The notes beneath the pieces were generated by a model that searched no databases, had not been told where the DNA came from, and saw only the letters and a program-made list of their open reading frames with translations. This document shows, in pieces, positions 1 to 64,000 of a DNA stretch of 64,000 nucleotides; position 1 is the first letter of the stretch, and the number at the start of each line of letters is the position of its first letter. Source of the DNA: Craspedostauros australis (Eukaryota > Bacillariophyta > Bacillariophyceae > Mastogloiales > Achnanthaceae). The DNA lies in NCBI GenBank assembly GCA_026770025.1, contig JAMXDE010000022.1:1122501-1186500 (forward strand), written 5' to 3'. Made by a program: the position numbers and the translations under genes.

Positions 1-700
1 AGACAATGCCTGATGCCTGACAAGGACACAACAATCAACTTGGAGATGCAGGACACACTAATAACTTTCGACAGTTTGCGAGGGGGGAGTGCCTGGGGAT
101 GGAGTTGCATCAACAACCAGTGGAGTAGTGGCGTTTGTACTAATCTTGTCTTGTGCCATTGCATTTGGATGCAAGGGGATTTTGACTTGATCAGTTGATG
201 TAGATAGGATGAAGAAATGATGTTCGCACAGTTGGTGTGGCTCTGCACTGATCCTCAGGGGTTCAGTGTTGAGGACTGACAAGGCTCCTTGCTCTTGTTG
301 ATCTCTCCATCTGCAGTTGTCTTCCAGTAGTAAGTACTGGCACCTGACACCTTGTTGAGGGTGCAAATGAAGACACAGCAGATTGTTTTTTGGAATTCAG
401 AGTTAGATTCTCTGCTTGTGTTGAACCAGGTTGGATTTCTTTGCTATCATTGCAGTGTGTGAGCGGATGTCCTAGCTGAGGAGGGAATTGGGGCGGGTTG
501 CAGTACGCAGGTTCAGCAAGAATTTAGTTCCCAGGACAGCTTGGATCGAGTCAATCATGCCTTTGAGTCAGTGATGGTCTGTGAATAAAATATGGGAAGA
601 GAAAAGGGGTGACAGTTGTCAGGGTTAGAAGAGTTTGCGCAACAGTGAATGTCAGGAAATGACATGGGACACACTAAACGGAAAATAGTCTGTCCTTAAG
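1..700. other. No gene recognised
   Basis: Short ORFs on both strands show no recognisable domain and no coding-like continuity. The first bases carry a short TGCCTGA repetition like that near 2630-2680. I see nothing else to annotate. Confidence 0.5.
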
Positions 701-908
701 TGAACTTCAACTCTATTGTAAAATCACATTGTCAGTGGAAAAGCAAAGTAGCATGCTGGTATTCCAACCCGGAGCCTCAGGTAGAATTTCTGGTGCTCTG
801 CTGTTGAGCTACAGGTGCTGCAGTTGCTGAAACGGACAAATGTGTAATTTATAGATAGTGGGAGCTACGGGAGTAACGGACTTAACACTAAACGGATATA
901 TGCTGATA
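701..908 (-). repeat. Diverged solo LTR of the tRNA-like TRIM family
   Basis: On the minus strand this 208-bp stretch starts TATCAGCA and ends GTTCA, and aligns end to end with the 206-bp LTRs at 15183 and 15640. The shared order is a block with GTTACTCCCGTAG and CCCACTATCTATAAAT, then TGTAGCTCAAC and GAGCACCAG, a damaged B-box region, then CTTTGCTTTT. It lacks the purine tract and primer-binding site of the intact copy, and I see no clean target duplication. It is best read as an old solo LTR, showing that the family is multicopy. Confidence 0.7.
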
Positions 909-1375
909 AAGGCGATGCGGGGCATGTCAACGCTACGGAGAGTGTTGGTTGGCCGAATCATCCAATGCAACCAACTTGTCATTGCCCCACTGCTGCATCT
1001 CAGCTTCAGTGAGTTGGAACAAAGCAAGTGGGCAATGCACATGCAGCTCTCAATTATTGCTCGTTGGCTTGAACAAGAGCGCCAAGGAGACGATCAGATA
1101 TTCATCCATGGGCATGAGACCGTACTTGCTCTGTAGAAGACAAACTGTGCCAACAGACACCAGAATTTACTGGCAAATCATTTGTATTCTTGTCCTCGTG
1201 TTCGTACTGGAGTTGGCTATTGGCAAACAGCCATGCAGGTTGTGAAAACAACATGCCAAACTAGGACAAGCAGATCTTCTCATCATCAGCAGCAGAGCAT
1301 CAAATCAGTTTGTATTGCAGTCACATGCAGTGCTGCATCAATTCCATCGGTTGAGGCTTGGCAGAGGTTGTTGGG
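909..1375. other. No gene recognised
   Basis: Overlapping short ORFs only, with no domain or repeat that I recognise. Confidence 0.4.
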
Positions 1376-1436
1376 TGTCAGGAATTGAGGGTACGGTTTA
1401 GTCGTATTAACCTGTGATTGCCGCTCCTCCCAGCAT
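1376..1436 (+). repeat. Degenerate copia LTR 5' end
   Basis: The stretch begins TGTCAGGAATTGAGGGTACG and continues to GATTGCCGC and CTCCCA. It matches in order the coding-strand start of the copia B LTR (TGTCAGGAATCGGGGGTACG, then GATTGCCGCAAC and CCCA). The distal part of the LTR is not recognisable. Confidence 0.55.
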
Positions 1437-1758
1437 GCCAATGATAGACCAATTGGTCTATCAAAGATGGACACACTCTGACTATCTTGTCGCCTGTCCT
1501 CCCTGTATATCAAGAGTATGAGCACACCACATGATCCACCTGATCCATTTTCTGATGAGTCTGTGTCCTTGTGTGCTGAAACGATTCTTCCTTCGCTCAC
1601 AGATCCAACCACACAGAGACACACTACGGAATAAATCCTGACTCACAATCCAAGTCATCTCATCTGTATTGTGATGTGTCCAATGCAGTATCCTAGACAA
1701 TGGACACCTGCAATTAGGTTGTGCATGGCGTATTGACATCTCAAATGAGGTTTAGGGC

Positions 1759-1816
1759 GGTCAGGAATCGAGGGTACGATTTAGTCGAATCATCCTTTGA
1801 TTGCCGCACCTCCCAA
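1759..1816 (+). repeat. Second degenerate copia LTR 5' end
   Basis: TCAGGAATCGAGGGTACGA is followed by GATTGCCGCACCTCCCAA. This is the same motif order as at 1376, 55730 and 60446 and as the start of the copia B LTR on its coding strand. It lies just beyond the stop of the 182-aa minus-strand ORF. Confidence 0.55.
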
Positions 1817-1831
1817 AACAACGTATTATTC

Positions 1832-2380
1832 TCAAGTGCCTTCGCTGGTCATTTCTGTGCCGTCGGAAAAGTATCCGATTGGGTCATCAAGAACGGATGC
1901 CTTGGCATATTGAGATTCAAATGGGGCCAGGTCCATCATCTTGGATGCCTCACTAACCTTAATGTATTCCAGTGGCATTTGGAGCTGAATGCAGTTCTTG
2001 CAGATGGTTCCGGTTGAAGCCACACTGCTGCGGGTGAGGCATGTATCCATTCTGGTGCTTCTTGCAGTGGCATCCATGATTTTTTCATCAAATGGTGCAC
2101 TGAAGTAGCTCTCCTCATCCGAATCAATGCTGTCCTCAAGGTTCTCTGGTGGAGAGAACCTTGCCTTCTTGGCAATGCGGCGATCCACCAAGGGCATCCC
2201 AAACTCGATGCCCCTCACGTCGTAGGTGCGCTTCAGCTTGATGCAACAAGCCTCGGTGCAGACACCAACAAGGTCTTCCTCCATGCCCAAACTATCTTCT
2301 CCATCAATGACAAGGACAGTGGCCTCCTCCGGCTCTGAGTGCTTCTGTGGGGACAGGTGGGAATGACTCATTTTGTTCAA
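1832..2380 (-). CDS. Hypothetical 182-aa protein
   Basis: This is a complete ORF with ATG and a TGA stop whose function I do not recognise. It has an acidic N-terminal third, a cysteine cluster (VCTEACC, near residue 43), a basic RRIAKKAR patch that could be a nuclear signal, a serine/aspartate-rich stretch (SDEES) and a CKNC pair near residue 130. An in-frame ATG three codons in (MSHSHL) could be the real start. The stop abuts a copia LTR fragment, so the 3' end may have been created by that insertion. A ten-base tandem repeat lies upstream. It could be a host gene remnant or part of a mobile element. Confidence 0.4.
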   Translation of the reverse strand: MNKMSHSHLSPQKHSEPEEATVLVIDGEDSLGMEEDLVGVCTEACCIKLKRTYDVRGIEFGMPLVDRRIAKKARFSPPENLEDSIDSDEESYFSAPFDEKIMDATARSTRMDTCLTRSSVASTGTICKNCIQLQMPLEYIKVSEASKMMDLAPFESQYAKASVLDDPIGYFSDGTEMTSEGT

Positions 2381-2407
2381 TTTTCTTCAGTGCGTCTTTA
2401 TATTGTA

Positions 2408-2490
2408 ATACTGAGATGCAATGAGATGAAACGAGATGAAAAGAGATGCAAAGAGATAAAATGAGATACAGTGAGATAAAGTGAGATGCG
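2408..2490. repeat. 10-bp tandem repeat, GAGAT-based
   Basis: About eight units of the form GAGATRMARN (GAGATGCAAT, GAGATGAAAC, GAGATAAAAT and so on) run in tandem about 30 bases upstream of the 182-aa ORF start. It may lie in that ORF's leader or promoter region. Confidence 0.75.
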
Positions 2491-3189
2491 CTGTGTTGTG
2501 ATGGGCTGTGTTTGAGAGAGTGTTTCTGTTTGAGAGAGTGTTTCTGTTCGAGACGACTTACTTGTTGTTGATGCTCGCTGTTGCTGTGTTTTTTCGTCGA
2601 TTTTTGCCGTTTTTTGTTCTTGATGTTGTTGCCTGTCGCCTGTTGCCTGATGCTCGATGCCTGGTGCCTGGTCCCTGATCAGTAGGTCAGAGAACGAGGG
2701 CTCGTTGCCATGTTATTGGTGATTTTTGCCGCGTGTTTGGTCTTGATGAAGTTGATTTTCTTTGTTTCCTTAGCGTCTTCGGTGTGTTTGGGAGTGTTTG
2801 ATCGCACTTCGTGGGATGTGTGCTTGGGCTGTCAGAGCACAGTATGTATGCTGTGATTGGAGCAATGGTGCAAGTTGGTGAACTATGGAACTTCTGAGCA
2901 TGAATATGAGTTGCAATGATGTCCAAAAGTGGATTTCTGTGGCAAGCAAGGGAACAGGGGAGGAATGTGGTAGATCTAGTGCTTCATTGTGTCGAATCCC
3001 ATGAGTTCCATGAGTTCCATGAGCTCGTTGCCCTGCAAAAGCTGGCACTGTCGGCATGCTTTTGTGACATCCATCGATCCCAAATTGTGAGCGGACGCAA
3101 CTGTGACTGACTCCCCATGGGACCCAGTCCTGAACAACAAAGACAGCCATCGACCAGCATACGCCATTTCACTTTTCAGACCACCTTGT
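2491..3189. other. Non-coding, short simple repeats
   Basis: This stretch contains a duplicated TGTTTGAGAGAGTGTTTCTG element (about 2510-2550), a GCCTG-rich tract (about 2628-2675) and three copies of ATGAGTTCC (3001-3025). I recognise no gene. Confidence 0.5.
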
Positions 3190-3446
3190 GTCCCACTACC
3201 AACAGGCCACCCAGCTAGTGTCCATCCTTCTACAGGCCACACCAGCACCACCAATCCAGATCATCCCTAGCTACCCACAAGCCAGCACCACCCATCCACC
3301 ATGTCCCCACCCATCCACAAGTCATCCACAAGTCAATCACTTCCTCCCTACCAGCCTGAAACCAGCCAAGTTGTCTATAGCCAGTAGCAACTAACCAACA
3401 CATCTCTAGCCATAATTCATCACAACACAACCAACACATTCAACTA

Positions 3447-6400
3447 ATGTAGATGCCCCTGATGTGCCAGCAGAGGAAAGGCTTCCAGGCACTGATGGGA
3501 TGTTCAACTTTTCAACACTGTGAAGGACAATCGACAGATGTATCTCACACCCAAAGAGAAACAAGATTTGAACAGAATGGAGAAGCCAGTACATGATTTC
3601 TTCCTTCACAGCACTCATGAAGGTGAAAACCTACCAACTGACAGGCCAGACAAAGACCCACACAGAGACACCATGGACTTCAACCTACATGAGACCTGGG
3701 AGTCACTGCTCTCTGGAGATCAAATGGGATCTTGCCTGGCTCTGTACATCACATGGACTGTGTTGTACAGAATCCCTACCATCAGCCTCCACACCATTGT
3801 GGCCAAGGATGCCAGAAGGCCATACAATGAAATCTCCAAGAGGTTCCCATACTGGTGCACCATCAACAATACAGCTGCAGGGCTCAAGGCCCTCTCTCAC
3901 AGCTCCCCAAACTTCTCCATTATCTACCACAACCTAGAAAGAATCAACATACAGCCAGCCCAGGCTGTACAGAGGTCAGAGCCACTCACACTCCCTGACA
4001 TCAGAAGGCTGCAACAAGGTGCACCTTCCACACCCAATGGATACAGAGATATTGCTCTGCTCTTCATTCTCTTTGAAACTGGAGCAAGGGGCACAGCAGC
4101 CATTGACAAAGCAATGAAGTGGCTCACATACAACAAAGACACCAAACAGGATGTCATCTACTTCAAGTCACAGAAATGGAGCAGAGACTGATATGACACC
4201 AAGGGAGGCAGTGCTGAGTGTTGAGGCCTCTGTGGCTAATAGAGCTAAACTAGTACCCAACTTAGAGAGAGAGACTACGAATCACCCGACCTGTCAGCAT
4301 TCCAGTAGATCGAACAGATACTTCACCGGCCCCCACGTTTGGGGACAGATCCAGACCATTGAAGCAGATCTTTGGAACCCGTGTCAAGGAACCAGTAGGG
4401 TTCCGATAATCGAGATACTGACACCCACCATCGCCAAAACACCGACACAGGGAAACAGTACCCCAGCAACGCACATCATTGCACCTTGTCTCTCACGGAA
4501 CACAGCCAAGGGATCTCGACCCACGGTACATGGGCTACACGACCCATACGCACTGTCACTCAGGACATCACAGGAGATCCTCTCCGCAGGGAAGAACCAT
4601 AGCACTAATCTCATAATCCGCACATTTCTTCACCATCTACCAGTATTCTCAATTGACTACTTGTGGAACAGAAGACTCTCGTTCGGACCGCTTGCCAATC
4701 AAGCCTCTGCCCAAAGCTATCAACAGCCAACAAGACAACAGCCATTACGTTTGGGCTCTATTAGTGGCCATGAGATGATATCTGAGAACATACAGACTGC
4801 AGAAGTGGAAACACCCTGGCCATCTCTTTGGTATTGCCCAGACTGAACAGATTTGCAACAACATCAGAGCTCTCTGCCACTATGCAGGATACCCTGAGAG
4901 ATACTTCTCTACTCATTCGGCTGCAAAAGGAAAGATGAACGATATCATTTGCAATTGCAAGCTGAAGGGTGAGCCAATCTCTGTGGGACCTGCTGATGCC
5001 GGGATCATTGGAGATTACACCACTACATCAAATGCACTGAGGCTGTGCTTTAGAAGCTTCTCAGATCGAGCTGATATGCATGGTGAGCAAATTGATTCCA
5101 TGGACCAGCTGAAAGTGGAATAGCTTCATCCAGAGTTGCAGGGCAAGCTGCTCCCTGTCGTCAGACCATATCACTTGGTCACAGCCAATACCTTGTCTGA
5201 AAACATGAGACAAGAACTGGTTGAAATGGTCAATTGCCTCAAGTCAGACTCACCCACCAATGTCACCATGGAGGGAATGACAGCCAAGGAGATTCCTTCT
5301 CATATCTGGTGAACTCTGGTAAAAAGAATGAGAGACTGTGACTACCTTGGCAACTCCACCTATGAAATTGGAAGGGCCATCAAGATAGGCATGGCCACAG
5401 ATCATTTCAGAAGTTTTGGCAGGTGCTTGAGGTTCACAATGGCAACTGGTGATCTCACCATCAACAAGCTGATCAAGTTGCCAGAAGATGCCATGCTTGA
5501 GGCCAGTGAACACATGCTGATGTACTTCAGATTGCCCAAGCTCAACAAGGGAGACAAGAGACAACTCATGGAGAGACCCAAGACCAAGTTTGATGCCTTG
5601 GAGTCAACCAATATCAAGCTTTACATCAAGGGACTCAAGAACAGGCTCCAAATTTGTACAGAGGGTATTGTCATGGTGGCATCCACACAGTACAATGCAA
5701 CCAAGGTCACTGACAACCAGGTGGCCATGATAGAGCAAGCAAAGCACAGTGGCCAGAATGTGGATGAGACTGCGTTCTATGAAGCAGAACCTGATACTAA
5801 GGTGGCAGATCAAGTCACTGCCCCAGTCTACAAATCATCTGATGAAGAAGAGGAAGAGGAGGTTGCCAAAGCCACAGCACCAATATATGAATCTTCTGAT
5901 GAGGAAGATGAAGAGCCAGTCCGGGTCATGGGAGGAGGCCCCCAGTATGAGCCTTCTGATGAGGAGGAACAAGAAGAGACATATCTTGCTGTTCCAAGGA
6001 GACCACCACAGAAGCCTGAATCTCCACAGAATGATGATATGAAGCCCTCCTCCTCTGAAGGAGATGAGTGCAAGGACAAAGACTCGACGGATCCTGTGAA
6101 TTCCACTGGTGGCTCTGGTGAGTCATGGGTTCCTTCCTCATCTGAGGTGGAGAGTGATGACAACAACCCTTCCCATTTTGCTTCATGCCTCTCCAAGATG
6201 ATCCACATTCATGACACTGACAGTGGCATTGGTGCTGGAAAACCATCTGTCATCATCTCACCCTCCGCATCTCCTTTGAAGAGGCCACACAGGGCAACCA
6301 GGGCTTCAACTTGTGCCCAACACATTGCAACCATGTCAGTTGCTGCAACAATGAATGAGAACATGCAACATACCATACGGAAGCAGCGCAGAAAGATAGA

Positions 6401-6577
6401 GAAGCCTGAGCAGAAGTGCACTTTCCTTGAAACGGCCAGCACAGTGATGCAAGAGCACATGAAAGGATACGCTTCTCTTCTCCAACAGATCTGGGTTCTC
6501 AAGATGTAAAAAGAGAAGTTGGAGAAAACCATTGCAGTGTTCCAAGGTGATGAAAGCAATGAAACCAGTGGCAGCTA
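3447..6577 (+). pseudogene. Tyrosine recombinase-like protein, copy A
   Basis: The broken product keeps the family layout. An N-terminal helical region (YLTPKEKQ to KRFPYW) is followed by a core-binding part, then the catalytic domain with the first arginine in FETGARG and a lysine in YFKSQK. The HxxR box is degraded (HSAA in STHSAAKGK), and GDYTTTSNALRL should hold the nucleophile region, where its tyrosine is now cysteine. A long acidic tail with several SSDEE clusters ends in a possible coiled coil. Damage seen against copies B and C: frameshifts near 3513 and 4180, the 527-bp insertion, TAG at 5121, TGA at 5310 and TAA at 6507. The tyrosine-recombinase reading rests on motif order, not on a database match. 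Confidence 0.65.
4237..4763. mobile_element. 527-bp non-autonomous TIR element
   Basis: The insertion splits the recombinase reading frame of copy A. Its ends are inverted repeats, TAATAGAGC at the left and GCTCTATTA at the right, and it is flanked by GTGGC at 4232-4236 and again at 4764-4768. Removing it together with one GTGGC restores the alignment to copies B and C across EASVA. It holds no ORF with a recognisable product, so it depends on an unidentified transposase. Confidence 0.8.
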
Positions 6578-6600
6578 ATTGCATAACCAACTAGCAGTAC

Positions 6601-6980
6601 TTACCATCAATGTCTATCTGCATTCCACATTGTTTCCTTGTCTTAGCACCATCAGGTGATAGTGCTAGTGCACCTTGTTTTCATAGAGCATGTGCATGGG
6701 CTGGGGGATATGTGAGTATCACTTGTTGTGGCAGTGCAAGTCCTTCCCCCTCCTCACCCTGCAGTCACTCATGTCATGGGACTGCAGCCATCCATACATG
6801 AGGGGTGGAATATGTGGGACTGGTCAGGCAACAAGGTAGTCCAAGTGGGATCAACATGAGTTGATTCTATTCAATCGTGATACTTTGATTGGAAGGTGTG
6901 GCAATAATGGATATCACGACAAAGTTGTACACCCGATTGCCAACAGACATTGAAGTTGTCGACTTCAGCCTGTTCGTGGA
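6601..6980. other. No gene recognised
   Basis: This is the tail downstream of YR copy A. The short ORFs show no domain. Confidence 0.4.
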
Positions 6981-7103
6981 GACATTCTTCCATCACAACA
7001 TGAATCTGTCATGTCTGATGCGACATTCTTCTGCCACAACATCAATCTGTCACACCTGCTGCGACATTCTTCTGCCACAACATCAATCTGTCACACCTGC
7101 TGC
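6981..7103. repeat. 41-bp tandem repeat, three units
   Basis: GACATTCTTC begins each unit and the unit ends near CACCTGCTGC. Units two and three are identical, the first is diverged, and a partial fourth (GACATTCTCC) follows. Confidence 0.85.
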
Positions 7104-7637
7104 GACATTCTCCACATCTTCGTTCAGTATATTGACTGCATTCGTTCGTTGGGGACCAAGATGACGTGTCTGTCTTGTGCGAAACTCCACGATCGGTTGG
7201 GAAGTTTGATTCCTCCCTCTTGGGAGTACTTCACATGTGTGGTTGGTGATGGACGAATCCGCCATTGCATGTTTTCTCGTGTTGTGTGTTTGTGTGTGTT
7301 TGTTCAGAACATGCGCTCAACCATCAACAAACAAACATGAACACGGACGCGAGAAGCGGAAGTCAGCAACTCACTGCCGCGACGTCCGCATTGTGGCAGT
7401 AGTGATGACAAGCGTGTTTCATGCGTTGCCACAAGCCACCCAACACTCATCGCACCACACTCGTACCAGAAATCAACACGCATCCGTCACATCGCCAATC
7501 GCCGCTCACAACGAATCAACACCCATCACATTGATTGTCACAACTTGTACAAAATGCAGCGTTGTCTCGCAGCATTGTCATCATCACTGTGATTGACCAC
7601 CAGCACATTCAACTCTTCCAGCACCATGGTAACCATA
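7104..7637. other. No gene recognised
   Basis: Short ORFs on both strands only. The right end lies beyond the stop of the Harbinger relic and may contain its decayed C-terminal part, but I could not align it. Confidence 0.4.
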
Positions 7638-8257
7638 TCAGAGGCCCGCAGCTTTGAATTTGTGAGAATACCAGCCTGGGTCATACAATGTAGGCTCCAT
7701 GATGCAGAAGTCTGTGCCATCTACAGATGTCATTGTTGTCGTTCCAGGTGGACAGCCTCTCTTTCGATCTTCAAAGCATATCTGGGATAGGATCAACACA
7801 TATTAACATTGGCAAAGACAGAGGGTGTGTGAGATAATGCATGCAACTCATCCATTTCATTGTGAGTGTTACAGTTCCGTTGTCAATGTTCCAAAGTTGT
7901 GCTACTTACAAGTTCACGGCTGAGGAGCCCCAATGCACGAAGAATAATCCATGTCCACTTCTGCACAGTTTTGACATCCTTTCCGGTTTGTCCTGCCAGC
8001 ACGCCCCATGTTGGATATTGTTTGAGGAACATGAGAGCGCACAACAGGTGATCCATAGTGGCATTCCAAGGCAGCAAGTCCTCCTCATTCAGTACATCCC
8101 ATGCCATTGCTGCCACTTTTGTGTGGGTGCCAAAGTTGCTTCGGAAACATGCTTGCACACTATATGGAGGTGAAGTCTGGAGTCCGGGATCAATTGCTTG
8201 GCCCAGAAGCTCCATGCCTTTGCATGCAATGGTTGTCTCGGTTGTGTCTGATGACAT
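7638..8257 (-). pseudogene. PIF/Harbinger-type transposase fragment, spliced
   Basis: Exon 1 (8257-7910, 116 codons) contains MDHLLCALMFLKQYPTWG and KTVQKWTWIIL, the helix-rich N-terminal region typical of DDE_Tnp_4/Harbinger transposases. A 128-bp intron (7909-7782) starts GTAAGT and ends CCCAG. Exon 2 continues in phase with FEDRKRG, then SVDGTDF, which carries the first catalytic aspartate, then WYSHKFKAAGL. At the place where the family usually has arginine there is TGA (7640-7638), and homology fades after it. The later catalytic residues are missing, so this is a relic. Splicing is inferred from the signals and the preserved phase. Confidence 0.75.
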
Positions 8258-8554
8258 TCTGATGTGTCTTGGTATACCAACAAAATGGAGGACAAAATTG
8301 TGGCATCAAGCAGAGGACTATCTAATTCAGCAACAGAGAGAGGAAAACATACAGAGCAAGTGCTGCTATTGTTGGTTTGTTCAGAACACACAATAACATG
8401 CACAATTGAGCATGATGTTTCGCTTGTTGGCTTTGGCTGTCTGCGACAGTTTGGACCCGGGCAAAATTGACCTGCATTCAAACACACAGAGGAGGATTGG
8501 GCATGCTGTGTTTGATTGTGCCCGATCAATTTTGTACGTGTCTGTCACGTCTGT

Positions 8555-8957
8555 GCAGTATTGCCGCAACAAACCGTGTATGGAGACATGGCACACAGGG
8601 CCAATCGTACCGAGTAGTCATACCAGCAACGTCAGAAAGCACAGACAGACATGCTAAATTGTACCAAACCAAAAAGACCAGAACACACAGAGACACAGCC
8701 AAAGAGCAAGAGGATTGTGACGGATTGTGCACGACCGATTTTGTACGCGCTATGTAGTACGCGCGATGTAGTACGTGTGTAGTACGTGTCCGTGCAGTAT
8801 TGTTGCAACAAACCGTGTATGGAGACGTGACACACCGGGCCAATCGTACCAAGTAGTGATACGTGCAACGTCAGCAAGCACAGAGACAGACATGCTAAAT
8901 CGTACCGAACCAAAAAGACCGGAACACACACAGAGACACAGCCAAAGAGCAAGAGGA
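8555..8957. repeat. Tandem duplication, about 238-bp period
   Basis: The block from GTGCAGTATTG through CAACAAACCGTGTATGGAGA, CGTACC and CACACAGAGACACAGCCAAA occurs at about 8555-8712 and again at about 8793-8950, with minor differences. It belongs to the repeat unit whose paralogue starts near 28320. Confidence 0.8.
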
Positions 8958-9166
8958 CCGGGAGCATTTTGTCACATTTATTCGTCCTCTGCGAAATTCG
9001 ACTTGGCATGTTCGCATCGAACAGTCGCAAAGGTTTTTCCATCTCACCGTCGAATCGTGGAACACGTGTTCATTTTTGTCATTTTCTCTGCGTTGTTCGG
9101 ATCGAAACAGTGTTTTCGCTGCGTCGCCGTGGACGCGTTCGCCCAACATGTTGGTTGGTTTGTATG
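8958..9166 (+). repeat. MVGS-unit upstream module, first segment
   Basis: This segment aligns with 28440-28620 through CGTGGAACACG, TTCGGATCG / TTTGGATCG, GAAACAGTGTTT and the ACATG-TGGT-GGT end. Alignment continues in the second segment after 15172 once the mariner-like element and TRIM are removed. It is the non-coding upstream part of a repeat unit that ends with the MVGS gene. Confidence 0.65.
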
Positions 9167-9352
9167 TACGACCTGCAAGGCACGGGAATTCCGTTGAAAC
9201 TGACACTCGATCGCACTTGACCAAGACGACCACTCTAGAAACGCAATCACGATTCGACTACAGCGACCACTATGCACAACCAGCAGAATAATATATAACG
9301 TCTATAACCGCTATTATTTCAAAATCCGAACACCAGGCCAATGGCAATTAAA

Positions 9353-9538
9353 CGTTGAAACTATCACTGATCTGTTGAAACTAATGACGAAACGTTGAAA
9401 CTAATGAAGAACCGTTGAAACTAATGAAGAAACGTTGAAACTAATGAAGAACCGTTGAAACTAATGAAGAAACGTTGAAACTATCGGTGAGGTGTTGAAA
9501 CTATCGGCGAGGTGTTGAAACTAATAGAGAGCCGTTGA
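9353..9538 (+). repeat. Left GTTGAAACT array, nine units
   Basis: Nine copies of GTTGAAACT occur at about 19-20-bp spacing, mostly CGTTGAAACTAATGAAGAA with variants ending TATCGGTGAGG. A tenth partial unit (CGTTGACA) closes the array. The same motif occurs once in the terminal repeat. Confidence 0.9.
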
Positions 9539-9551
9539 CAGCAGTCACGAT

Positions 9552-9983
9552 TCATTCGTGAAGCCTTGTGACACTCCAGATGAAAAATGATGCACGTAAT
9601 TTGATCGAGGCGATGTCGTCACACAACAGGGCAACGGCGGAAAAGCCACCTTTTTGTGCCATTCGCTGTTTTCGCTCCTGCTGTCGCAAATGAGCCGCTC
9701 TGACAGCGCCCCCTTGCCCATCCACCAAGCTTTTCATGGCGGTTCCGTTGACATGCTTGGATCTGGAATTGGGTTGATGGTTGTTGCAATGCCGTACATG
9801 GCATTTGACGATCCTTGCAGAGTTTTTTTGTTTCCCCATTGTCGTGTTGTTGTGTTGGGTGTCTTGGTGACAGTCTTTTCTTGGCGTCGGGATGCGGACG
9901 AAAGCCGAAACCAGTGATGTCACTTGCCACGGATTGGCCCCGCAACCAACCGATGCTCTCAGCATCATCCAAACACGAGTCAA
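9552..9983 (-). CDS. Hypothetical 143-aa ORF in the TIR element core
   Basis: This ORF lies between the two arrays and is Arg/Gln/His-rich, with no recognised domain. An overlapping minus-strand frame (9987-9619) is about as long, so coding status is unclear. The DNA from about 9715 to 9880 resembles 11420-11585 inside the mariner-like element, which supports a shared non-coding module as well as a gene. Confidence 0.25.
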   Translation of the reverse strand: MTRVWMMLRASVGCGANPWQVTSLVSAFVRIPTPRKDCHQDTQHNNTTMGKQKNSARIVKCHVRHCNNHQPNSRSKHVNGTAMKSLVDGQGGAVRAAHLRQQERKQRMAQKGGFSAVALLCDDIASIKLRASFFIWSVTRLHE

Positions 9984-9998
9984 TCACTACTGTGCAAC

Positions 9999-10171
9999 TG
10001 TTGAAACTATCGCTGACTTGTTGAAACTAATCAAGAACCGTTGAAACTAACACCAACTTGTTGAAACTAATCAAGAACCGTTGAAACTAACGCCGACTTG
10101 TTGAAACTAATCAAGAACCGTTGAAACTAACCCCGACTTGTTGAAACTAATAGAGAATCGTTGAAACTAGT
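9999..10171 (+). repeat. Right GTTGAAACT array, nine units
   Basis: Nine copies of GTTGAAACT at 19-20-bp spacing alternate between TTGTTGAAACTAATCAAGAA and CCGTTGAAACTAACNCCGAC. Orientation is the same as in the left array, so the two arrays are direct, not inverted, repeats inside an element with inverted ends. Confidence 0.9.
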
Positions 10172-10335
10172 TGGTCGCTAAATAACCGTCATAACGTATA
10201 TTTAACGTTTTTATGACACCTTCATTGTTGTTCGTGTGGCCGAATCGGCACGAGCATGTGTCCGGTGACGCACGATTGCATCCGGGACTGCTGGTTTGTC
10301 TCTGAGTACCAGTTTCAACGAAATTCCCGTGCCTT

Positions 10336-10384
10336 GCTGCAGAGAATGTAAAATGGGTCACGATAGCACTAGTTGTGGAGTTTT
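10336..10384 (+). repeat. Mariner-like left terminal inverted repeat (inner part)
   Basis: CTGCAGAGAATGTAAAATGGG, TCACGATAGCACTAGTTGT and GAGTTTT match the reverse complement of 15117-15166 with one indel and one substitution. The outermost eight bases lie at 9169-9176, on the far side of the nested element. Confidence 0.9.
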
Positions 10385-12106
10385 ACTCGTGATGAGTCGT
10401 GATAAAGTAGACTAAAATAGAGCACACCCAAAACCATCCAAACAACTGCTTATGATGTTATATCTCAACAACACATCGTTTAAAATTAAAACTAGACAGT
10501 GCATTCGGACGCTTGGCTATCGCTTATTCTGAATATCGAAGTTACAATTGTATGAACTTTATTTTTAATGTCATTTTGGCTTGCTGTCAGTCAGGTGGTG
10601 GGTGCGAAAAATTCTCGATGGCACCATGCTGCCCTCCCTTCAGCACCCATGATCATCATTATCATCCCTGGCATTTTCACAATCTGCGCACCACATTGGC
10701 TCCGGATACCCCCCATCTATCCACTTCATGAAGATCCTGCGCAGATAGGCTCATCTCATACTCCAAACTGTCCCTGCACTGAAAAGCAGAAGTTTTGAAA
10801 ACACGATTTCGATGCTGATGCCATTCGGATTTGGATCCGTATCTCGTCGATACGATCCTTGCAGCTCCTCCACATGCCCCTCATGCGTTCCCACATTCTC
10901 TGGAGACACACTGATGTGTTCAGAATGGGTGGGGAGTTCGTACCTCCAAAGGTACATCTCCATGTGATGATGCCATCATGCTGTTTTTCCGACACCCCAA
11001 AAAAACCATTTTTTGTGCATCCCAGGCTGCAGCCTCTTCCAGACCGTATCTGCGCAGGATACTTCGTCATAGCCATCTTGAGTTGATTACGAACACATCT
11101 TGTATGAGTGGCTTGGCGATTTGGGTGACTTGTGAACGGCACCCATCACCACCCAAGTCACGTGATGTGTCCGCCGCCACCCGCCAAAAAACTCTTGCTC
11201 TCCACTTGTTTCTTGCGGAGGGCACCTTCCAGGCCACCCCCGACCCTCAAACTTCGTGTGAATCTTCATCGTATCCTCTTAGATACGTCTTGCCCATCCA
11301 TGGTCGTTGGAATGGCCTGTGCATTCCAGGCAGAGACCATATCCAACGAGCTGATGTTCCTCCGAATCGTATCGTTTGCGCGTGGGCCTGCGACGGCCCC
11401 AAATCAACCACTCCGGCAACCCCCTCTCGCTCATCCACCAAGATTTACATGGCGGTTCCGCCTATGCGCTCAGATCTTGCACTGGACCGCTGGTTGTGGC
11501 AGTGCCGTCGATGCCGTTCGACGGCGCTTGAGGAGTTTTGTTGTGTTTCTCCATTGTCGTGTTGTTGTGTTGTGTTTGGTGTTCTCAACCAGTTTTTGCT
11601 GTTGGGGGCCATGGAGATTAACCACAATTCTACCGAATGTGGCAACCAATGAGAACACTTTGCGAGTCCCGAATTGCGAATCCATTCCACTTCGATTCGA
11701 AAGATCCAAGAAAACTACTCGAAAGAATTCGGAAAATGTGATGCGGGTTTCAGACCCAAGACAAAATTAGGAAGATGATCCAAGAGGATCAAAGAGACTC
11801 TATTAGACCTCCAAACATGTGTCATAGCACATGTTTGGACACAGATAAACTAATTAGCAGGAGTAACCAGCAGTTTGGCATGGTTACAACACGATGGACA
11901 ATGGTGAATAGCACCATTAGTGGAGCCAAGAAGTAGAAAACAGGAAGATGATGAGCTCTTATTGATGAGCTCATAATCTCAACAAACTTAACTTTGTAAA
12001 CCATCACTTCAAACAAGCACACACAATAACACAGTTCTATCAACCTTCACCCACATTGGACGTAGTTGTATCATCCTGCAACCACTGAACTCTTCACCTT
12101 GCAAGC
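10385..12106. other. Mariner-like element 5' region
   Basis: About 1.7 kb without a recognisable ORF precedes the transposase start. The stretch 11420-11640 resembles 9715-9930 in the nested TIR element: both contain CATCCACCAAG, ACATGGCGGTTCCG or the like, and CATTGTCGTGTTGTTGTGTTG. Whether one element captured this from the other or both took it from the host cannot be told here. Confidence 0.5.
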
Positions 12107-14659
12107 ATGCTGCGCGTTGGTGACTGTGTGAAGGTGGCACCCCACCAGAGCGCAAGTGGCAGGGTCCATGACCTGGGCGTATGTCATGTTGAGTTTGCAA
12201 TGAAGCAGACCACGGACGGAGCTACAGTCAAACGCGACAGGCCTCTTGCACCAGGAGAGGTGGCAATGGTCATGGTGACCCCAGTGATGGGGCAGAGCCG
12301 AATGTATGTTGCTCGTGAGGATCTGTGCGCGCCACACAGCCTCGCTACCTTCGCACGGACTCCAAACGCTGGTGGCCTTGCTAAGCCTTCCCTCCTTTCT
12401 CCCCAGCATCACTCCGTCGCTGCCACACGTGCCAACAACAAGGCGAAGCCCCCCACACCATCCCCAACTACCACGGAATCGCAAGACGCCAAAATCGCAG
12501 CTTTCCTCGAGGTCTCGCGGCAGCAGAAGGCAACAGCAATCGCCCGTCTCAACAAGCAGATGAAGAGAGGCGCAAAAACAAAAGGATGGATGCGAAAGGA
12601 TGGAGGGTGTAGCAACACTAAGATCATCAATAGAAAGAAACAACTTGGCAGAGACGAACATCAAAACTACATCGTTCTCTATTTCAATTTGGGTGGGATC
12701 CCAGCCAACATGAAATTGATCGCCCACGCGTGGGATATTGGCACTAGCACTGTCGATCGCAACATCAAGAAATTCCAACAGAACAAGCTGGAACGGAAGA
12801 AGCGCAGCGATGCGGGCAGCACCATTTTCACTTGCCCCAAGAAGCAACAGCAATACTTCACGCCGCGTGCCATCTTCGCAAAGCAACTGCGGCTTAAGCA
12901 TCCCAGACAACGGTTGACAACTGAGGACATCTCTTATGCCTTTGACCATGCTTCGCCTGAAGAGCTGGCATCCGCAAAATCCCTGTCTGATTCGTGGTTG
13001 GAGCGTGGTCCCTTCCTGCAAGTTGAGCTCCAGGATGTGTTGCGACGATGCAATGGCGCAATCTCGTGGGACGATGTTGCACGCGAACTAGCAGGAAACG
13101 GCAACGTCCAATGCGTCTGCAAAGACACCATCCGAACATACGTGATGGGATTGGAGGGCAGCGAATACCGTTCCACAACAATACTCCCCAAGATCAAGGG
13201 CGACACGAAGGCAAAGCGCGAGATCTGGGCCAAGGACTTCTGTGTGTTCTGGGAAGCAGCTGAGCAGTTCGAGAATACACAAGTTGTTGTTGTCCACATG
13301 GATGAGAAGTGGTTCTACTCTATTGTCGCTCGGCGCAACCTCAAACATGTGCCCCAAATGGGGGTTAAGCCTGTGAAGCATCCTGTGCACCACAAGTGCC
13401 ACATCGAAAAGACCATGGCAATTGCATCAACAGCGTTCGCTCCAACAGACAACCGCTTTGATCGAGGAGGAAAGGCGTATCGGGTCAGCTTCGAACGTGT
13501 TGGGCGCATGGTTCGAGCGCAGAAGAATACGTACAAGCGAACTTGGGTCTCGCCAACCAAGTACAAGCACCTTCCTGATCCCAACAAAATCTCTCGCAAG
13601 AAGGGTGAACTGTACTTTCAACCACTGGAGATCACGGGCAGCAAGGAAACAGATGGTCATCGTGTTAAGCCCAAGCCGAAGTACAGCCTCAAGAAATTCT
13701 TCCGCGAAAAAGAACTCCCTGCACTGGATTCGCTCGCCAGCAAAATCAAGGCCGAAACGGGAAAAAACGTGGTGATTCGGTACCAGATGGATGGCGCAGG
13801 GCCACACAGAGACACGGAACTGCTCAGGTTCATCAACGAGGAGTTCGACAGTCGCGGGTGGCACCTCCGATTTCAACCATCGAATTCTCCCATCACGAAC
13901 GTGAAAGACGATACGATATTCCCAGCGATGTCGAAACACGTGTCAGCGCATCAAGGTAAGCACCACGGGAGTCGCATGTTCACCACTGATGCGTTGTGGG
14001 GTGCTTGTGGAACCTGTTGGGAGCAATTTGGGCTGGACAAGGTAGCTCGCGCGTATGTTCGCCACCATCAGATCGCCTACGCAATTTGTGCTGCGGAAGG
14101 AGGTGACGAATTTGTGACGGAGCGCAAGGGACTGAGCATGAACGTGCGGAAGCAAACGTTCACCGAAACTGACGAGGACGGCAATGAGATCGGTGTGACT
14201 GTGTCTCACACGGACTTCGTGTTGGAGGAGGAGGAGGAGGATGAGGCAACCAACACGACCACCAAGAAACCAACTGCAACAGGCAAGAAAGGCAAATCAG
14301 CTGGCTTCAAATACAACAAGCCCGACATCAAAGGTATGTACAATGATGCGCTCAAGGTGATGGCTGTCAGTGGTCTGCAATGCCTTAAAACGAACCTGCG
14401 AACAACCAGCAGCCTCATTCCGTTGCTGGAGAAGCAAATCGTCGCGACCACCAGAGCCAACGAGGAGGCTGAGCAACAGAAGAAAGGCCAGAAGAAGAAG
14501 ACGCCCAGCAAGAGCAAAGCCGAGATCATTGAGCCTCACAACAACAAGAGCAAGACCGAAGCAGCACCCACCATGAATACATTCAAAGTTGCCATGTTCG
14601 TTGGCAAGACCGAGCATCACAGCAAAGCAGAGCAGGATGCCAACACAGCAGAGGTGTAG
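12107..14659 (+). CDS. Mariner-like (DD39D) transposase, 850 aa
   Basis: The intact ORF has the Tc1/mariner catalytic motifs in order: HMDEKWF (Asp near residue 398), YQMDGAGPH (Asp near 561), and PSNSPITNVKDD, whose second aspartate lies 39 residues after the previous one. That spacing fits the DD39D plant-type mariner group. A helix-turn-helix-like region (residues about 190-300, with DIGTSTVDRNIKKF) precedes the core. The N-terminal 100 residues, with a VGDCVKV start like a small beta-barrel domain, and the acidic then lysine-rich C-terminal 150 residues are extra compared with compact mariner transposases. It is expected to cut and paste the surrounding element at TA sites. No stops or frameshifts are visible, so it may still be active. 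Confidence 0.85.
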   Translation: MLRVGDCVKVAPHQSASGRVHDLGVCHVEFAMKQTTDGATVKRDRPLAPGEVAMVMVTPVMGQSRMYVAREDLCAPHSLATFARTPNAGGLAKPSLLSPQHHSVAATRANNKAKPPTPSPTTTESQDAKIAAFLEVSRQQKATAIARLNKQMKRGAKTKGWMRKDGGCSNTKIINRKKQLGRDEHQNYIVLYFNLGGIPANMKLIAHAWDIGTSTVDRNIKKFQQNKLERKKRSDAGSTIFTCPKKQQQYFTPRAIFAKQLRLKHPRQRLTTEDISYAFDHASPEELASAKSLSDSWLERGPFLQVELQDVLRRCNGAISWDDVARELAGNGNVQCVCKDTIRTYVMGLEGSEYRSTTILPKIKGDTKAKREIWAKDFCVFWEAAEQFENTQVVVVHMDEKWFYSIVARRNLKHVPQMGVKPVKHPVHHKCHIEKTMAIASTAFAPTDNRFDRGGKAYRVSFERVGRMVRAQKNTYKRTWVSPTKYKHLPDPNKISRKKGELYFQPLEITGSKETDGHRVKPKPKYSLKKFFREKELPALDSLASKIKAETGKNVVIRYQMDGAGPHRDTELLRFINEEFDSRGWHLRFQPSNSPITNVKDDTIFPAMSKHVSAHQGKHHGSRMFTTDALWGACGTCWEQFGLDKVARAYVRHHQIAYAICAAEGGDEFVTERKGLSMNVRKQTFTETDEDGNEIGVTVSHTDFVLEEEEEDEATNTTTKKPTATGKKGKSAGFKYNKPDIKGMYNDALKVMAVSGLQCLKTNLRTTSSLIPLLEKQIVATTRANEEAEQQKKGQKKKTPSKSKAEIIEPHNNKSKTEAAPTMNTFKVAMFVGKTEHHSKAEQDANTAEV

Positions 14660-15116
14660 CTGCAAATCGTAGTAGTAGTAGTATTATATGTGTGAGGTAC
14701 ACCTGTGGTTCGAATGGTGGTGTGCGCATCGTTTTCTTGATGGCATGGAGGATTGTGATGTGATGTGTTGTGTTTGTTTGTTTTTTGTGACGGGGACCGT
14801 GATTTTTGTGTCGTGGTTGGTGCGCGTCGCCACACGATCGGTGTGTTGTGTCGCGAAGTCGTCACGTTGTGTTGTGGCACGGTCCGCGTGTGTTGCGGCG
14901 CGATTGGTGTGTGCTGCGCAGCCATCACGTTGTCTCGCGAAGCAAGGGCGACGTGCTGCGAGACGCACTCACATCTTGTGTTGTGAGTGGTTTCGCATGA
15001 CGTCGAATCCTTCCTGTGACGTAGAAGACGGATCAGGGAGGAATTACACGAAATAGCTCTAAATATACAATCGCCGTTGCTCCCAAAGGCAAGCAAACCA
15101 GTGGCAACAAGGGGCC
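14660..15116. other. Mariner-like element 3' region
   Basis: A (GTA)n run follows the transposase stop at about 14670-14685, then a TTGTG-rich stretch with many CACGTTG and TGTCGCGAAG words. No gene is recognised. Confidence 0.5.
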
Positions 15117-15169
15117 AAAACTCTACAACTAGTGCTATCGTGACCCCATTTTACATTCTCTGCAGCTAG
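15117..15169 (-). repeat. Mariner-like right terminal inverted repeat
   Basis: Read inward this is CTAGCTGCAGAGAATG, then TAAAATGGGGTCACGATAG and CACTAGTTGTAGAGTTTT. It pairs with 9169-9176 plus 10336-10384. TA at 15170-15171 follows directly. Confidence 0.9.
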
Positions 15170-15182
15170 TATACTGCAGTTT

Positions 15183-15388
15183 TATCAGCACAAAACCGAA
15201 TAGTGCTAAGTACGTTACTCCCGTAGCCCCCACTATCAATAATTTTCACTTTTGTTCGGTTCAGCAATCGCATCGCCTGTAGCTCAACGGTAGAGCACCA
15301 GTAATTCTAACTGAGGTTCCGGGTTCGAATCCCGGCATGGTACTTTGCTTTTGCTCTCCCCTCGTGATTTTTCGATAGTGCTCTTTCA
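15183..15388 (+). repeat. TRIM left LTR (206 bp)
   Basis: It starts TATCAGCACAAAACCGAATA and ends GATAGTGCTCTTTCA. It differs from the right LTR at only a few positions, so the insertion is fairly recent. Confidence 0.88.
15275..15344 (+). ncRNA. tRNA-like Pol III promoter sequence in the left LTR
   Basis: TGTAGCTCAACGGTAGAGC gives a perfect four-pair D arm (GCTC/GAGC) and an A-box match, and CCGGGTTCGAATCCCGG gives a perfect T arm containing B box GGTTCGAATCC. The middle arm CCAGT-AATTCTA-ACTGA pairs four of five. The acceptor stem does not close (TCGCCTG against CATGGTA), and position 33 is A rather than T. A functional tRNA is therefore unlikely, but an internal RNA polymerase III promoter is plausible. 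Confidence 0.7.
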
Positions 15389-15425
15389 GATTAACAGTCG
15401 CAGCTAGTTCTACATCGCTGAGTTA
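15389..15425 (-). promoter_or_regulatory. TRIM primer-binding site, antisense to a tRNA-Asn 5' half
   Basis: Read on the minus strand the sequence ends TGCGA-CTGTTAA-TC, which fits an anticodon stem and loop with U33, anticodon GUU and A37, that is tRNA-Asn. Upstream, TAACTCAGCGATGTAGAAC weakly resembles a D arm. A primer that ends inside the anticodon stem implies a cleaved half-tRNA, as known for Drosophila copia and yeast Ty5 with initiator tRNA. The identity of the tRNA is inferred. Confidence 0.65.
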
Positions 15426-15628
15426 GGACTACCTTGCACAACACGCCTTCGTGGGCGCGTTGCGATCACCGGATTTCGACCCAGTCTCACACTTGTCTGC
15501 TACGGCAGCACTCCCAACTTCGTCTGCACTATTAGCCGCCCAGCTTTGAGGGTGTCCCGCTGTGGGGAGGCCCGGGAGATGATAACTTTTCCGTCATAGT
15601 GCTCTTGAGCAGGTGGTCCACGGTCGTG
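15426..15628 (+). other. TRIM interior, non-coding
   Basis: No ORF of note. The sequence is GC-rich and contains CGGATTTCGACCCAG and AGGCCCGGGAGATG. I compared it by eye with 5S rRNA and with the copia C leader and saw no convincing match. Confidence 0.6.
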
Positions 15629-15639
15629 GCGTAGGGGAG
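15629..15639 (+). promoter_or_regulatory. TRIM polypurine tract
   Basis: GCGTAGGGGAG ends exactly at the right LTR. Copia C has CTATAGGGGAG in the same position on its coding strand, so eight bases (TAGGGGAG) plus the following TATCA are shared. Confidence 0.8.
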
Positions 15640-15845
15640 TATCAGCACAAAATCGAATAGTGCTAAGTACGTTACTCCCGTAGCCCCCACTATCTATAAA
15701 TTTCACTTGTGTTCAGTTCAGCAATCGCATCGCCTGTAGCTCAACGGTAGAGCACCAGTAATTCTAACTGAGGTTCCGGGTTCGAATCCCGGCATGGTAC
15801 TTTGCTTTTGCTTTCCCCTCGTGATTTTTCGATAGTGCTCTTTCA
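15640..15845 (+). repeat. TRIM right LTR (206 bp)
   Basis: It starts TATCAGCACAAAATCGAATA and ends GATAGTGCTCTTTCA, followed directly by target duplication AGTTT. The tRNA-like part runs from about 15731 to 15800 and is identical to that in the left LTR. Confidence 0.88.
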
Positions 15846-16674
15846 AGTTTTGAACGGTTTGGTCCCTGAGGCACTATGAACTGGGGGTGTTGTTGTGCGC
15901 TTTGCAGCTCTGAATAGGCACATTAACGATAAACGGTTCAAGCTGAAACATTCGGGCATTTTTTGACCCTTTCTATACCGATTGATGTGAATTTGAGACT
16001 AATTTATGCCTTCGCGTTCATTTTGACCCACAAAAGGCATTACTTAGACCCATTCTTGTCGATTATTGTTTGGCACATGTCAATACCGGCGCAATCAACG
16101 TCTATGAAAGTACCATTTGGGGCCAAGAGATCGCGTTTTGGGATCTTTGTGGCGTTGTTTCAGTGTGGTCATGTCGAGCGAAATGGTTGCGAGTCCATTT
16201 CCACTGGGTCGTATTCGACTGCACCAACGGACTGTTCAATCCTGCTCGGGCAGTTTTGGAGATTCCAAGTCACGAGCGAACACTGCTGCGGAATGCGAAA
16301 CTTCAATGTGTTCGTTTTCGATTCACCAAGTGGTATTCGACCGCGCCAACGGACTGCCCGATCCTGTTTTGGCGTTTCGGGCAGTTCCAAGTCACGCGCG
16401 GACGCTGACGCGGAGTTCATCGCTGCGATGGAAATGCGCCTGCTTCTGCGTGTACGCGTGGCCACACAGGAAGGAATTTGCATCTTGATGGAGCGTACGG
16501 TCATGCTGGTTTGTTTCAACGCAAGAAAACAACGGGAGCGCAACCAAGCACGCCCACAGAGAGCAGTGTTGCACAACATCACTTTCGGTTGCATCGCCAA
16601 CATCGCAAAAACGCCCCATCCAAACAAATCATTCCTGTCATAAAAACCGCGATGCTCACCCACGCAAACCAACA
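15846..16674 (+). repeat. MVGS-unit upstream module, second segment
   Basis: This continues the first segment after 9166. It aligns with about 28615-29350 through TTGAACGGTT, TACTGGGG / AACTGGGG, GCCCTTTC / ACCCTTTC, GAGACTAATTTATGCCTT / GAGACTATTTAATGCCTT and CCAACGGACTGCCCGATCCTG / CCAACGAATTGTCCGATCCTG. A motif around CGACTGCACCAACGG and CCTGCTCGGGCAG is repeated inside at about 90-bp spacing. The short ORFs in all frames have no recognised product. Confidence 0.6.
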
Positions 16675-16776
16675 CACTCTCATTCTCCCACATCAACCAA
16701 CCAGCCCATTCAGCCATCGACACATCGGTGCATGAACGCAGCGGCACATTCGCGCGTCCTTGTTCTCCCACATCAG
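16675..16776 (+). repeat. 80-bp minisatellite, left part
   Basis: One full and one partial unit of the repeat CATCAGTGCATGAACGCA ... GTTCTCCCACATCAACCAAC ... CCATTCAGCCATCGACA. Copia A entered the array within CATCAG, and the rest continues at 24620. Confidence 0.85.
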
Positions 16777-17561
16777 TGTCGAGATGTACATGTGAGTATA
16801 TGTCAAGATGTACGTGTATATGTGCATCGTTCACCTGTTATTCTCTCATACGCACTTGGACGGTATAACTACATTCGTGTCGATAGTATACTGTGATTCG
16901 TCAGAATTACAGGGGAAATGGAACACACGAAAAGGGGCAAGATTTCTGGAGGAAATTTGCAAATAACGATTTCTGGGAGAATCAGAATATCGTCCGTCCA
17001 TGCATCAATGGTACCAAGAGAATCTCGAGGTACTTCCCAACTAAACCTCAGATGACGATATCATCTGACAGACTACTGCATCACCAATGGAACGTGACAT
17101 CTGGAGAACAGAAGGACGCCTACTGACGTCGACAGGATGTCAACATGTCACCACGTCGACAGCTGTCTCCAAGTCAGAGCAGGAGGCGAAGATACGATGA
17201 CCCATGAAGATCATGGATACTGAAGGTGAACTTCAAATGGTAAGTACTCATGGAGTAGAAGCCAGTACTGAATGAACGGAGTGTCGAATGCGGAGCACGC
17301 ATCGAACACGGAGTATCGTGTAGCACGAGCACACGATGGAGAGAGAGAGAATGCAGAGAGGAGCGAGAGAGGATCTCGCGTACCGACTCATAGTCGGAGA
17401 CCGAATCTACGAAACAGATTGAAGCGCCGAGAGCATCGGGCAAGACAACTGGTGTACACCGAGAGCATCGGAGTAGCCAACTAATGAAATAGCAAACAGA
17501 CGACTATCAACCACCACCATCTTCCACGATCGTAGGTTACCGTGAGCGGAACTTGCCAACA
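16777..17561 (+). repeat. Copia A 5' LTR (785 bp)
   Basis: It begins TGTCGAGATGTACATG and ends CTTGCCAACA. The ORFs inside are identical to those of the 3' copy and are not genes. Confidence 0.93.
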
Positions 17562-17573
17562 CGTTTATAAACG
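17562..17573 (+). promoter_or_regulatory. Palindrome at the copia A primer-binding position
   Basis: CGTTTATAAACG directly follows the 5' LTR and is a perfect 12-bp palindrome. Copia B and copia G have different 12-bp palindromes at the same position. No complement to a tRNA 3' end is evident, so the priming mechanism is unclear. Confidence 0.7.
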
Positions 17574-17643
17574 ATAGATCAGGGCGAGCCCGCGAATCGT
17601 ATCGTGCGAGGAAGACGAACATCATTCAAGAGCAGCAGGCTGA

Positions 17644-20600
17644 ATGAGCGAGGAAGAGGAATTGAAAGACATCCCTCTGTCCAATCCGACTATCAAGAGA
17701 GAAGAAGGTGCGAGTGAGACTCCACCACGACAAGAGAAGGAAGCAGCCGCGGCTACTGTCCTATCAGGCGCAGACGCAAGCGCGATCGACGAGACCGAAG
17801 AAGAACGGTCTGCAAGACTACACCGTAAGGAGAAGAGGATTCTCAAGGCGGTCAAGCAAGAGGAGACTGGTGTGACGAAGAGCATTCGCACAGCCAAACA
17901 GGGTGGGAAAAGTGAGACACCACCAAGAGGAGAATTTGTGAGCAAATCAGTCCTCGCGAAACAACAAGCGAAAACCGAAGAATCGGAAACACAGAAACCG
18001 ACGGAAATCAAGGGCGCGAGCGCACTAACGACGAAACAACGAACCAACATGGCGACATCAGCCAACATGAACAAACGACGCATCAAGGCGCCGATGTTCA
18101 GCGGTGAACAGGAAGACTACAGCGCATGGGAGTCCCAAGCGAAGGCATACGCTCGTGCACAGAAGACGAGAGACGTGATGTTGGGCAAGACCAAGGTACC
18201 AACAGTGAAGGAGATCGCGGCAGCCGCCGATGAAGATAAGGAAGCGATGGAGGAGATCTACGAATTAGGATGCGACTGTTTCAGCGATCTGATCCTCATG
18301 ATGGATGCAGAGAAAGGAAAAGGTAAGCAGGCCATCCAATACATCAACCAATGCATCTCCGACGACTACCCCGAAGGAGACGCACACGGAGCGTGGAACG
18401 TTCTCGCGGAGAAGTTCCGACCATCCGATGCGGTGACGAAGATCAAACTCAAGCGCCAATTCAACAACAAAAAGATGAAGAGAGACACGGACCCCGACAT
18501 CTACATCACGCAACTCGAGAGCCTACGATCGCGTCTCCACGATGTCAAGTACGAGATCACGGACGAAGAAATGATCATGCAAATCCTCAGCACGGTGAGT
18601 AACGAATACAGAACTCACATCGTGAACTTCCAACACCAACTCACGTTCAATCCGGAACTGGTTACCATCAACACGATCAGAGGAGTACTCCGCACTGCAT
18701 ACGCCACGCACAGAGGAGGCAAAGCATACGTCGACGACTTCCAAGACAGTAACACGAAGAGCAACGACACCGGCTTCACAAGCACCGGTAACTTCAAGGG
18801 TACTTGTCACAACTGTGGCGTGTATGGCCATAGATCCGCCGATTGCCCAGAACGCAAGAAATCGAATAACAAGAAAAACAACAACAACAACAACAACAAG
18901 ATGAACGGAAAGCGCAACAAGGGAAGCGGCTTCAAGGGCAAGTGCAACTACTGCGGCATCTTCGGACACCGCGAGGCGGAGTGCCGAAAGAAGAAGTTCA
19001 ACGAGAAGAAGGCCGACGAGCAGGCCAACACAGCAAAGCAAGGACACGACAAGAGCGGACACGAGATGGTACTCTCGGCAAAGGACATACCGCTCTGCAT
19101 GTTGGTGTCCGACGACTACATCGAAGACTCCTTCTTCGATAACTTCGAGTACGTCGGGAGTGACGACGAAGTGCAGGGTGATGAGATCATCCCGGAGTGG
19201 CTCAGCGAGGAGCCAATCATCCACGAGGTGGATCCAAGACGCGAAGTGAGCTACGAATGCTGCTTCAACGCGCACGACCTGATCGGTTCATACGGCGACG
19301 AAGCTGAGATGGACGAAGAGGCCAACGATAGCGACATCGAAGAGGCCATGAGCGATGACGACGACGACGCTGACGAGGACGGCGGAGATGAAGACGACGA
19401 AACGAACGGCGGCGCGGCGCCGCCTCCTCCAGCGGCGGGGAACAACAGATCGGGCATCTTCGACGAAGATGACAGCGACGAATCCGAAGACGGCAATCAT
19501 CCAGACGACAGTTTTAATCCGAACGAGCGCGTCGTCTATCCAAGAGACATCGACTTCCCACCGATTGAGAATCCCAACCAGTCCAACTACCTCCATCGTC
19601 ATGACACCGTCCCATATGCAACAGAAACAGCATTGGTGATCCAGAAGCAACTCATCTTCCATGCCGTAATGGAAGCAGGAACGAACCTCTTCCCAGGGCA
19701 TGTCCAAGGAGTGCTCAGACCGATATGGGTGAACATGATGGGATCAATCCTATCCGAGAACTTCAAATCGATCGAAGAGATTCTCGCCAATTCGGTTGTG
19801 ATCAATCGCATACTGGAAGCAGCCGAGACAGAGACGATCCCAGAGACGGATCTTCATTACATCCTTGGAGGATGTATGCGCGTACTCTTACGCGAACGAC
19901 CACGCGTCCACCCATACGATCCAGCCACAGGATCTCATCGGAACAGTACAATTCCATCGGACTACGCGCAACTACCCGACGACATGGATGACGGAGACCA
20001 TCATCATCCATACAACGAAGATGGAGTCCACGAAGACGACAACGACGGCAGCTTCAACGACGAGATAGCTGCGGCAGCTGTGGAGCAACTCCACGAGCTG
20101 AGCACCAAGTACAAGGACAAGGTCAACAAGGACACCTGGCTCGCCGACAGCGGAGCTTCGTGTCACATCGTCAACTCGGACGCCGCTCTCTTCAACGTGC
20201 GGCACGTCAAGTCCTTCGTCCAAGTGGGAGACAGCACGAAGCTGGATTCTCCCAAGATGGGATCCATTCGCTTGAAGGTCAAGCAGCGAGACAACACTGG
20301 CCACGTCATCCGGCTCGATGACGTGAAGTACACACCGAAGATGGCGGTGAACCTTTTCTCCACGAACAAGGCTCTGTACAACGGTTACCAACTTGGTAGC
20401 AACGGCATTCTGATGGACATCATCAACGGATCCGGAATGAAGATCGTGTTCGATCGAGTCTTTCCCACATCCAACGGATTCATCACGGGAGTGCAGATGC
20501 ACCCCATCATGCCAACAGACGACGACAAGGCTTGCACAGCCATCGTCAAGAATCCATCCAAGGAGATCAGCGCGGTGAACCTGCACCGAATGCTCGGGCA

Positions 20601-23600
20601 CGCGCCGCTCGAGACCATGAAGCGGACAGCCGCTCAGTACGGATGGAAGATCATCGGCGAGATACCGGTGTGTCGCGACTGCGCGGTTGCGAACGCGAGA
20701 GTGAAGAACATCCCGAAGGCAACCATTCCAAGAGCGACTCGCCGCGGCGAACGGCTCTTCATTGACATTAGTTACACTAAACACATAAGCTTTGGAGATA
20801 AACGCTACTGGACCTTGATCGTGGACGACTGCACGGATCACTGCTGGAGTTTCTTTCTCAAGAACAAAAGTGATCAGCCAGGATACATCAAACGATTCGT
20901 CCAGACGATCAAATCACAGACTGGTGATCAACAAATCATCTTCCGAGGTGACAACAGCGGAGAGAACAAATCCACGGAGGATGTTCTCATCGATGCAGGA
21001 CTCAACGTGAAATTCGAATACACGGCATCAAACACGCCGCAACAGAATGGCAGAGTGGAACGCAAGTTCGCATACCTCTACACCAAGATCCGCTCCATGC
21101 TCAACGGAGCACACCTCGACGAAGAGTATAGGCATGGCCTGTGGGCAGCAGCTGCTAGCACTGCCACCGCCATCGCCAACATCACCGTAGCGAAGAACCA
21201 GAAGGAGTCACCACATCGACAATTCTTCGGCAACGATCCACCATATGCGGATGCACTCCGCACGTTTGGAGAGGTGGGTGTTGTGAAGACTACCTATGGC
21301 GGGATTACTGCCAAGCTCAAGAACAGAGGAGAAGAGATGGTGTTCATCGGATATGCACACCAACATGCATCAGGGGTCTACAACATGTACAGACCATCGA
21401 CCAAGTCACTCATCTGTTCACGGGACATCAAGTGGCTCAACCAATCATACGGACAGTTCCGTGGCTGGGCACCAGCACCGAACATATCCAACGAGACAGG
21501 AACAACGGACGCAGACGGCTTCACAACCATCGGACGGAAGGGAGCAACGCCAAGGACGGCAACGCGTCAAGCATCGAAAGCAAGGAGAGTATCCTTTGCT
21601 GACAGTAACATGTACTATATCCTATCAGACAGCGATGATGAGGATAATGAGGACGACGGAGTAGCAACTCCATCAGTCCATAACGACGAGGAAGATCGGA
21701 GCGAATCCAATCACGAGAATGACGAGATCATACCATCCGGCGACGAAACCGACGATGACACAGGCGTCACTCCTCCGAACACACCAGCGAGGTCTACACA
21801 TGGCACACCATCCAGACCTCCACCGAGCAAGCCAAGCAAGCGTGACATAGCTAGAAAGGAGAGGATCCGACGTCACGAAGCACGAGGCAGGAAGGGAGAA
21901 GTTAATCCCAAGCCAACTACAGGGAAGAGTATTTCCAGAGCTCTGCGCGAGCTCGCAGACTTCAACGAACGAGGTCGAAAGGAAGAAGGCTATGAAAGCG
22001 ATCCATCATCCAATGAGGCGAGTGACGAACTCAGCGACGAGATGATCGACGACTCCAACAATGAAATCACAGATGACGAAGAAATCGAAGACAAAGATGA
22101 AGAGGTCGAGATCACTCACCATAGCACAACTGGATTATACGGGATGAATGCAATCATCACCGAGAGACCAGCGATCGACATCGGATTGTCGATGCAGGAC
22201 GAGAACAAGGAACCAGAGAAGCACATCGAACCAACGACATTCGATGGAGCCTTCAATCATCCAGATCCCATTCATCGAAGGGGATATCGAGCAGCCATCA
22301 AGAAGGAGTTTGACTCCATGGATACACGCAAGGTGTATAGCAAGATCAAACGAAACGCCATCCCACACGGCCGCAGATGCTGCAAATGCAAATGGGTCTT
22401 CAAGCTGAAGCATGACGGCACACATCGAGCGCGGCTCGTTGCATGTGGCTATTCACAAGTCGCAGGAGTAGACTTCCAAGAGCATTATTCACCCGTCATC
22501 CATGACGTGACCTATCGGGTCATGATGGTGATCATGCTAATCAAGAAGATGGACTGCGCACTCGTCGATGTCGTAACGGCATTCCTACATGGAGACCTTG
22601 ACGAGGAGATCTACATGAACTGTCCCAACGGGATGGATCATCAACCAGACGAAGCCCTGACCCTACACAAGCCAATCTACGGACTTGTGCAGAGCGCCAG
22701 GCAATGGTTCAAGATGTTGGTATCGACCCTCAAGAATATCAACTTCGAACAGAGCGCAGCAGACCCGTGCCTGTTCTACAGGAAGACGAACGAAGGAAGC
22801 ATGATCGTGGCCATCTACGTGGACGATTGCTTCTGTTGTGGAGACTCCAAGGCATTGGAGATATTCCTGAAAGACATCCAAGGCAGCAAATTCAAGGTGA
22901 CAATCGAGCGCGGACTCGGAGACTACCTCAGCTGCAATATTGAACTGAACCATGACAAGACTAGAGCGACATTGCGTCAACCACATCTCATCCGACACCT
23001 CATCGAAGAGTTCGGAACCAAGGTTGAGAAGATGCAACGCCATGGGACACCGGGAACCCCGGGCCAAATCATCGTACGACCATCCGAAGATAACGGACTA
23101 CAGAAGGTCGGACCGGAAGAACATGCCGAATATCGCCGAGGCGTCGGTATGCTACTCTTCCTCATCAAGCACTCGCGACCAGACATCGCGAACCCTGTGA
23201 GGGAACTCTCCAAGGTATTGATCGGGCCCACCAAGGCCGCAATGAAGGAGATGTACCGGATCATCAAGTATGTGATAGATACAAGGGACTATGGATTGAA
23301 GATCCATCCAGCGCGTCCAGACGACGACGGCTGGGACATGGAGTTCTTCTGCGATAGCGAATATGCAGGAGACAAGAACACAAGAATCAGCGTAGGGGGA
23401 TTCATCTTATACCTGTGCAAGGTACCAATCCTTTGGCGATCCAAAGCACAAAAAGCCGTCACACTCAGCTCATCCGAAGCAGAATACGTTGCCCTTTCCG
23501 AAGCGGCAAAGGAAATCTTCTTCGTTGTACAGCTACTCGAAAGTGTGGGCGTCCCAGTGAAGACACCGATCAAGGTCCGCGTGGACAACATCGGAGCGAT

Positions 23601-23814
23601 CTTCATCGCCAAGAACCCATCAACATCCCAACGATCGCGGCACATCGACGTGCGTCATCACTACGTGAGGAACATGGTAATCAACAAAACCATCGAAATC
23701 ATTTTTGTCAAATCCGAGCAGAACACAAGCGACGGATTCACCAAGAACATCAAGGCCGACTTGCAACGTGAACACGAGAAGTCGTACCTTGACACATCGA
23801 GAACATTCGAATGA
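17644..23814 (+). CDS. Copia A Gag-Pol polyprotein, 2056 aa
   Basis: Gag occupies roughly the first 380 residues and is followed by two CCHC zinc knuckles (CHNCGVYGHRSADC near 388 and CNYCGIFGHREAEC near 434). A long acidic spacer (about 500-770) precedes the aspartic protease motif WLADSGASCH (Asp 835). The pre-integrase HxxxGH..CxxC region follows, then integrase with D1041, D1103 and E1139 (DD35E). A second acidic spacer leads to reverse transcriptase with YVDD at 1725-1728 and RNase H with D1904, E1945 and D1981. Order PR-IN-RT-RH is diagnostic for Ty1/copia. The ATG lies 82 bases after the LTR. No interruption is seen. The acidic Gag-PR spacer is unusually long. Confidence 0.97.
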   Translation: MSEEEELKDIPLSNPTIKREEGASETPPRQEKEAAAATVLSGADASAIDETEEERSARLHRKEKRILKAVKQEETGVTKSIRTAKQGGKSETPPRGEFVSKSVLAKQQAKTEESETQKPTEIKGASALTTKQRTNMATSANMNKRRIKAPMFSGEQEDYSAWESQAKAYARAQKTRDVMLGKTKVPTVKEIAAAADEDKEAMEEIYELGCDCFSDLILMMDAEKGKGKQAIQYINQCISDDYPEGDAHGAWNVLAEKFRPSDAVTKIKLKRQFNNKKMKRDTDPDIYITQLESLRSRLHDVKYEITDEEMIMQILSTVSNEYRTHIVNFQHQLTFNPELVTINTIRGVLRTAYATHRGGKAYVDDFQDSNTKSNDTGFTSTGNFKGTCHNCGVYGHRSADCPERKKSNNKKNNNNNNNKMNGKRNKGSGFKGKCNYCGIFGHREAECRKKKFNEKKADEQANTAKQGHDKSGHEMVLSAKDIPLCMLVSDDYIEDSFFDNFEYVGSDDEVQGDEIIPEWLSEEPIIHEVDPRREVSYECCFNAHDLIGSYGDEAEMDEEANDSDIEEAMSDDDDDADEDGGDEDDETNGGAAPPPPAAGNNRSGIFDEDDSDESEDGNHPDDSFNPNERVVYPRDIDFPPIENPNQSNYLHRHDTVPYATETALVIQKQLIFHAVMEAGTNLFPGHVQGVLRPIWVNMMGSILSENFKSIEEILANSVVINRILEAAETETIPETDLHYILGGCMRVLLRERPRVHPYDPATGSHRNSTIPSDYAQLPDDMDDGDHHHPYNEDGVHEDDNDGSFNDEIAAAAVEQLHELSTKYKDKVNKDTWLADSGASCHIVNSDAALFNVRHVKSFVQVGDSTKLDSPKMGSIRLKVKQRDNTGHVIRLDDVKYTPKMAVNLFSTNKALYNGYQLGSNGILMDIINGSGMKIVFDRVFPTSNGFITGVQMHPIMPTDDDKACTAIVKNPSKEISAVNLHRMLGHAPLETMKRTAAQYGWKIIGEIPVCRDCAVANARVKNIPKATIPRATRRGERLFIDISYTKHISFGDKRYWTLIVDDCTDHCWSFFLKNKSDQPGYIKRFVQTIKSQTGDQQIIFRGDNSGENKSTEDVLIDAGLNVKFEYTASNTPQQNGRVERKFAYLYTKIRSMLNGAHLDEEYRHGLWAAAASTATAIANITVAKNQKESPHRQFFGNDPPYADALRTFGEVGVVKTTYGGITAKLKNRGEEMVFIGYAHQHASGVYNMYRPSTKSLICSRDIKWLNQSYGQFRGWAPAPNISNETGTTDADGFTTIGRKGATPRTATRQASKARRVSFADSNMYYILSDSDDEDNEDDGVATPSVHNDEEDRSESNHENDEIIPSGDETDDDTGVTPPNTPARSTHGTPSRPPPSKPSKRDIARKERIRRHEARGRKGEVNPKPTTGKSISRALRELADFNERGRKEEGYESDPSSNEASDELSDEMIDDSNNEITDDEEIEDKDEEVEITHHSTTGLYGMNAIITERPAIDIGLSMQDENKEPEKHIEPTTFDGAFNHPDPIHRRGYRAAIKKEFDSMDTRKVYSKIKRNAIPHGRRCCKCKWVFKLKHDGTHRARLVACGYSQVAGVDFQEHYSPVIHDVTYRVMMVIMLIKKMDCALVDVVTAFLHGDLDEEIYMNCPNGMDHQPDEALTLHKPIYGLVQSARQWFKMLVSTLKNINFEQSAADPCLFYRKTNEGSMIVAIYVDDCFCCGDSKALEIFLKDIQGSKFKVTIERGLGDYLSCNIELNHDKTRATLRQPHLIRHLIEEFGTKVEKMQRHGTPGTPGQIIVRPSEDNGLQKVGPEEHAEYRRGVGMLLFLIKHSRPDIANPVRELSKVLIGPTKAAMKEMYRIIKYVIDTRDYGLKIHPARPDDDGWDMEFFCDSEYAGDKNTRISVGGFILYLCKVPILWRSKAQKAVTLSSSEAEYVALSEAAKEIFFVVQLLESVGVPVKTPIKVRVDNIGAIFIAKNPSTSQRSRHIDVRHHYVRNMVINKTIEIIFVKSEQNTSDGFTKNIKADLQREHEKSYLDTSRTFE

Positions 23815-23822
23815 CCGAATGC

Positions 23823-23834
23823 ACACAGGAAGGG
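23823..23834 (+). promoter_or_regulatory. Copia A polypurine tract
   Basis: ACACAGGAAGGG ends exactly where the 3' LTR begins and lies just after the polyprotein stop. Copia B has AATGGAAGGG in the same position. Confidence 0.75.
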
Positions 23835-24619
23835 TGTCGAGATGTATATGTGAGTATATGTCAAGATGTACGTGTATATGTGCATCGTTCACCTGTTATT
23901 CTCTCATACGCACTTGGACGGTATAACTACATTCGTGTCGATAGTATACTGTGATTCGTCAGAATTACAGGGGAAATGGAACACACGAAAAGGGGCAAGA
24001 TTTCTGGAGGAAATTTGCAAATAACGATTTCTGGGAGAATCAGAATATCGTCCGTCCATGCATCAATGGTACCAAGAGAATCTCGAGGTACTTCCCAACT
24101 AAACCTCAGATGACGATATCATCTGACAGACTACTGCATCACCAATGGAACGTGACATCTGGAGAACAGAAGGACGCCTACTGACGTCGACAGGATGTCA
24201 ACATGTCACCACGTCGACAGCTGTCTCCAAGTCAGAGCAGGAGGCGAAGATACGATGACCCATGAAGATCATGGATACTGAAGGTGAACTTCAAATGGTA
24301 AGTACTCATGGAGTAGAAGCCAGTACTGAATGAACGGAGTGTCGAATGCGGAGCACGCATCGAACACGGAGTATCGTGTAGCACGAGCACACGATGGAGA
24401 GAGAGAGAATGCAGAGAGGAGCGAGAGAGGATCTCGCGTACCGACTCATAGTCGGAGACCGAATCTACGAAACAGATTGAAGCGCCGAGAGCATCGGGCA
24501 AGACAACTGGTGTACACCGAGAGCATCGGAGTAGCCAACTAATGAAATAGCAAACAGACGACTATCAACCACCACCATCTTCCACGATCGTAGGTTACCG
24601 TGAGCGGAACTTGCCAACA
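23835..24619 (+). repeat. Copia A 3' LTR (785 bp)
   Basis: It starts TGTCGAGATGTATATG and ends CTTGCCAACA, then target duplication CATCAG. It is near-identical to the 5' LTR. Confidence 0.93.
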
Positions 24620-25020
24620 CATCAGTGCATGAACGCAACAGCACATTTGCGCATTCTCGTTCTCCCACATCAACTAACCAGCCCATTCAGCCATTGACAC
24701 ATCAGTGCATGAACGCAACAGCACATTTGCACGTCCTCGTTCTCCCACATCAACCAACCAGCCCATTCAGCCATCGACACATCAGTGCATGAACGCGGCG
24801 GCACATTCGCGCGTCCTTGTTCTCCCATATCAGTGCATGAACGCAACAGCACATTTGCGCATTCTCGTTCTCCCACATCAACCAACCAGCCCATTCAGCC
24901 ATCGACACATCAGTGCATGAACGCAACGGCACACTCACATACTTCCACATCAATGCACCAGCACACTCATACTCCCACCTCGACCACCCAGCACAATCAG
25001 CCATTGACACACGCCCCACA
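24620..25020 (+). repeat. 80-bp minisatellite, right part, upstream of MVGS copy 1
   Basis: Two full 80-bp units, a shortened unit of about 50 bp, another full unit and then a decayed tail (CACACTCACATACTTCCAC...) lead directly to the ATG of MVGS copy 1. Each unit starts CATCAGTGCATGAACGC. Confidence 0.85.
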
Positions 25021-27847
25021 ATGGTTGGCTCTGAAGTCTGTTTCTACAAAAATGGGCCTGATGCTACAGAGCTGATCAATGCTTTCTTGGATGAACCAAC
25101 AAAATGGCACTGGGAGGCAACACCTCTACGTCTGCAGCATTCTTTCTTGCTCAAGTACAATGCAAAGAAGTTTGTTTGGACCTCCGTGAATTCAAATGAG
25201 CACTGGTGAAGAAGGGTTTGTTTCATCGTAAGTATGACACTCCCAGCAACATTGTGAACATTCCATCCTGAGCATCTCTGTTCTCAACAAGGCTACTTCT
25301 CATCATTTTCTTTCTCTCTGTCATTTGTCACCAACATACGCCCTTCATTGCTTTGACATTTCATCCAGAGGACGGCATGCCAAACAAGATTTCTATCAAG
25401 AAGCTTGGTGCCAACCTCCGGCCTCTGGATGAACCAGCAGCTGATGACTCTGTGCTGGAAGCCTCCAATCATAATTCCAACCACAATAACGGCCACAGCT
25501 GCACCAGCAGGAACAGCACCAACAGGACTGATGCCAACAACAACAACAAAAGGCCAGCACCAAGCAGACGAATCACACGAAGCAGCACATATGATAGATC
25601 AAGCAAGGATGGCACTTCTGCCTCTACTGCTCCCAATGACACAGATGGGAGCAACGACAGTGCATGGGCTGCATACAAGGATGCATCAGACAATATCAAA
25701 GAGACGGATTCTGATGATGACATCAACTACCTTGGGATGTCCAACAAAGGGGTCGAAAACAGATCCCAAACCATCCCCCTGGACCCCATCACTGCAAGAT
25801 TTGGCACCTTTTTTGAGCTATCAGAGGCCCAAAGAGTTGCCAAGTTTCGCAAGCTGAGTCAAACCATTGAGGTCTTTCACACAACTCAAGTGTGGAGGCC
25901 TTGTGGTGAGAGATATCGTATGGTTGGGGTGGATTTCCATATGCCTGTGTGCACCACCAGGAATGATGCAACAGTGACCATCGAAAGTTGGAAGGTGGAC
26001 GGCATACCTCGGATGTTCCTGGTGTTGCTATATAAGCCACCAACAGCTTTTGGAGATGACGGAAGCATTGTCGATACACTCATTGACAAGTTGGGCCAAC
26101 CATTCTCTGACGCAGGACAGAAACGGGCTGCCCATGTGCAGCAGTTTCGGAATGAAGACTTTGCAGAGTCATTCCGATCAGAAATGCTTGTGCCCATGCC
26201 ATTTCCTATTGATACCATCTTCTGTGACACACCATGCCAAAAATTGGGAGGAGTGGTCTGGTTACGTCATGCTTTGCGGGACAATGACGGTGTCACCCAC
26301 AACATCCTCACTATAACGGTACGTTTGAAGGAAGCCACCAATGTTGGTGTGACCCGCCACTTCTCTGTATTCCATGGTCTGGGCTTTACAGATGGTGACG
26401 GAAACCATCAGGATGGCCATGACAAAGTCACTAACACACAAAGCTGCGCCACCAACATTACCACCCAAAATGCAAACAACACTCTGACAAGCACAATGAC
26501 CAATAAGGTCGGCACTGCAGCCACAACGGCTGGCAACAGCATCACACCATCAACACCACAGCCCACAATCGAGTTGGGAGGTCGCCACCCCACGCCAGCG
26601 GGGGACAGTCTGCGCAACAACAACAACAGACAACTACCATCAGCCACACAGCCAAGACTGGATGGCCAACAGGCCATGCCCGCAGCTTCCGCAATCAATC
26701 ACCCAACTGCAACCCAGACCGCCACTGAAGACTCCATGTCAGTTATGACAGACAGTACCGATATAATGCGAGATCGTATTGAAATCAAGAGGGCAACAAT
26801 TGAGATGATGGAGGCTCAACTGGCGCTCAAGGTGGAGGCTAAGCATGTGAAGAAGGCACAGAATGAAGCCTTGCAACAGAGACCCAGATTGTTTGGAGAC
26901 ATCAACGGAGCACGACGAGCAACAAAAAAGCCTCGCCTTGCCAAAGAAGTGCCCCTGGCAGGTCCCGAAGTCAGTGTGGATGTCTCCCCAAATGGCAACA
27001 GATGGTGGGAGCATGGGGATATCAGCCTCGATGCGGCGTTGGTTGAAGGTGCTGGCCAGTCGGCAAGCAGATCAGTTGGTGGAGATCCAACAGCAACAGT
27101 TCTGGCAGGTGTGAGAGCTGGTGCACGACGGTACATGCACCATCGCCCAAGTTTGGATGAAAGAAACATTCTCCCATCCCCTGTACGGGCCCGACCATCC
27201 CAGGAAGGCAATACCCATCACACAACACGAACAAATATTCAGGCGATGCCACCACCGCGATCACCAGCAGCAGCATTGGTGGAAGGCTCAGACAGTGGAA
27301 GAGTAAGGGCACAGGCAGAGGGGACGGCAGCAGCAGGATCGCCTCTTCGGGTCCTACCAGCCCACGAAGGAGATGCCCATCACACAACACGAACAGGTAT
27401 GCAGGCAATGCCATCACCGCGATCACCAGCAGCAGCATCGGTGGAAGGCTCAGACAGTGAAAGACTAAGGGCACAGGCAGAGGGGACAGCAGCAGCAGGA
27501 TCGCCTCTTCGGGTCCTACCAGCCCAGGAAGGAGATGCCCATCACACAACACGAACAGATATGCAGGCAATGCCATCACCAACAGCAGTAACAGCAGAAG
27601 CCAAAAGCACCAGGATCGGAATGACATCGCCAACAGCAATGCTCGAATCAACTGAAACGGTCCCTGGAGATGATAAAAGGGCAGCAGAGCAGAAGGGAGT
27701 TCGGAAGAAGCACTGGAGGTTGAAGTAGCATCAACAACATCAACACCATCAACAGAAGGAGGGATGGAAGAACAAAACCCTCAACACGAGGATGCCAATG
27801 AGGTGAATGAGCAAGGAGAGGCAACTGCTACTGGGATGATGACTTGA
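25021..27847 (+). pseudogene. MVGS-family gene, copy 1 (spliced, slightly broken)
   Basis: I do not recognise this protein. Exon 1 (25021-25227) encodes MVGSEVCFYKNGPDA and PTKWHWEA. A 141-bp intron runs from GTAAGT to CATCCAG. Exon 2 from 25369 holds DGMPNKISIKKLG, an Asn/Ser/Thr-rich stretch, then a conserved block of about 190 residues (EVFHTTQVWRPCGERYRM, VGVDFHMP, DATVTIES, IPRMFLVLLYKPP, DGSIVDTL, then MPFPIDTIFC and VVWLRHALRDNDG). A predicted coiled coil lies near 26760-26880, and a 54-residue tandem repeat near the C-terminus. Against copy 2, exon 1 has a one-base deletion and a TGA. A frameshift near 27700 moves the natural end from 27728 to TGA at 27845. Exon 2 alone is open for over 780 codons. 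Confidence 0.55.
27190..27595 (+). repeat. 162-bp coding tandem repeat
   Basis: About two and a half units encode a 54-residue repeat: SPAAALVEGSDSGRVRAQAE ... SPLRVLPAHEGDAHHTTRT ... MQAMPSPR. The unit length is a multiple of three, so the frame is kept. The units are close in sequence, suggesting recent expansion. Confidence 0.9.
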
Positions 27848-28319
27848 GGGAGGCCAGCACGACAGCGCCGTGGTGATGCAGGTTGACTGCCTCAGTATGG
27901 CGAATGAAAGTTGTAGATGCAGAAGAGAATGGCATAAATAGTGGAGTCAGAATGTGCAACTTTTGCTTGTTGTAACTAGACAAATCCTGCCGATGGAATG
28001 CAACAAGTCAACTGGCAAGAGAGTCACAACAACATCCGCAACCCCCATTCGAAGAGAGGGGAACATGCTGGCTCTGTGGCTGTCGAATGTGTGGAATTTC
28101 ATGGAAGGGGTGGAGGATCCGCAGACCAGAATGACAAAATCCAAAAAACGACAAAATGCAGTACATGCACAACACAAGAATAAGCAGAAAAGCCACAAGT
28201 CCCTTTGGAAATACGTAAGAATGTTTCGCCATTTGGTTGCCTGCATCCATTTTTTACTTTCGTTTTGCTTTGTCGCAATTCGCAAAAAAAAAACGCCGTT
28301 TTCCCTTCCTCCCCATGGT
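27848..28319. other. No gene recognised
   Basis: Downstream flank of MVGS copy 1. One 147-codon plus-strand ORF (27954-28397) is basic with a hydrophobic stretch, but has no recognised domain and overlaps the next repeat module. Confidence 0.4.
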
Positions 28320-29480
28320 CAGACACACAACCACACAAGTAGAATCGACCAGGCTGGATCACACCAAACCAGCAACCGGCATGCACAGAGACACTGAGGG
28401 AGATTGGGCTGCTGTGTCGAACACTGCATGTGCCATCTTCGACTGGAAGTGCCGCGCTTGGACTAAGACATTCCATTGTTCTATTTCGCGTTCGGATCGT
28501 GGAACACGGACTTACTCATGTTGTCGCGTCTTGCGCTGTTTGGATCGAAACAGTGTTTCTCCTGTATTGCCTGGAGCGCATTGGCCCCACATGCTGGTCG
28601 GTGTGAACGCACATTGCAAAGTTGAACGGTTGGCGACATGAGGCGCCATGTACTGGGGATGTTGCTGTGGTGGTTGCAGTTTCAGACAGACACCTTCAGG
28701 AAAATTGGTAAAATCAACGACATATCGCATTTATTAGCCCTTTCTCATCCCATTTTGGCGTACGTTCGAGACTATTTAATGCCTTTTGCGTCGATTGGGA
28801 CATGAAAAACAAAATTTAGACTCAAATTTGTAGCGTTTTGTACACTTCATGCCACTATTGGAGATATCAGCGTCTTTGGGACGATTGTGTTGCGGATTAG
28901 TGGGAATGTGCTGAACCGTTGTTTCCAACCTGTCCCTACGAGGGTGTATTTAACCAATACAACCAAATGTCCCATCCTCCATGGTTTTTTTTTTTCAACA
29001 TTTGGAAACTTCCACCACGTCTGCTTCGGAATGTGACGTTGCGACTTGCTCGTCCTCTATTCGTGAGGTGGGATTTTGCCGCCCCAACGAATTGTCCGAT
29101 CCTGGATGGTCTTTTCACGACCTTGCGAGTCAACCGCAACCACTGGTGCGGAATGCGCTGTGGCATTTTCCTCCTTCTCAACTCACGAGGGTGTGGTTCA
29201 CCCCTACAGCTGACTGTCGAATCCTGCATGGCCTTTCCGCTACCTTGTGAGACCACGACCAATGACGATGGTTGTCACATGGTGACTCGTTTGCGCCAGG
29301 TTCTGTGCATGCCCATGACCAGAAAGAAACGCATCCGCATCGCGGCAGAGCACACGACCGTGCTGTTCGGCTTCAACACAAACGAAGGATGGGAGAAACA
29401 AAGGAGCCCACATGAACGCACCAGTACGCGCCAGTACGCGCCAGTACGCGCCAGTACACCCACAGCAGTGTTACAACACG
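28320..29480 (+). repeat. MVGS-unit upstream module, undisturbed copy
   Basis: This region aligns in order with the two segments at 8900-9166 and 15846-16674, without the mariner-like element or the TRIM. It fixes the pre-insertion sequence: GGTGTGAACGCACATTGCAA here corresponds to GGTTTGTATG-TA-TACTGCA there. It holds no recognisable gene. Four short repeats of CGCCAGTACG lie near 29422-29458. Confidence 0.65.
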
Positions 29481-29578
29481 ACAGCTCCAGTCGCAACGTC
29501 CACCAAAACGGCCATACATCCTGTCCAAACGAGTCGATGATCCCACAAAAACAAAATCGCAAAACTAAAAACACAACA

Positions 29579-30520
29579 CAACACCACACGACGCACCACA
29601 ACACAACACAACCCACCACTCTCATCACGACACACCACAACACAACCCATAACGATCACCACGACGCACCACAACATGACGCACCACAACACAACATGAC
29701 GCACCACAACACAACATGACGCACCACAACACAACATGACGCACCACAACACAACATGACGCACCACAACACAACATGACGCACCACAACACAACATGAC
29801 GCACCACAACACAACATGACGCACCACAACACAACATGACGCACCACAACACAACATGACGCACCACAACACAACATGACGCACCACAACACAACATGAC
29901 GCACCACAACACAACATGACGCACCACAACACAACATGACGCACCACAACACAACATGACGCACCACAACACAACACAACACAACACAACACAACACAAC
30001 ACAACACAACACAACACACCACAACACAACACACCACAACATGACACACCACAACATGACACACCACAACATGACACACCACAACATGACACACCACAAC
30101 ATGACGCACCACAACATGATGCACCACAACATGACGCACCACAACATGACGCACCACAACATGACGCACCACAACATGACGCACCACAACATGACGCACC
30201 ACAACATGACGCACCACAACATGACGCACCACAACATGACGCACCACAACATGACACACCACAACACAACACACCACAACACAACACACCACAACACACC
30301 ACAACATGACGCACCACAACATGACGCACCACAACATGACGCACCACAACATGACGCACCACAACATGACGCACCACAACATGACGCACCACAACATGAC
30401 GCACCACAACATGACGCACCACAACATGACGCACCACAACATGACGCACCACAACATGACGCACCACAACATGACGCACCACAACATGACGCACCATAAC
30501 ACAATGCACCACAACACACC
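29579..30520 (+). repeat. CACAAC-type satellite, 20-bp and 15-bp periods
   Basis: A long array precedes MVGS copy 2. From about 29680 to 29965 the unit is ATGACGCACCACAACACAAC (20 bp). After an ACACA-rich stretch, 30036-30495 has the 15-bp unit ATGACGCACCACAAC, with local ACACACC variants. The repeat has no stop codon in several frames on either strand, so the long ORFs here (over 300 codons) are artefacts. Confidence 0.95.
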
Positions 30521-30643
30521 AAAACGCACCAAAACGCAACAGAACACAACACGACGTGACACAACACGACGCAGCCACAACACGACGCAGCCACAACACA
30601 AACACACAACACCTTACACCAACGCACACACAACAACACAACA

Positions 30644-31720
30644 ATGGTGGGCTCTGATGTCCGTTTTTACAAAGATGGGCCTGATGCGGCTGCCTTGACG
30701 AAGGCACTAATTGACGACCCAACAAAATGGAACTGGGAGGCAGAACGTCTGCGTCTCCACCATTCATTTCTATGCAAGTATTATTCCAAAAAAATTGTTC
30801 AGACTCTACGTGACTTCAAACGAAGTTTGGTCAAAAAGAACTTGTTCCACAGTAAGTGCACATGTGGTTGAAGTAGTTCCGTGTCGATGTGTGTGCTGAA
30901 GTCTCTGTTCTCTGACCACCATGTGATCAAGCATCATTTGCGTACAACATCGTCATTCCACCCACGTCTCACCCCTTGCCTTTCTCTGTTTGTGGTACAC
31001 ACCAACATGTGTGGTTTGCACATTGCAAATGCAACAAAGTGGATGGCCAGCCCCATCAGATCTCTCAATCAAAACTTGGATCCAAGCTCCGTCCACTTGA
31101 CAACATGGACACCACGACATCCACCTCTGACAACCACAACCACAGCAACAACGTCTCCAACACATAAAGAGAACTAACAAGGAGCATAGTCACAGCCATG
31201 CAGCAAGAATCAGAAGTCCACGCCGTCGCAACCACCAGAGGGCACTCAAGCACACCCCAGCTTCAACCCCATGCTGCAGAGGATACTGACAGCAGCGTCC
31301 AGAGCATGTTGGATGCTTCAAGCCATGATTCCGATGTTGTGGACAGTGACTCCGACCATGACATTGGATATGTTGGAGTGAAACTTGAGCCAGTGTTACC
31401 CCACACAAGGATCCACCCAGTGGCCCCATCACTGCAAGGCTTCAACGTTTCTTCCACCTTCCAGAGGAGCAATGTGTCACACAGTTCCGTAAATTTCGTC
31501 GAACCATGGAGGTGTTTCACACAACACAAGTGTGGAGGCCTCCTGGTGAGAAGAATCGGATGATTGGTGTGGACTTCCACATGCCAGCCTGCATCACCAA
31601 ACGTGATGCAACTGTCACAATTGAGAGCCAAAAGGTTGGCAGCGTACCCCGCATGTTCCTTGTCCTCATCTACAAACCACCAGAGGCTTTTGGAAAGGAT
31701 GGGAGTATTGTTGATGTCAT
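30644..31720 (+). pseudogene. MVGS-family gene, copy 2 (truncated)
   Basis: Exon 1 (30644-30851) is open: MVGSDVRFYKDGPDA, PTKWNWEAERLRLHH, then SLVKKNLFH, ending at a GTAAGT donor. The acceptor is probably at 31038-31039 (ACAAAG), giving exon 2 with DGQPHQISQSKLGSKLRPLD. Phase agrees with copy 1. Exon 2 then suffers frameshifts between about 31165 and 31500. The conserved block returns as EVFHTTQVWRPPGEKNRM, VGSVPRMFLVLIYKPP and DGSIVD, and stops abruptly at about 31718, where sequence of YR copy B begins on the other strand. The C-terminal half is missing. Confidence 0.6.
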
Positions 31721-33018
31721 GCTCCTGCATCTCTACAGTCATGGCGCTGCTGGACTTGAGGAGGTGAGGCCTCACAATGGGCTGAAGCTTCCCCTTGAGT
31801 TCTGGATGCAGCTGCTCAACTGTCAGTTCTGACATGTCGTCAATCTGACCCACATACATGTCAGATCTGTCAGAGAGACTGCAGAAGTAGAGGTGCATTG
31901 CATTGGAGGTGGTGGTATAGTCCCCAATGATGCGAGCATTGGCATCACCAGAGGATATTGGCAGTTTGTGTAACTTGGCCTTGCACATTTCATCATTGAT
32001 GCGGCCTGTGCGAGGCGAGTGGGCAGAGAAGAACCTCTTGGGATACCCCGCAAGGAGGCAGAGATTGCTTGTGATGTTGTTGATCCTTTCAGTGCTTGCA
32101 ACTCCAAAGAGTTTGTCCGGATGCTTCCAAAGCTGGTTTCTGTGGCTTTTGAGGAACCTTGCCATTGCCACTGAAGCTTCCTCGGCTAGTACAGCCTCTC
32201 GTGGTGCCATGTCTGTTTCAGCCTTCTTCTGGGAGGCAAAGTAGATGATGTAACGCTTGGTCTTGTGGTCATACTTTGGCCATTTCATTGCCTTGCTCAC
32301 TGCAGCCTTTCCTCTTGCTCCTGTCTTGAAGAGGAAGTAGAGAAGAGCAATGTCACAGTACCCATATGGTGTTGGGTGTGCCGCAAGCTGTAGACGCCGG
32401 ATGTCAGGGAGGATTATTGGCTCTGCTCATTGCACGTTCTGTGCTGACCTGACGCAGATCCGCTTGAGGTTCGTGTAAACGATGGCACAGTGTTCAGAGT
32501 CCTTTCCAAGCTGCTTGAGGCCCGCAGCCGCGTTGTAGGTGTCGGTCCAACCCTTGAAGCGTTGAGTGATCTCATGGAAGGCCATCCGGGCATCCTTGGC
32601 CATGATGGTCAGCAGGCTTATTGTTGGTACACGATAGAGTACCACCCAGGTGATGTAGAGTGCCAGACAGGAACCCAATGCATCATTGGGGAGCATTGTC
32701 TCCCATGTTTGCTGCTTGGTGAAGTCCACAGGATCCCGGTTGGGATTATTGTCTGCTTGATGGTCTTTGTAGACAATATCTTCCCAGTTGTTGTGCTCAA
32801 AGAAGTCATCAATCAGCTGGCGCATCCTGTGGAGTTCTTGCTTCTCCTTGGGGCGCAGATAGATGTGTGGATCAACCCTCACCATGTTGAAGAAGCCAAA
32901 CATGGTGTGAGTGTCTGGAAAGAGATCATCCAGCAACTCACGCATGATATCATCATCCCTTGGGTTGGCATTGTTGGCTTTTTCAGCCATGTTGGCATTG
33001 GTGTTGCGGTCAGTCATG
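31719..33018 (-). pseudogene. Tyrosine recombinase-like protein, copy B
   Basis: This is the best-preserved catalytic domain of the family. One reading frame runs from MTDRNTNANMAEK (start near 33018) to the truncation at about 31720, with a single in-frame TGA at 32429-32427 where copies A and C have arginine. Motifs: Arg in FKTGARG, Lys in YFASQKK, HxxR as HSPR in FFSAHSPRTG, and the probable nucleophile Tyr in GDYTTTSNAMHLYF. The acidic tail of copies A and C is lost at the junction with MVGS copy 2. R-K-HxxR-Y order supports a tyrosine recombinase as in cryptons. Family assignment is by motif only. Confidence 0.68.
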
Positions 33019-33152
33019 GTGTGATGTACTGTGCTGTGATATGCCGTGTTGTGATTGTGTTGAGATACAACTTGGTGTGGCTTGTTGCGATATGTTGTGA
33101 TGTGTTCCAGTGTGGTGTGTTGCAATGGTGGTTCAGCTAGGATCAGCTTCGC

Positions 33153-33330
33153 TTGTTGTGGGCGAGAGATCGATGGAGTGGCTCACAGTCAATCTCCTGT
33201 TGATGGGGCAAGTGATTCTGGCTCGCAAGGGCGTTGCAATTGGTCTGTCTTTGATTGTTGTGGGCGAGAGATCGATGCAGGGGATCACAGTCAATCTCCT
33301 GTTGATGGGGCAAGTGATTCTGTGTTGGGA
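33153..33330. repeat. 102-bp tandem duplication
   Basis: TTGTTGTGGGCGAGAGATCG through AATCTCCTGTTGATGGGGC and AAGTGATTCTG occurs at 33153 and again at 33255. The second unit is cut by the start of the copia G LTR. Confidence 0.85.
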
Positions 33331-33623
33331 ATCACAGATACTACGAAACTGCATGAAGATCAGCAGCAAGTTAATGGCACACTGAATGAAGATCAGCAGC
33401 ATGTCAGTAGCACACCAGGTGAAGAGAATTGTAAAAGTGGAACAATGAATGTAGAGTATGCATGCAAAAGTGGAGATGGGAAATTGTGTGACAAGATGGA
33501 AATCTTGGTCTCATAATTTGCCATCGAGAACAGCAAACAAGAACAACAACAAAACAAAATAAAAATAAAGCACAATTTGGTGAAACAAGGACTCTCAATT
33601 TACGCCAAGTGGATTTCTGAACA
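33323..33623 (+). repeat. Copia G 5' LTR (301 bp)
   Basis: It begins TGTTGGGAATCACAG and ends TTTCTGAACA. It is placed by the TG..CA ends, by the palindrome that follows, and by the gag ORF 300 bases downstream. No second LTR is in the window, so the boundaries are inferred. Confidence 0.6.
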
Positions 33624-33635
33624 CACTTCGAAGTG
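33624..33635 (+). promoter_or_regulatory. Palindrome at the copia G primer-binding position
   Basis: CACTTCGAAGTG, a perfect 12-bp palindrome, directly follows the inferred LTR end, as CGTTTATAAACG does in copia A and CGTTTCGAAACG in copia B. Confidence 0.6.
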
Positions 33636-33925
33636 GCAGAAAAGAAACCACTTCAGGACAGACAAGATCAGCCCAAGACAGTTGGAAGCTGAGCAGGGAT
33701 TGTAACTGAACTGACATCAGTACAGATCCAGAACGAGAGAGAGAGAGTCACATCCGAATTGATCTGAATGCAAGATCAGACAACAGGAAAGAGGAATACC
33801 CAAGAGAAGCTGGCACTTCACTGAAAACAAGTCAGTCAGACAGAGAGAAGCAAGCAATCAACTGAACAAGTCAGTGAGCAAACAGGAGGAAAAGAATCGA
33901 ATCAAGACAGCAAGAGATCAACACC

Positions 33926-34276
33926 ATGACGACTGAAGCATCTACGACAGGAGAAACATCTCTCCGTGTGATTCTATTCGATGGAAAGCAGGATGGTTGG
34001 CGTTACTGGGAGATGTGCTTCATGGCGAATGCATCATCCCTGGACCTGGACAACATCTACCTTGGGATCGATGAAATCCCAACTGCAGCGATGGTGAAGC
34101 TCTCAGGATCAACAGCAGAGACCAAGGCGGACTACAAGAGGGCAAAGAAGGCCTTCAACTTCTTGCTGATGTGTATCGACACTTCAACTGATGCCGGAAA
34201 GGTAGCCGCAGAGATCTTCAACAACTCATGGAACAACGACCATCCACCGGGGACGCGAAGCAGGCTTGGGACAGCC
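33926..34276 (+). pseudogene. Copia G gag fragment
   Basis: The ORF starts MTTEASTTGETSLRVILFDG. The FDGKQDGWRYWEMCF motif is typical of copia Gag N-termini (compare FDGKRSSWTGWSIKF in copia B), and KRAKKAFNFLLMCI and AAEIFNNSW follow. Homology runs to about 34275 after a one-base frameshift near 34252 (DAKQAWDSL in the shifted frame). It then stops where the leader of YR copy C begins. The rest of gag and all of pol are not found nearby. Confidence 0.7.
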
Positions 34277-34487
34277 TCCGTCCAGTATCAAGCCATCCCA
34301 GCTTGTGTACAGGCACCACTGACCATCCCAGCTTGAGTCCATCCAGCATCAAGCCATCCCAGCTCTTGCCCAGCCACTACATCCATCCAGGAACAAGCCA
34401 TCCACCTTCATCCCTACTACCCTGGAACCAGCCAGGTTGCTTCTATCCAATAGCAACCAACAGGCACATTTCAATCCAGAAGTCATC

Positions 34488-35213
34488 ATGGCACAACAAA
34501 ACAACACTGCCACTATGGATGTCACTGATATGCCACCAGACCAGAGGCTTCCAGGTACAGATGGTATGCTCAACTTCTTCAATACAGTGATGCAAAATCC
34601 TCAGATGTATCTCACACCCAAGGAGAAACAAGAGTTGAACAGAATGGAGAAGCTAGTGGATGCTTTCTTTGTTCACACCAGTCAAGAAGATGAAGACCAA
34701 CCAGATGACAGGCCAGACCACGACCCAGCCAGAGAGCCAATTGACTTCACCCTACATGAGACCTGGGAGGCAGTGTTCCCTGGAGATCACCTGGGAGCTT
34801 GCCTTTTCCTGTACATCACATGGGCTGTTCTCTACAGGGTTCCAACCATCAGCCTCCACACCATTGTGGCCAAGGATGCAAGGAGGGCTTATAATGAGAT
34901 CCACAAGAGGTTCCCCTCCTGAAGCAATATCCACAACGCAGCTACAGGGCTCAAAGCACTGTCTGAAAGCTCATCTACATTCTCCATCATCTACCACAAC
35001 CTCAAACGAATCAACATCAGATCAGCCCAGAATGTCCAGAGATCAGAGCCCCTCACTTCACCAGACATCATGAGGCTCCAACAAGCTGCACCACCCACCC
35101 CAGCTGGTTGCAGGGATATTGCTTTGCTCTTCTTCCTATTTGAAACTGGAGCAAGAGGCAAGGCAGCAGTCGGCAAGGCTATGAAGTGGCCATCCTACAA
35201 CAAGACCACCAAG
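34488..35213 (+). pseudogene. Tyrosine recombinase-like protein, copy C, N-terminal part
   Basis: It starts at ATG (MAQQNNTATMDVTD) and includes YLTPKEKQELNRMEK, LYITWAVLYRVPTISLH and, after an in-frame TGA at 34920-34922 (tryptophan in copies A and B), the catalytic arginine in FETGARGKAA. The frame is cut by copia B after NKTTK and resumes at 42594. Confidence 0.7.
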
Positions 35214-35990
35214 TGTTGGAAATCCGGGGTTATAGTAGTAGACTAATCTGTTATCAGTCTGTACCGTTTTAGAACTGTGAGCACAACATGCTCATCTCCT
35301 TTCGATTCCAATTCACAACAAGCATGATTTGCAGCGGCCACCCAAGGTTACCCCCTTTAGCTTGGCTCCTTTCGTCTGCATCTCCATCTTGCGTTCATCA
35401 TGGTTCATCGCTTGCTTAGCTGAGAGTTGGAGAGTACCTACATTCGTCAAGTTCATACTCGTAGACCTGTAGGTACCTCTCCTTCGGTCTCCTGTCACTT
35501 CACTGGTCCCACTTCATTTCAGTTCCTCCCTCCGGTCATCTCGATGGTTGCCTTTGGATGCTTGGAACTTATTGTCATCTGGATCGTGGTCTTGGGTGAA
35601 TAGGGATCGCCTCTGTTTCGCTTTCTCACATTAGGTTCTCAGGGACGCATCGACTTGTTCAGATATATTGGTTGTCGCGCTCATTCGATTCACTCAGGGC
35701 TGGTGTGTTGCCATCGTCATAGATCTCTCGGTTCCCGACCGTTATTGGGACATGGCCGAGTAGGCCACTGGATGAGGGTGCTTGGATGTCGCATAAGACA
35801 GGTAAGGCCATTGGGCTGTCCGAGTGCAACTGGTCGATTACTGGGTTGCGGTTTGTCTGGGAGATGCTATTGGGGGTTGCGGCAATCATAGGTATCTTTG
35901 CACTTAATACCATTCCGGTTCCAGTCAGTCCTCATGGGAGCTGCGGTAGAATAGGGTATCTTTGCAAAGTCGTACCCCCGATTCCTGACA
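35214..35990 (-). repeat. Copia B 3' LTR (777 bp)
   Basis: On the coding strand it starts TGTCAGGAATCGGGGGTACG and ends ATTTCCAACA. It contains two diverged copies of a motif around GGTATCTTTGCA near its coding-strand start. LTR relics at 1376, 1759, 55730 and 60446 share this start. Confidence 0.93.
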
Positions 35991-36000
35991 CCCTTCCATT
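35991..36000 (-). promoter_or_regulatory. Copia B polypurine tract
   Basis: On the coding strand AATGGAAGGG ends exactly at the 3' LTR start. Confidence 0.7.
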
Positions 36001-36086
36001 GTCGCACCACCATACTCACTCACACTCACAAATCATCTCTCGTCACACTCCCTTGTCTCGCTCTCGCACTCATCTCTTTTGTCCCA

Positions 36087-39000
36087 TTAATCCATGGTCG
36101 ATCTCAATTGAATGATACTCCCTTTGTGTCTATCGTAGATCTCCTTCTTTGTGTTCTTGGTGAAGCCGTCTGCGATGTTGTCCTCTGAGCGCACAAACTG
36201 AATCCGTGCCTCTCCGTTGTCTATCAGCTCCCGGGTGAAATGATGTCGTATATCAATGTGTCTCGTTCGTGCTGATGTAGACGGATTGGAGGCAATGAAG
36301 ATAGCCCCCACATTGTCCACATACACATCCACTGGTTTGGTCATCGTCAAGCCGATGTCCTCCATCAGTTGCGTGAGGAAGCGGATCTCCTTTCCTGCTT
36401 CTGATAAGGCGACGTATTCTGCCTCTGTTGAGCTGAGAGTTACACTTCGTTGTGCCTTCGATCTCCATACGATGGGCACCCCTTGCAATAGGACGAGATG
36501 TCCCCCGACACTGATCCGGTTATCCTTGTCTCCCGCAAACTCACTGTCTGCGTAGATCTCGATTTTCCATGCGTCGTTCTCCAGTGGGGTTGGTTGCATT
36601 CGTAGCCCGTAGTCCCTCGTGTCTGATACGAACTTCATTACTCGCAGCATCTCCTTGTATGCAGCAGCTGATGGTCCGTCCAATACTTTGGTAAGCTCAC
36701 GCACCGCATTCGCAATGTCGGGTCGCGAGTGCTTCACCAAGTATATCAGCATACCTACTCCGCTTCGGTATCTGCTGTGTCGGTCACTGTCCACTTTGGG
36801 TAGGTCGCTGTTTCTCTGGATACCCTGTCCTGGTGTTCCTGGAGTTCCGTATCGTTGTAGAGTCAGCACGTCATCCTTGAATGTATCTATAATATTCTTG
36901 ATGATGTGTGGCTGGTTCACCCAGCAGTTCGACTGTTCGTTGTTGAAGATGATCTTGCAGCTGAGGTAGTCTTCGAGGTCGTTCTCCACCTTGATTCCGA
37001 ATTGCTCAGCTTTGATGTCGATCGTCAGTTGCTTCAATTCCTCCTTCTCTCCGATGCATAGGCAGTCGTCGACGTAGGTGCCTATCAGCAGCAGTTTCCC
37101 TTCCTGATTCCGAATCAGAAGGCATGGATCCACTTTGCTCTGTCGAAATCCCAGTTTGAGTAGAATGTCGACCAGCTTCTTGTTCCATTGTCTGGCACTC
37201 TGCACTAATCCGTAGATGGTCTTCTTGAGCAGCAAGCATTCGTCGGCCTCATGCCTCATGCCCTTTGGGCATTGCATGTAGATCTCTTCGTCAAGTTCTC
37301 CATGCAAGAATGCTGTCTCGAAGTCGATGATCACACTATCCATGTGCAGTAGCATCTTCATAGTGAGCATGATGCGGTAGGTTGCATCATGAATCACTGG
37401 TGCGTGGTGTGCTGAGAAGTCCACTCCTGCGATCTGTGAGTAGCCGCAGGCGACGAGTCTGGCCCGGAAGACTCCGTTCCTCTTCTCCTTGAATACCCAT
37501 TTGGTCTTCACGCATCGCCGATCCCTCGGCATTCGGTTCCTCTTGATCTTCTCCCATACTCCTCTTCTGGTCATATCGTTGAACTCCTTATTGATGGCCT
37601 CTCTCCACTTCTTTCTCTTCTCGGGATCTGCATGGTCCCAGCATTCTTCAAAAGTGGTAGGGTCTAGCATCATAGCTACGCTTGCTTGCTCGGGTCTGGC
37701 TCGATCATTCGTTACTTGGCTCGCAGTGATGAAGTCATCCAGCCTCATCTTTCCGTGAGTGGTATCAATCATCATGCTTGCGACGTCTCTGTTGAACATC
37801 GACCCGTCTGTGTGGAAGCTAGGTCCCCCTGTCGCCGCTGTTTCAGCTTCTGTCTCTTGGGCAGTCTCTTGCTTCTCATCGTCAGATTCCGATGTCTCGC
37901 TGGATCCGTAGTCTCTGTCCTCCTTAGCAACAGGCGAATTGTTATACCCTGCGAGATCTCTGACCATTCTCGGTACGTATGCAACGGGTGTTGCAACTGG
38001 AGTCGAGGGCGGTTCTTTTTCTGCCGTTCTTTCCTCACTCCTTCCATCCTCGTCCCTTCCGGATTCATCGCCGACGTCATCGTCTGGTTCCTGATTCTCC
38101 TGGACGGGTAGCAGGTCGTCCTGCTCTAGCGCGGCATCTTCTGAATCTCTTTGTTCTCTCAATCTGCTGCGCTGCTCATCGTCATCGGACTCTATATCAT
38201 TCATGCTATCCGATTGACGAAGCCAAGTCACGCCTCTCTCTGGAGACGAGTCTCTTGATGAGGAATCGTCGTCTGTGTTCATCACTCTGGATCTGTTGGC
38301 ATCCTTGATACCCTTGAACTCTCCATACGACTTATTCAACCATGTCACATCCCGAGTCATAAGGATTCTCGAGGTGGCAAGGTTCATCATGCGGTACACT
38401 CCTTTCGCGTGCGACTCTCCGTATCCCACGAACATGGCAGGTTTGGAGCGGTCGTCTAGTTTGGCCTTGATAGCCTGTCCACCGATGTGTACCATCCCCA
38501 TCTCACCGAACACACGCAGGTCATTTGCATACTTCGGGATTTTTCCGTTTAACAGTATACATGCTGGTTCCCTTGACTTCGTGCCAATGATGTTCTCCAG
38601 CTGCGTCGCTGTGTGGGCAGCCTCTGCCCACAGTTTGCCTCGCGTTGACTTTGGTAGATGGGTTTGGTTCAGCATGGCGCGTACTTTGCCGTAGAGTGTC
38701 GCGAATTTCCTTTCGACGCGACCATTCTGTTGGGGAGTCGATGACGCAGTGTACTCGAAGGTTGGGGCGAATCCCTTGTTAAGTAAGAGTTTCTCTGCAG
38801 AACGATTCTCTCCTGCGTTGTCACATCTGACATTTTGGACCGTTATTCGCTGATTCGCTTCGAGCCATTGGAACAACAAAAGCATCTTCGACCCCACGTC
38901 GCTTTTCTCTGTGATGAAGTAACTCCAGCAGTAGTCACTGTAATCGTCGATCACAAGAAGCCAGTATTTGCCCCTTCCCAGGCTGTGTGTCTGAACGCTT

Positions 39001-41738
39001 GATGTGTCCATGAATAATCGATCCCCGACTCCTTTCGCCCGTTGTTGAGTCGCTTTCGACATCGGTCTCTGTCGCGATTTCCCAACCGCGCAGTCAACAC
39101 ACACGTCCAGTTTTCCTGTCACGTTCCAGCCGTACCTCCCAGCTGTTCGAGAGATGGTGTACGCGTCAACGTGGCCTAACATTTTATGAATTGTGTTGAT
39201 GTCGACTGGTGCGTCGGTTGACACACCAACATGAGCTTGGTCGTCGGCCTTGGCATTGCTCACCATGTTCACTCCGCAAACGAAGCCGCTCTGGGTTGCC
39301 ATGATGCGGTCGAAGCTGATGCGCACGCTGCCCTTCTTCAGGCTTATCACGATGCCGCGGTTGCTAATGTCGAACCCGTTTTCGAGAGCTTTATTGATGC
39401 TCAGCAGGTTCACCCACAGCTTCGGCACGTACTTCACTGATTTGAGTACAACGATGGATGTCTTTCCATTCTTCTGCATGACGGTCATACGTTTGTCCCC
39501 CACCTTGGTTGCTTTGAGGAAGCGTCCGCTTCCAATCTTCACCGACTGGTCGGAGACTTGGACGTTGGTCATCCCCTTGTCACAGTTGGTGAGATGGCAC
39601 GATGCGCCTGAATCGCCCAGCCAGGTGTTGCTTTCGTAGTGGTCTGGCGCGATGGCGGACCTCTTCGCGTCAACGTCGTCTAGGTTTCCGACTACCATAG
39701 CCACCTCGTGGTCTTCACCGTGTTCCGAGAAGAGCGGTAACACCGAGAGCTCCGCCCTTGAGTCTCGAACCCCCTTGTCGCTTTCATGATACATCCAAAG
39801 GATGGAGTGCGTAGCGTGGAGAGTCATGCACGAGAGCAGGTCGCTGGGGAAAGGTTGGAGGTGGCGAGACTCCAAACTGTTGTTAATGTTGCAGGGGTTG
39901 CGACAGACGCTCACCGTGTTCATCATCCCTATCTCATGTAGCTTGAAGTACACGGAGCGCGGCTCAATTTGTGGAGTGTGGTCCCCTGTGTGGGTATCCA
40001 CAGCATCGTAACACAATAAGGCCAGTTCAGATCGCACATCATTGGCCGGGAGCACGTTGCTCAGCGACGCTCGGATAGCGTGGCGGAGGGAACCAGCTCC
40101 TGCGAGTATGGCGCGGCGTTCTGCGCGTTCCTCGTCGTTGGTAGGCACGTCTCCGCTTGGGTTGGTGTGGAGTTGGATGAAGAAGGGAACCTCCGGGCAT
40201 TCCACGCACCATGCGTAGAGTGGTCCTCGCTTGAGGCACAGAGGGCACCACGCTGTGTTGGTGGTGAGTTGTGAAGAGTTCTCAATCATGCGGTCCACAC
40301 GAGAGAGCTCAGGAGCGAAGTTGTACACCGGGCGGCGGGCCGTTCCCTCTTGGTCGGCTCCGCCCATGTCATCATCAACATCTTCGGTGTCCGTGGCCCC
40401 TTCGTTGGTGAGGCTTGCGTCGTAGTAGGACTCCTGTCCTCGGTTGGAGTTGCTCATCTTGTTGTTGACGTTGTGTGGTCTCAAGGAAAGAATGGGAGAT
40501 GTGTCAGTCTGTTCGACGATGGCGGCAAAGGCGACGTCTTCCATTACCTTGGAGTCAGCTTGGTAATTGCTGTCGTTGTCACGTGTTTTCGCTTCGCCTG
40601 TGTTCACAGACAAGTTGGTCACATTTTCCAATTCGTTCGTGTTTCCCAAGGTGGGCACACAAATTAGCTCGTCTGTCATTACAAGAGCCACGTCGTTATT
40701 TCCTTCCATCCCATCAGTCGCCACATTGGCCGAGTCTGCCTCCTTCATAGCTGCCTTCAGCTTGAAGCACTGTAGGATCTTGTGTCCCTTCTTACCGCAG
40801 TACTTACACTCCCCATTGAACTTGGGCTTGCTGTTGTTGACTCCTTGGCCACTCTTCTTGTTCTTGCCGTTGTCTTTCTTGGGGGCGGAGCGGCAGTCTG
40901 CTTTCTTGTGACCGTAGGCGCCACAGTTGCGACAGTGACCTTTGAAGCCTCCTACTGCAGCGAATGCAGTCTCTTCCTTGTTACTGTTGCTCTCACGTCT
41001 GTTCCCGCCGAGTTTGAGGTGTCGGCCGTCGTAGGTGGCACTAACAGCTTCGCGGATGTCCTCGAGGGTCATGGTGTCCTCCATACCGTCGAACTTGAGC
41101 TCCAAGAGCTTGACGTCCGTCTCGTATTCCCTTCCGAGGGCGTTGAGTACGAGCATGTGGTACTGTTGCATATCCATCTTGATGCCAGTACTACCAAGGC
41201 GATTACGCAGCACTTCCATCTCAGTGAGGAACGTGTCTGGGTGCTCGCCTTTCTTCAACCGCATCCCGTTGAGTTGAGCCAACAACTTTGCCTTGACAGG
41301 CGCAGTACGCTGCTCGTAGATGCGTTCAAGGGCCTTCCACGCCTTGCGTGGGTCTCCACTCTCAGTGGGTCCGCCCTTGGTTCCCACCACAGCCATGAAG
41401 GCGACATCGCCTTCCGTAGTTTCATGGTTGATCGCCATGGTCAGTTCTTCAAACGCGCACTTGGCCAGCCCATTCTTGTATACCTCCTTCTCCTCAGCAG
41501 TCATCGAGGCTATCTTCTTCGCGATAGACTCACCCTCTTCGATCTTCACATCGGAGATGAGGGCGCTGGGGCCGAAGGGAGCTGGCTTCACCTCCACCTT
41601 GTCTAGATCCATGAGATACAAGTCCTCGAGACCCTTGCTTGCGGCGCGAGCTAGGAACTTGATGCTCCAGCCCGTCCAGCTGGATCGCTTGCCGTCGAAG
41701 ATGACAACGCGGTCGCTCTTGCGAAGATAGGAACTCAT
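36087..41738 (-). CDS. Copia B Gag-Pol polyprotein, 1883 aa
   Basis: Gag begins MSSYLRKSDRVVIFDGK. Two zinc knuckles follow, CRNCGAYGHKKADC and CKYCGKKGHKILQC, then a long linker. The protease motif is WLGDSGASCH, followed by the pre-integrase HxxxGH..CxxC region. Integrase has D in FMDTSS, D in RCDNAGEN and E in GRVERKFA. After an acidic linker comes reverse transcriptase (ARLVACGYSQ, LHGELDEEIYMQCPKGM, and YVDD near residue 1555) and RNase H (YADSEFAG, SSTEAEYVAL, YVDNVGA). It is the closest relative in this window of copia A in domain layout and motif wording. No interruption is seen. Confidence 0.97.
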   Translation of the reverse strand: MSSYLRKSDRVVIFDGKRSSWTGWSIKFLARAASKGLEDLYLMDLDKVEVKPAPFGPSALISDVKIEEGESIAKKIASMTAEEKEVYKNGLAKCAFEELTMAINHETTEGDVAFMAVVGTKGGPTESGDPRKAWKALERIYEQRTAPVKAKLLAQLNGMRLKKGEHPDTFLTEMEVLRNRLGSTGIKMDMQQYHMLVLNALGREYETDVKLLELKFDGMEDTMTLEDIREAVSATYDGRHLKLGGNRRESNSNKEETAFAAVGGFKGHCRNCGAYGHKKADCRSAPKKDNGKNKKSGQGVNNSKPKFNGECKYCGKKGHKILQCFKLKAAMKEADSANVATDGMEGNNDVALVMTDELICVPTLGNTNELENVTNLSVNTGEAKTRDNDSNYQADSKVMEDVAFAAIVEQTDTSPILSLRPHNVNNKMSNSNRGQESYYDASLTNEGATDTEDVDDDMGGADQEGTARRPVYNFAPELSRVDRMIENSSQLTTNTAWCPLCLKRGPLYAWCVECPEVPFFIQLHTNPSGDVPTNDEERAERRAILAGAGSLRHAIRASLSNVLPANDVRSELALLCYDAVDTHTGDHTPQIEPRSVYFKLHEIGMMNTVSVCRNPCNINNSLESRHLQPFPSDLLSCMTLHATHSILWMYHESDKGVRDSRAELSVLPLFSEHGEDHEVAMVVGNLDDVDAKRSAIAPDHYESNTWLGDSGASCHLTNCDKGMTNVQVSDQSVKIGSGRFLKATKVGDKRMTVMQKNGKTSIVVLKSVKYVPKLWVNLLSINKALENGFDISNRGIVISLKKGSVRISFDRIMATQSGFVCGVNMVSNAKADDQAHVGVSTDAPVDINTIHKMLGHVDAYTISRTAGRYGWNVTGKLDVCVDCAVGKSRQRPMSKATQQRAKGVGDRLFMDTSSVQTHSLGRGKYWLLVIDDYSDYCWSYFITEKSDVGSKMLLLFQWLEANQRITVQNVRCDNAGENRSAEKLLLNKGFAPTFEYTASSTPQQNGRVERKFATLYGKVRAMLNQTHLPKSTRGKLWAEAAHTATQLENIIGTKSREPACILLNGKIPKYANDLRVFGEMGMVHIGGQAIKAKLDDRSKPAMFVGYGESHAKGVYRMMNLATSRILMTRDVTWLNKSYGEFKGIKDANRSRVMNTDDDSSSRDSSPERGVTWLRQSDSMNDIESDDDEQRSRLREQRDSEDAALEQDDLLPVQENQEPDDDVGDESGRDEDGRSEERTAEKEPPSTPVATPVAYVPRMVRDLAGYNNSPVAKEDRDYGSSETSESDDEKQETAQETEAETAATGGPSFHTDGSMFNRDVASMMIDTTHGKMRLDDFITASQVTNDRARPEQASVAMMLDPTTFEECWDHADPEKRKKWREAINKEFNDMTRRGVWEKIKRNRMPRDRRCVKTKWVFKEKRNGVFRARLVACGYSQIAGVDFSAHHAPVIHDATYRIMLTMKMLLHMDSVIIDFETAFLHGELDEEIYMQCPKGMRHEADECLLLKKTIYGLVQSARQWNKKLVDILLKLGFRQSKVDPCLLIRNQEGKLLLIGTYVDDCLCIGEKEELKQLTIDIKAEQFGIKVENDLEDYLSCKIIFNNEQSNCWVNQPHIIKNIIDTFKDDVLTLQRYGTPGTPGQGIQRNSDLPKVDSDRHSRYRSGVGMLIYLVKHSRPDIANAVRELTKVLDGPSAAAYKEMLRVMKFVSDTRDYGLRMQPTPLENDAWKIEIYADSEFAGDKDNRISVGGHLVLLQGVPIVWRSKAQRSVTLSSTEAEYVALSEAGKEIRFLTQLMEDIGLTMTKPVDVYVDNVGAIFIASNPSTSARTRHIDIRHHFTRELIDNGEARIQFVRSEDNIADGFTKNTKKEIYDRHKGSIIQLRSTMD

Positions 41739-41804
41739 GGTGACTTGGTGGTGGTGTTTGTTGCTGTGTTAGTGGGTGATGGAAACGTTGGATTTCAATC
41801 GTAA

Positions 41805-41816
41805 CGTTTCGAAACG
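41805..41816 (-). promoter_or_regulatory. Palindrome at the copia B primer-binding position
   Basis: CGTTTCGAAACG lies directly inside the 5' LTR of this minus-strand element and is a perfect 12-bp palindrome. A second GTTACGATTG block follows it on the coding strand. Confidence 0.7.
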
Positions 41817-42593
41817 TGTTGGAAATCCGGGGTTATAGTAGTAGACTAATCTGTTATCAGTCTGTACCGTTTTAGAACTGTGAGCACAACATGCTCATCT
41901 CCTTTCGATTCCAATTCACAACAAGCATGATTTGCAGCGGCCACCCAAGGTTACCCCCTTTAGCTTGGCTCCTTTCGTCTGCATCTCCATCTTGCGTTCA
42001 TCATGGTTCATCGCTTGCTTAGCTGAGAGTTGGAGAGTACCTACATTCGTCAAGTTCATACTCGTAGACCTGTAGGTACCTCTCCTTCGGTCTCCTGTCA
42101 CTTCACTGGTCCCACTTCATTTCAGTTCCTCCCTCCGGTCATCTCGATGGTTGCCTTTGGATGCTTGGAACTTATTGTCATCTGGATCGTGGTCTTGGGT
42201 GAATAGGGATCGCCTCTGTTTCGCTTTCTCACATTAGGTTCTCAGGGACGCATCGACTTGTTCAGATATATTGGTTGTCGCGCTCATTCGATTCACTCAG
42301 GGCTGGTGTGTTGCCATCGTCATAGATCTCTCGGTTCCCGACCGTTATTGGGACATGGCCGAGTAGGCCACTGGATGAGGGTGCTTGGATGTCGCATAAG
42401 ACAGGTAAGGCCATTGGGCTGTCCGAGTGCAACTGGTCGATTACTGGGTTGCGGTTTGTCTGGGAGATGCTATTGGGGGTTGCGGCAATCATAGGTATCT
42501 TTGCACTTAATACCATTCCGGTTCCAGTCAGTCCTCATGGGAGCTGCGGTAGAATAGGGTATCTTTGCAAAGTCGTACCCCCGATTCCTGACA
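41817..42593 (-). repeat. Copia B 5' LTR (777 bp)
   Basis: It matches 35214-35990 throughout as far as I can see. The target duplication ACCAAG follows on the plus strand. Confidence 0.93.
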
Positions 42594-45372
42594 ACCAAGC
42601 AGTATGTGATCTATTTCAAATCACAGAAGAGAGCTGAGACAGACATGACCCCCAGGGGCAGTGCTGAGTTTTGAAGCCTCAGTGGCCATGAGGAGGTATC
42701 TCAGGGCATACAGCATGCAGAAGTGGAAGCATCCAGGCTACCTGTTTGGAATTGCAAACACTGAAACAATCTGCAACAGCCTTGCTAAGCTGTGCTACCA
42801 TGCAGGCTACCCTCTCAGATACTTCTCTGCACACTCAGCCCAAACTGGAAAGAAAAATGATGTGATCTGCACCTCCAAGCTCAAGGGGGAGCCAATCTCA
42901 GTGGGCCCTGCAAATGCCAGGATCATTGGCGACTACACTACCACTTCCAATGCCCTGAGGCTATACTTCAGAAGCCTGTCGAACAGAGCTGATATGTATG
43001 TGGGACAGATAGACTCCATGCAGGAGCTTACAGTGGAACAACTACACCCAGAGTTGAAGGGAAAGATGGAGCCAATTGTGAGACCATACATGACCAAGAG
43101 CTCCTGTGCACTCTCTGATGAGTTGAATAAGGAGGTCATCAACATGGTGAACTGGTTGGACCCAGAGAAGCCAACCAGCATCACATTTGAGGGGCTGAAG
43201 GGAGAAGGGTTGCCCTGCCATCTGGTTGTGACCATATCCAGGAGAATGAGGAAGATGGATATTCTTGGGGACGGCATCCTTGCCATTGGAAGAGCAGTGG
43301 CTTCACCCAAGGAACGACATTCCAACCAGGGTATTGGCAGAGGACTCAGGCTCCTGCTTGCAACTGGAGAGCTCACCATCGAGAAGCTCTCCAAGCTTGC
43401 AGAAGGTGCCAAATTTGAAGCCAGTCACCACATGCAGAACTACTTCCAGTTGCCAAGGCTTCACTACAAGGAGGTCAGGCAACTCTCATCCAGGCCCAAG
43501 ACAAAGTTTGATGTCTTGGAGTCAACAAATGTGAAGCTCTTCATCCAGGCAGCCAAGGGCAGGCTCTCAATTCGTGCTGAGGGAATTGCCATGATTGGGG
43601 CCACCCAATATGATGCAATCAAACTGTCAGATGCCCAAGTGATGACGATTGACCAGGCCAAGTGTGATGCTATGGATATTGATGAGGCAGTCTTTTTTGA
43701 AGCAGGCCCACATGCCAGGCTGGAGGACCAGACACAGCAACCTGTGTATGAGTCTTCTGATGAAGAGGATGTGGAAGAAGAGGATCTTGAGCAAGCCAGA
43801 GCCCCTATCTATGAGTCTTCAGATGAGGATGATCATGAGGAGCCGCTAAGAGTGTGTGAAGGAGGGCCTGGATGGAAGTCTTCAGATGATGAGAAGGAAG
43901 AGGAGGAAGAGAATGTTGCCAAAGCAACACTGACAACTTCTTCAATCTCCAGGTCCAGCAAAGAAGTTCCTCCCTTCACCCTTTCCCCCAACACAGCTCC
44001 TACACTTGCCATCACTCCCAAGCCAACCCCTGCAGTCCTCAGAGAGCTACCTACCTTCACCTTGTCACCCAAGAAAGCTCCTACACTTGCCAGAGCTCCC
44101 AAACCTACCCCTTCAGCTCTGGGGACACCACTGGCAGATGCTGCTTTTGCCAGAGCATCAAGGGCAGCTCTTGAATCCATTGCAGGACCTCAATGGGATT
44201 CATCTGATGATGACATGAAGCAGCCAAGTCAGGGTGTTGCCAAAGCACCAGAATCCAAGCATGCTCCCAAACAGAAGCAGTTCATGAAGTCCAGGTGTGA
44301 GAAGGACACCAGCAGTGATGAGATGGAGTCTTTCTCCAGTGAAGGGGACATCTGCATAGACAAGGAGGAGTGGATTGTGCATATGGAGTCAGCATCCAAC
44401 TCTGCTGCAACTTGGAATCCTGATTCTGACAATGAGTCCACAGGCTGCTCCCCTGATGCAAATCATCAAAGCAAGTCTGTGGTGATTGATATGAGCAATG
44501 TGTCTGCACCTTCACATGAAGCCATCCATGAAGTGATAGAAAATCATGATACTGACAGTGATATCAGATCAAAAGTCTATATTCACCTTAGTCTATGTCT
44601 AATCTTGTTCTCCGTAGACTGCGTCAGGTCACACATGAGACTTTTGGTCATGAACCGTTTTCTCTTTCTCTGTTGATCCCATTTCCCGCAACTCTCGACG
44701 GCGTCCAGATACCTGTCTTGGTATCTGAAGATGGTAATGAGTTGAAGGATGGATGTCAGGCCCTGCCTGTCATCCTCCTTATGTGCACATGAACATACAT
44801 GTCTACTGTCTTGATGAGTGAATGTACCTGAGCATCTTGGCTCAGATACGAGCTCAGCAATCCCACCAAATTCGGCAAGATCGCATGTCTGCAATGATCG
44901 GATTTGCTGCATGCATCATTGTTGTTCCAAGAAGCAAGATCAGTCTTGGAGGTGCCATGAACCTCCTCAGTCTTCCAAACTCGACAACATCTTCATGCTC
45001 TGCACTTCATGCACTACAATTCATGCACTGCACTTCATGTTCTGCTGTGTGTTGCAGACACATGTTGCCTCAACATCATTTTCATCATTTTCTTCTCCAT
45101 CTGCTCACAATTCAGACTCCAACAGTTCTGAATTGGGCCAGCTTACATACCATCTAACATCAATTAACCACTCAGAGCACAACAACACTATCACACAGTT
45201 TCACTCTACTTCATCGACGGACTTGATCACTCCCAATTTTGAGGTAAGTACCCACTTTCATCTGTGTTCTAACAAGTGAGAAGGGTGGTGGCAAACTGTG
45301 TGGCATCATTTCACCCCCTACATCTCCAATGAAACAATCCCCAAGAGCAACCAGGGCTGCCAATCGTTCCAG
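42594..45372 (+). pseudogene. Tyrosine recombinase-like protein, copy C, C-terminal part
   Basis: It resumes at QYVIYFKSQK (the lysine region). A two-base deletion near 42655 shifts the frame, and from about 42661 it is open again for over 600 codons: KWKHPGYLFGIANTE, a degraded HxxR box (HSAQ in YFSAHSAQTG) and GDYTTTSNALRLYF with the probable nucleophile. A conserved region of unknown role (LTVEQLHPELKG to RPKTKFDVLEST) precedes an acidic tail with several YESSDEED-type clusters and two copies of a Pro/Thr/Ser repeat (FTLSPNTAPTLAITPKPTP and FTLSPKKAPTLARAPKPTP). The solo LTR at 44562 interrupts the tail, and recognisable tail sequence resumes at 45275. Confidence 0.65.
44562..45274 (+). 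repeat. Solo LTR, TATCA..CA type (713 bp)
   Basis: It starts TATCAGATCAAAAG and ends TGTTCTAACA, with AGTGA on each side (44557-44561 and 45275-45279). Removing it and one AGTGA restores the alignment of the acidic tail to copy A (ACTGACAGTG...). Its length equals that of the copia C LTRs and it shares their TATCA start and CA end, but the rest is not obviously similar. It is probably from a related family. Confidence 0.75.
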
Positions 45373-46246
45373 TTAAATTTCGTCAGTTCGCGTGTCCGAG
45401 ATGTCCCCGTAGATGGAACAAATCCGGATTGGATCGTTGTTGTTGTTGTTGTTGTTGTTGACAATAGGGACGGACTTTGTGTTTTTGTTGCTGTGAGAAA
45501 ATTGTTTGTTGCGTTGCCTTGAGCAAGCGTTCAATGTTGCAACTCGGACCGACTGGTGAAGTCGTTTGATGTCAGAGTTACGATGGGAAGACGAGAGTGA
45601 ATGCAATTGATCTGTACTGTGTTTGAAGAGTGTTTTGAGATGTGAACTTTTGCATTTTATGATTAAGTTGATGATGAAGATAATGAAGAAGATGATGAAG
45701 ACAATGAAGAGACAACAATCATGCAGGACATGTTTCTTGGCAGTGTTGTTTGCAGGAGATTTCCTGCAGACATCATTGTGCTCTCTGCAGAGCAAGACAC
45801 TTGGCTGTGTGCCTTGTTTCACTCCTTTCTTGCAATGTATCGATCCTTCAAGCATCTCATGTTCTCCTGTTGATCTTGGTTCGTTGCTGAGCAGCAGAGA
45901 GCTGTTGGGCATGACCCTTTCTTCTATCATGCTAATCATGTCAAGGGCTGGGATCTTACAGCCAAGCAGTCTTTGCAGTTCGATGCAATCACTCTTGTGA
46001 TTCAACATAAGCTGCAATGAACCTCTTGACAGGCATCTGTGATTGGTAGTCTCCAATCCCTTGTAGCTTGATAATTTTCACTTGGTCTTGGTTCGTACCC
46101 AGGGGTACGCGCTTCGCGTTGGCGGACAGTCGTGAGAAAACCAAGACCAAATATTTTTGGGGGGAAATTGTCAAATTGGACTAATCCGATTACAAGGAAA
46201 CTCCGAAGAGTGTCCTGCTGTCGGACGTCCAGGGCCTCATGTTGTA
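45373..46246. other. Unassigned; simple repeats and possible copia D LTR
   Basis: A (GTT)n run lies at 45437-45460, and a GAT/AAG-rich stretch near 45660-45715. A minus-strand ORF of 227 codons (46056-45373) has no recognised domain. The purine tract of copia D ends at 46247, so part of this stretch is probably its decayed 3' LTR, but I cannot fix the far end. Confidence 0.4.
46081..46154. other. Strong foldback with nested hairpins
   Basis: TTGGTCTTGGTT pairs with AACCAAGACCAA about 50 bases later. Inside, CGTACCC-AGG-GGTACG and CGC-TT-CGCG form smaller hairpins. It lies just inside the inferred 3' end of copia D. It could be a small inverted-repeat element, a terminator-like structure or a structured RNA. 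Confidence 0.5.
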
Positions 46247-46301
46247 ACTCTCCCTCTCGATACGTTGTGTGAGAAGGGAGTCCCTGAGGCGAGGCACACC
46301 G

Positions 46302-46637
46302 TCACCAACCCATCAACAGCTTCCTGAGCTTGATGAATAGGTCGTGGGCAAGCCCCTTCGTGAATATGTCGGCGACTTGATCTGTGCTGGCCACGTACTT
46401 GATGACGATGAAGGACTGTTTCACCCAGTACCAGAAGAAGTGATACTTGATGAGATAGTGCTTCGTGCGCACTGTGACCTGATGGTTGTTGGCCAGCGAA
46501 ATACAAGCGTTGTTGTCCTCAAACACCGTGCATTTGATGCCGGCCTCCAATTCTTGGTCCAAGTCCATTGCAACGGATATCTCGCGGATGAGTTGCATGA
46601 GTGGGATGACAACGCGCATTGCCTGTGAGAGCGCCGC
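46302..46637 (-). pseudogene. Copia D, RNase H end (distal part)
   Basis: MRVVIPLMQLIREIS, then CTVFEDNNACISLA, RTKHYLIKYHFF and ASTDQVADIFTKGLA are the end of a copia RNase H domain and tail. The frame joins that at 55091 exactly across copia C, with target GCCGC counted once. It ends in TGA followed by a purine tract (GAGAGGGAGAG, ending near 46247). Confidence 0.85.
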
Positions 46638-47350
46638 TGATAATCAGCAATTACACACAGGACAAGAGGGGAGCACCAAACACTGCACTTACTACGCCGC
46701 CTGGGTGATCAATCCAATAGGTGAAGTTGGAGATGTTTGGTGTATTTGGTTGTTGCTAAGTTAGTGTGTCAATTGATGATTGAGTTTGGATTATGAGATG
46801 ATGATCTCCTATTTCTAATGATGGTGCCTATTGCACGGTTGCTAACGTGCTGCTTGATTACCTCGTGGTTTATCTCGCAGTTTTTCCTAAAACATTGCCC
46901 AAGATGGCATGTTGATTTACACGATACTCCGTGTTATTCTCGCCTTTGGGTCTTTCTCCATCTCTCCTGGTCTTGCCTAATCTTGATCTCTGTTTGATCA
47001 CATATGGGTTGATCCGTCTACGTCGACGGGGTGCATGCATCACCCCTGACGATGTTGTTCTGGATCCTAAGTATTGTTGCCACGTGCTCGATGATGCACT
47101 CGGCATGGCTAGACAGGTCAGCGTACCATGACTAAAACATAATCTCGATTCCGAGGATCACAATGACCGATCCTCTGACGTCATACGATGATGTCAGTGC
47201 CTACGTCATGTTCGATGACCGTAGTGACCAAATATCAATCGTGTATCAAGACCCACTCGACTATACTCTCAAATCGAGTCGAATCAAAAAATAGTGAATC
47301 ACGTTTCAGTCATGGGAGATGGGTACCTAATTTCAATCTAGATGTTGATA
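46638..47350 (-). repeat. Copia C 3' LTR (713 bp)
   Basis: On the plus strand it starts TGATAATCAGCAATTACAC and ends CTAGATGTTGATA. It is followed on that strand by CTCCCCTATAG, the complement of the polypurine tract. Confidence 0.93.
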
Positions 47351-47361
47351 CTCCCCTATAG
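47351..47361 (-). promoter_or_regulatory. Copia C polypurine tract
   Basis: Coding strand CTATAGGGGAG, ending exactly at the LTR start TATCA. The same TAGGGGAG-TATCA junction occurs in the TRIM. Confidence 0.8.
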
Positions 47362-47374
47362 TCGGGAGTCTTGT

Positions 47375-50300
47375 TCATCCACCCAGAGTCTCTCCTTTCC
47401 AGAATAGAAGCGGCCTCACTAACGGCCAGTACTTCGCCCATGGAAGGAACTTGGTCATGACATCGGCTACGTTTTCCGTTCCGTCTATCTTGCAGAAATG
47501 CAGGATCTTCGCAGCTACTGCGGCACGCACGCGGTGGTACGCCAATGCGTTGTGTCGTTTGGATAACACACTGTTGGGAATGGTGGAGGATGTGATCACG
47601 CTCTGGTTGTCTCCGAACATCCAAGCGGGTCCGTCCAGTGGGATCCCCATTGCACGAAGAGTAAGGCGCATAGCAATCACTTGCTCTGTTGCCTGTCTTG
47701 CCGCTACGAATTCCGATCCATAGGTTGCAGTCTCGACGGTGGTCTGGCGTTTGCTGAACCATTCGATGGGCGTTTGGTTGAGCAGATGGAGAACACCAGT
47801 TGCAGATTTGCCTGTCACTTTGCAGTGCATGAGATTGGCATCTACAAACGTCGTCATACGAACTGCCTTGCCCTTGGGTGTTGGATCATCGTCCGCGGTC
47901 TCCTCTTCGGCGTCACCATATACAGAGTACATCCATTCATGGTCAGGGACCTTGAAGAAGCGCTCGTGATCTGGAATTCCCGTTCTGAACCTGATGGCGG
48001 CATCAGAACGCTTTCGGAGGTATCCATACACACGTTTGGCGCGGTCCATGTGACCAATCCTGGGTTGGGCTCTGAATCTAGACAAAGTCATCACAGCTGC
48101 AGCAATATCAAACCGTCCCAATGTGATGCACCATTGAAGGGCGCCGATGAGTGATTGGAATTGTCGGGTTTCTACAGGGTTTAGTTCGCGTGATGTGTCT
48201 AGCTCTGGGGCATCGTTGTATTCCATGGGACTGGTGTAGGTCCGTGGAAGCTCCCCATGCACCTGTTCGTAATTCGCCAGCATCCGTTTGATGTAGGATT
48301 GCGGGCTCATAGTCAGGGTTCCGTCTTTGTCACGGTCGAAGTCTGCGCCGAGGTGATACTTGATTGGTCCTACACCTTTCAACTTGTACTTGTACTTGTT
48401 GATGAGTGTGTCGAAGAATGACTGTGGGTCTTCCATGACAGCCATCAGATCATCTACGTACACACAGATGTATTCCCAGCATCTACCAGCATCCCTCATC
48501 CACACATCCGGGTCAGCTTTGCACTGAAAGAACTTCATGTCGCGGAGTGTGTCGGCCAGAGACTCGTGGAATCGAGCACCAGACGTGCGCAGCCCGTAGA
48601 GCGCTTTCACAATGATCATCATGTGACCAGCAAGCTCTTGGAACTCAGGACCAGCTACGAAACAGATCTTTTCTTTTGTGTATGCTTCTAGATAGGCATT
48701 ACCGATATCACCCACCATGGGCTTGAGGTTGTTGAGTTCTGCTGCAAGCAGTGCAATCCTGAATGATCTGAGATTGACTACTCCTGCATATGCCATATCC
48801 TTGCATGGATCCGTTAGGTGGCCTCCTGCTACGCATCTTGCCTTGTGCCGAAGGTCGTGCTTCACGTCGTACACCCAGAGGAGCTTGATCTGCTTGTATC
48901 CATCTGGTTTCCGAGCGTTCTTGCCGAGATCCTTGAACGTGCCATACTCGTGGAGCTGATCCATTTCTTTTCTCTCAGCGTCTACCCACTTGGAGTTGCC
49001 GTTCTTCTCGTCAAGCTGGCGTGCTTCCTTTCCGTTGCGTGGAACTTGAACACCAAACTTGAAGATAGGACCTTGTGCACGAGCTTTGCGTTTACTAGCA
49101 TTGATGAGACGATTGAGTTTCTTCTTTCTCTTTGCTAGTTTACGGAATCTTTTCCAGCCAGGCAGACCGAGGAGGTTGTTGTCTGCGGCATACTTTGCAC
49201 ATGAAACAGGGTCGTCTTTGGCTATCACGTCCAGTGGTTCCATGGTCACACTGCCATCCTCCCATTGTACCTTCACATTGTAGGAGGAGCCATTGTACTT
49301 GCTGTGACTGGAGTGGAATGGGCCTTCGTGTCCGGTGATGGCTTTGAATACGCACATCTCCCCATCGCCGATCTCCTGTTCGTGCTGCTGTTCGATGATG
49401 TCAGCTAGATCCGTGTACGCGATGAGCTCTTCGGTGTCGTCGTCGCCGTATGCGATGAGCATCTTGATGTTGTCATGGTTGGCTGCGTCTCCGTCCTTGA
49501 TCTTGCGGATCACTCGAGCTCTCCACTTGAGACCATCCTGTTGATGGAGGAAGGTCAATCCGAGCAGCTCGTCAGGACTGAATTTGGGGACTTTGACTAC
49601 GCCTGGATCTGATTCTCCATGTGATGTGGCTACCAGGTCAGATAGTGCATGCACAACGGGTTGTCTAGCTTTAGGCGTGCTGTCACTGTCGAAATCATCT
49701 GGATTTCCGGTTTCGCTAGCTTCGTCACCCACGTTACCATCCTCCCCAGAATCAAGCAGGGGGTAGTCTGCCCGTAGGTTTCGCGCGTCATCAGACACAC
49801 GTCGGATGCTCGAGCGTGGCAACAGCCGTTGCGTTGCATCATCCAGTACCCAGAACGTCAGTTCGTCACCCTTGTGCTCGCATGGTCCAGCCCAGCGTCC
49901 ACGCCGTTCCTGCGTGGTGCCTGGGAAGGCAGCGTTCCCAACCTTGTAGTACACTGGCTCCCACCAGTGGAAGTTGAGGTACTTGCTGACATCAGGGCGC
50001 TGGCCTGTGGCGGCTTGGATGGGTGTGATGTGACCGGCCGTGGACTGTGACAGATGGTTGAGCAGTCCCACGACGTACAAGGTGCAGATGAGCCAGAACC
50101 TGGCAGGGGTGCCAGTTCGGTCCATGATGCCGTTGGCGGTGCGCTTGATATCCTGGATGCGTCGCTCGACAGGATTCTGATGTTGGTGGTGTGGTTCGGA
50201 CTGGTGGTCTGCGATGCAGTACTGCCGGAGGATGTCCTTCATCTTGCCCCCGATCTGCGCCGTGGCGTTGTCGGACATCAACACGTCCATGGCACCATGC

Positions 50301-52834
50301 TCCCGAATGAAGTCCTGGACAACATGGGGAACATGGGACTCGCTTGCCAGAGGGTACACCGCTGTGAGGCGCGTGTTGGATCCCACAAACACCTGTACCA
50401 TGGTACATCCACCGTGTCCGGGGACTCCATCATGATGAGCAGGCGTGTCAGAGAACAACGTGTCCATGGAAACAACATCGTGAAGTCGGTTGACATTGGC
50501 TGCGGGGAATCTAGACTTATAGTGTTTACGCATGGGATAACGCTCGGACATGCGATACCATTGGGTAGTACATGCAAGAGTGTCACGCACGCGGTCCGCT
50601 GGAATCCACCCGAAGTACGGCCGTAGCGCATGGAAGTTGGGCGCTTTACCCACGATGTTGCGTGGCCCGGCCTTGACCGCCTTCTCCCCATCCCCGATCG
50701 TTGCAGCGGATTGAACGTACTGAACGCACTTGGAGATGGTGATGTCGATGTCGTCGTCTTCGCCGCGTTCGGTTGCGGGAATGTTGTCCAGATCAGCCTC
50801 CCCGTCCAGGACAGATGGGTCCCACTCTTGGTCGGAGGTGAAGAACACGTGTGGCAGATCGTCTAGCTCTGCTTGAGTTGGCTTGTGCATGTCCATGTAT
50901 GCAAGGCCTTGACGCACGGTGAGCGGGACGACGAATCCGTCTGGCGTGACGATGGTCTGCCGACCGCCAGGGAGGTTCTTGGGCCTCTCGTTGACATCCA
51001 ATCCAAACGCCGCGAGCTGGTTGGCAGAATGGATGGTGCGTCCTCTCCCGTAGTTGGCATACTGATGGAACCAACCGATCACCGGTCCTGAGGTGGTCTG
51101 GATGACAGCGGTGGCCGTGACCAGCGCCAGATCCTTGATCTCTGCGTCACCGATTCCAGAAACATCAGCTCGGTTGGACGTGGACTCTATCACCAGCATG
51201 TCATCTCCAACGAGACCGCCGTTCGCACCTCCGTCCACCAATGCGCCTTGCACCGTCACGTTCGCGTTGTTGAACTTGTACGATACGTTCGTGTGGGACA
51301 GGGTGTAGGTGCGACCGTCAATGACGAGGGTAGTCGGCGGGTTCCCAGACGCGCTAGACATGGCACTGGATAGCATACGGTTGATTGCTGTTCCTGCGGT
51401 AGAACTAGACTCGTTGTTGTTACTACCTTTGTTGTTGGTCTGAGTGTCCTGTTGGTCGTTCTGGTTGGATGTGGATCCACTGCGGTTGGTGTTGTTGGCG
51501 GAACGCCTAGGCTTGTCCTTCTTACCACGTCCAGACTTGGCTCGCCGGGCTTGGAGGAAGTCGCTGCGTTGCTTATCCGACAGCTTCTGGAACTCCTCTC
51601 GCGGCAGCCGTTCTCGTGTCTCCTTGCTGTAGTCCTTGTTGGGCTTCCAGAGATTGGGTCCGTCGTCCTTATCCTTCCCATGTTGCTTGCGCTGATCGGT
51701 GTTGTTGACTTGGCGTGGCGTCTTTGGCTTGTTGGCGTCGTGGCCATCGAGTTGGACAGCGTAGGATCGAACGAGCTCCACGAGGGTGTCGAACTCCATG
51801 GTGGTTGCGGACCTGCCGGGTGAGTAGGCCAGGATAGCGGTCTGCAGGTAGTCAGTCTGGAAGATAGACTGGTACAGAGCCTTGTCTGCCTCAATGGCGT
51901 TGGTCAACCACTCCTTCTTCGTTGCGTCGTCGATTGGATCATCACGCAAAGCCTCAAGTTCGTGAACCTTGTGTTGCCACAGGTCCAGGAACTGCTCACG
52001 AGTCTTGCGCCACTGCTTATCCAGCTTGAACTTGATGATCTCGTCTCGGATGCGTCGGATGGTGTTGACGGCGGTGGCACCGGTGGTGTACTCGCGGACC
52101 AGCCTGCAGTAGACGGCTTGGCCGTCACAGATCGACTCATACGGAGTGACACACTTCCTACTCTTCGTGGTCTGCAGGTTGGATACAAACACGTTGAACA
52201 GGAAGGTGGACTGCACCTTGAAGAGCTCGGCTTGTTCATCGGATGGGGTGTAGTCAACATCGAGAACATTGGAGATGCCATGAGCAGCAGCGGTGGCACG
52301 CAGGCGACGATGGAATGTAGCGAAGTATTTATCATCAGACAACTTGGGATAGTCGCTAATGTTACGCTTGATGCTACGGTTGAATTCTGCGGCGAGGTCG
52401 TGTCCGGTCTTCTCCGTTGGTTCGGTCTTCGTTGTCTCGAAGGGGAATGCGCTGGTGGCTGCGTCAGGCATGGCGGTTGAGGATGCAGGCGAGGGTGTGA
52501 ACGTCCGAGCGACATACTCCATGTATGAGGCTTGGTTGAGTTCCCGCCATGTCTCTACAGTGGGACTAGGTTGAACACTGAACCAGCCAATGGCATTTGA
52601 GAATTTCCGGATTGCTACCTTAGACAGTTGGGCTACGTAGTCGGGGTCTGGGTCAGGCACCTGGATGGTGGCGTTCATCTCAGGCATGTCTTCGCGATGG
52701 AGCGAAGCGAAATCCATGATGGTTCGGATCTCTTCGGTATGCAAGATAAGCCACTCATTGGACGAGTCGTCATATCCGAGAACGCTGAGGACGTGTGCCA
52801 GGATGGGGTCGTTGATTGGGATTGCGTTGGACAT
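47375..52834 (-). CDS. Copia C Gag-Pol polyprotein, 1819 aa
   Basis: Gag starts MSNAIPINDPILAHVLSVLG and contains ILHTEEIRTIMDFASL, a region I associate with diatom copia proteins. I see no CCHC knuckle; a basic stretch (GRGKKDKPRR) may bind RNA instead. Protease is GALVDGGANGG, with DGG where most have DSG or DTG. Integrase has D in SMDTLF, D in LMSDNATA and E in NPVERRIQ. Reverse transcriptase has YVDD near residue 1459, and RNase H has FVDANL, YGSEFVAA and GDNQSV. The layout is PR-IN-RT-RH, with wording clearly different from A and B. The ATG follows an unusually long leader of 1.5 kb. No interruption is seen. Confidence 0.96.
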   Translation of the reverse strand: MSNAIPINDPILAHVLSVLGYDDSSNEWLILHTEEIRTIMDFASLHREDMPEMNATIQVPDPDPDYVAQLSKVAIRKFSNAIGWFSVQPSPTVETWRELNQASYMEYVARTFTPSPASSTAMPDAATSAFPFETTKTEPTEKTGHDLAAEFNRSIKRNISDYPKLSDDKYFATFHRRLRATAAAHGISNVLDVDYTPSDEQAELFKVQSTFLFNVFVSNLQTTKSRKCVTPYESICDGQAVYCRLVREYTTGATAVNTIRRIRDEIIKFKLDKQWRKTREQFLDLWQHKVHELEALRDDPIDDATKKEWLTNAIEADKALYQSIFQTDYLQTAILAYSPGRSATTMEFDTLVELVRSYAVQLDGHDANKPKTPRQVNNTDQRKQHGKDKDDGPNLWKPNKDYSKETRERLPREEFQKLSDKQRSDFLQARRAKSGRGKKDKPRRSANNTNRSGSTSNQNDQQDTQTNNKGSNNNESSSTAGTAINRMLSSAMSSASGNPPTTLVIDGRTYTLSHTNVSYKFNNANVTVQGALVDGGANGGLVGDDMLVIESTSNRADVSGIGDAEIKDLALVTATAVIQTTSGPVIGWFHQYANYGRGRTIHSANQLAAFGLDVNERPKNLPGGRQTIVTPDGFVVPLTVRQGLAYMDMHKPTQAELDDLPHVFFTSDQEWDPSVLDGEADLDNIPATERGEDDDIDITISKCVQYVQSAATIGDGEKAVKAGPRNIVGKAPNFHALRPYFGWIPADRVRDTLACTTQWYRMSERYPMRKHYKSRFPAANVNRLHDVVSMDTLFSDTPAHHDGVPGHGGCTMVQVFVGSNTRLTAVYPLASESHVPHVVQDFIREHGAMDVLMSDNATAQIGGKMKDILRQYCIADHQSEPHHQHQNPVERRIQDIKRTANGIMDRTGTPARFWLICTLYVVGLLNHLSQSTAGHITPIQAATGQRPDVSKYLNFHWWEPVYYKVGNAAFPGTTQERRGRWAGPCEHKGDELTFWVLDDATQRLLPRSSIRRVSDDARNLRADYPLLDSGEDGNVGDEASETGNPDDFDSDSTPKARQPVVHALSDLVATSHGESDPGVVKVPKFSPDELLGLTFLHQQDGLKWRARVIRKIKDGDAANHDNIKMLIAYGDDDTEELIAYTDLADIIEQQHEQEIGDGEMCVFKAITGHEGPFHSSHSKYNGSSYNVKVQWEDGSVTMEPLDVIAKDDPVSCAKYAADNNLLGLPGWKRFRKLAKRKKKLNRLINASKRKARAQGPIFKFGVQVPRNGKEARQLDEKNGNSKWVDAERKEMDQLHEYGTFKDLGKNARKPDGYKQIKLLWVYDVKHDLRHKARCVAGGHLTDPCKDMAYAGVVNLRSFRIALLAAELNNLKPMVGDIGNAYLEAYTKEKICFVAGPEFQELAGHMMIIVKALYGLRTSGARFHESLADTLRDMKFFQCKADPDVWMRDAGRCWEYICVYVDDLMAVMEDPQSFFDTLINKYKYKLKGVGPIKYHLGADFDRDKDGTLTMSPQSYIKRMLANYEQVHGELPRTYTSPMEYNDAPELDTSRELNPVETRQFQSLIGALQWCITLGRFDIAAAVMTLSRFRAQPRIGHMDRAKRVYGYLRKRSDAAIRFRTGIPDHERFFKVPDHEWMYSVYGDAEEETADDDPTPKGKAVRMTTFVDANLMHCKVTGKSATGVLHLLNQTPIEWFSKRQTTVETATYGSEFVAARQATEQVIAMRLTLRAMGIPLDGPAWMFGDNQSVITSSTIPNSVLSKRHNALAYHRVRAAVAAKILHFCKIDGTENVADVMTKFLPWAKYWPLVRPLLFWKGETLGG

Positions 52835-54360
52835 CGTGAAGTTGAGCGTTGCGATGATGCGGTCGTTGGTCCAATTTGCTAATATTATCGGACGAGTATT
52901 TTCCCGCAGCTCCCAGGAAAGTGGTCACACTTGGAAATGACTGCGCGATCCGCTGTGATGTCGAAACGTTCGCCAGGATGTGACGGTGAATTTCTGCGCT
53001 TGTCGGAATTCGTCGGGATTGGAAGTGGTGCCGGATGGAAAGCGTCAGTGATGGCGAAGGTGTCAACGGTATCTCGAGTGGACTGTAGTTGGGTGATCTT
53101 GGATGACTGATTGATAAAAACACCCAACGGGACCAAGCGAATTTCCCGATTGACCAAATGCGAAGACGATGAAAAATGTCAGTCAGGACCGTATGAATTT
53201 CCTGGTTGGATTATTTGTTGGCGCGCGACCCGAAGTCCGATGGATGACTGGGATGGCGAAGGAGTTGTGAACCGATGTGACGCGCCAGTGATTGTACGAA
53301 CCGAAGGAATTCACAGCCAATCAGAAAGGTGGACTGAGCGCAAATGGGCGTTGTTGATGGAATTGTTGTTATTTTGTTGGTCTTGAAAAACGATGAAACG
53401 TCGCGGATGGATTGCGCGTTGGATGGCCCTGCCCGTTCGGATTTCGTCTCTCCGAACGCCGTATTCTCGCGCTTGTTCAGCTGTGCTCCACCAGGATGTG
53501 GTGCACCTTTGGTTTCACCCAGTTGGACCTTCGATCCAATCCGTGCCTCCTTTGAGTGCCACGAATCAGCTTGCTATACGTCTTTTAGATCTGGCAGCAG
53601 CTTGCCCGATGTACCTGATGCTAACAGGATTTTGCACGCTAATGAGCGCGGTGCCCCCCAGGTGCCAGCAACTGCTTTGATTCACCTGGTTCCACCACTC
53701 GCGTTTTCATCCAGCTTAAACCAGCCTTTCGGTGTCGTTAGACTTATTCGCGTGATATTGCTATCAACACAATGCTAGCTTTACGGGTTGCTTCCGCGGT
53801 ATCTCTACCGATCGCGTTTCTTCCCCAGTCAAGGGCGGACGCTAGTCCGGTTGGCAGTTATCTCTGCGTCCCTTTTGGACGTTAACCGATCTCAAGTACG
53901 GCTTAGACTTAGTGTTAACGACTGACCAGGTCGCGACAACTCACGGGGAGATTGCCGATAGGTTTCAGAGGGCCTTTCCGCTCCAAGTTTTTACGTGTAT
54001 CTTGCTTCACGGGCTTTCACCTTTGTCGATGCTGACCAGGCCAAGTGTTTACGTGTGTCTTGCTTCACGGGCTTTTATACCTTTGTCTTTTAGCTGACCA
54101 GCTATCGTAAGTAACGCAGTGATGCGGAACTTGGTTGTTGGAATGAATTACTCCGCCTGCGATATTCGCAACAGCGGGTGAGCCTTTCTGCACTTTAGCA
54201 GGGCAAAGCGGGTGTGGCGGCACGTAGCAATCTGCACACACGAGCAATTGGGTTCGTCGTCACGAACGCGTTGGACCTTTTCCGGATTCAAAGGGAAGGA
54301 GACAGCGTGATGTCACCAAGCAGCACAGCGCTTCAATTTTCGTTCATACACTCGATAGAG
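52835..54360 (-). other. Copia C leader, about 1.5 kb
   Basis: The stretch between the primer site and the polyprotein start has no recognised ORF on either strand. It holds a diverged tandem pair of about 55 bp (53986-54095) with TTGCTTCACGGGCTTT. On the coding strand TATAAAAG occurs at about 54072-54079, which could mark an internal promoter. Copia A and B leaders are only about 80 bp. A captured fragment or packaging region is possible. Confidence 0.5.
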
Positions 54361-54377
54361 ACTTGCGACTGTTAATC
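54361..54377 (-). promoter_or_regulatory. Copia C primer-binding site, antisense to tRNA-Asn anticodon arm
   Basis: The plus strand reads ACTTGCGACTGTTAATC, that is stem TGCGA, loop CTGTTAA (U33, anticodon GUU, A37) and TC, directly next to the LTR end. GATAGAG just before it resembles the end of a tRNA D arm. The same 14 bases flank the TRIM LTR. Half-tRNA priming by tRNA-Asn is inferred. Confidence 0.7.
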
Positions 54378-55090
54378 TGATAATCAGCAATTACACACAG
54401 GACAAGAGGGGAGCACCAAACACTGCACTTACTACGCCGCCTGGGTGATCAATCCAATAGGTGAAGTTGGAGATGTTTGGTGTATTTGGTTGTTGCTAAG
54501 TTAGTGTGTCAATTGATGATTGAGTTTGGATTATGAGATGATGATCTCCTATTTCTAATGATGGTGCCTATTGCACGGTTGCTAACGTGCTGCTTGATTA
54601 CCTCGTGGTTTATCTCGCAGTTTTTCCTAAAACATTGCCCAAGATGGCATGTTGATTTACACGATACTCCGTGTTATTCTCGCCTTTGGGTCTTTCTCCA
54701 TCTCTCCTGGTCTTGCCTAATCTTGATCTCTGTTTGATCACATATGGGTTGATCCGTCTACGTCGACGGGGTGCATGCATCACCCCTGACGATGTTGTTC
54801 TGGATCCTAAGTATTGTTGCCACGTGCTCGATGATGCACTCGGCATGGCTAGACAGGTCAGCGTACCATGACTAAAACATAATCTCGATTCCGAGGATCA
54901 CAATGACCGATCCTCTGACGTCATACGATGATGTCAGTGCCTACGTCATGTTCGATGACCGTAGTGACCAAATATCAATCGTGTATCAAGACTCACTCGA
55001 CTATACTCTCAAATCGAGTCGAATCAAAAAATAGTGAATCACGTTTCAGTCATGGGAGATGGGTACCTAATTTCGATCTAGATGTTGATA
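54378..55090 (-). repeat. Copia C 5' LTR (713 bp)
   Basis: Near-identical to 46638-47350. GCCGC follows at 55091. Confidence 0.93.
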
Positions 55091-55690
55091 GCCGCATACT
55101 CCGCTTCCATTGTAGAGAGGGCAATCTCTGTCTGAAGTTTCGACTTCCAGACAAGAGGACAGCCCCCAAGCTCGATGATGTAGCCTGTTCGAGATCGTGC
55201 TGCGTTGATTGAGCGATGGTCCTCACATCGATATAACCCACCGAAATCGGCATCCACATAGCAAGTCAGCTGCAGTTTCCCAGTTGGCTTGATGATCGTG
55301 CCTCGGTCGGATGTACCAGCTAGGTATCGCACCAGCATCTTCATTGCCTTGGCGTGTATGCGTTTGGGATCGTTGCTGAATCGGGCGAGCTGGGATACTG
55401 CGAAAGCGATGTCCGGGCGAGTATTGGTTGCTAGGTAGAGTAGCATACCTACCACGGAGCGGTAATTCCAGTCTTCCGAATATGGCGGCTCGTGATCGTC
55501 GGCTCTGAGAGCTTGCTGGATGGTTGGTGTGGCATTCGGTTTACACTTCTCCATGCCGACCGTGTCGATGACGTTCTTGATGAGTCCGCGTTGAAGCATG
55601 TGCACCATGCCTGCTATTGGATCGTGCACCAGTTGGATGCCCAGGAATTCGGTGAAAGAGCCTTCCTTCTTCAGTTCAAATCACTACTGT
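55091..55690 (-). pseudogene. Copia D, RT end and RNase H (proximal part)
   Basis: From about 55690 downwards it reads FELKKEGSFTEFLGIQL, YRSVVGMLLYLATNTRPDIAFAVSQLARFSN, YVDADFGG, ARSRTGYI and STMEAEY: the end of reverse transcriptase and the first catalytic residues of RNase H. Upstream stops (TGA and TAG) and loss of homology mark a 5' truncation. The frame continues at 46637. Its wording is close to copia F (TRPRDS, ARSRTGYLI). Confidence 0.85.
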
Positions 55691-55729
55691 AGCTGGTAAC
55701 AAAACTAAGTTCTCGTCTATTGATTTCTC

Positions 55730-56412
55730 TGTTAGGAATCGAGGGTACGACTCTGTCGAAGATACCCATGATTGCCGCAACTCCCAACACTATTCATCAC
55801 ACCTTTGGATATTATTCGTCACACCATTGAATATTATTCATTCCACCCACGATCCAATTGACAAGTGACTGACCTCAGTCTTACCAAGTAAATCAGCCTG
55901 TCCCCCATGAATCGAGAAAAGCCACGACATCGGAAAACAGGATGTCCCAGCACCAAACGCGGAATCATGATCAAACCAAATGTCAACGTCATGATGAAGG
56001 AAGATGGTGACTGACAGATTGGTGATCACCCCATCTGGAGATCAAGACACATGTCACCCAGGGACTAGAACAATTCAGAAAGGGCATCAATCATGACACC
56101 AATCATAAAGTTTGATGTCAGGAGATCAGGAGAGAAACGCATGACTGTGGAATCGTACCACAGTGAATGTAGATGATGATATGCATGACAAAATGCATGA
56201 CGATGATGCCTGCGGATATGATCTCATGGATGCAACCGAAGATACATGATGATGAGATGCATGAAAGCAACAGCATAACATGATGCTGATGCAGAAGATG
56301 CTATATGTGAAATGAAAGGCAAAGGAGCTGAAGAGAATGAGCTCACAGTTCTAAGACAGTACGATCTAACAACCAATTAGTTCCTACTAACATTAACCCC
56401 GGATTTCCAACA
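55730..56412 (+). repeat. Solo LTR related to copia B (683 bp)
   Basis: It starts TGTTAGGAATCGAGGGTACG, includes GATTGCCGCAACTCCCAACA and ends TTAACCCCGGATTTCCAACA, matching both ends of the copia B LTR on its coding strand. Flanks TTTCTC (55724-55729) and TTACTC (56413-56418) match at five of six positions, a plausible 6-bp target duplication. The middle is diverged and includes a pair of ATATTATTC repeats. It sits exactly between relics D and E. Confidence 0.75.
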
Positions 56413-56439
56413 TTACTCCGTGCTCAGCTTCCTCGTTCC

Positions 56440-59400
56440 GTGCAGCAGCGCATTGGTTGTCCATCCACCCGCAACTACATCAAATACGTGAGCAACAACA
56501 TGATCCCCAACTACCCAGTCGCCACCAAGGACATCCGGAATGCCGAGCGCATCTTTAGTCCTGATCTGGGATCACTCAAAGGCAAGACGGCACGAACCAC
56601 ATCGCCACGCGTGACTACAGAGATCGTCGCTCTACCTTCCTACGTCATGAAGGAGGATCAAAACATCATCATCTCTGCTGACATCATGAAGGTCAACGGC
56701 ATTCCATTTCTGGTCTCCATCGAGAAGCACATCAAGTTCGGGACTGTCACAAAACTTGATGCCGAATCGAACAAAGTCATCATCCCAGCGTTCATGGAGA
56801 TCATCAAGACATACAAACAGCGAGGATTCATCGTCAACATGGTCCTCACCGATACCCAGTTTGCATCCATCCGCAGAGACCTCACACCAACAGGAGCAGG
56901 CATCAACATCACATCTCAAGACGAGCACGTCCCAGAAGTTGAGAGAGATATCCGCACCATCAAGGAACGTGCACGCAGCACGTACAACTCGCCGCCATTC
57001 AAGCATTTCCCGCCAGCACTCATCATCGAAATGGTGTATCATGCAGTGTACTGGCTGAATATGTTCCCACACCACGACGGAATCTCTAAGTGAATGAGTC
57101 GAGCAGAAATCGTGGTCGGGCGCAAACTCGATTTTCACAAGCACTGCAAGGTCGAGTTCGGGACGTACTTGCAGACCCATGAGGAACATGACAACAGCAT
57201 GCGACCCAGAACCGTTGGAGCCCTCGCTCTGCAACCATCTGGCAACAACCAAGGGGGATACTTCTTCCACAGCCTGGTCACCAGAAGGCGTCTGCACCGC
57301 AGAAGCTGGACGGAGATGCCAATGCCAGACGCAGTGATCAATCACGTTCATGCCCTCGACAAGAAGTCAAGAGGCAGGAAGGACATGGTGTTCACCGACA
57401 GCTACAACAACCTTGTGATGCCAGTGTACGGTGGCAACGATGATGACGACCCCAACAACGCGGATTATGATCCCGATGATGAATTTCAGGCCAGCGAGGA
57501 ATCTCTGGATGCCGACAGTGAGTCTGATGATGAATCCGATGGGGACGAGGAGGAGGACGACGATAATGACGACGATAATGACGACAGCATGTATCATCCA
57601 GAAGAAGATGATGCCAGCAGCAGCGACGACACCCGCGACAGCAACGACGATCCGGATCCGGATGCCAACGTATTCGAGCCAATCGAAGAGGCTGTTGTCG
57701 AGCCAGCGGAAGCCGGCATACTCGATCCAATCGACGAGGTTGCGATCGAGCCAGCAGAAGCCAACATACTCGAACCAATCGAAGAAGCCGTTGCCGAGCT
57801 TGTTGCCGCACTCGTCGCTGGGCCAGAGCAGCCTGCTGAACCGCAACAAGTGGAAGACACGGGCCAACGCACTCGCAGTGGACCGCAACCCGACTACCGC
57901 CACCTGCACAACCACAGTACCACCGAAACACAGGCCACAATGGTGCAGATGTCGGCCAACCCAAAGGATGAAGTCAAAGAAGAGACCACGGCGTACACAT
58001 TCCTCACTGACCAAATAAATTGAAAGCAAGGGCTCAAGCTGTTCAACGAACGTGGAGAGGATGCCATTGGTAAGGAGCTGAGGCAGGTGCATGACATGGA
58101 GGGATTTGAGCCAAAGTATTGGCATCAACTGTCCAAGGACGAGCGTCGCAAGGTGCTGCGGTACCTCATGTACCTCAAGGAGAAGCGTACCGGTCTCATC
58201 AAAGGACGTGGATGCGCTGACGGCCGACCGCAGCGGCTGTACATGACCAAGGAGGAAACCAGCTCTCCCACCGTCTCCCTTCTCGGACTGATACTCACTT
58301 GCGTCGTCGATGCCCATGAAGGAAGAGACGTCGCAACTGCCAACATCCCTGGAGCCTTCCTCCAGACCACATTCAACAAGGGTGAGGTTGTGCACGTCCT
58401 CATCGAAGGACGCATGGCCGAGCTACTCGCCAAGATTGCCCCTGATGTGTACAAGGAATACGTACACCAGAAGCGAGGACGATCATCAATCTACGTACAG
58501 CTCACCAAGGCGCTGTACGGAACCCTCAAGGCCGCACTCCAGTGGTGGAAGGAGCTGACGTCCACTCTCGTGGCGGAAGGATTCACCATCAACCCCTACG
58601 ATTGGTGCGTGGCCAACAAGGATGTCAACGGCAGCCAATGCACTGTCGTATGGCACGTTGACGACCTGAAGATCTCTCGCAAAGACAGCTTGGTTGTTGA
58701 TGATGTGCTCCATATGCTCAGCGAGGCGTACGGCAAGCACAGTCCGTTCACCGTCACCAGGGGCAAGGTCCATGCATACCTTCGCATGAAGTTGGACTGC
58801 TCCGATCCCGACCAGGTGAAGATCAACATGAGCACATACATTGACGGCATCCTTGCAGGAGTTCCCGCAAACATGCATGGCAGCGCCACTTCCCCAGCAG
58901 CCGATCATCTGTTTGACATCAACGAAATTGACCCAGTCAAGCTGGATCCGGAGACAGCCGATCTGTTTCATCACATTGTGGCCAAGCTTCTGTTTCTGTG
59001 CAAGCGTGCATGACCAGACCTGCAGACCGCAGTGGTGCTCTTATGCACTCGTGTCAAGGCACCAGATGAGGATGATTACAAGAAGCTGGGCAGAGTCATC
59101 AAGTACCTCAGATCCACCAAGGACATGACCCTCGCCCTTGGAGGATCATCACTTCACAATGTGCAGTGGTGGGTCAATGGATCGTTCGGTGTGCATGGCG
59201 ACATGCCCAGCCACACCGGAGCATCCATGTCCACCTGCGCTGGAACCATCTACGGCGTATCATCCAAGCAAAAGCTGAACACCAAGAGCTCCACAGAAGC
59301 CAAACTCGTCGCCGTGGACGACATCATGCCGCAAGTGCTCTGGACCCGATACTTTCTCAAGGAGCAAGGCATCAAGGTGGAGCCAACCACCATCCATCAA

Positions 59401-59895
59401 GACAACCAAAGCACTATGTTGCTTGAGAACAACAGCAGGGGCTCAAGTGGAAAGAAGACACGCCACATCAACATGCGCTACTTCTTTGTGAGTGACCGGA
59501 TCAACAAAGGACAGATCTGTGTCACATACTGCCCGACCGACGACATGATTGGCGATTTCTTCACCAAGCCCTTGCAAGGCTCCAAATTCCGCAAGTTCCG
59601 TGACCTCATCCTCAACCGCACAGGAGACAATCCAAACATGGTCAAGACATACAAACAGGCCCTCATGGGATCGCAGGAATGTGTTGGTGCAGTTGACTCT
59701 GATCGGAACAATGCTGCCAGGACAGACACTGGACGGAGCAAGGACGTGCCCGTCATCCACAGATTTGATTCAACGGCTGGCAGTCATTACCACCACCAAG
59801 CTGCACATCACAAGGCAAACAGCAGCAAAGAGGCGAACAACAACAACAGACATGCAAACAAGAAAAAGAGCACAACAGCTCATAATCTTGTGTAA
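56440..59895 (+). pseudogene. Copia E pol relic
   Basis: One reading frame with three in-frame TGA codons (57091, 58021, 59011) and no frameshift. Gag and protease are missing; the copy starts inside the pre-integrase region (RIGCPSTRNYIKYV, IFSPDLGSLKGKT). Integrase has D in ISADIM, D in LTDTQF and E in EVERDIRTIKERA. A highly acidic linker contains an IEEA/VEPAEA-type repeat near 57670-57800. Reverse transcriptase has HVDD instead of YVDD (WHVDDLKIS). RNase H has VNGSFGVH, where the usual aspartate is Asn, and STEAKLVA and HQDNQS. This wording is typical of a second copia group in diatoms. The RT stop at 59011 (KRA-stop-PDLQ) fits CGA to TGA. Confidence 0.88.
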
Positions 59896-60445
59896 ACTAT
59901 CTGATTACACCACCCACATCCATCACACAGCTCTGCCTCTGGTCTATCGCTTTGGTTCATTGCCGGGTTGGGACCGCTGCACACGTTGTTGTTTCAACAT
60001 CGTGTGCCATCGCGGTCTATCACAGTGCATCATGATCCATTTCTTGTCACTGGCTCTCATTGCAGCCTGCCACATTCTGCTGCCTGTATCATCGTGGTTC
60101 TTCATGTCCCATCGTGTGTCATCTCCTGCAATTGTGGTTTATCGCGTCTCATCACGTGTTACTGTGTATATCATCGTGGTCCATCACACGTTAGTGCGGT
60201 CTTTCACCAGTTACTGTGTGTTCTCATTTGTTCCTGCATGATATCCCATGCTATTGCATGCACTCACTATCCATCGTGGTTGATCACAATTGCATGGCAT
60301 GTTGCTGCGTGTTTCATCGCGTGTCATCACGGTCAGTCGTGTGCGTGTGCGTTCGATCGTGTTGGATCGCGTGCAATGTGATCCATCACGTGTCAACATA
60401 GTCTATCATGGTCTATCATGTGCAACTGTGGTCCATCATGGTCCA
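59896..60445 (+). repeat. Degenerate 20-bp minisatellite
   Basis: From about 59985 the words CATCGTGGTTYATCACG, GTGTCATC and TATCATGGTCCATCA recur at roughly 20-bp spacing with much decay. No gene is recognised. It may be copia E 3' sequence or an independent repeat. Confidence 0.55.
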
Positions 60446-60505
60446 TGTCAGGAATCAAGGGTGCAACTATGATGTGATACCCATGACTACTGCACCTCCC
60501 AATAA
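60446..60505 (+). repeat. Degenerate copia LTR 5' end
   Basis: TGTCAGGAATCAAGGGTGCA, then GATACCCATGACTACTGCAC and CTCCCAATA, follow the motif order of the copia B-type LTR start. The distal end was not found. Confidence 0.5.
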
Positions 60506-61184
60506 TAGCGTTCAGAGTATTCCAAATCAACTCTCATTGATCACACTTGGACCACCTTATGGCCTGTCCTGCATCACATCCAATCATGTTCTGCTATGTG
60601 GCCTGGCCTGTCCCCACCCAACAACAAGTGTGAAGGAGGATTCTAACCACTGGGGAGGGATCTGCACATGGCCAGAGATGATGGACTGTAGACAAAGTAT
60701 ATATGAATGATGGCAAGGTGCTCTGATGGACAAGGGCACTTTGGCGCCACTTGAAAACGAGGGCTTTGGGGTACGTATTGGCATTACTGAATGTGTGAAT
60801 ATCTCAGTCAAGGGCGTTGAGACAGATAGTGGCAGTGACTTCAACTGTGAGACCCAACAATGGACCATGCTTAGCATTTGAGTGTGGCAATAGGCATCAT
60901 GGAGTGGTCAGCAGAATGCACAATGTGTGAGAGACAACTCTAGGGGATTGTGCATGTGCGTGTGCATGAGCGTTGTTGGGATGTGTGAGTATCACGGTTG
61001 ATGGTGTTGAGAGAGGGGGACTTGCTCCTCCTCCCCCTCTTATATCCAACCCCATTCTCCTAATTTTACATCTCGGACACGCTCCTGGAGAAGAACACAC
61101 TAAAAAAACGAACGAAAGGACAGACGCGCAGCAAAACAAAACAAAAACAAAACGAAAACAAAATCACCGCGAAATCACCACGCG
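60506..61184. other. No gene recognised
   Basis: Short ORFs only. An AAAACAAAAC-type A-rich stretch lies at about 61130-61165. Confidence 0.4.
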
Positions 61185-61625
61185 GTGCCAAGCACGACAA
61201 TGGCCACGGATTTTCTCTCCACGCGCAAACAATCATCACAACACCGCAGAATGTCGTTCCCCTCCATCAATCGGTCCCTCCCTACAACACTTCTACATGC
61301 TCATGAGGAGCTGGCACGATGGGCTCCACCTCTACACGCACGCAAGCACAAAGCCACTGTCGGACCCACCATGCTGGACAGCATCAGCACCATCATCAAC
61401 TCCGTCATCCACACTGTCATCCACACTGTCATCAACACCGTCATCAACATTGTCATCATTGTCATGCCATCATTGTCATGCCATCATTGTCATGCCATCA
61501 TTGTCATGCCATCATTGTCATGCCATCATTGTCATGCCATCATTGTCATGCCAACAACAGCAGCAACAGTAGCAGCAGCAGGAATGACAACTCTGATATT
61601 GTGTCCAGATGTCAGCACTGATTAG
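61185..61625 (+). CDS. Hypothetical ORF over a minisatellite
   Basis: A 146-codon ORF starts MPSTTMATDFLSTRKQSS. Its second half is translated tandem repeat (HTVIHTVINT, then SLSCHHCHAIIVMP), and two other frames are also open across the repeat. Coding status is doubtful. Confidence 0.2.
   Translation: MPSTTMATDFLSTRKQSSQHRRMSFPSINRSLPTTLLHAHEELARWAPPLHARKHKATVGPTMLDSISTIINSVIHTVIHTVINTVINIVIIVMPSLSCHHCHAIIVMPSLSCHHCHAIIVMPTTAATVAAAGMTTLILCPDVSTD
61456..61553 (+). repeat. 15-bp minisatellite
   Basis: Six to seven units of CATTGTCATGCCATC in tandem, preceded by decayed 15-bp units CACTGTCATC. Confidence 0.9.
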
Positions 61626-62152
61626 ACCGGTGTAGGCAGTGGTGAGATCGTGGGCTCTGGTTTGGAGGTAATTGTTATCGTTAGTTGTCGATTAGTTGGT
61701 TTGACTGTTGGTTGGTGAGTTTGATTGAACTCTCGGATTATGAGATGAGGATGAAATGTTGTTCTGGACTGATTGCAACTTGCAGGGTCAGCAGCATCTC
61801 TCGTGTGAACGACCGTGATCATCATCATTCTGTTTGCATTCGTCGTGATGCGCCGCGTTATCGGCCATGAGCATCGTCGACATTCTGTTTGTTTCGGTCG
61901 CACTGTCCCGTGGTATTCTGGTCTTGGTCTTGCATTGCGACTGCACTCCGATATCGTATTCGGTGGAGTTGATATCTGTCATCCGATTCCACGGTTGATT
62001 CGGATGCATTTATCGCGTGTTTTGTGTTATCGTGTTTTCGGACTCCCACACGATGGACATTGTTGAGAAAATGTGGCGCGCAGTGATATCTTCGATTCGT
62101 GGATGATTCGATGATCAATTCATCATGATCGAAGGTTTGCTTCCGACACGAT
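61626..62152. other. No gene recognised; possible copia F LTR
   Basis: This stretch lies downstream of copia F on its coding strand, where its 3' LTR should be. I cannot find the LTR end because the second LTR is outside the window. Short ORFs have no recognised product. Confidence 0.4.
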
Positions 62153-62199
62153 CGGGAAATTCCCGTGCCTTAAAGTTAAGTCACTGGAATAATCCCACA
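62153..62199 (-). repeat. Start of copia F 3' LTR, with TIR-like motif
   Basis: On the coding strand the LTR starts TGTGGGATTATTCCAG directly after the purine tract. About 27 bases in, AAGGCACGGGAATTTC matches the terminal repeat of the 1.16-kb TIR element at 9177-10335. Confidence 0.55.
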
Positions 62200-62209
62200 C
62201 TCCCTTGTC
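62200..62209 (-). promoter_or_regulatory. Copia F polypurine tract
   Basis: Coding strand GACAAGGGAG, overlapping the end of the polyprotein ORF and ending where the LTR (TGTGGG) begins. Confidence 0.65.
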
Positions 62210-64000
62210 AACCTTGGTCCCTCTGTGGGAACTTCCATCCCATGGAGAGCTCTGTGAACTTGTGGAACTTGTCGTCCGCGAGAGGCTTCGTCCACAGGTC
62301 AGCGAGCTGGTCGTCGGTGTCGATTGCGTAGATCTCGATGAGTTTGCGATCCACGTATGATCGGAAGCGATGGTATTTGATGTTGATGTGCTTCGTTCTG
62401 GGGCGCATCTTGGGGAACTTGGCGATTTCGTAAGCTCCTGAGTTGTCCTCGAATGCGTTGCAGTACACCCGTGGCTTGTACTTCTCTGGTACAATCTCGT
62501 TGTCGCACATCTCGCTCAAGAGGTTCATCATTGGAATCACGTCGCGCAAAGCAGTGGACAATGCAATCACCTCGGCTTCAGTTGTGCTCAAAGCGATCTC
62601 CGTCTGCAAGCGGGAGGCCCATGCAATTGGGCATCCAGCAAATCGAATCAGGTAGCCAGTTCTAGACCGTGCAGTGGCCGAGTCGTCTCTTGCGGTGTCT
62701 TTGTTCCACAGTCTGGCGAAGTTGGCATCAGCAAAACACTCGAATGCCTTGTCGTTCGGATCCAGGATGATTCCTTCGTCTCTGGTTGCCATCAAGTACC
62801 GCACAATGAGGTGGATTGCCTGTGTGTGCGATTTCTTTGGGTTGGCGCTGAACCTGGCGGCTTGGTGCACCGCGTACCCGATCTCTCCGCGAGTGGATTT
62901 CTCCAGGAAGTTGAGCTTGCCGATGACTGACCGGTAGCTCCAGGTGGCGTTGTGATCCTCTCCGTCCTCATCAGCCTCCAGTATCTTCGTGGTCAGCGCT
63001 GGCGAGTCTCTCGGTCTGGTGTTGGGCCGAAAGTTGACGTCTTTGATGATTTGGTCAATGAGGTGTGGCTGCGAGAGCTTGATGCGTCCGTCTTCCAGGT
63101 GAGTGACGTGCACACCCAGGTAGTCCGACAGGTCCCCTTCGTCTGTCATGTTGAACCGCTGCTTGAGTTGAGCGAGCAGTCTGTCGATCTCTTCCGAGCT
63201 GGGGCCAGCCAGGATTCCGTCGTCCACGTACACCAGGAACATGGTCTTGCCATGATAGTAGACGCACTCATCCACCTTGCTTCTGGTGAATCCGACGTCC
63301 AGCAATCCCCGATGCATGTGCTGATTCCAGACTCGTCCGGCTTGCTTTTGGCCGTACAAGTTCTTCACCAGCTTGAGGACATGGTCCTTGTTGTCGCTCT
63401 CTCCGATACTTACCCCGACTGGAACCTCCATGTAGATGGTGGTCTCCACTTCAGCCTGCGGATAAGCCAGCACGAAATCGATCTGTCGAGTGTGCCAGTT
63501 GTTGAGGATGGACAGGATGAGCACCAGTCTGATGGACATCCACATGACGACTGGGGCGTAGGTCTCCCAGAGGTTGATGCCTTTCACTTGTTGGCCGCCA
63601 TGGACATTCAGTCTTGCCTTCCATTTGTAGATCTCTCTGGTCTTGATGCGTCGCTTTCGCTTCATTGACCACACTGATGCGACCACCTTGGTCCCTTCAG
63701 GCACTTCGGATCTCTTTACGACCTCCCAGTGACCATTCTCATGGTGAGCGTTGATCTCCGCCTGCATTGCTTCTTTGAACTTGAGGCGATCCGGTTGCTT
63801 CATGGCTTGATGATAGTACATGGTGTCTGGATCGGCCGAGGCTGCGAATGCGATTGGGTCCGACGTCTCGTTGTGGAGAACACGAACTTTATGTCTCTTT
63901 CTATCAAGTCTCTTTCTATCAATTGGCGACATTTTTCGCCATCTGCCAACCTCTGTACGTTTCACGCACCAGATCTTCTGTCTGCATCTCACTGAACTGT
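62208..64000 (-). CDS. Copia F pol, C-terminal part (continues past the right edge)
   Basis: The frame is open to the last base of the window, so the true start lies outside. Visible domains: a basic region (SPIDRKRLDRKRHKVR), reverse transcriptase from about WSMKRKRRIKTREIYKWKAR through QIDFVLAYPQAEVE and YVDDGILAG, then RNase H with FADANFAR, STTEAEVIALS and EDNSGA, ending WKFPQRDQG. No interruption is visible. Gag, protease and integrase, if present, lie to the right. It is closest to relic D in wording. Confidence 0.93.
   Translation of the reverse strand, partial: SSVRCRQKIWCVKRTEVGRWRKMSPIDRKRLDRKRHKVRVLHNETSDPIAFAASADPDTMYYHQAMKQPDRLKFKEAMQAEINAHHENGHWEVVKRSEVPEGTKVVASVWSMKRKRRIKTREIYKWKARLNVHGGQQVKGINLWETYAPVVMWMSIRLVLILSILNNWHTRQIDFVLAYPQAEVETTIYMEVPVGVSIGESDNKDHVLKLVKNLYGQKQAGRVWNQHMHRGLLDVGFTRSKVDECVYYHGKTMFLVYVDDGILAGPSSEEIDRLLAQLKQRFNMTDEGDLSDYLGVHVTHLEDGRIKLSQPHLIDQIIKDVNFRPNTRPRDSPALTTKILEADEDGEDHNATWSYRSVIGKLNFLEKSTRGEIGYAVHQAARFSANPKKSHTQAIHLIVRYLMATRDEGIILDPNDKAFECFADANFARLWNKDTARDDSATARSRTGYLIRFAGCPIAWASRLQTEIALSTTEAEVIALSTALRDVIPMMNLLSEMCDNEIVPEKYKPRVYCNAFEDNSGAYEIAKFPKMRPRTKHINIKYHRFRSYVDRKLIEIYAIDTDDQLADLWTKPLADDKFHKFTELSMGWKFPQRDQG

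Follow-up and report, generated by a model that had tools for sequence, protein, structure and literature searches.

The 64,000-nucleotide stretch of Craspedostauros australis DNA analysed here (the window, to which positions refer unless a contig is given) contains, at 15183-15845, a non-coding LTR element of 663 bp. With a probability that we put at about 0.7, this is a TRIM of the Helenus type, i.e. a non-autonomous LTR retrotransposon whose LTRs carry a decayed tRNA gene acting as a Pol III unit, and whose mobility would depend on a Copia element. Of the initial annotation, which had proposed a TRIM with a tRNA-derived promoter in its LTRs, the structural part is supported by the anatomy of the element, its target site duplications (TSDs) and its copies elsewhere in the genome; transcription by Pol III is, judging from the sequences compared, probable.

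Structure of the element

The two LTRs, both of 206 bp and differing from each other at 6 positions, lie on the plus strand at 15183-15388 and 15640-15845, and the element is flanked on both sides by the TSD AGTTT (15178-15182 and 15846-15850). The 5' LTR starts with TATCAG and ends with TTTCA. Directly after it, the non-coding internal region of 251 bp (15389-15639) opens with GATTAACAGTCGCA, a putative primer-binding site (PBS, 15389-15402), while GTAGGGGAG stands directly before the 3' LTR, where the polypurine tract (PPT) TAGGGGAG occupies 15632-15639. In six frames, the longest ATG-started frame is 30 aa in this copy and 57-88 aa in 17 other full copies. The paired LTRs, the AGTTT duplication, the PBS, the purine tract and the lack of an ORF, all initially annotated, were borne out by the coordinates and by the six-frame scan. 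The element thus has the features that define a TRIM: a length below 1000 bp, two LTRs, no coding capacity, a PBS, a PPT and a TSD.

Each LTR contains a tRNA-like body, at 15273-15342 and 15730-15799. Scanning with a tRNA covariance model, recommended as a check, returned matches to the Rfam tRNA model in both LTRs (15278-15337 and 15735-15794), at 35.4 bits against a gathering score of 29 (E 0.0011); no further Rfam tRNA match with E up to 0.5 was listed for the rest of the window, and ARAGORN called no tRNA gene anywhere in it. In the 5' LTR, the A box TAGCTCAACGG (15280-15290) and the B box GGTTCGAATCC (15322-15332) are preceded by CAGCAA (15262-15267), a motif like that at host Pol III starts, and followed by CTTTGCTTTT (15343-15352), which includes a terminator-like run of four T. 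A TATAAA in the 3' LTR (15695-15700), starting 35 nt before nucleotide 1 of the tRNA, is missing from the 5' LTR of this copy. The internal region contains a TTTT (15587-15590) which 16 of the 18 full copies examined lack; by both traits, the window copy is among the older ones.

Decay of the tRNA-like body

The pairing of the tRNA stems was evaluated over the 71 distinct LTRs of the family, described below. Paired cells amount to 98.9% for the D stem, 96.3% for the T stem, 77.5% for the anticodon stem and 53.3% for the acceptor stem, where the letters of the T arm and of the 3' acceptor strand belonged to the pattern used for finding copies, so that their conservation is biased upward. Three of the seven acceptor pairs never form. 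The D and T arms of the initial annotation are thus supported, while the acceptor stem, given there as absent, is better described as degraded. The paired acceptor stem of a functional tRNA gene is not found in the LTRs of the family, and the stem is broken rather than conserved, as it would be in ordinary tRNA genes duplicated by chance. RNase P and RNase Z would excise an intact tRNA from the RNA, which may have favoured the loss of this stem. Among 17 host tRNA genes compared, the closest to the tRNA-like body is Arg-TCT, with 74.6% over 63 nt, a likeness that does not settle the source tRNA.

Copies in the genome

The assembly (74.8 Mb, 90 contigs) was searched with a 22-mer spanning the B box and the 3' acceptor strand, allowing up to 3 mismatches, a pattern which misses copies with a degenerate B box. 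It was found at 128 places, against none for the reversed control, which confirms that the element belongs to a family. Exact scans for the same 22-mer gave no match in viral_contigs and genome_contigs, both poor sources for algal DNA. Eighty stretches were examined in addition to the window, covering 100 of the 128 places; the 101 LTR matches found in them include 63 single LTRs as well as those of 19 complete elements, one of which holds a nested transposon, and the internal region has 21 matches. A count of complete copies with 5-bp duplications had been called for: each of the 19 complete elements carries a perfect 5-bp TSD. The same is true of 47 of the 63 single LTRs, where the TSD abuts the LTR ends and no tail is present. 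When copies were grouped by common flanks, 75 distinct sites resulted, 60 of them with a perfect 5-bp TSD, where a random pair of 5-bp sequences is expected to match about once in a thousand. The LTRs are identical within 16 of the 19 complete elements, the others being the window copy (6 differences), L077 (8) and L041 (1). PBS and PPT are present in the 18 full copies listed.

A diverged solo LTR of the family is present in the window too, as had been annotated; its extent, given as 701-908, is corrected to 713-908 (minus strand, 81.6% identical). Its TSD is not clean (3 of 5 letters) and it does not match the Rfam tRNA model. Locus L123 holds a relative of the TRIM LTR that has diverged further; it is followed by AATTAACAGTCGCAGC and keeps its ACTTTGCTTTTGC stretch, although much else has changed. 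Several TRIM LTRs found at different places have common flanks (L044/L045/L086, L085/L105/L108, L093/L111, L099/L116 and L101/L107), and were probably copied within larger duplicated segments.

Locus L041 (G000:C13), with LTRs 5853 bp apart, was considered as an autonomous relative with tRNA-like LTRs. This was rejected, the locus being a TRIM with a DNA transposon nested near its PPT. The 857-aa frame of the latter plainly resembles the frame at 12089-14659 of the window, for which a Pfam search gave no match. Of the two copies of this transposon (frames of 856-857 aa, window 12089-14659 and L041:3609-6182), one ends just left of the window TRIM, and the other is nested in the TRIM copy at C13, apparently at a TA.

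The candidate Pol III unit

Near-complete LTRs number 98, of which 71 are distinct. CAGCAA and CTTTGCTTTT occur in all 71, TATAAA, which begins 24 nt ahead of CAGCAA, in 62. With its 10 nt, CTTTGCTTTT forms the longest stretch of the LTR that shows no variation, a length reached in 1.2% of column shuffles. A second run of at least five T, besides the TTTT, is found in 53 of the 71 (summed from the tally); this downstream run is variable, GATTTTTC being its form in 45. Variation is 2.2% in the A box and 1.5% in the B box, the latter being part of the search pattern, against 4.2% in the upstream LTR, so that the boxes are just modestly better conserved.

For comparison, 17 host tRNA genes were collected from 16 of 20 stretches picked among the best 63 tRNA matches. 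They represent 10 types (Lys-CTT five times, Thr-TGT three times), several being near-identical, and are therefore not independent. CAA lies within 15 nt upstream of 12 of them and TTTTG within 30 nt downstream of 14, counts not reached in 2000 shuffles. The longer CAGCAA lies within 25 nt upstream of 5 of the 17, where shuffles give a mean of 0.09. TATA-like sites precede 11 of the 17, against 6.6 in shuffles, 2.8% of which reach 11. Taken together, TATAAA, CAGCAA, the two boxes and a TTTT set within the longest invariant stretch give the LTR a likeness to the cassette of a host tRNA gene. The scarcity of TTTT in the internal region, lacking in 16 of 18 copies, was dropped as evidence for Pol III, since 63-72% of shuffles lack TTTT as well. 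Among the tRNA matches of the genome, those on contigs C83 and C89 of G000 recur at an offset with equal scores, as if one organelle genome, which from its gene names we take to be mitochondrial, had been assembled twice. Contig C90 (133 kb) carries psbV along with genes named dnaB and rpl11; the best matches of the psbV product in the PDB are photosystem II chains of 8iwh, 6jlu, 6j3y, 7vd5 and 8j5k, which are diatom entries, in agreement with a diatom host.

Primer-binding site and candidate helper

The complement of the PBS corresponds to a tRNA anticodon arm with GTT, which makes the 5' half of tRNA-Asn the likely primer. Half tRNAs are known in diatoms: a putative 5' half of tRNA-Glu is reported from Phaeodactylum in the available part of PMC4247016. 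When up to 2 mismatches were allowed, the reversed 17-mer of the PBS was found at 84 places of the genome, against 13 for the control. All 20 exact places fall in the listed TRIM internal regions, and a 14-nt core, TGCGACTGTTAATC, is kept in 49 of the remaining 64 (counted by hand). A tRNA-Asn gene was sought at 4 of the 84 places and found at none of the four; L122 and L124 adjoin LTR ends of the CopiaC type, L125 an LTR-like end, and L123 the diverged relative of the TRIM LTR mentioned above. The 15-mer closing the anticodon stem, GCGACTGTTAATCGC, has 5 exact places (C7:275058, C11:1170149, C14:232396, C19:154466 and C19:184904); allowing 1 mismatch brings the number to 7, against 3 for the reversed control.

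Three Copia-like elements with RT-type frames, named CopiaA, CopiaB and CopiaC, are contained in the window (16776-24620, 35213-42596 and 46638-55090, with stop-to-stop frames of 2056, 1893 and 1849 aa). Within each, the LTRs are 99.7-99.9% identical, which suggests recent activity. Pfam detected RVT_2 in both frames searched, those of CopiaA and CopiaC. At 29471-30815 lies a long tandem tract of low complexity, which is open in three frames of the minus strand.

CopiaC, which sits 31 kb from the window TRIM, lies on the minus strand and is flanked on both sides by GCGGC. It consists of a 713-bp 5' LTR (54378-55090) with the form TATCA...TATCA, a PBS (54364-54377), a 1849-aa open frame (47375-52924; RVT_2, E 4e-23), a PPT (47351-47358) and a 3' LTR (46638-47350). 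CopiaC and the TRIM have in common the 5' LTR tip TATCA, the 14-nt PBS GATTAACAGTCGCA, the PPT TAGGGGAG and the TSD length, whereas the tips, PBSs and PPTs of CopiaA and CopiaB, the two other paired-LTR Copia elements of the window, differ from those of the TRIM. Outside the 14-nt PBS, CopiaC does not significantly resemble the internal region of the TRIM. It differs from the TRIM in its 1849-aa frame and in its long LTR, in which no Rfam tRNA match was found. Such sharing of PBS, PPT and LTR tip between the TRIM and a Copia element from its own genome is what mobilisation by the latter predicts, and CopiaC is the likely helper of the TRIM.

Composite elements

An 8.5-kb composite, here called C40 after its contig (G000:C40:418210-426665, minus strand), carries TCCAG on both outer sides and consists, in order, of a TRIM LTR, the internal region and LTR of CopiaC (94-96% identical), and then the internal region and one LTR of the TRIM. 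Identity to CopiaC is 95.8% over 967 bp, 94.0% over 5700 bp and 94.3% over the final 1140 bp, which include the CopiaC LTR; in the middle piece (L121), a frame stays open for 1716 codons and runs off the piece. The switch from TRIM LTR to CopiaC occurs at one PBS, and that from CopiaC to the TRIM internal region at the next. The outer LTRs differ at 2 of 206 bases, both in the tip beside the PBS: the 5' LTR ends in ATCA, as in CopiaC, and the 3' LTR in AATA. The ATCA end is also found in L042, a solo TRIM LTR.

Two further loci are partial composites. At L081 (C14), a TRIM LTR is joined to an internal region whose DNA matches CopiaC in the 14-nt PBS alone, and whose frame is a distant relative of the N-terminal part of the CopiaC frame (29% identity over 102 aa, E 4e-6, single comparison). 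At L043 (C5), the end of another repeat is joined to the TRIM internal region; whole or in part, this end occurs also in L049, L068, L085, L100, L067 and L109, in the last of which it likewise continues into the PBS. All four junctions known from the three loci sit at the LTR/PBS boundary, a position predicted by intermolecular transfer of plus-strand strong-stop DNA via the common PBS; L047 and L081 were noticed through GATTAACAGT after their LTR, and the look at junctions covered 4 of the 15 sites that lack a perfect TSD.

Proposed mechanism and alternative explanations

In the model that we favour, Pol III would start near CAGCAA, ahead of the tRNA-like body of the 5' LTR, leak past the TTTT of this LTR, cross the short internal region and stop at the TTTT of the 3' LTR, so that the R region would span approximately LTR nucleotides 80-170. 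The resulting RNA would be taken up into the particles of a Copia element belonging to the CopiaC group, and the 5' half of tRNA-Asn would prime on the common PBS, as complementarity suggests. Integration produces the observed 5-bp duplication. By way of the common PBS, plus-strand strong-stop DNA may also switch from one template to the other, which would generate composites with junctions like those found.

The tRNA-like body and the short length of the element might also suggest tRNA pseudogenes or SINEs adjacent by chance, a reading of practically negligible probability given the 19 complete paired-LTR elements with 5-bp TSDs, the 47 of 63 single LTRs that are tail-free with a perfect TSD, and the PBS and PPT of the 18 full copies. 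The copies examined do not occur solely as unpaired 206-bp units with SINE-type tails, the arrangement that would have told against an LTR element, and paired LTRs with 5-bp TSDs abutting their ends rule out a SINE identity. A reading with more weight than the former, though still unlikely, is Pol II transcription of the TRIM from the TATAAA of its LTR, the tRNA-like body being a captured passenger or having a role in another step, such as the folding or packaging of the RNA. By the established view, Pol II transcribes ordinary TRIMs and Copia elements; TATAAA is present in 62 of the 71 distinct LTRs, and the two T runs of most LTRs would impede Pol III; that a useful transcript must pass both of them in the 5' LTR of most copies is a point against the Pol III model. 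TATA-like sites, however, also precede 11 of the 17 host tRNA genes, so TATAAA is not evidence for Pol II alone. CAGCAA, box A, box B and TTTT are moreover ordered as in these genes, and there is no evident reason why the TTTT should be kept, inside the longest invariant stretch, under Pol II.

The C40 composite suggests that TRIM and Copia RNAs meet in one particle. We propose, tentatively and as something short of an even chance, that a TRIM RNA made by Pol III and a Copia RNA of the Pol II type are co-packaged, and that strand jumps driven by the common PBS put a Copia body behind an LTR of the tRNA-type Pol III class. The composites might instead have formed in DNA, the RNAs never meeting, by recombination of a one-LTR Copia circle with an integrated TRIM at the short stretch common to their LTR-PBS regions. 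A single crossover with such a circle gives the same order (LTR, body, LTR, body, LTR), and would agree with outer LTRs identical except in the tip beside the PBS; simple strong-stop transfer, on the contrary, should leave the TRIM's own tip, and the tip of the C40 5' LTR is CopiaC-like. Formation in DNA is nevertheless doubtful, because the common stretch, about 15-20 nt, is short for homologous recombination, and because three loci with different partners have their junctions in the same place, as transfer guided by the PBS predicts. If co-packaging does occur, it would offer a route for moving promoters between autonomous and non-autonomous elements.

Comparison with known systems

The initial annotation knew of no described example of such an element. 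This did not hold: TRIMs with tRNA-derived sequence in their LTRs were named Helenus in 2024, and the available part of that work (Kojima 2024, PMC10886601) describes them in fungi, Metazoa and Selaginella, argues for several origins, and regards a functional Pol III promoter as unproven. For most fungal Helenus, Copia helpers and priming at the anticodon loop are inferred there, tRNA-Asn-GTT appearing once; the evidence given for helpers is the likeness of the PBS, together with a single case of similar internal sequence in elements from two species of Puccinia. By its sequence the window element falls under the Helenus definition, which does not imply common descent with the published families.

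No other such diatom element was found in open-licence literature, searched by titles and abstract openings among the hits listed, with Repbase outside the scope; this is not proof of absence, and PMC10161547, in its available part, mentions TRIMs merely for comparison. As far as seen, what is new is the lineage of the host, a host-type Pol III cassette whose terminator is conserved, and the candidate helper and composites within the same genome. The range of Helenus-type elements, listed in 2024 as fungi, animals and plants, is thereby extended to a diatom, and a parasite is paired with its candidate helper in one genome, with recent copies and composites. In this one host, it becomes testable whether the LTR is a Pol III promoter, how the early terminator is passed and what makes the helper accept the RNA.

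Cassandra, as described in the available part of PMC7215508, likewise has Pol III promoter and terminator sequences inside a TRIM LTR, but these derive from 5S rRNA rather than tRNA, and its autonomous partner is called unknown there. The likeness to Helenus, as far as the available text goes, extends to the length below 1000 bp, the lack of coding capacity, the tRNA-derived boxes A and B in both LTRs, the PBS and the PPT. It further includes the 5-bp TSD, found in fungal and plant Helenus, a Copia-type helper, as inferred for fungal Helenus, and a PBS that, like that of most of the latter, appears able to pair with the anticodon arm of a tRNA. The differences from the elements in the available part of PMC10886601 are the host, a diatom here and fungi, Metazoa and Selaginella in its Table 1, and the presence, in the same genome, of both a candidate helper and composites.
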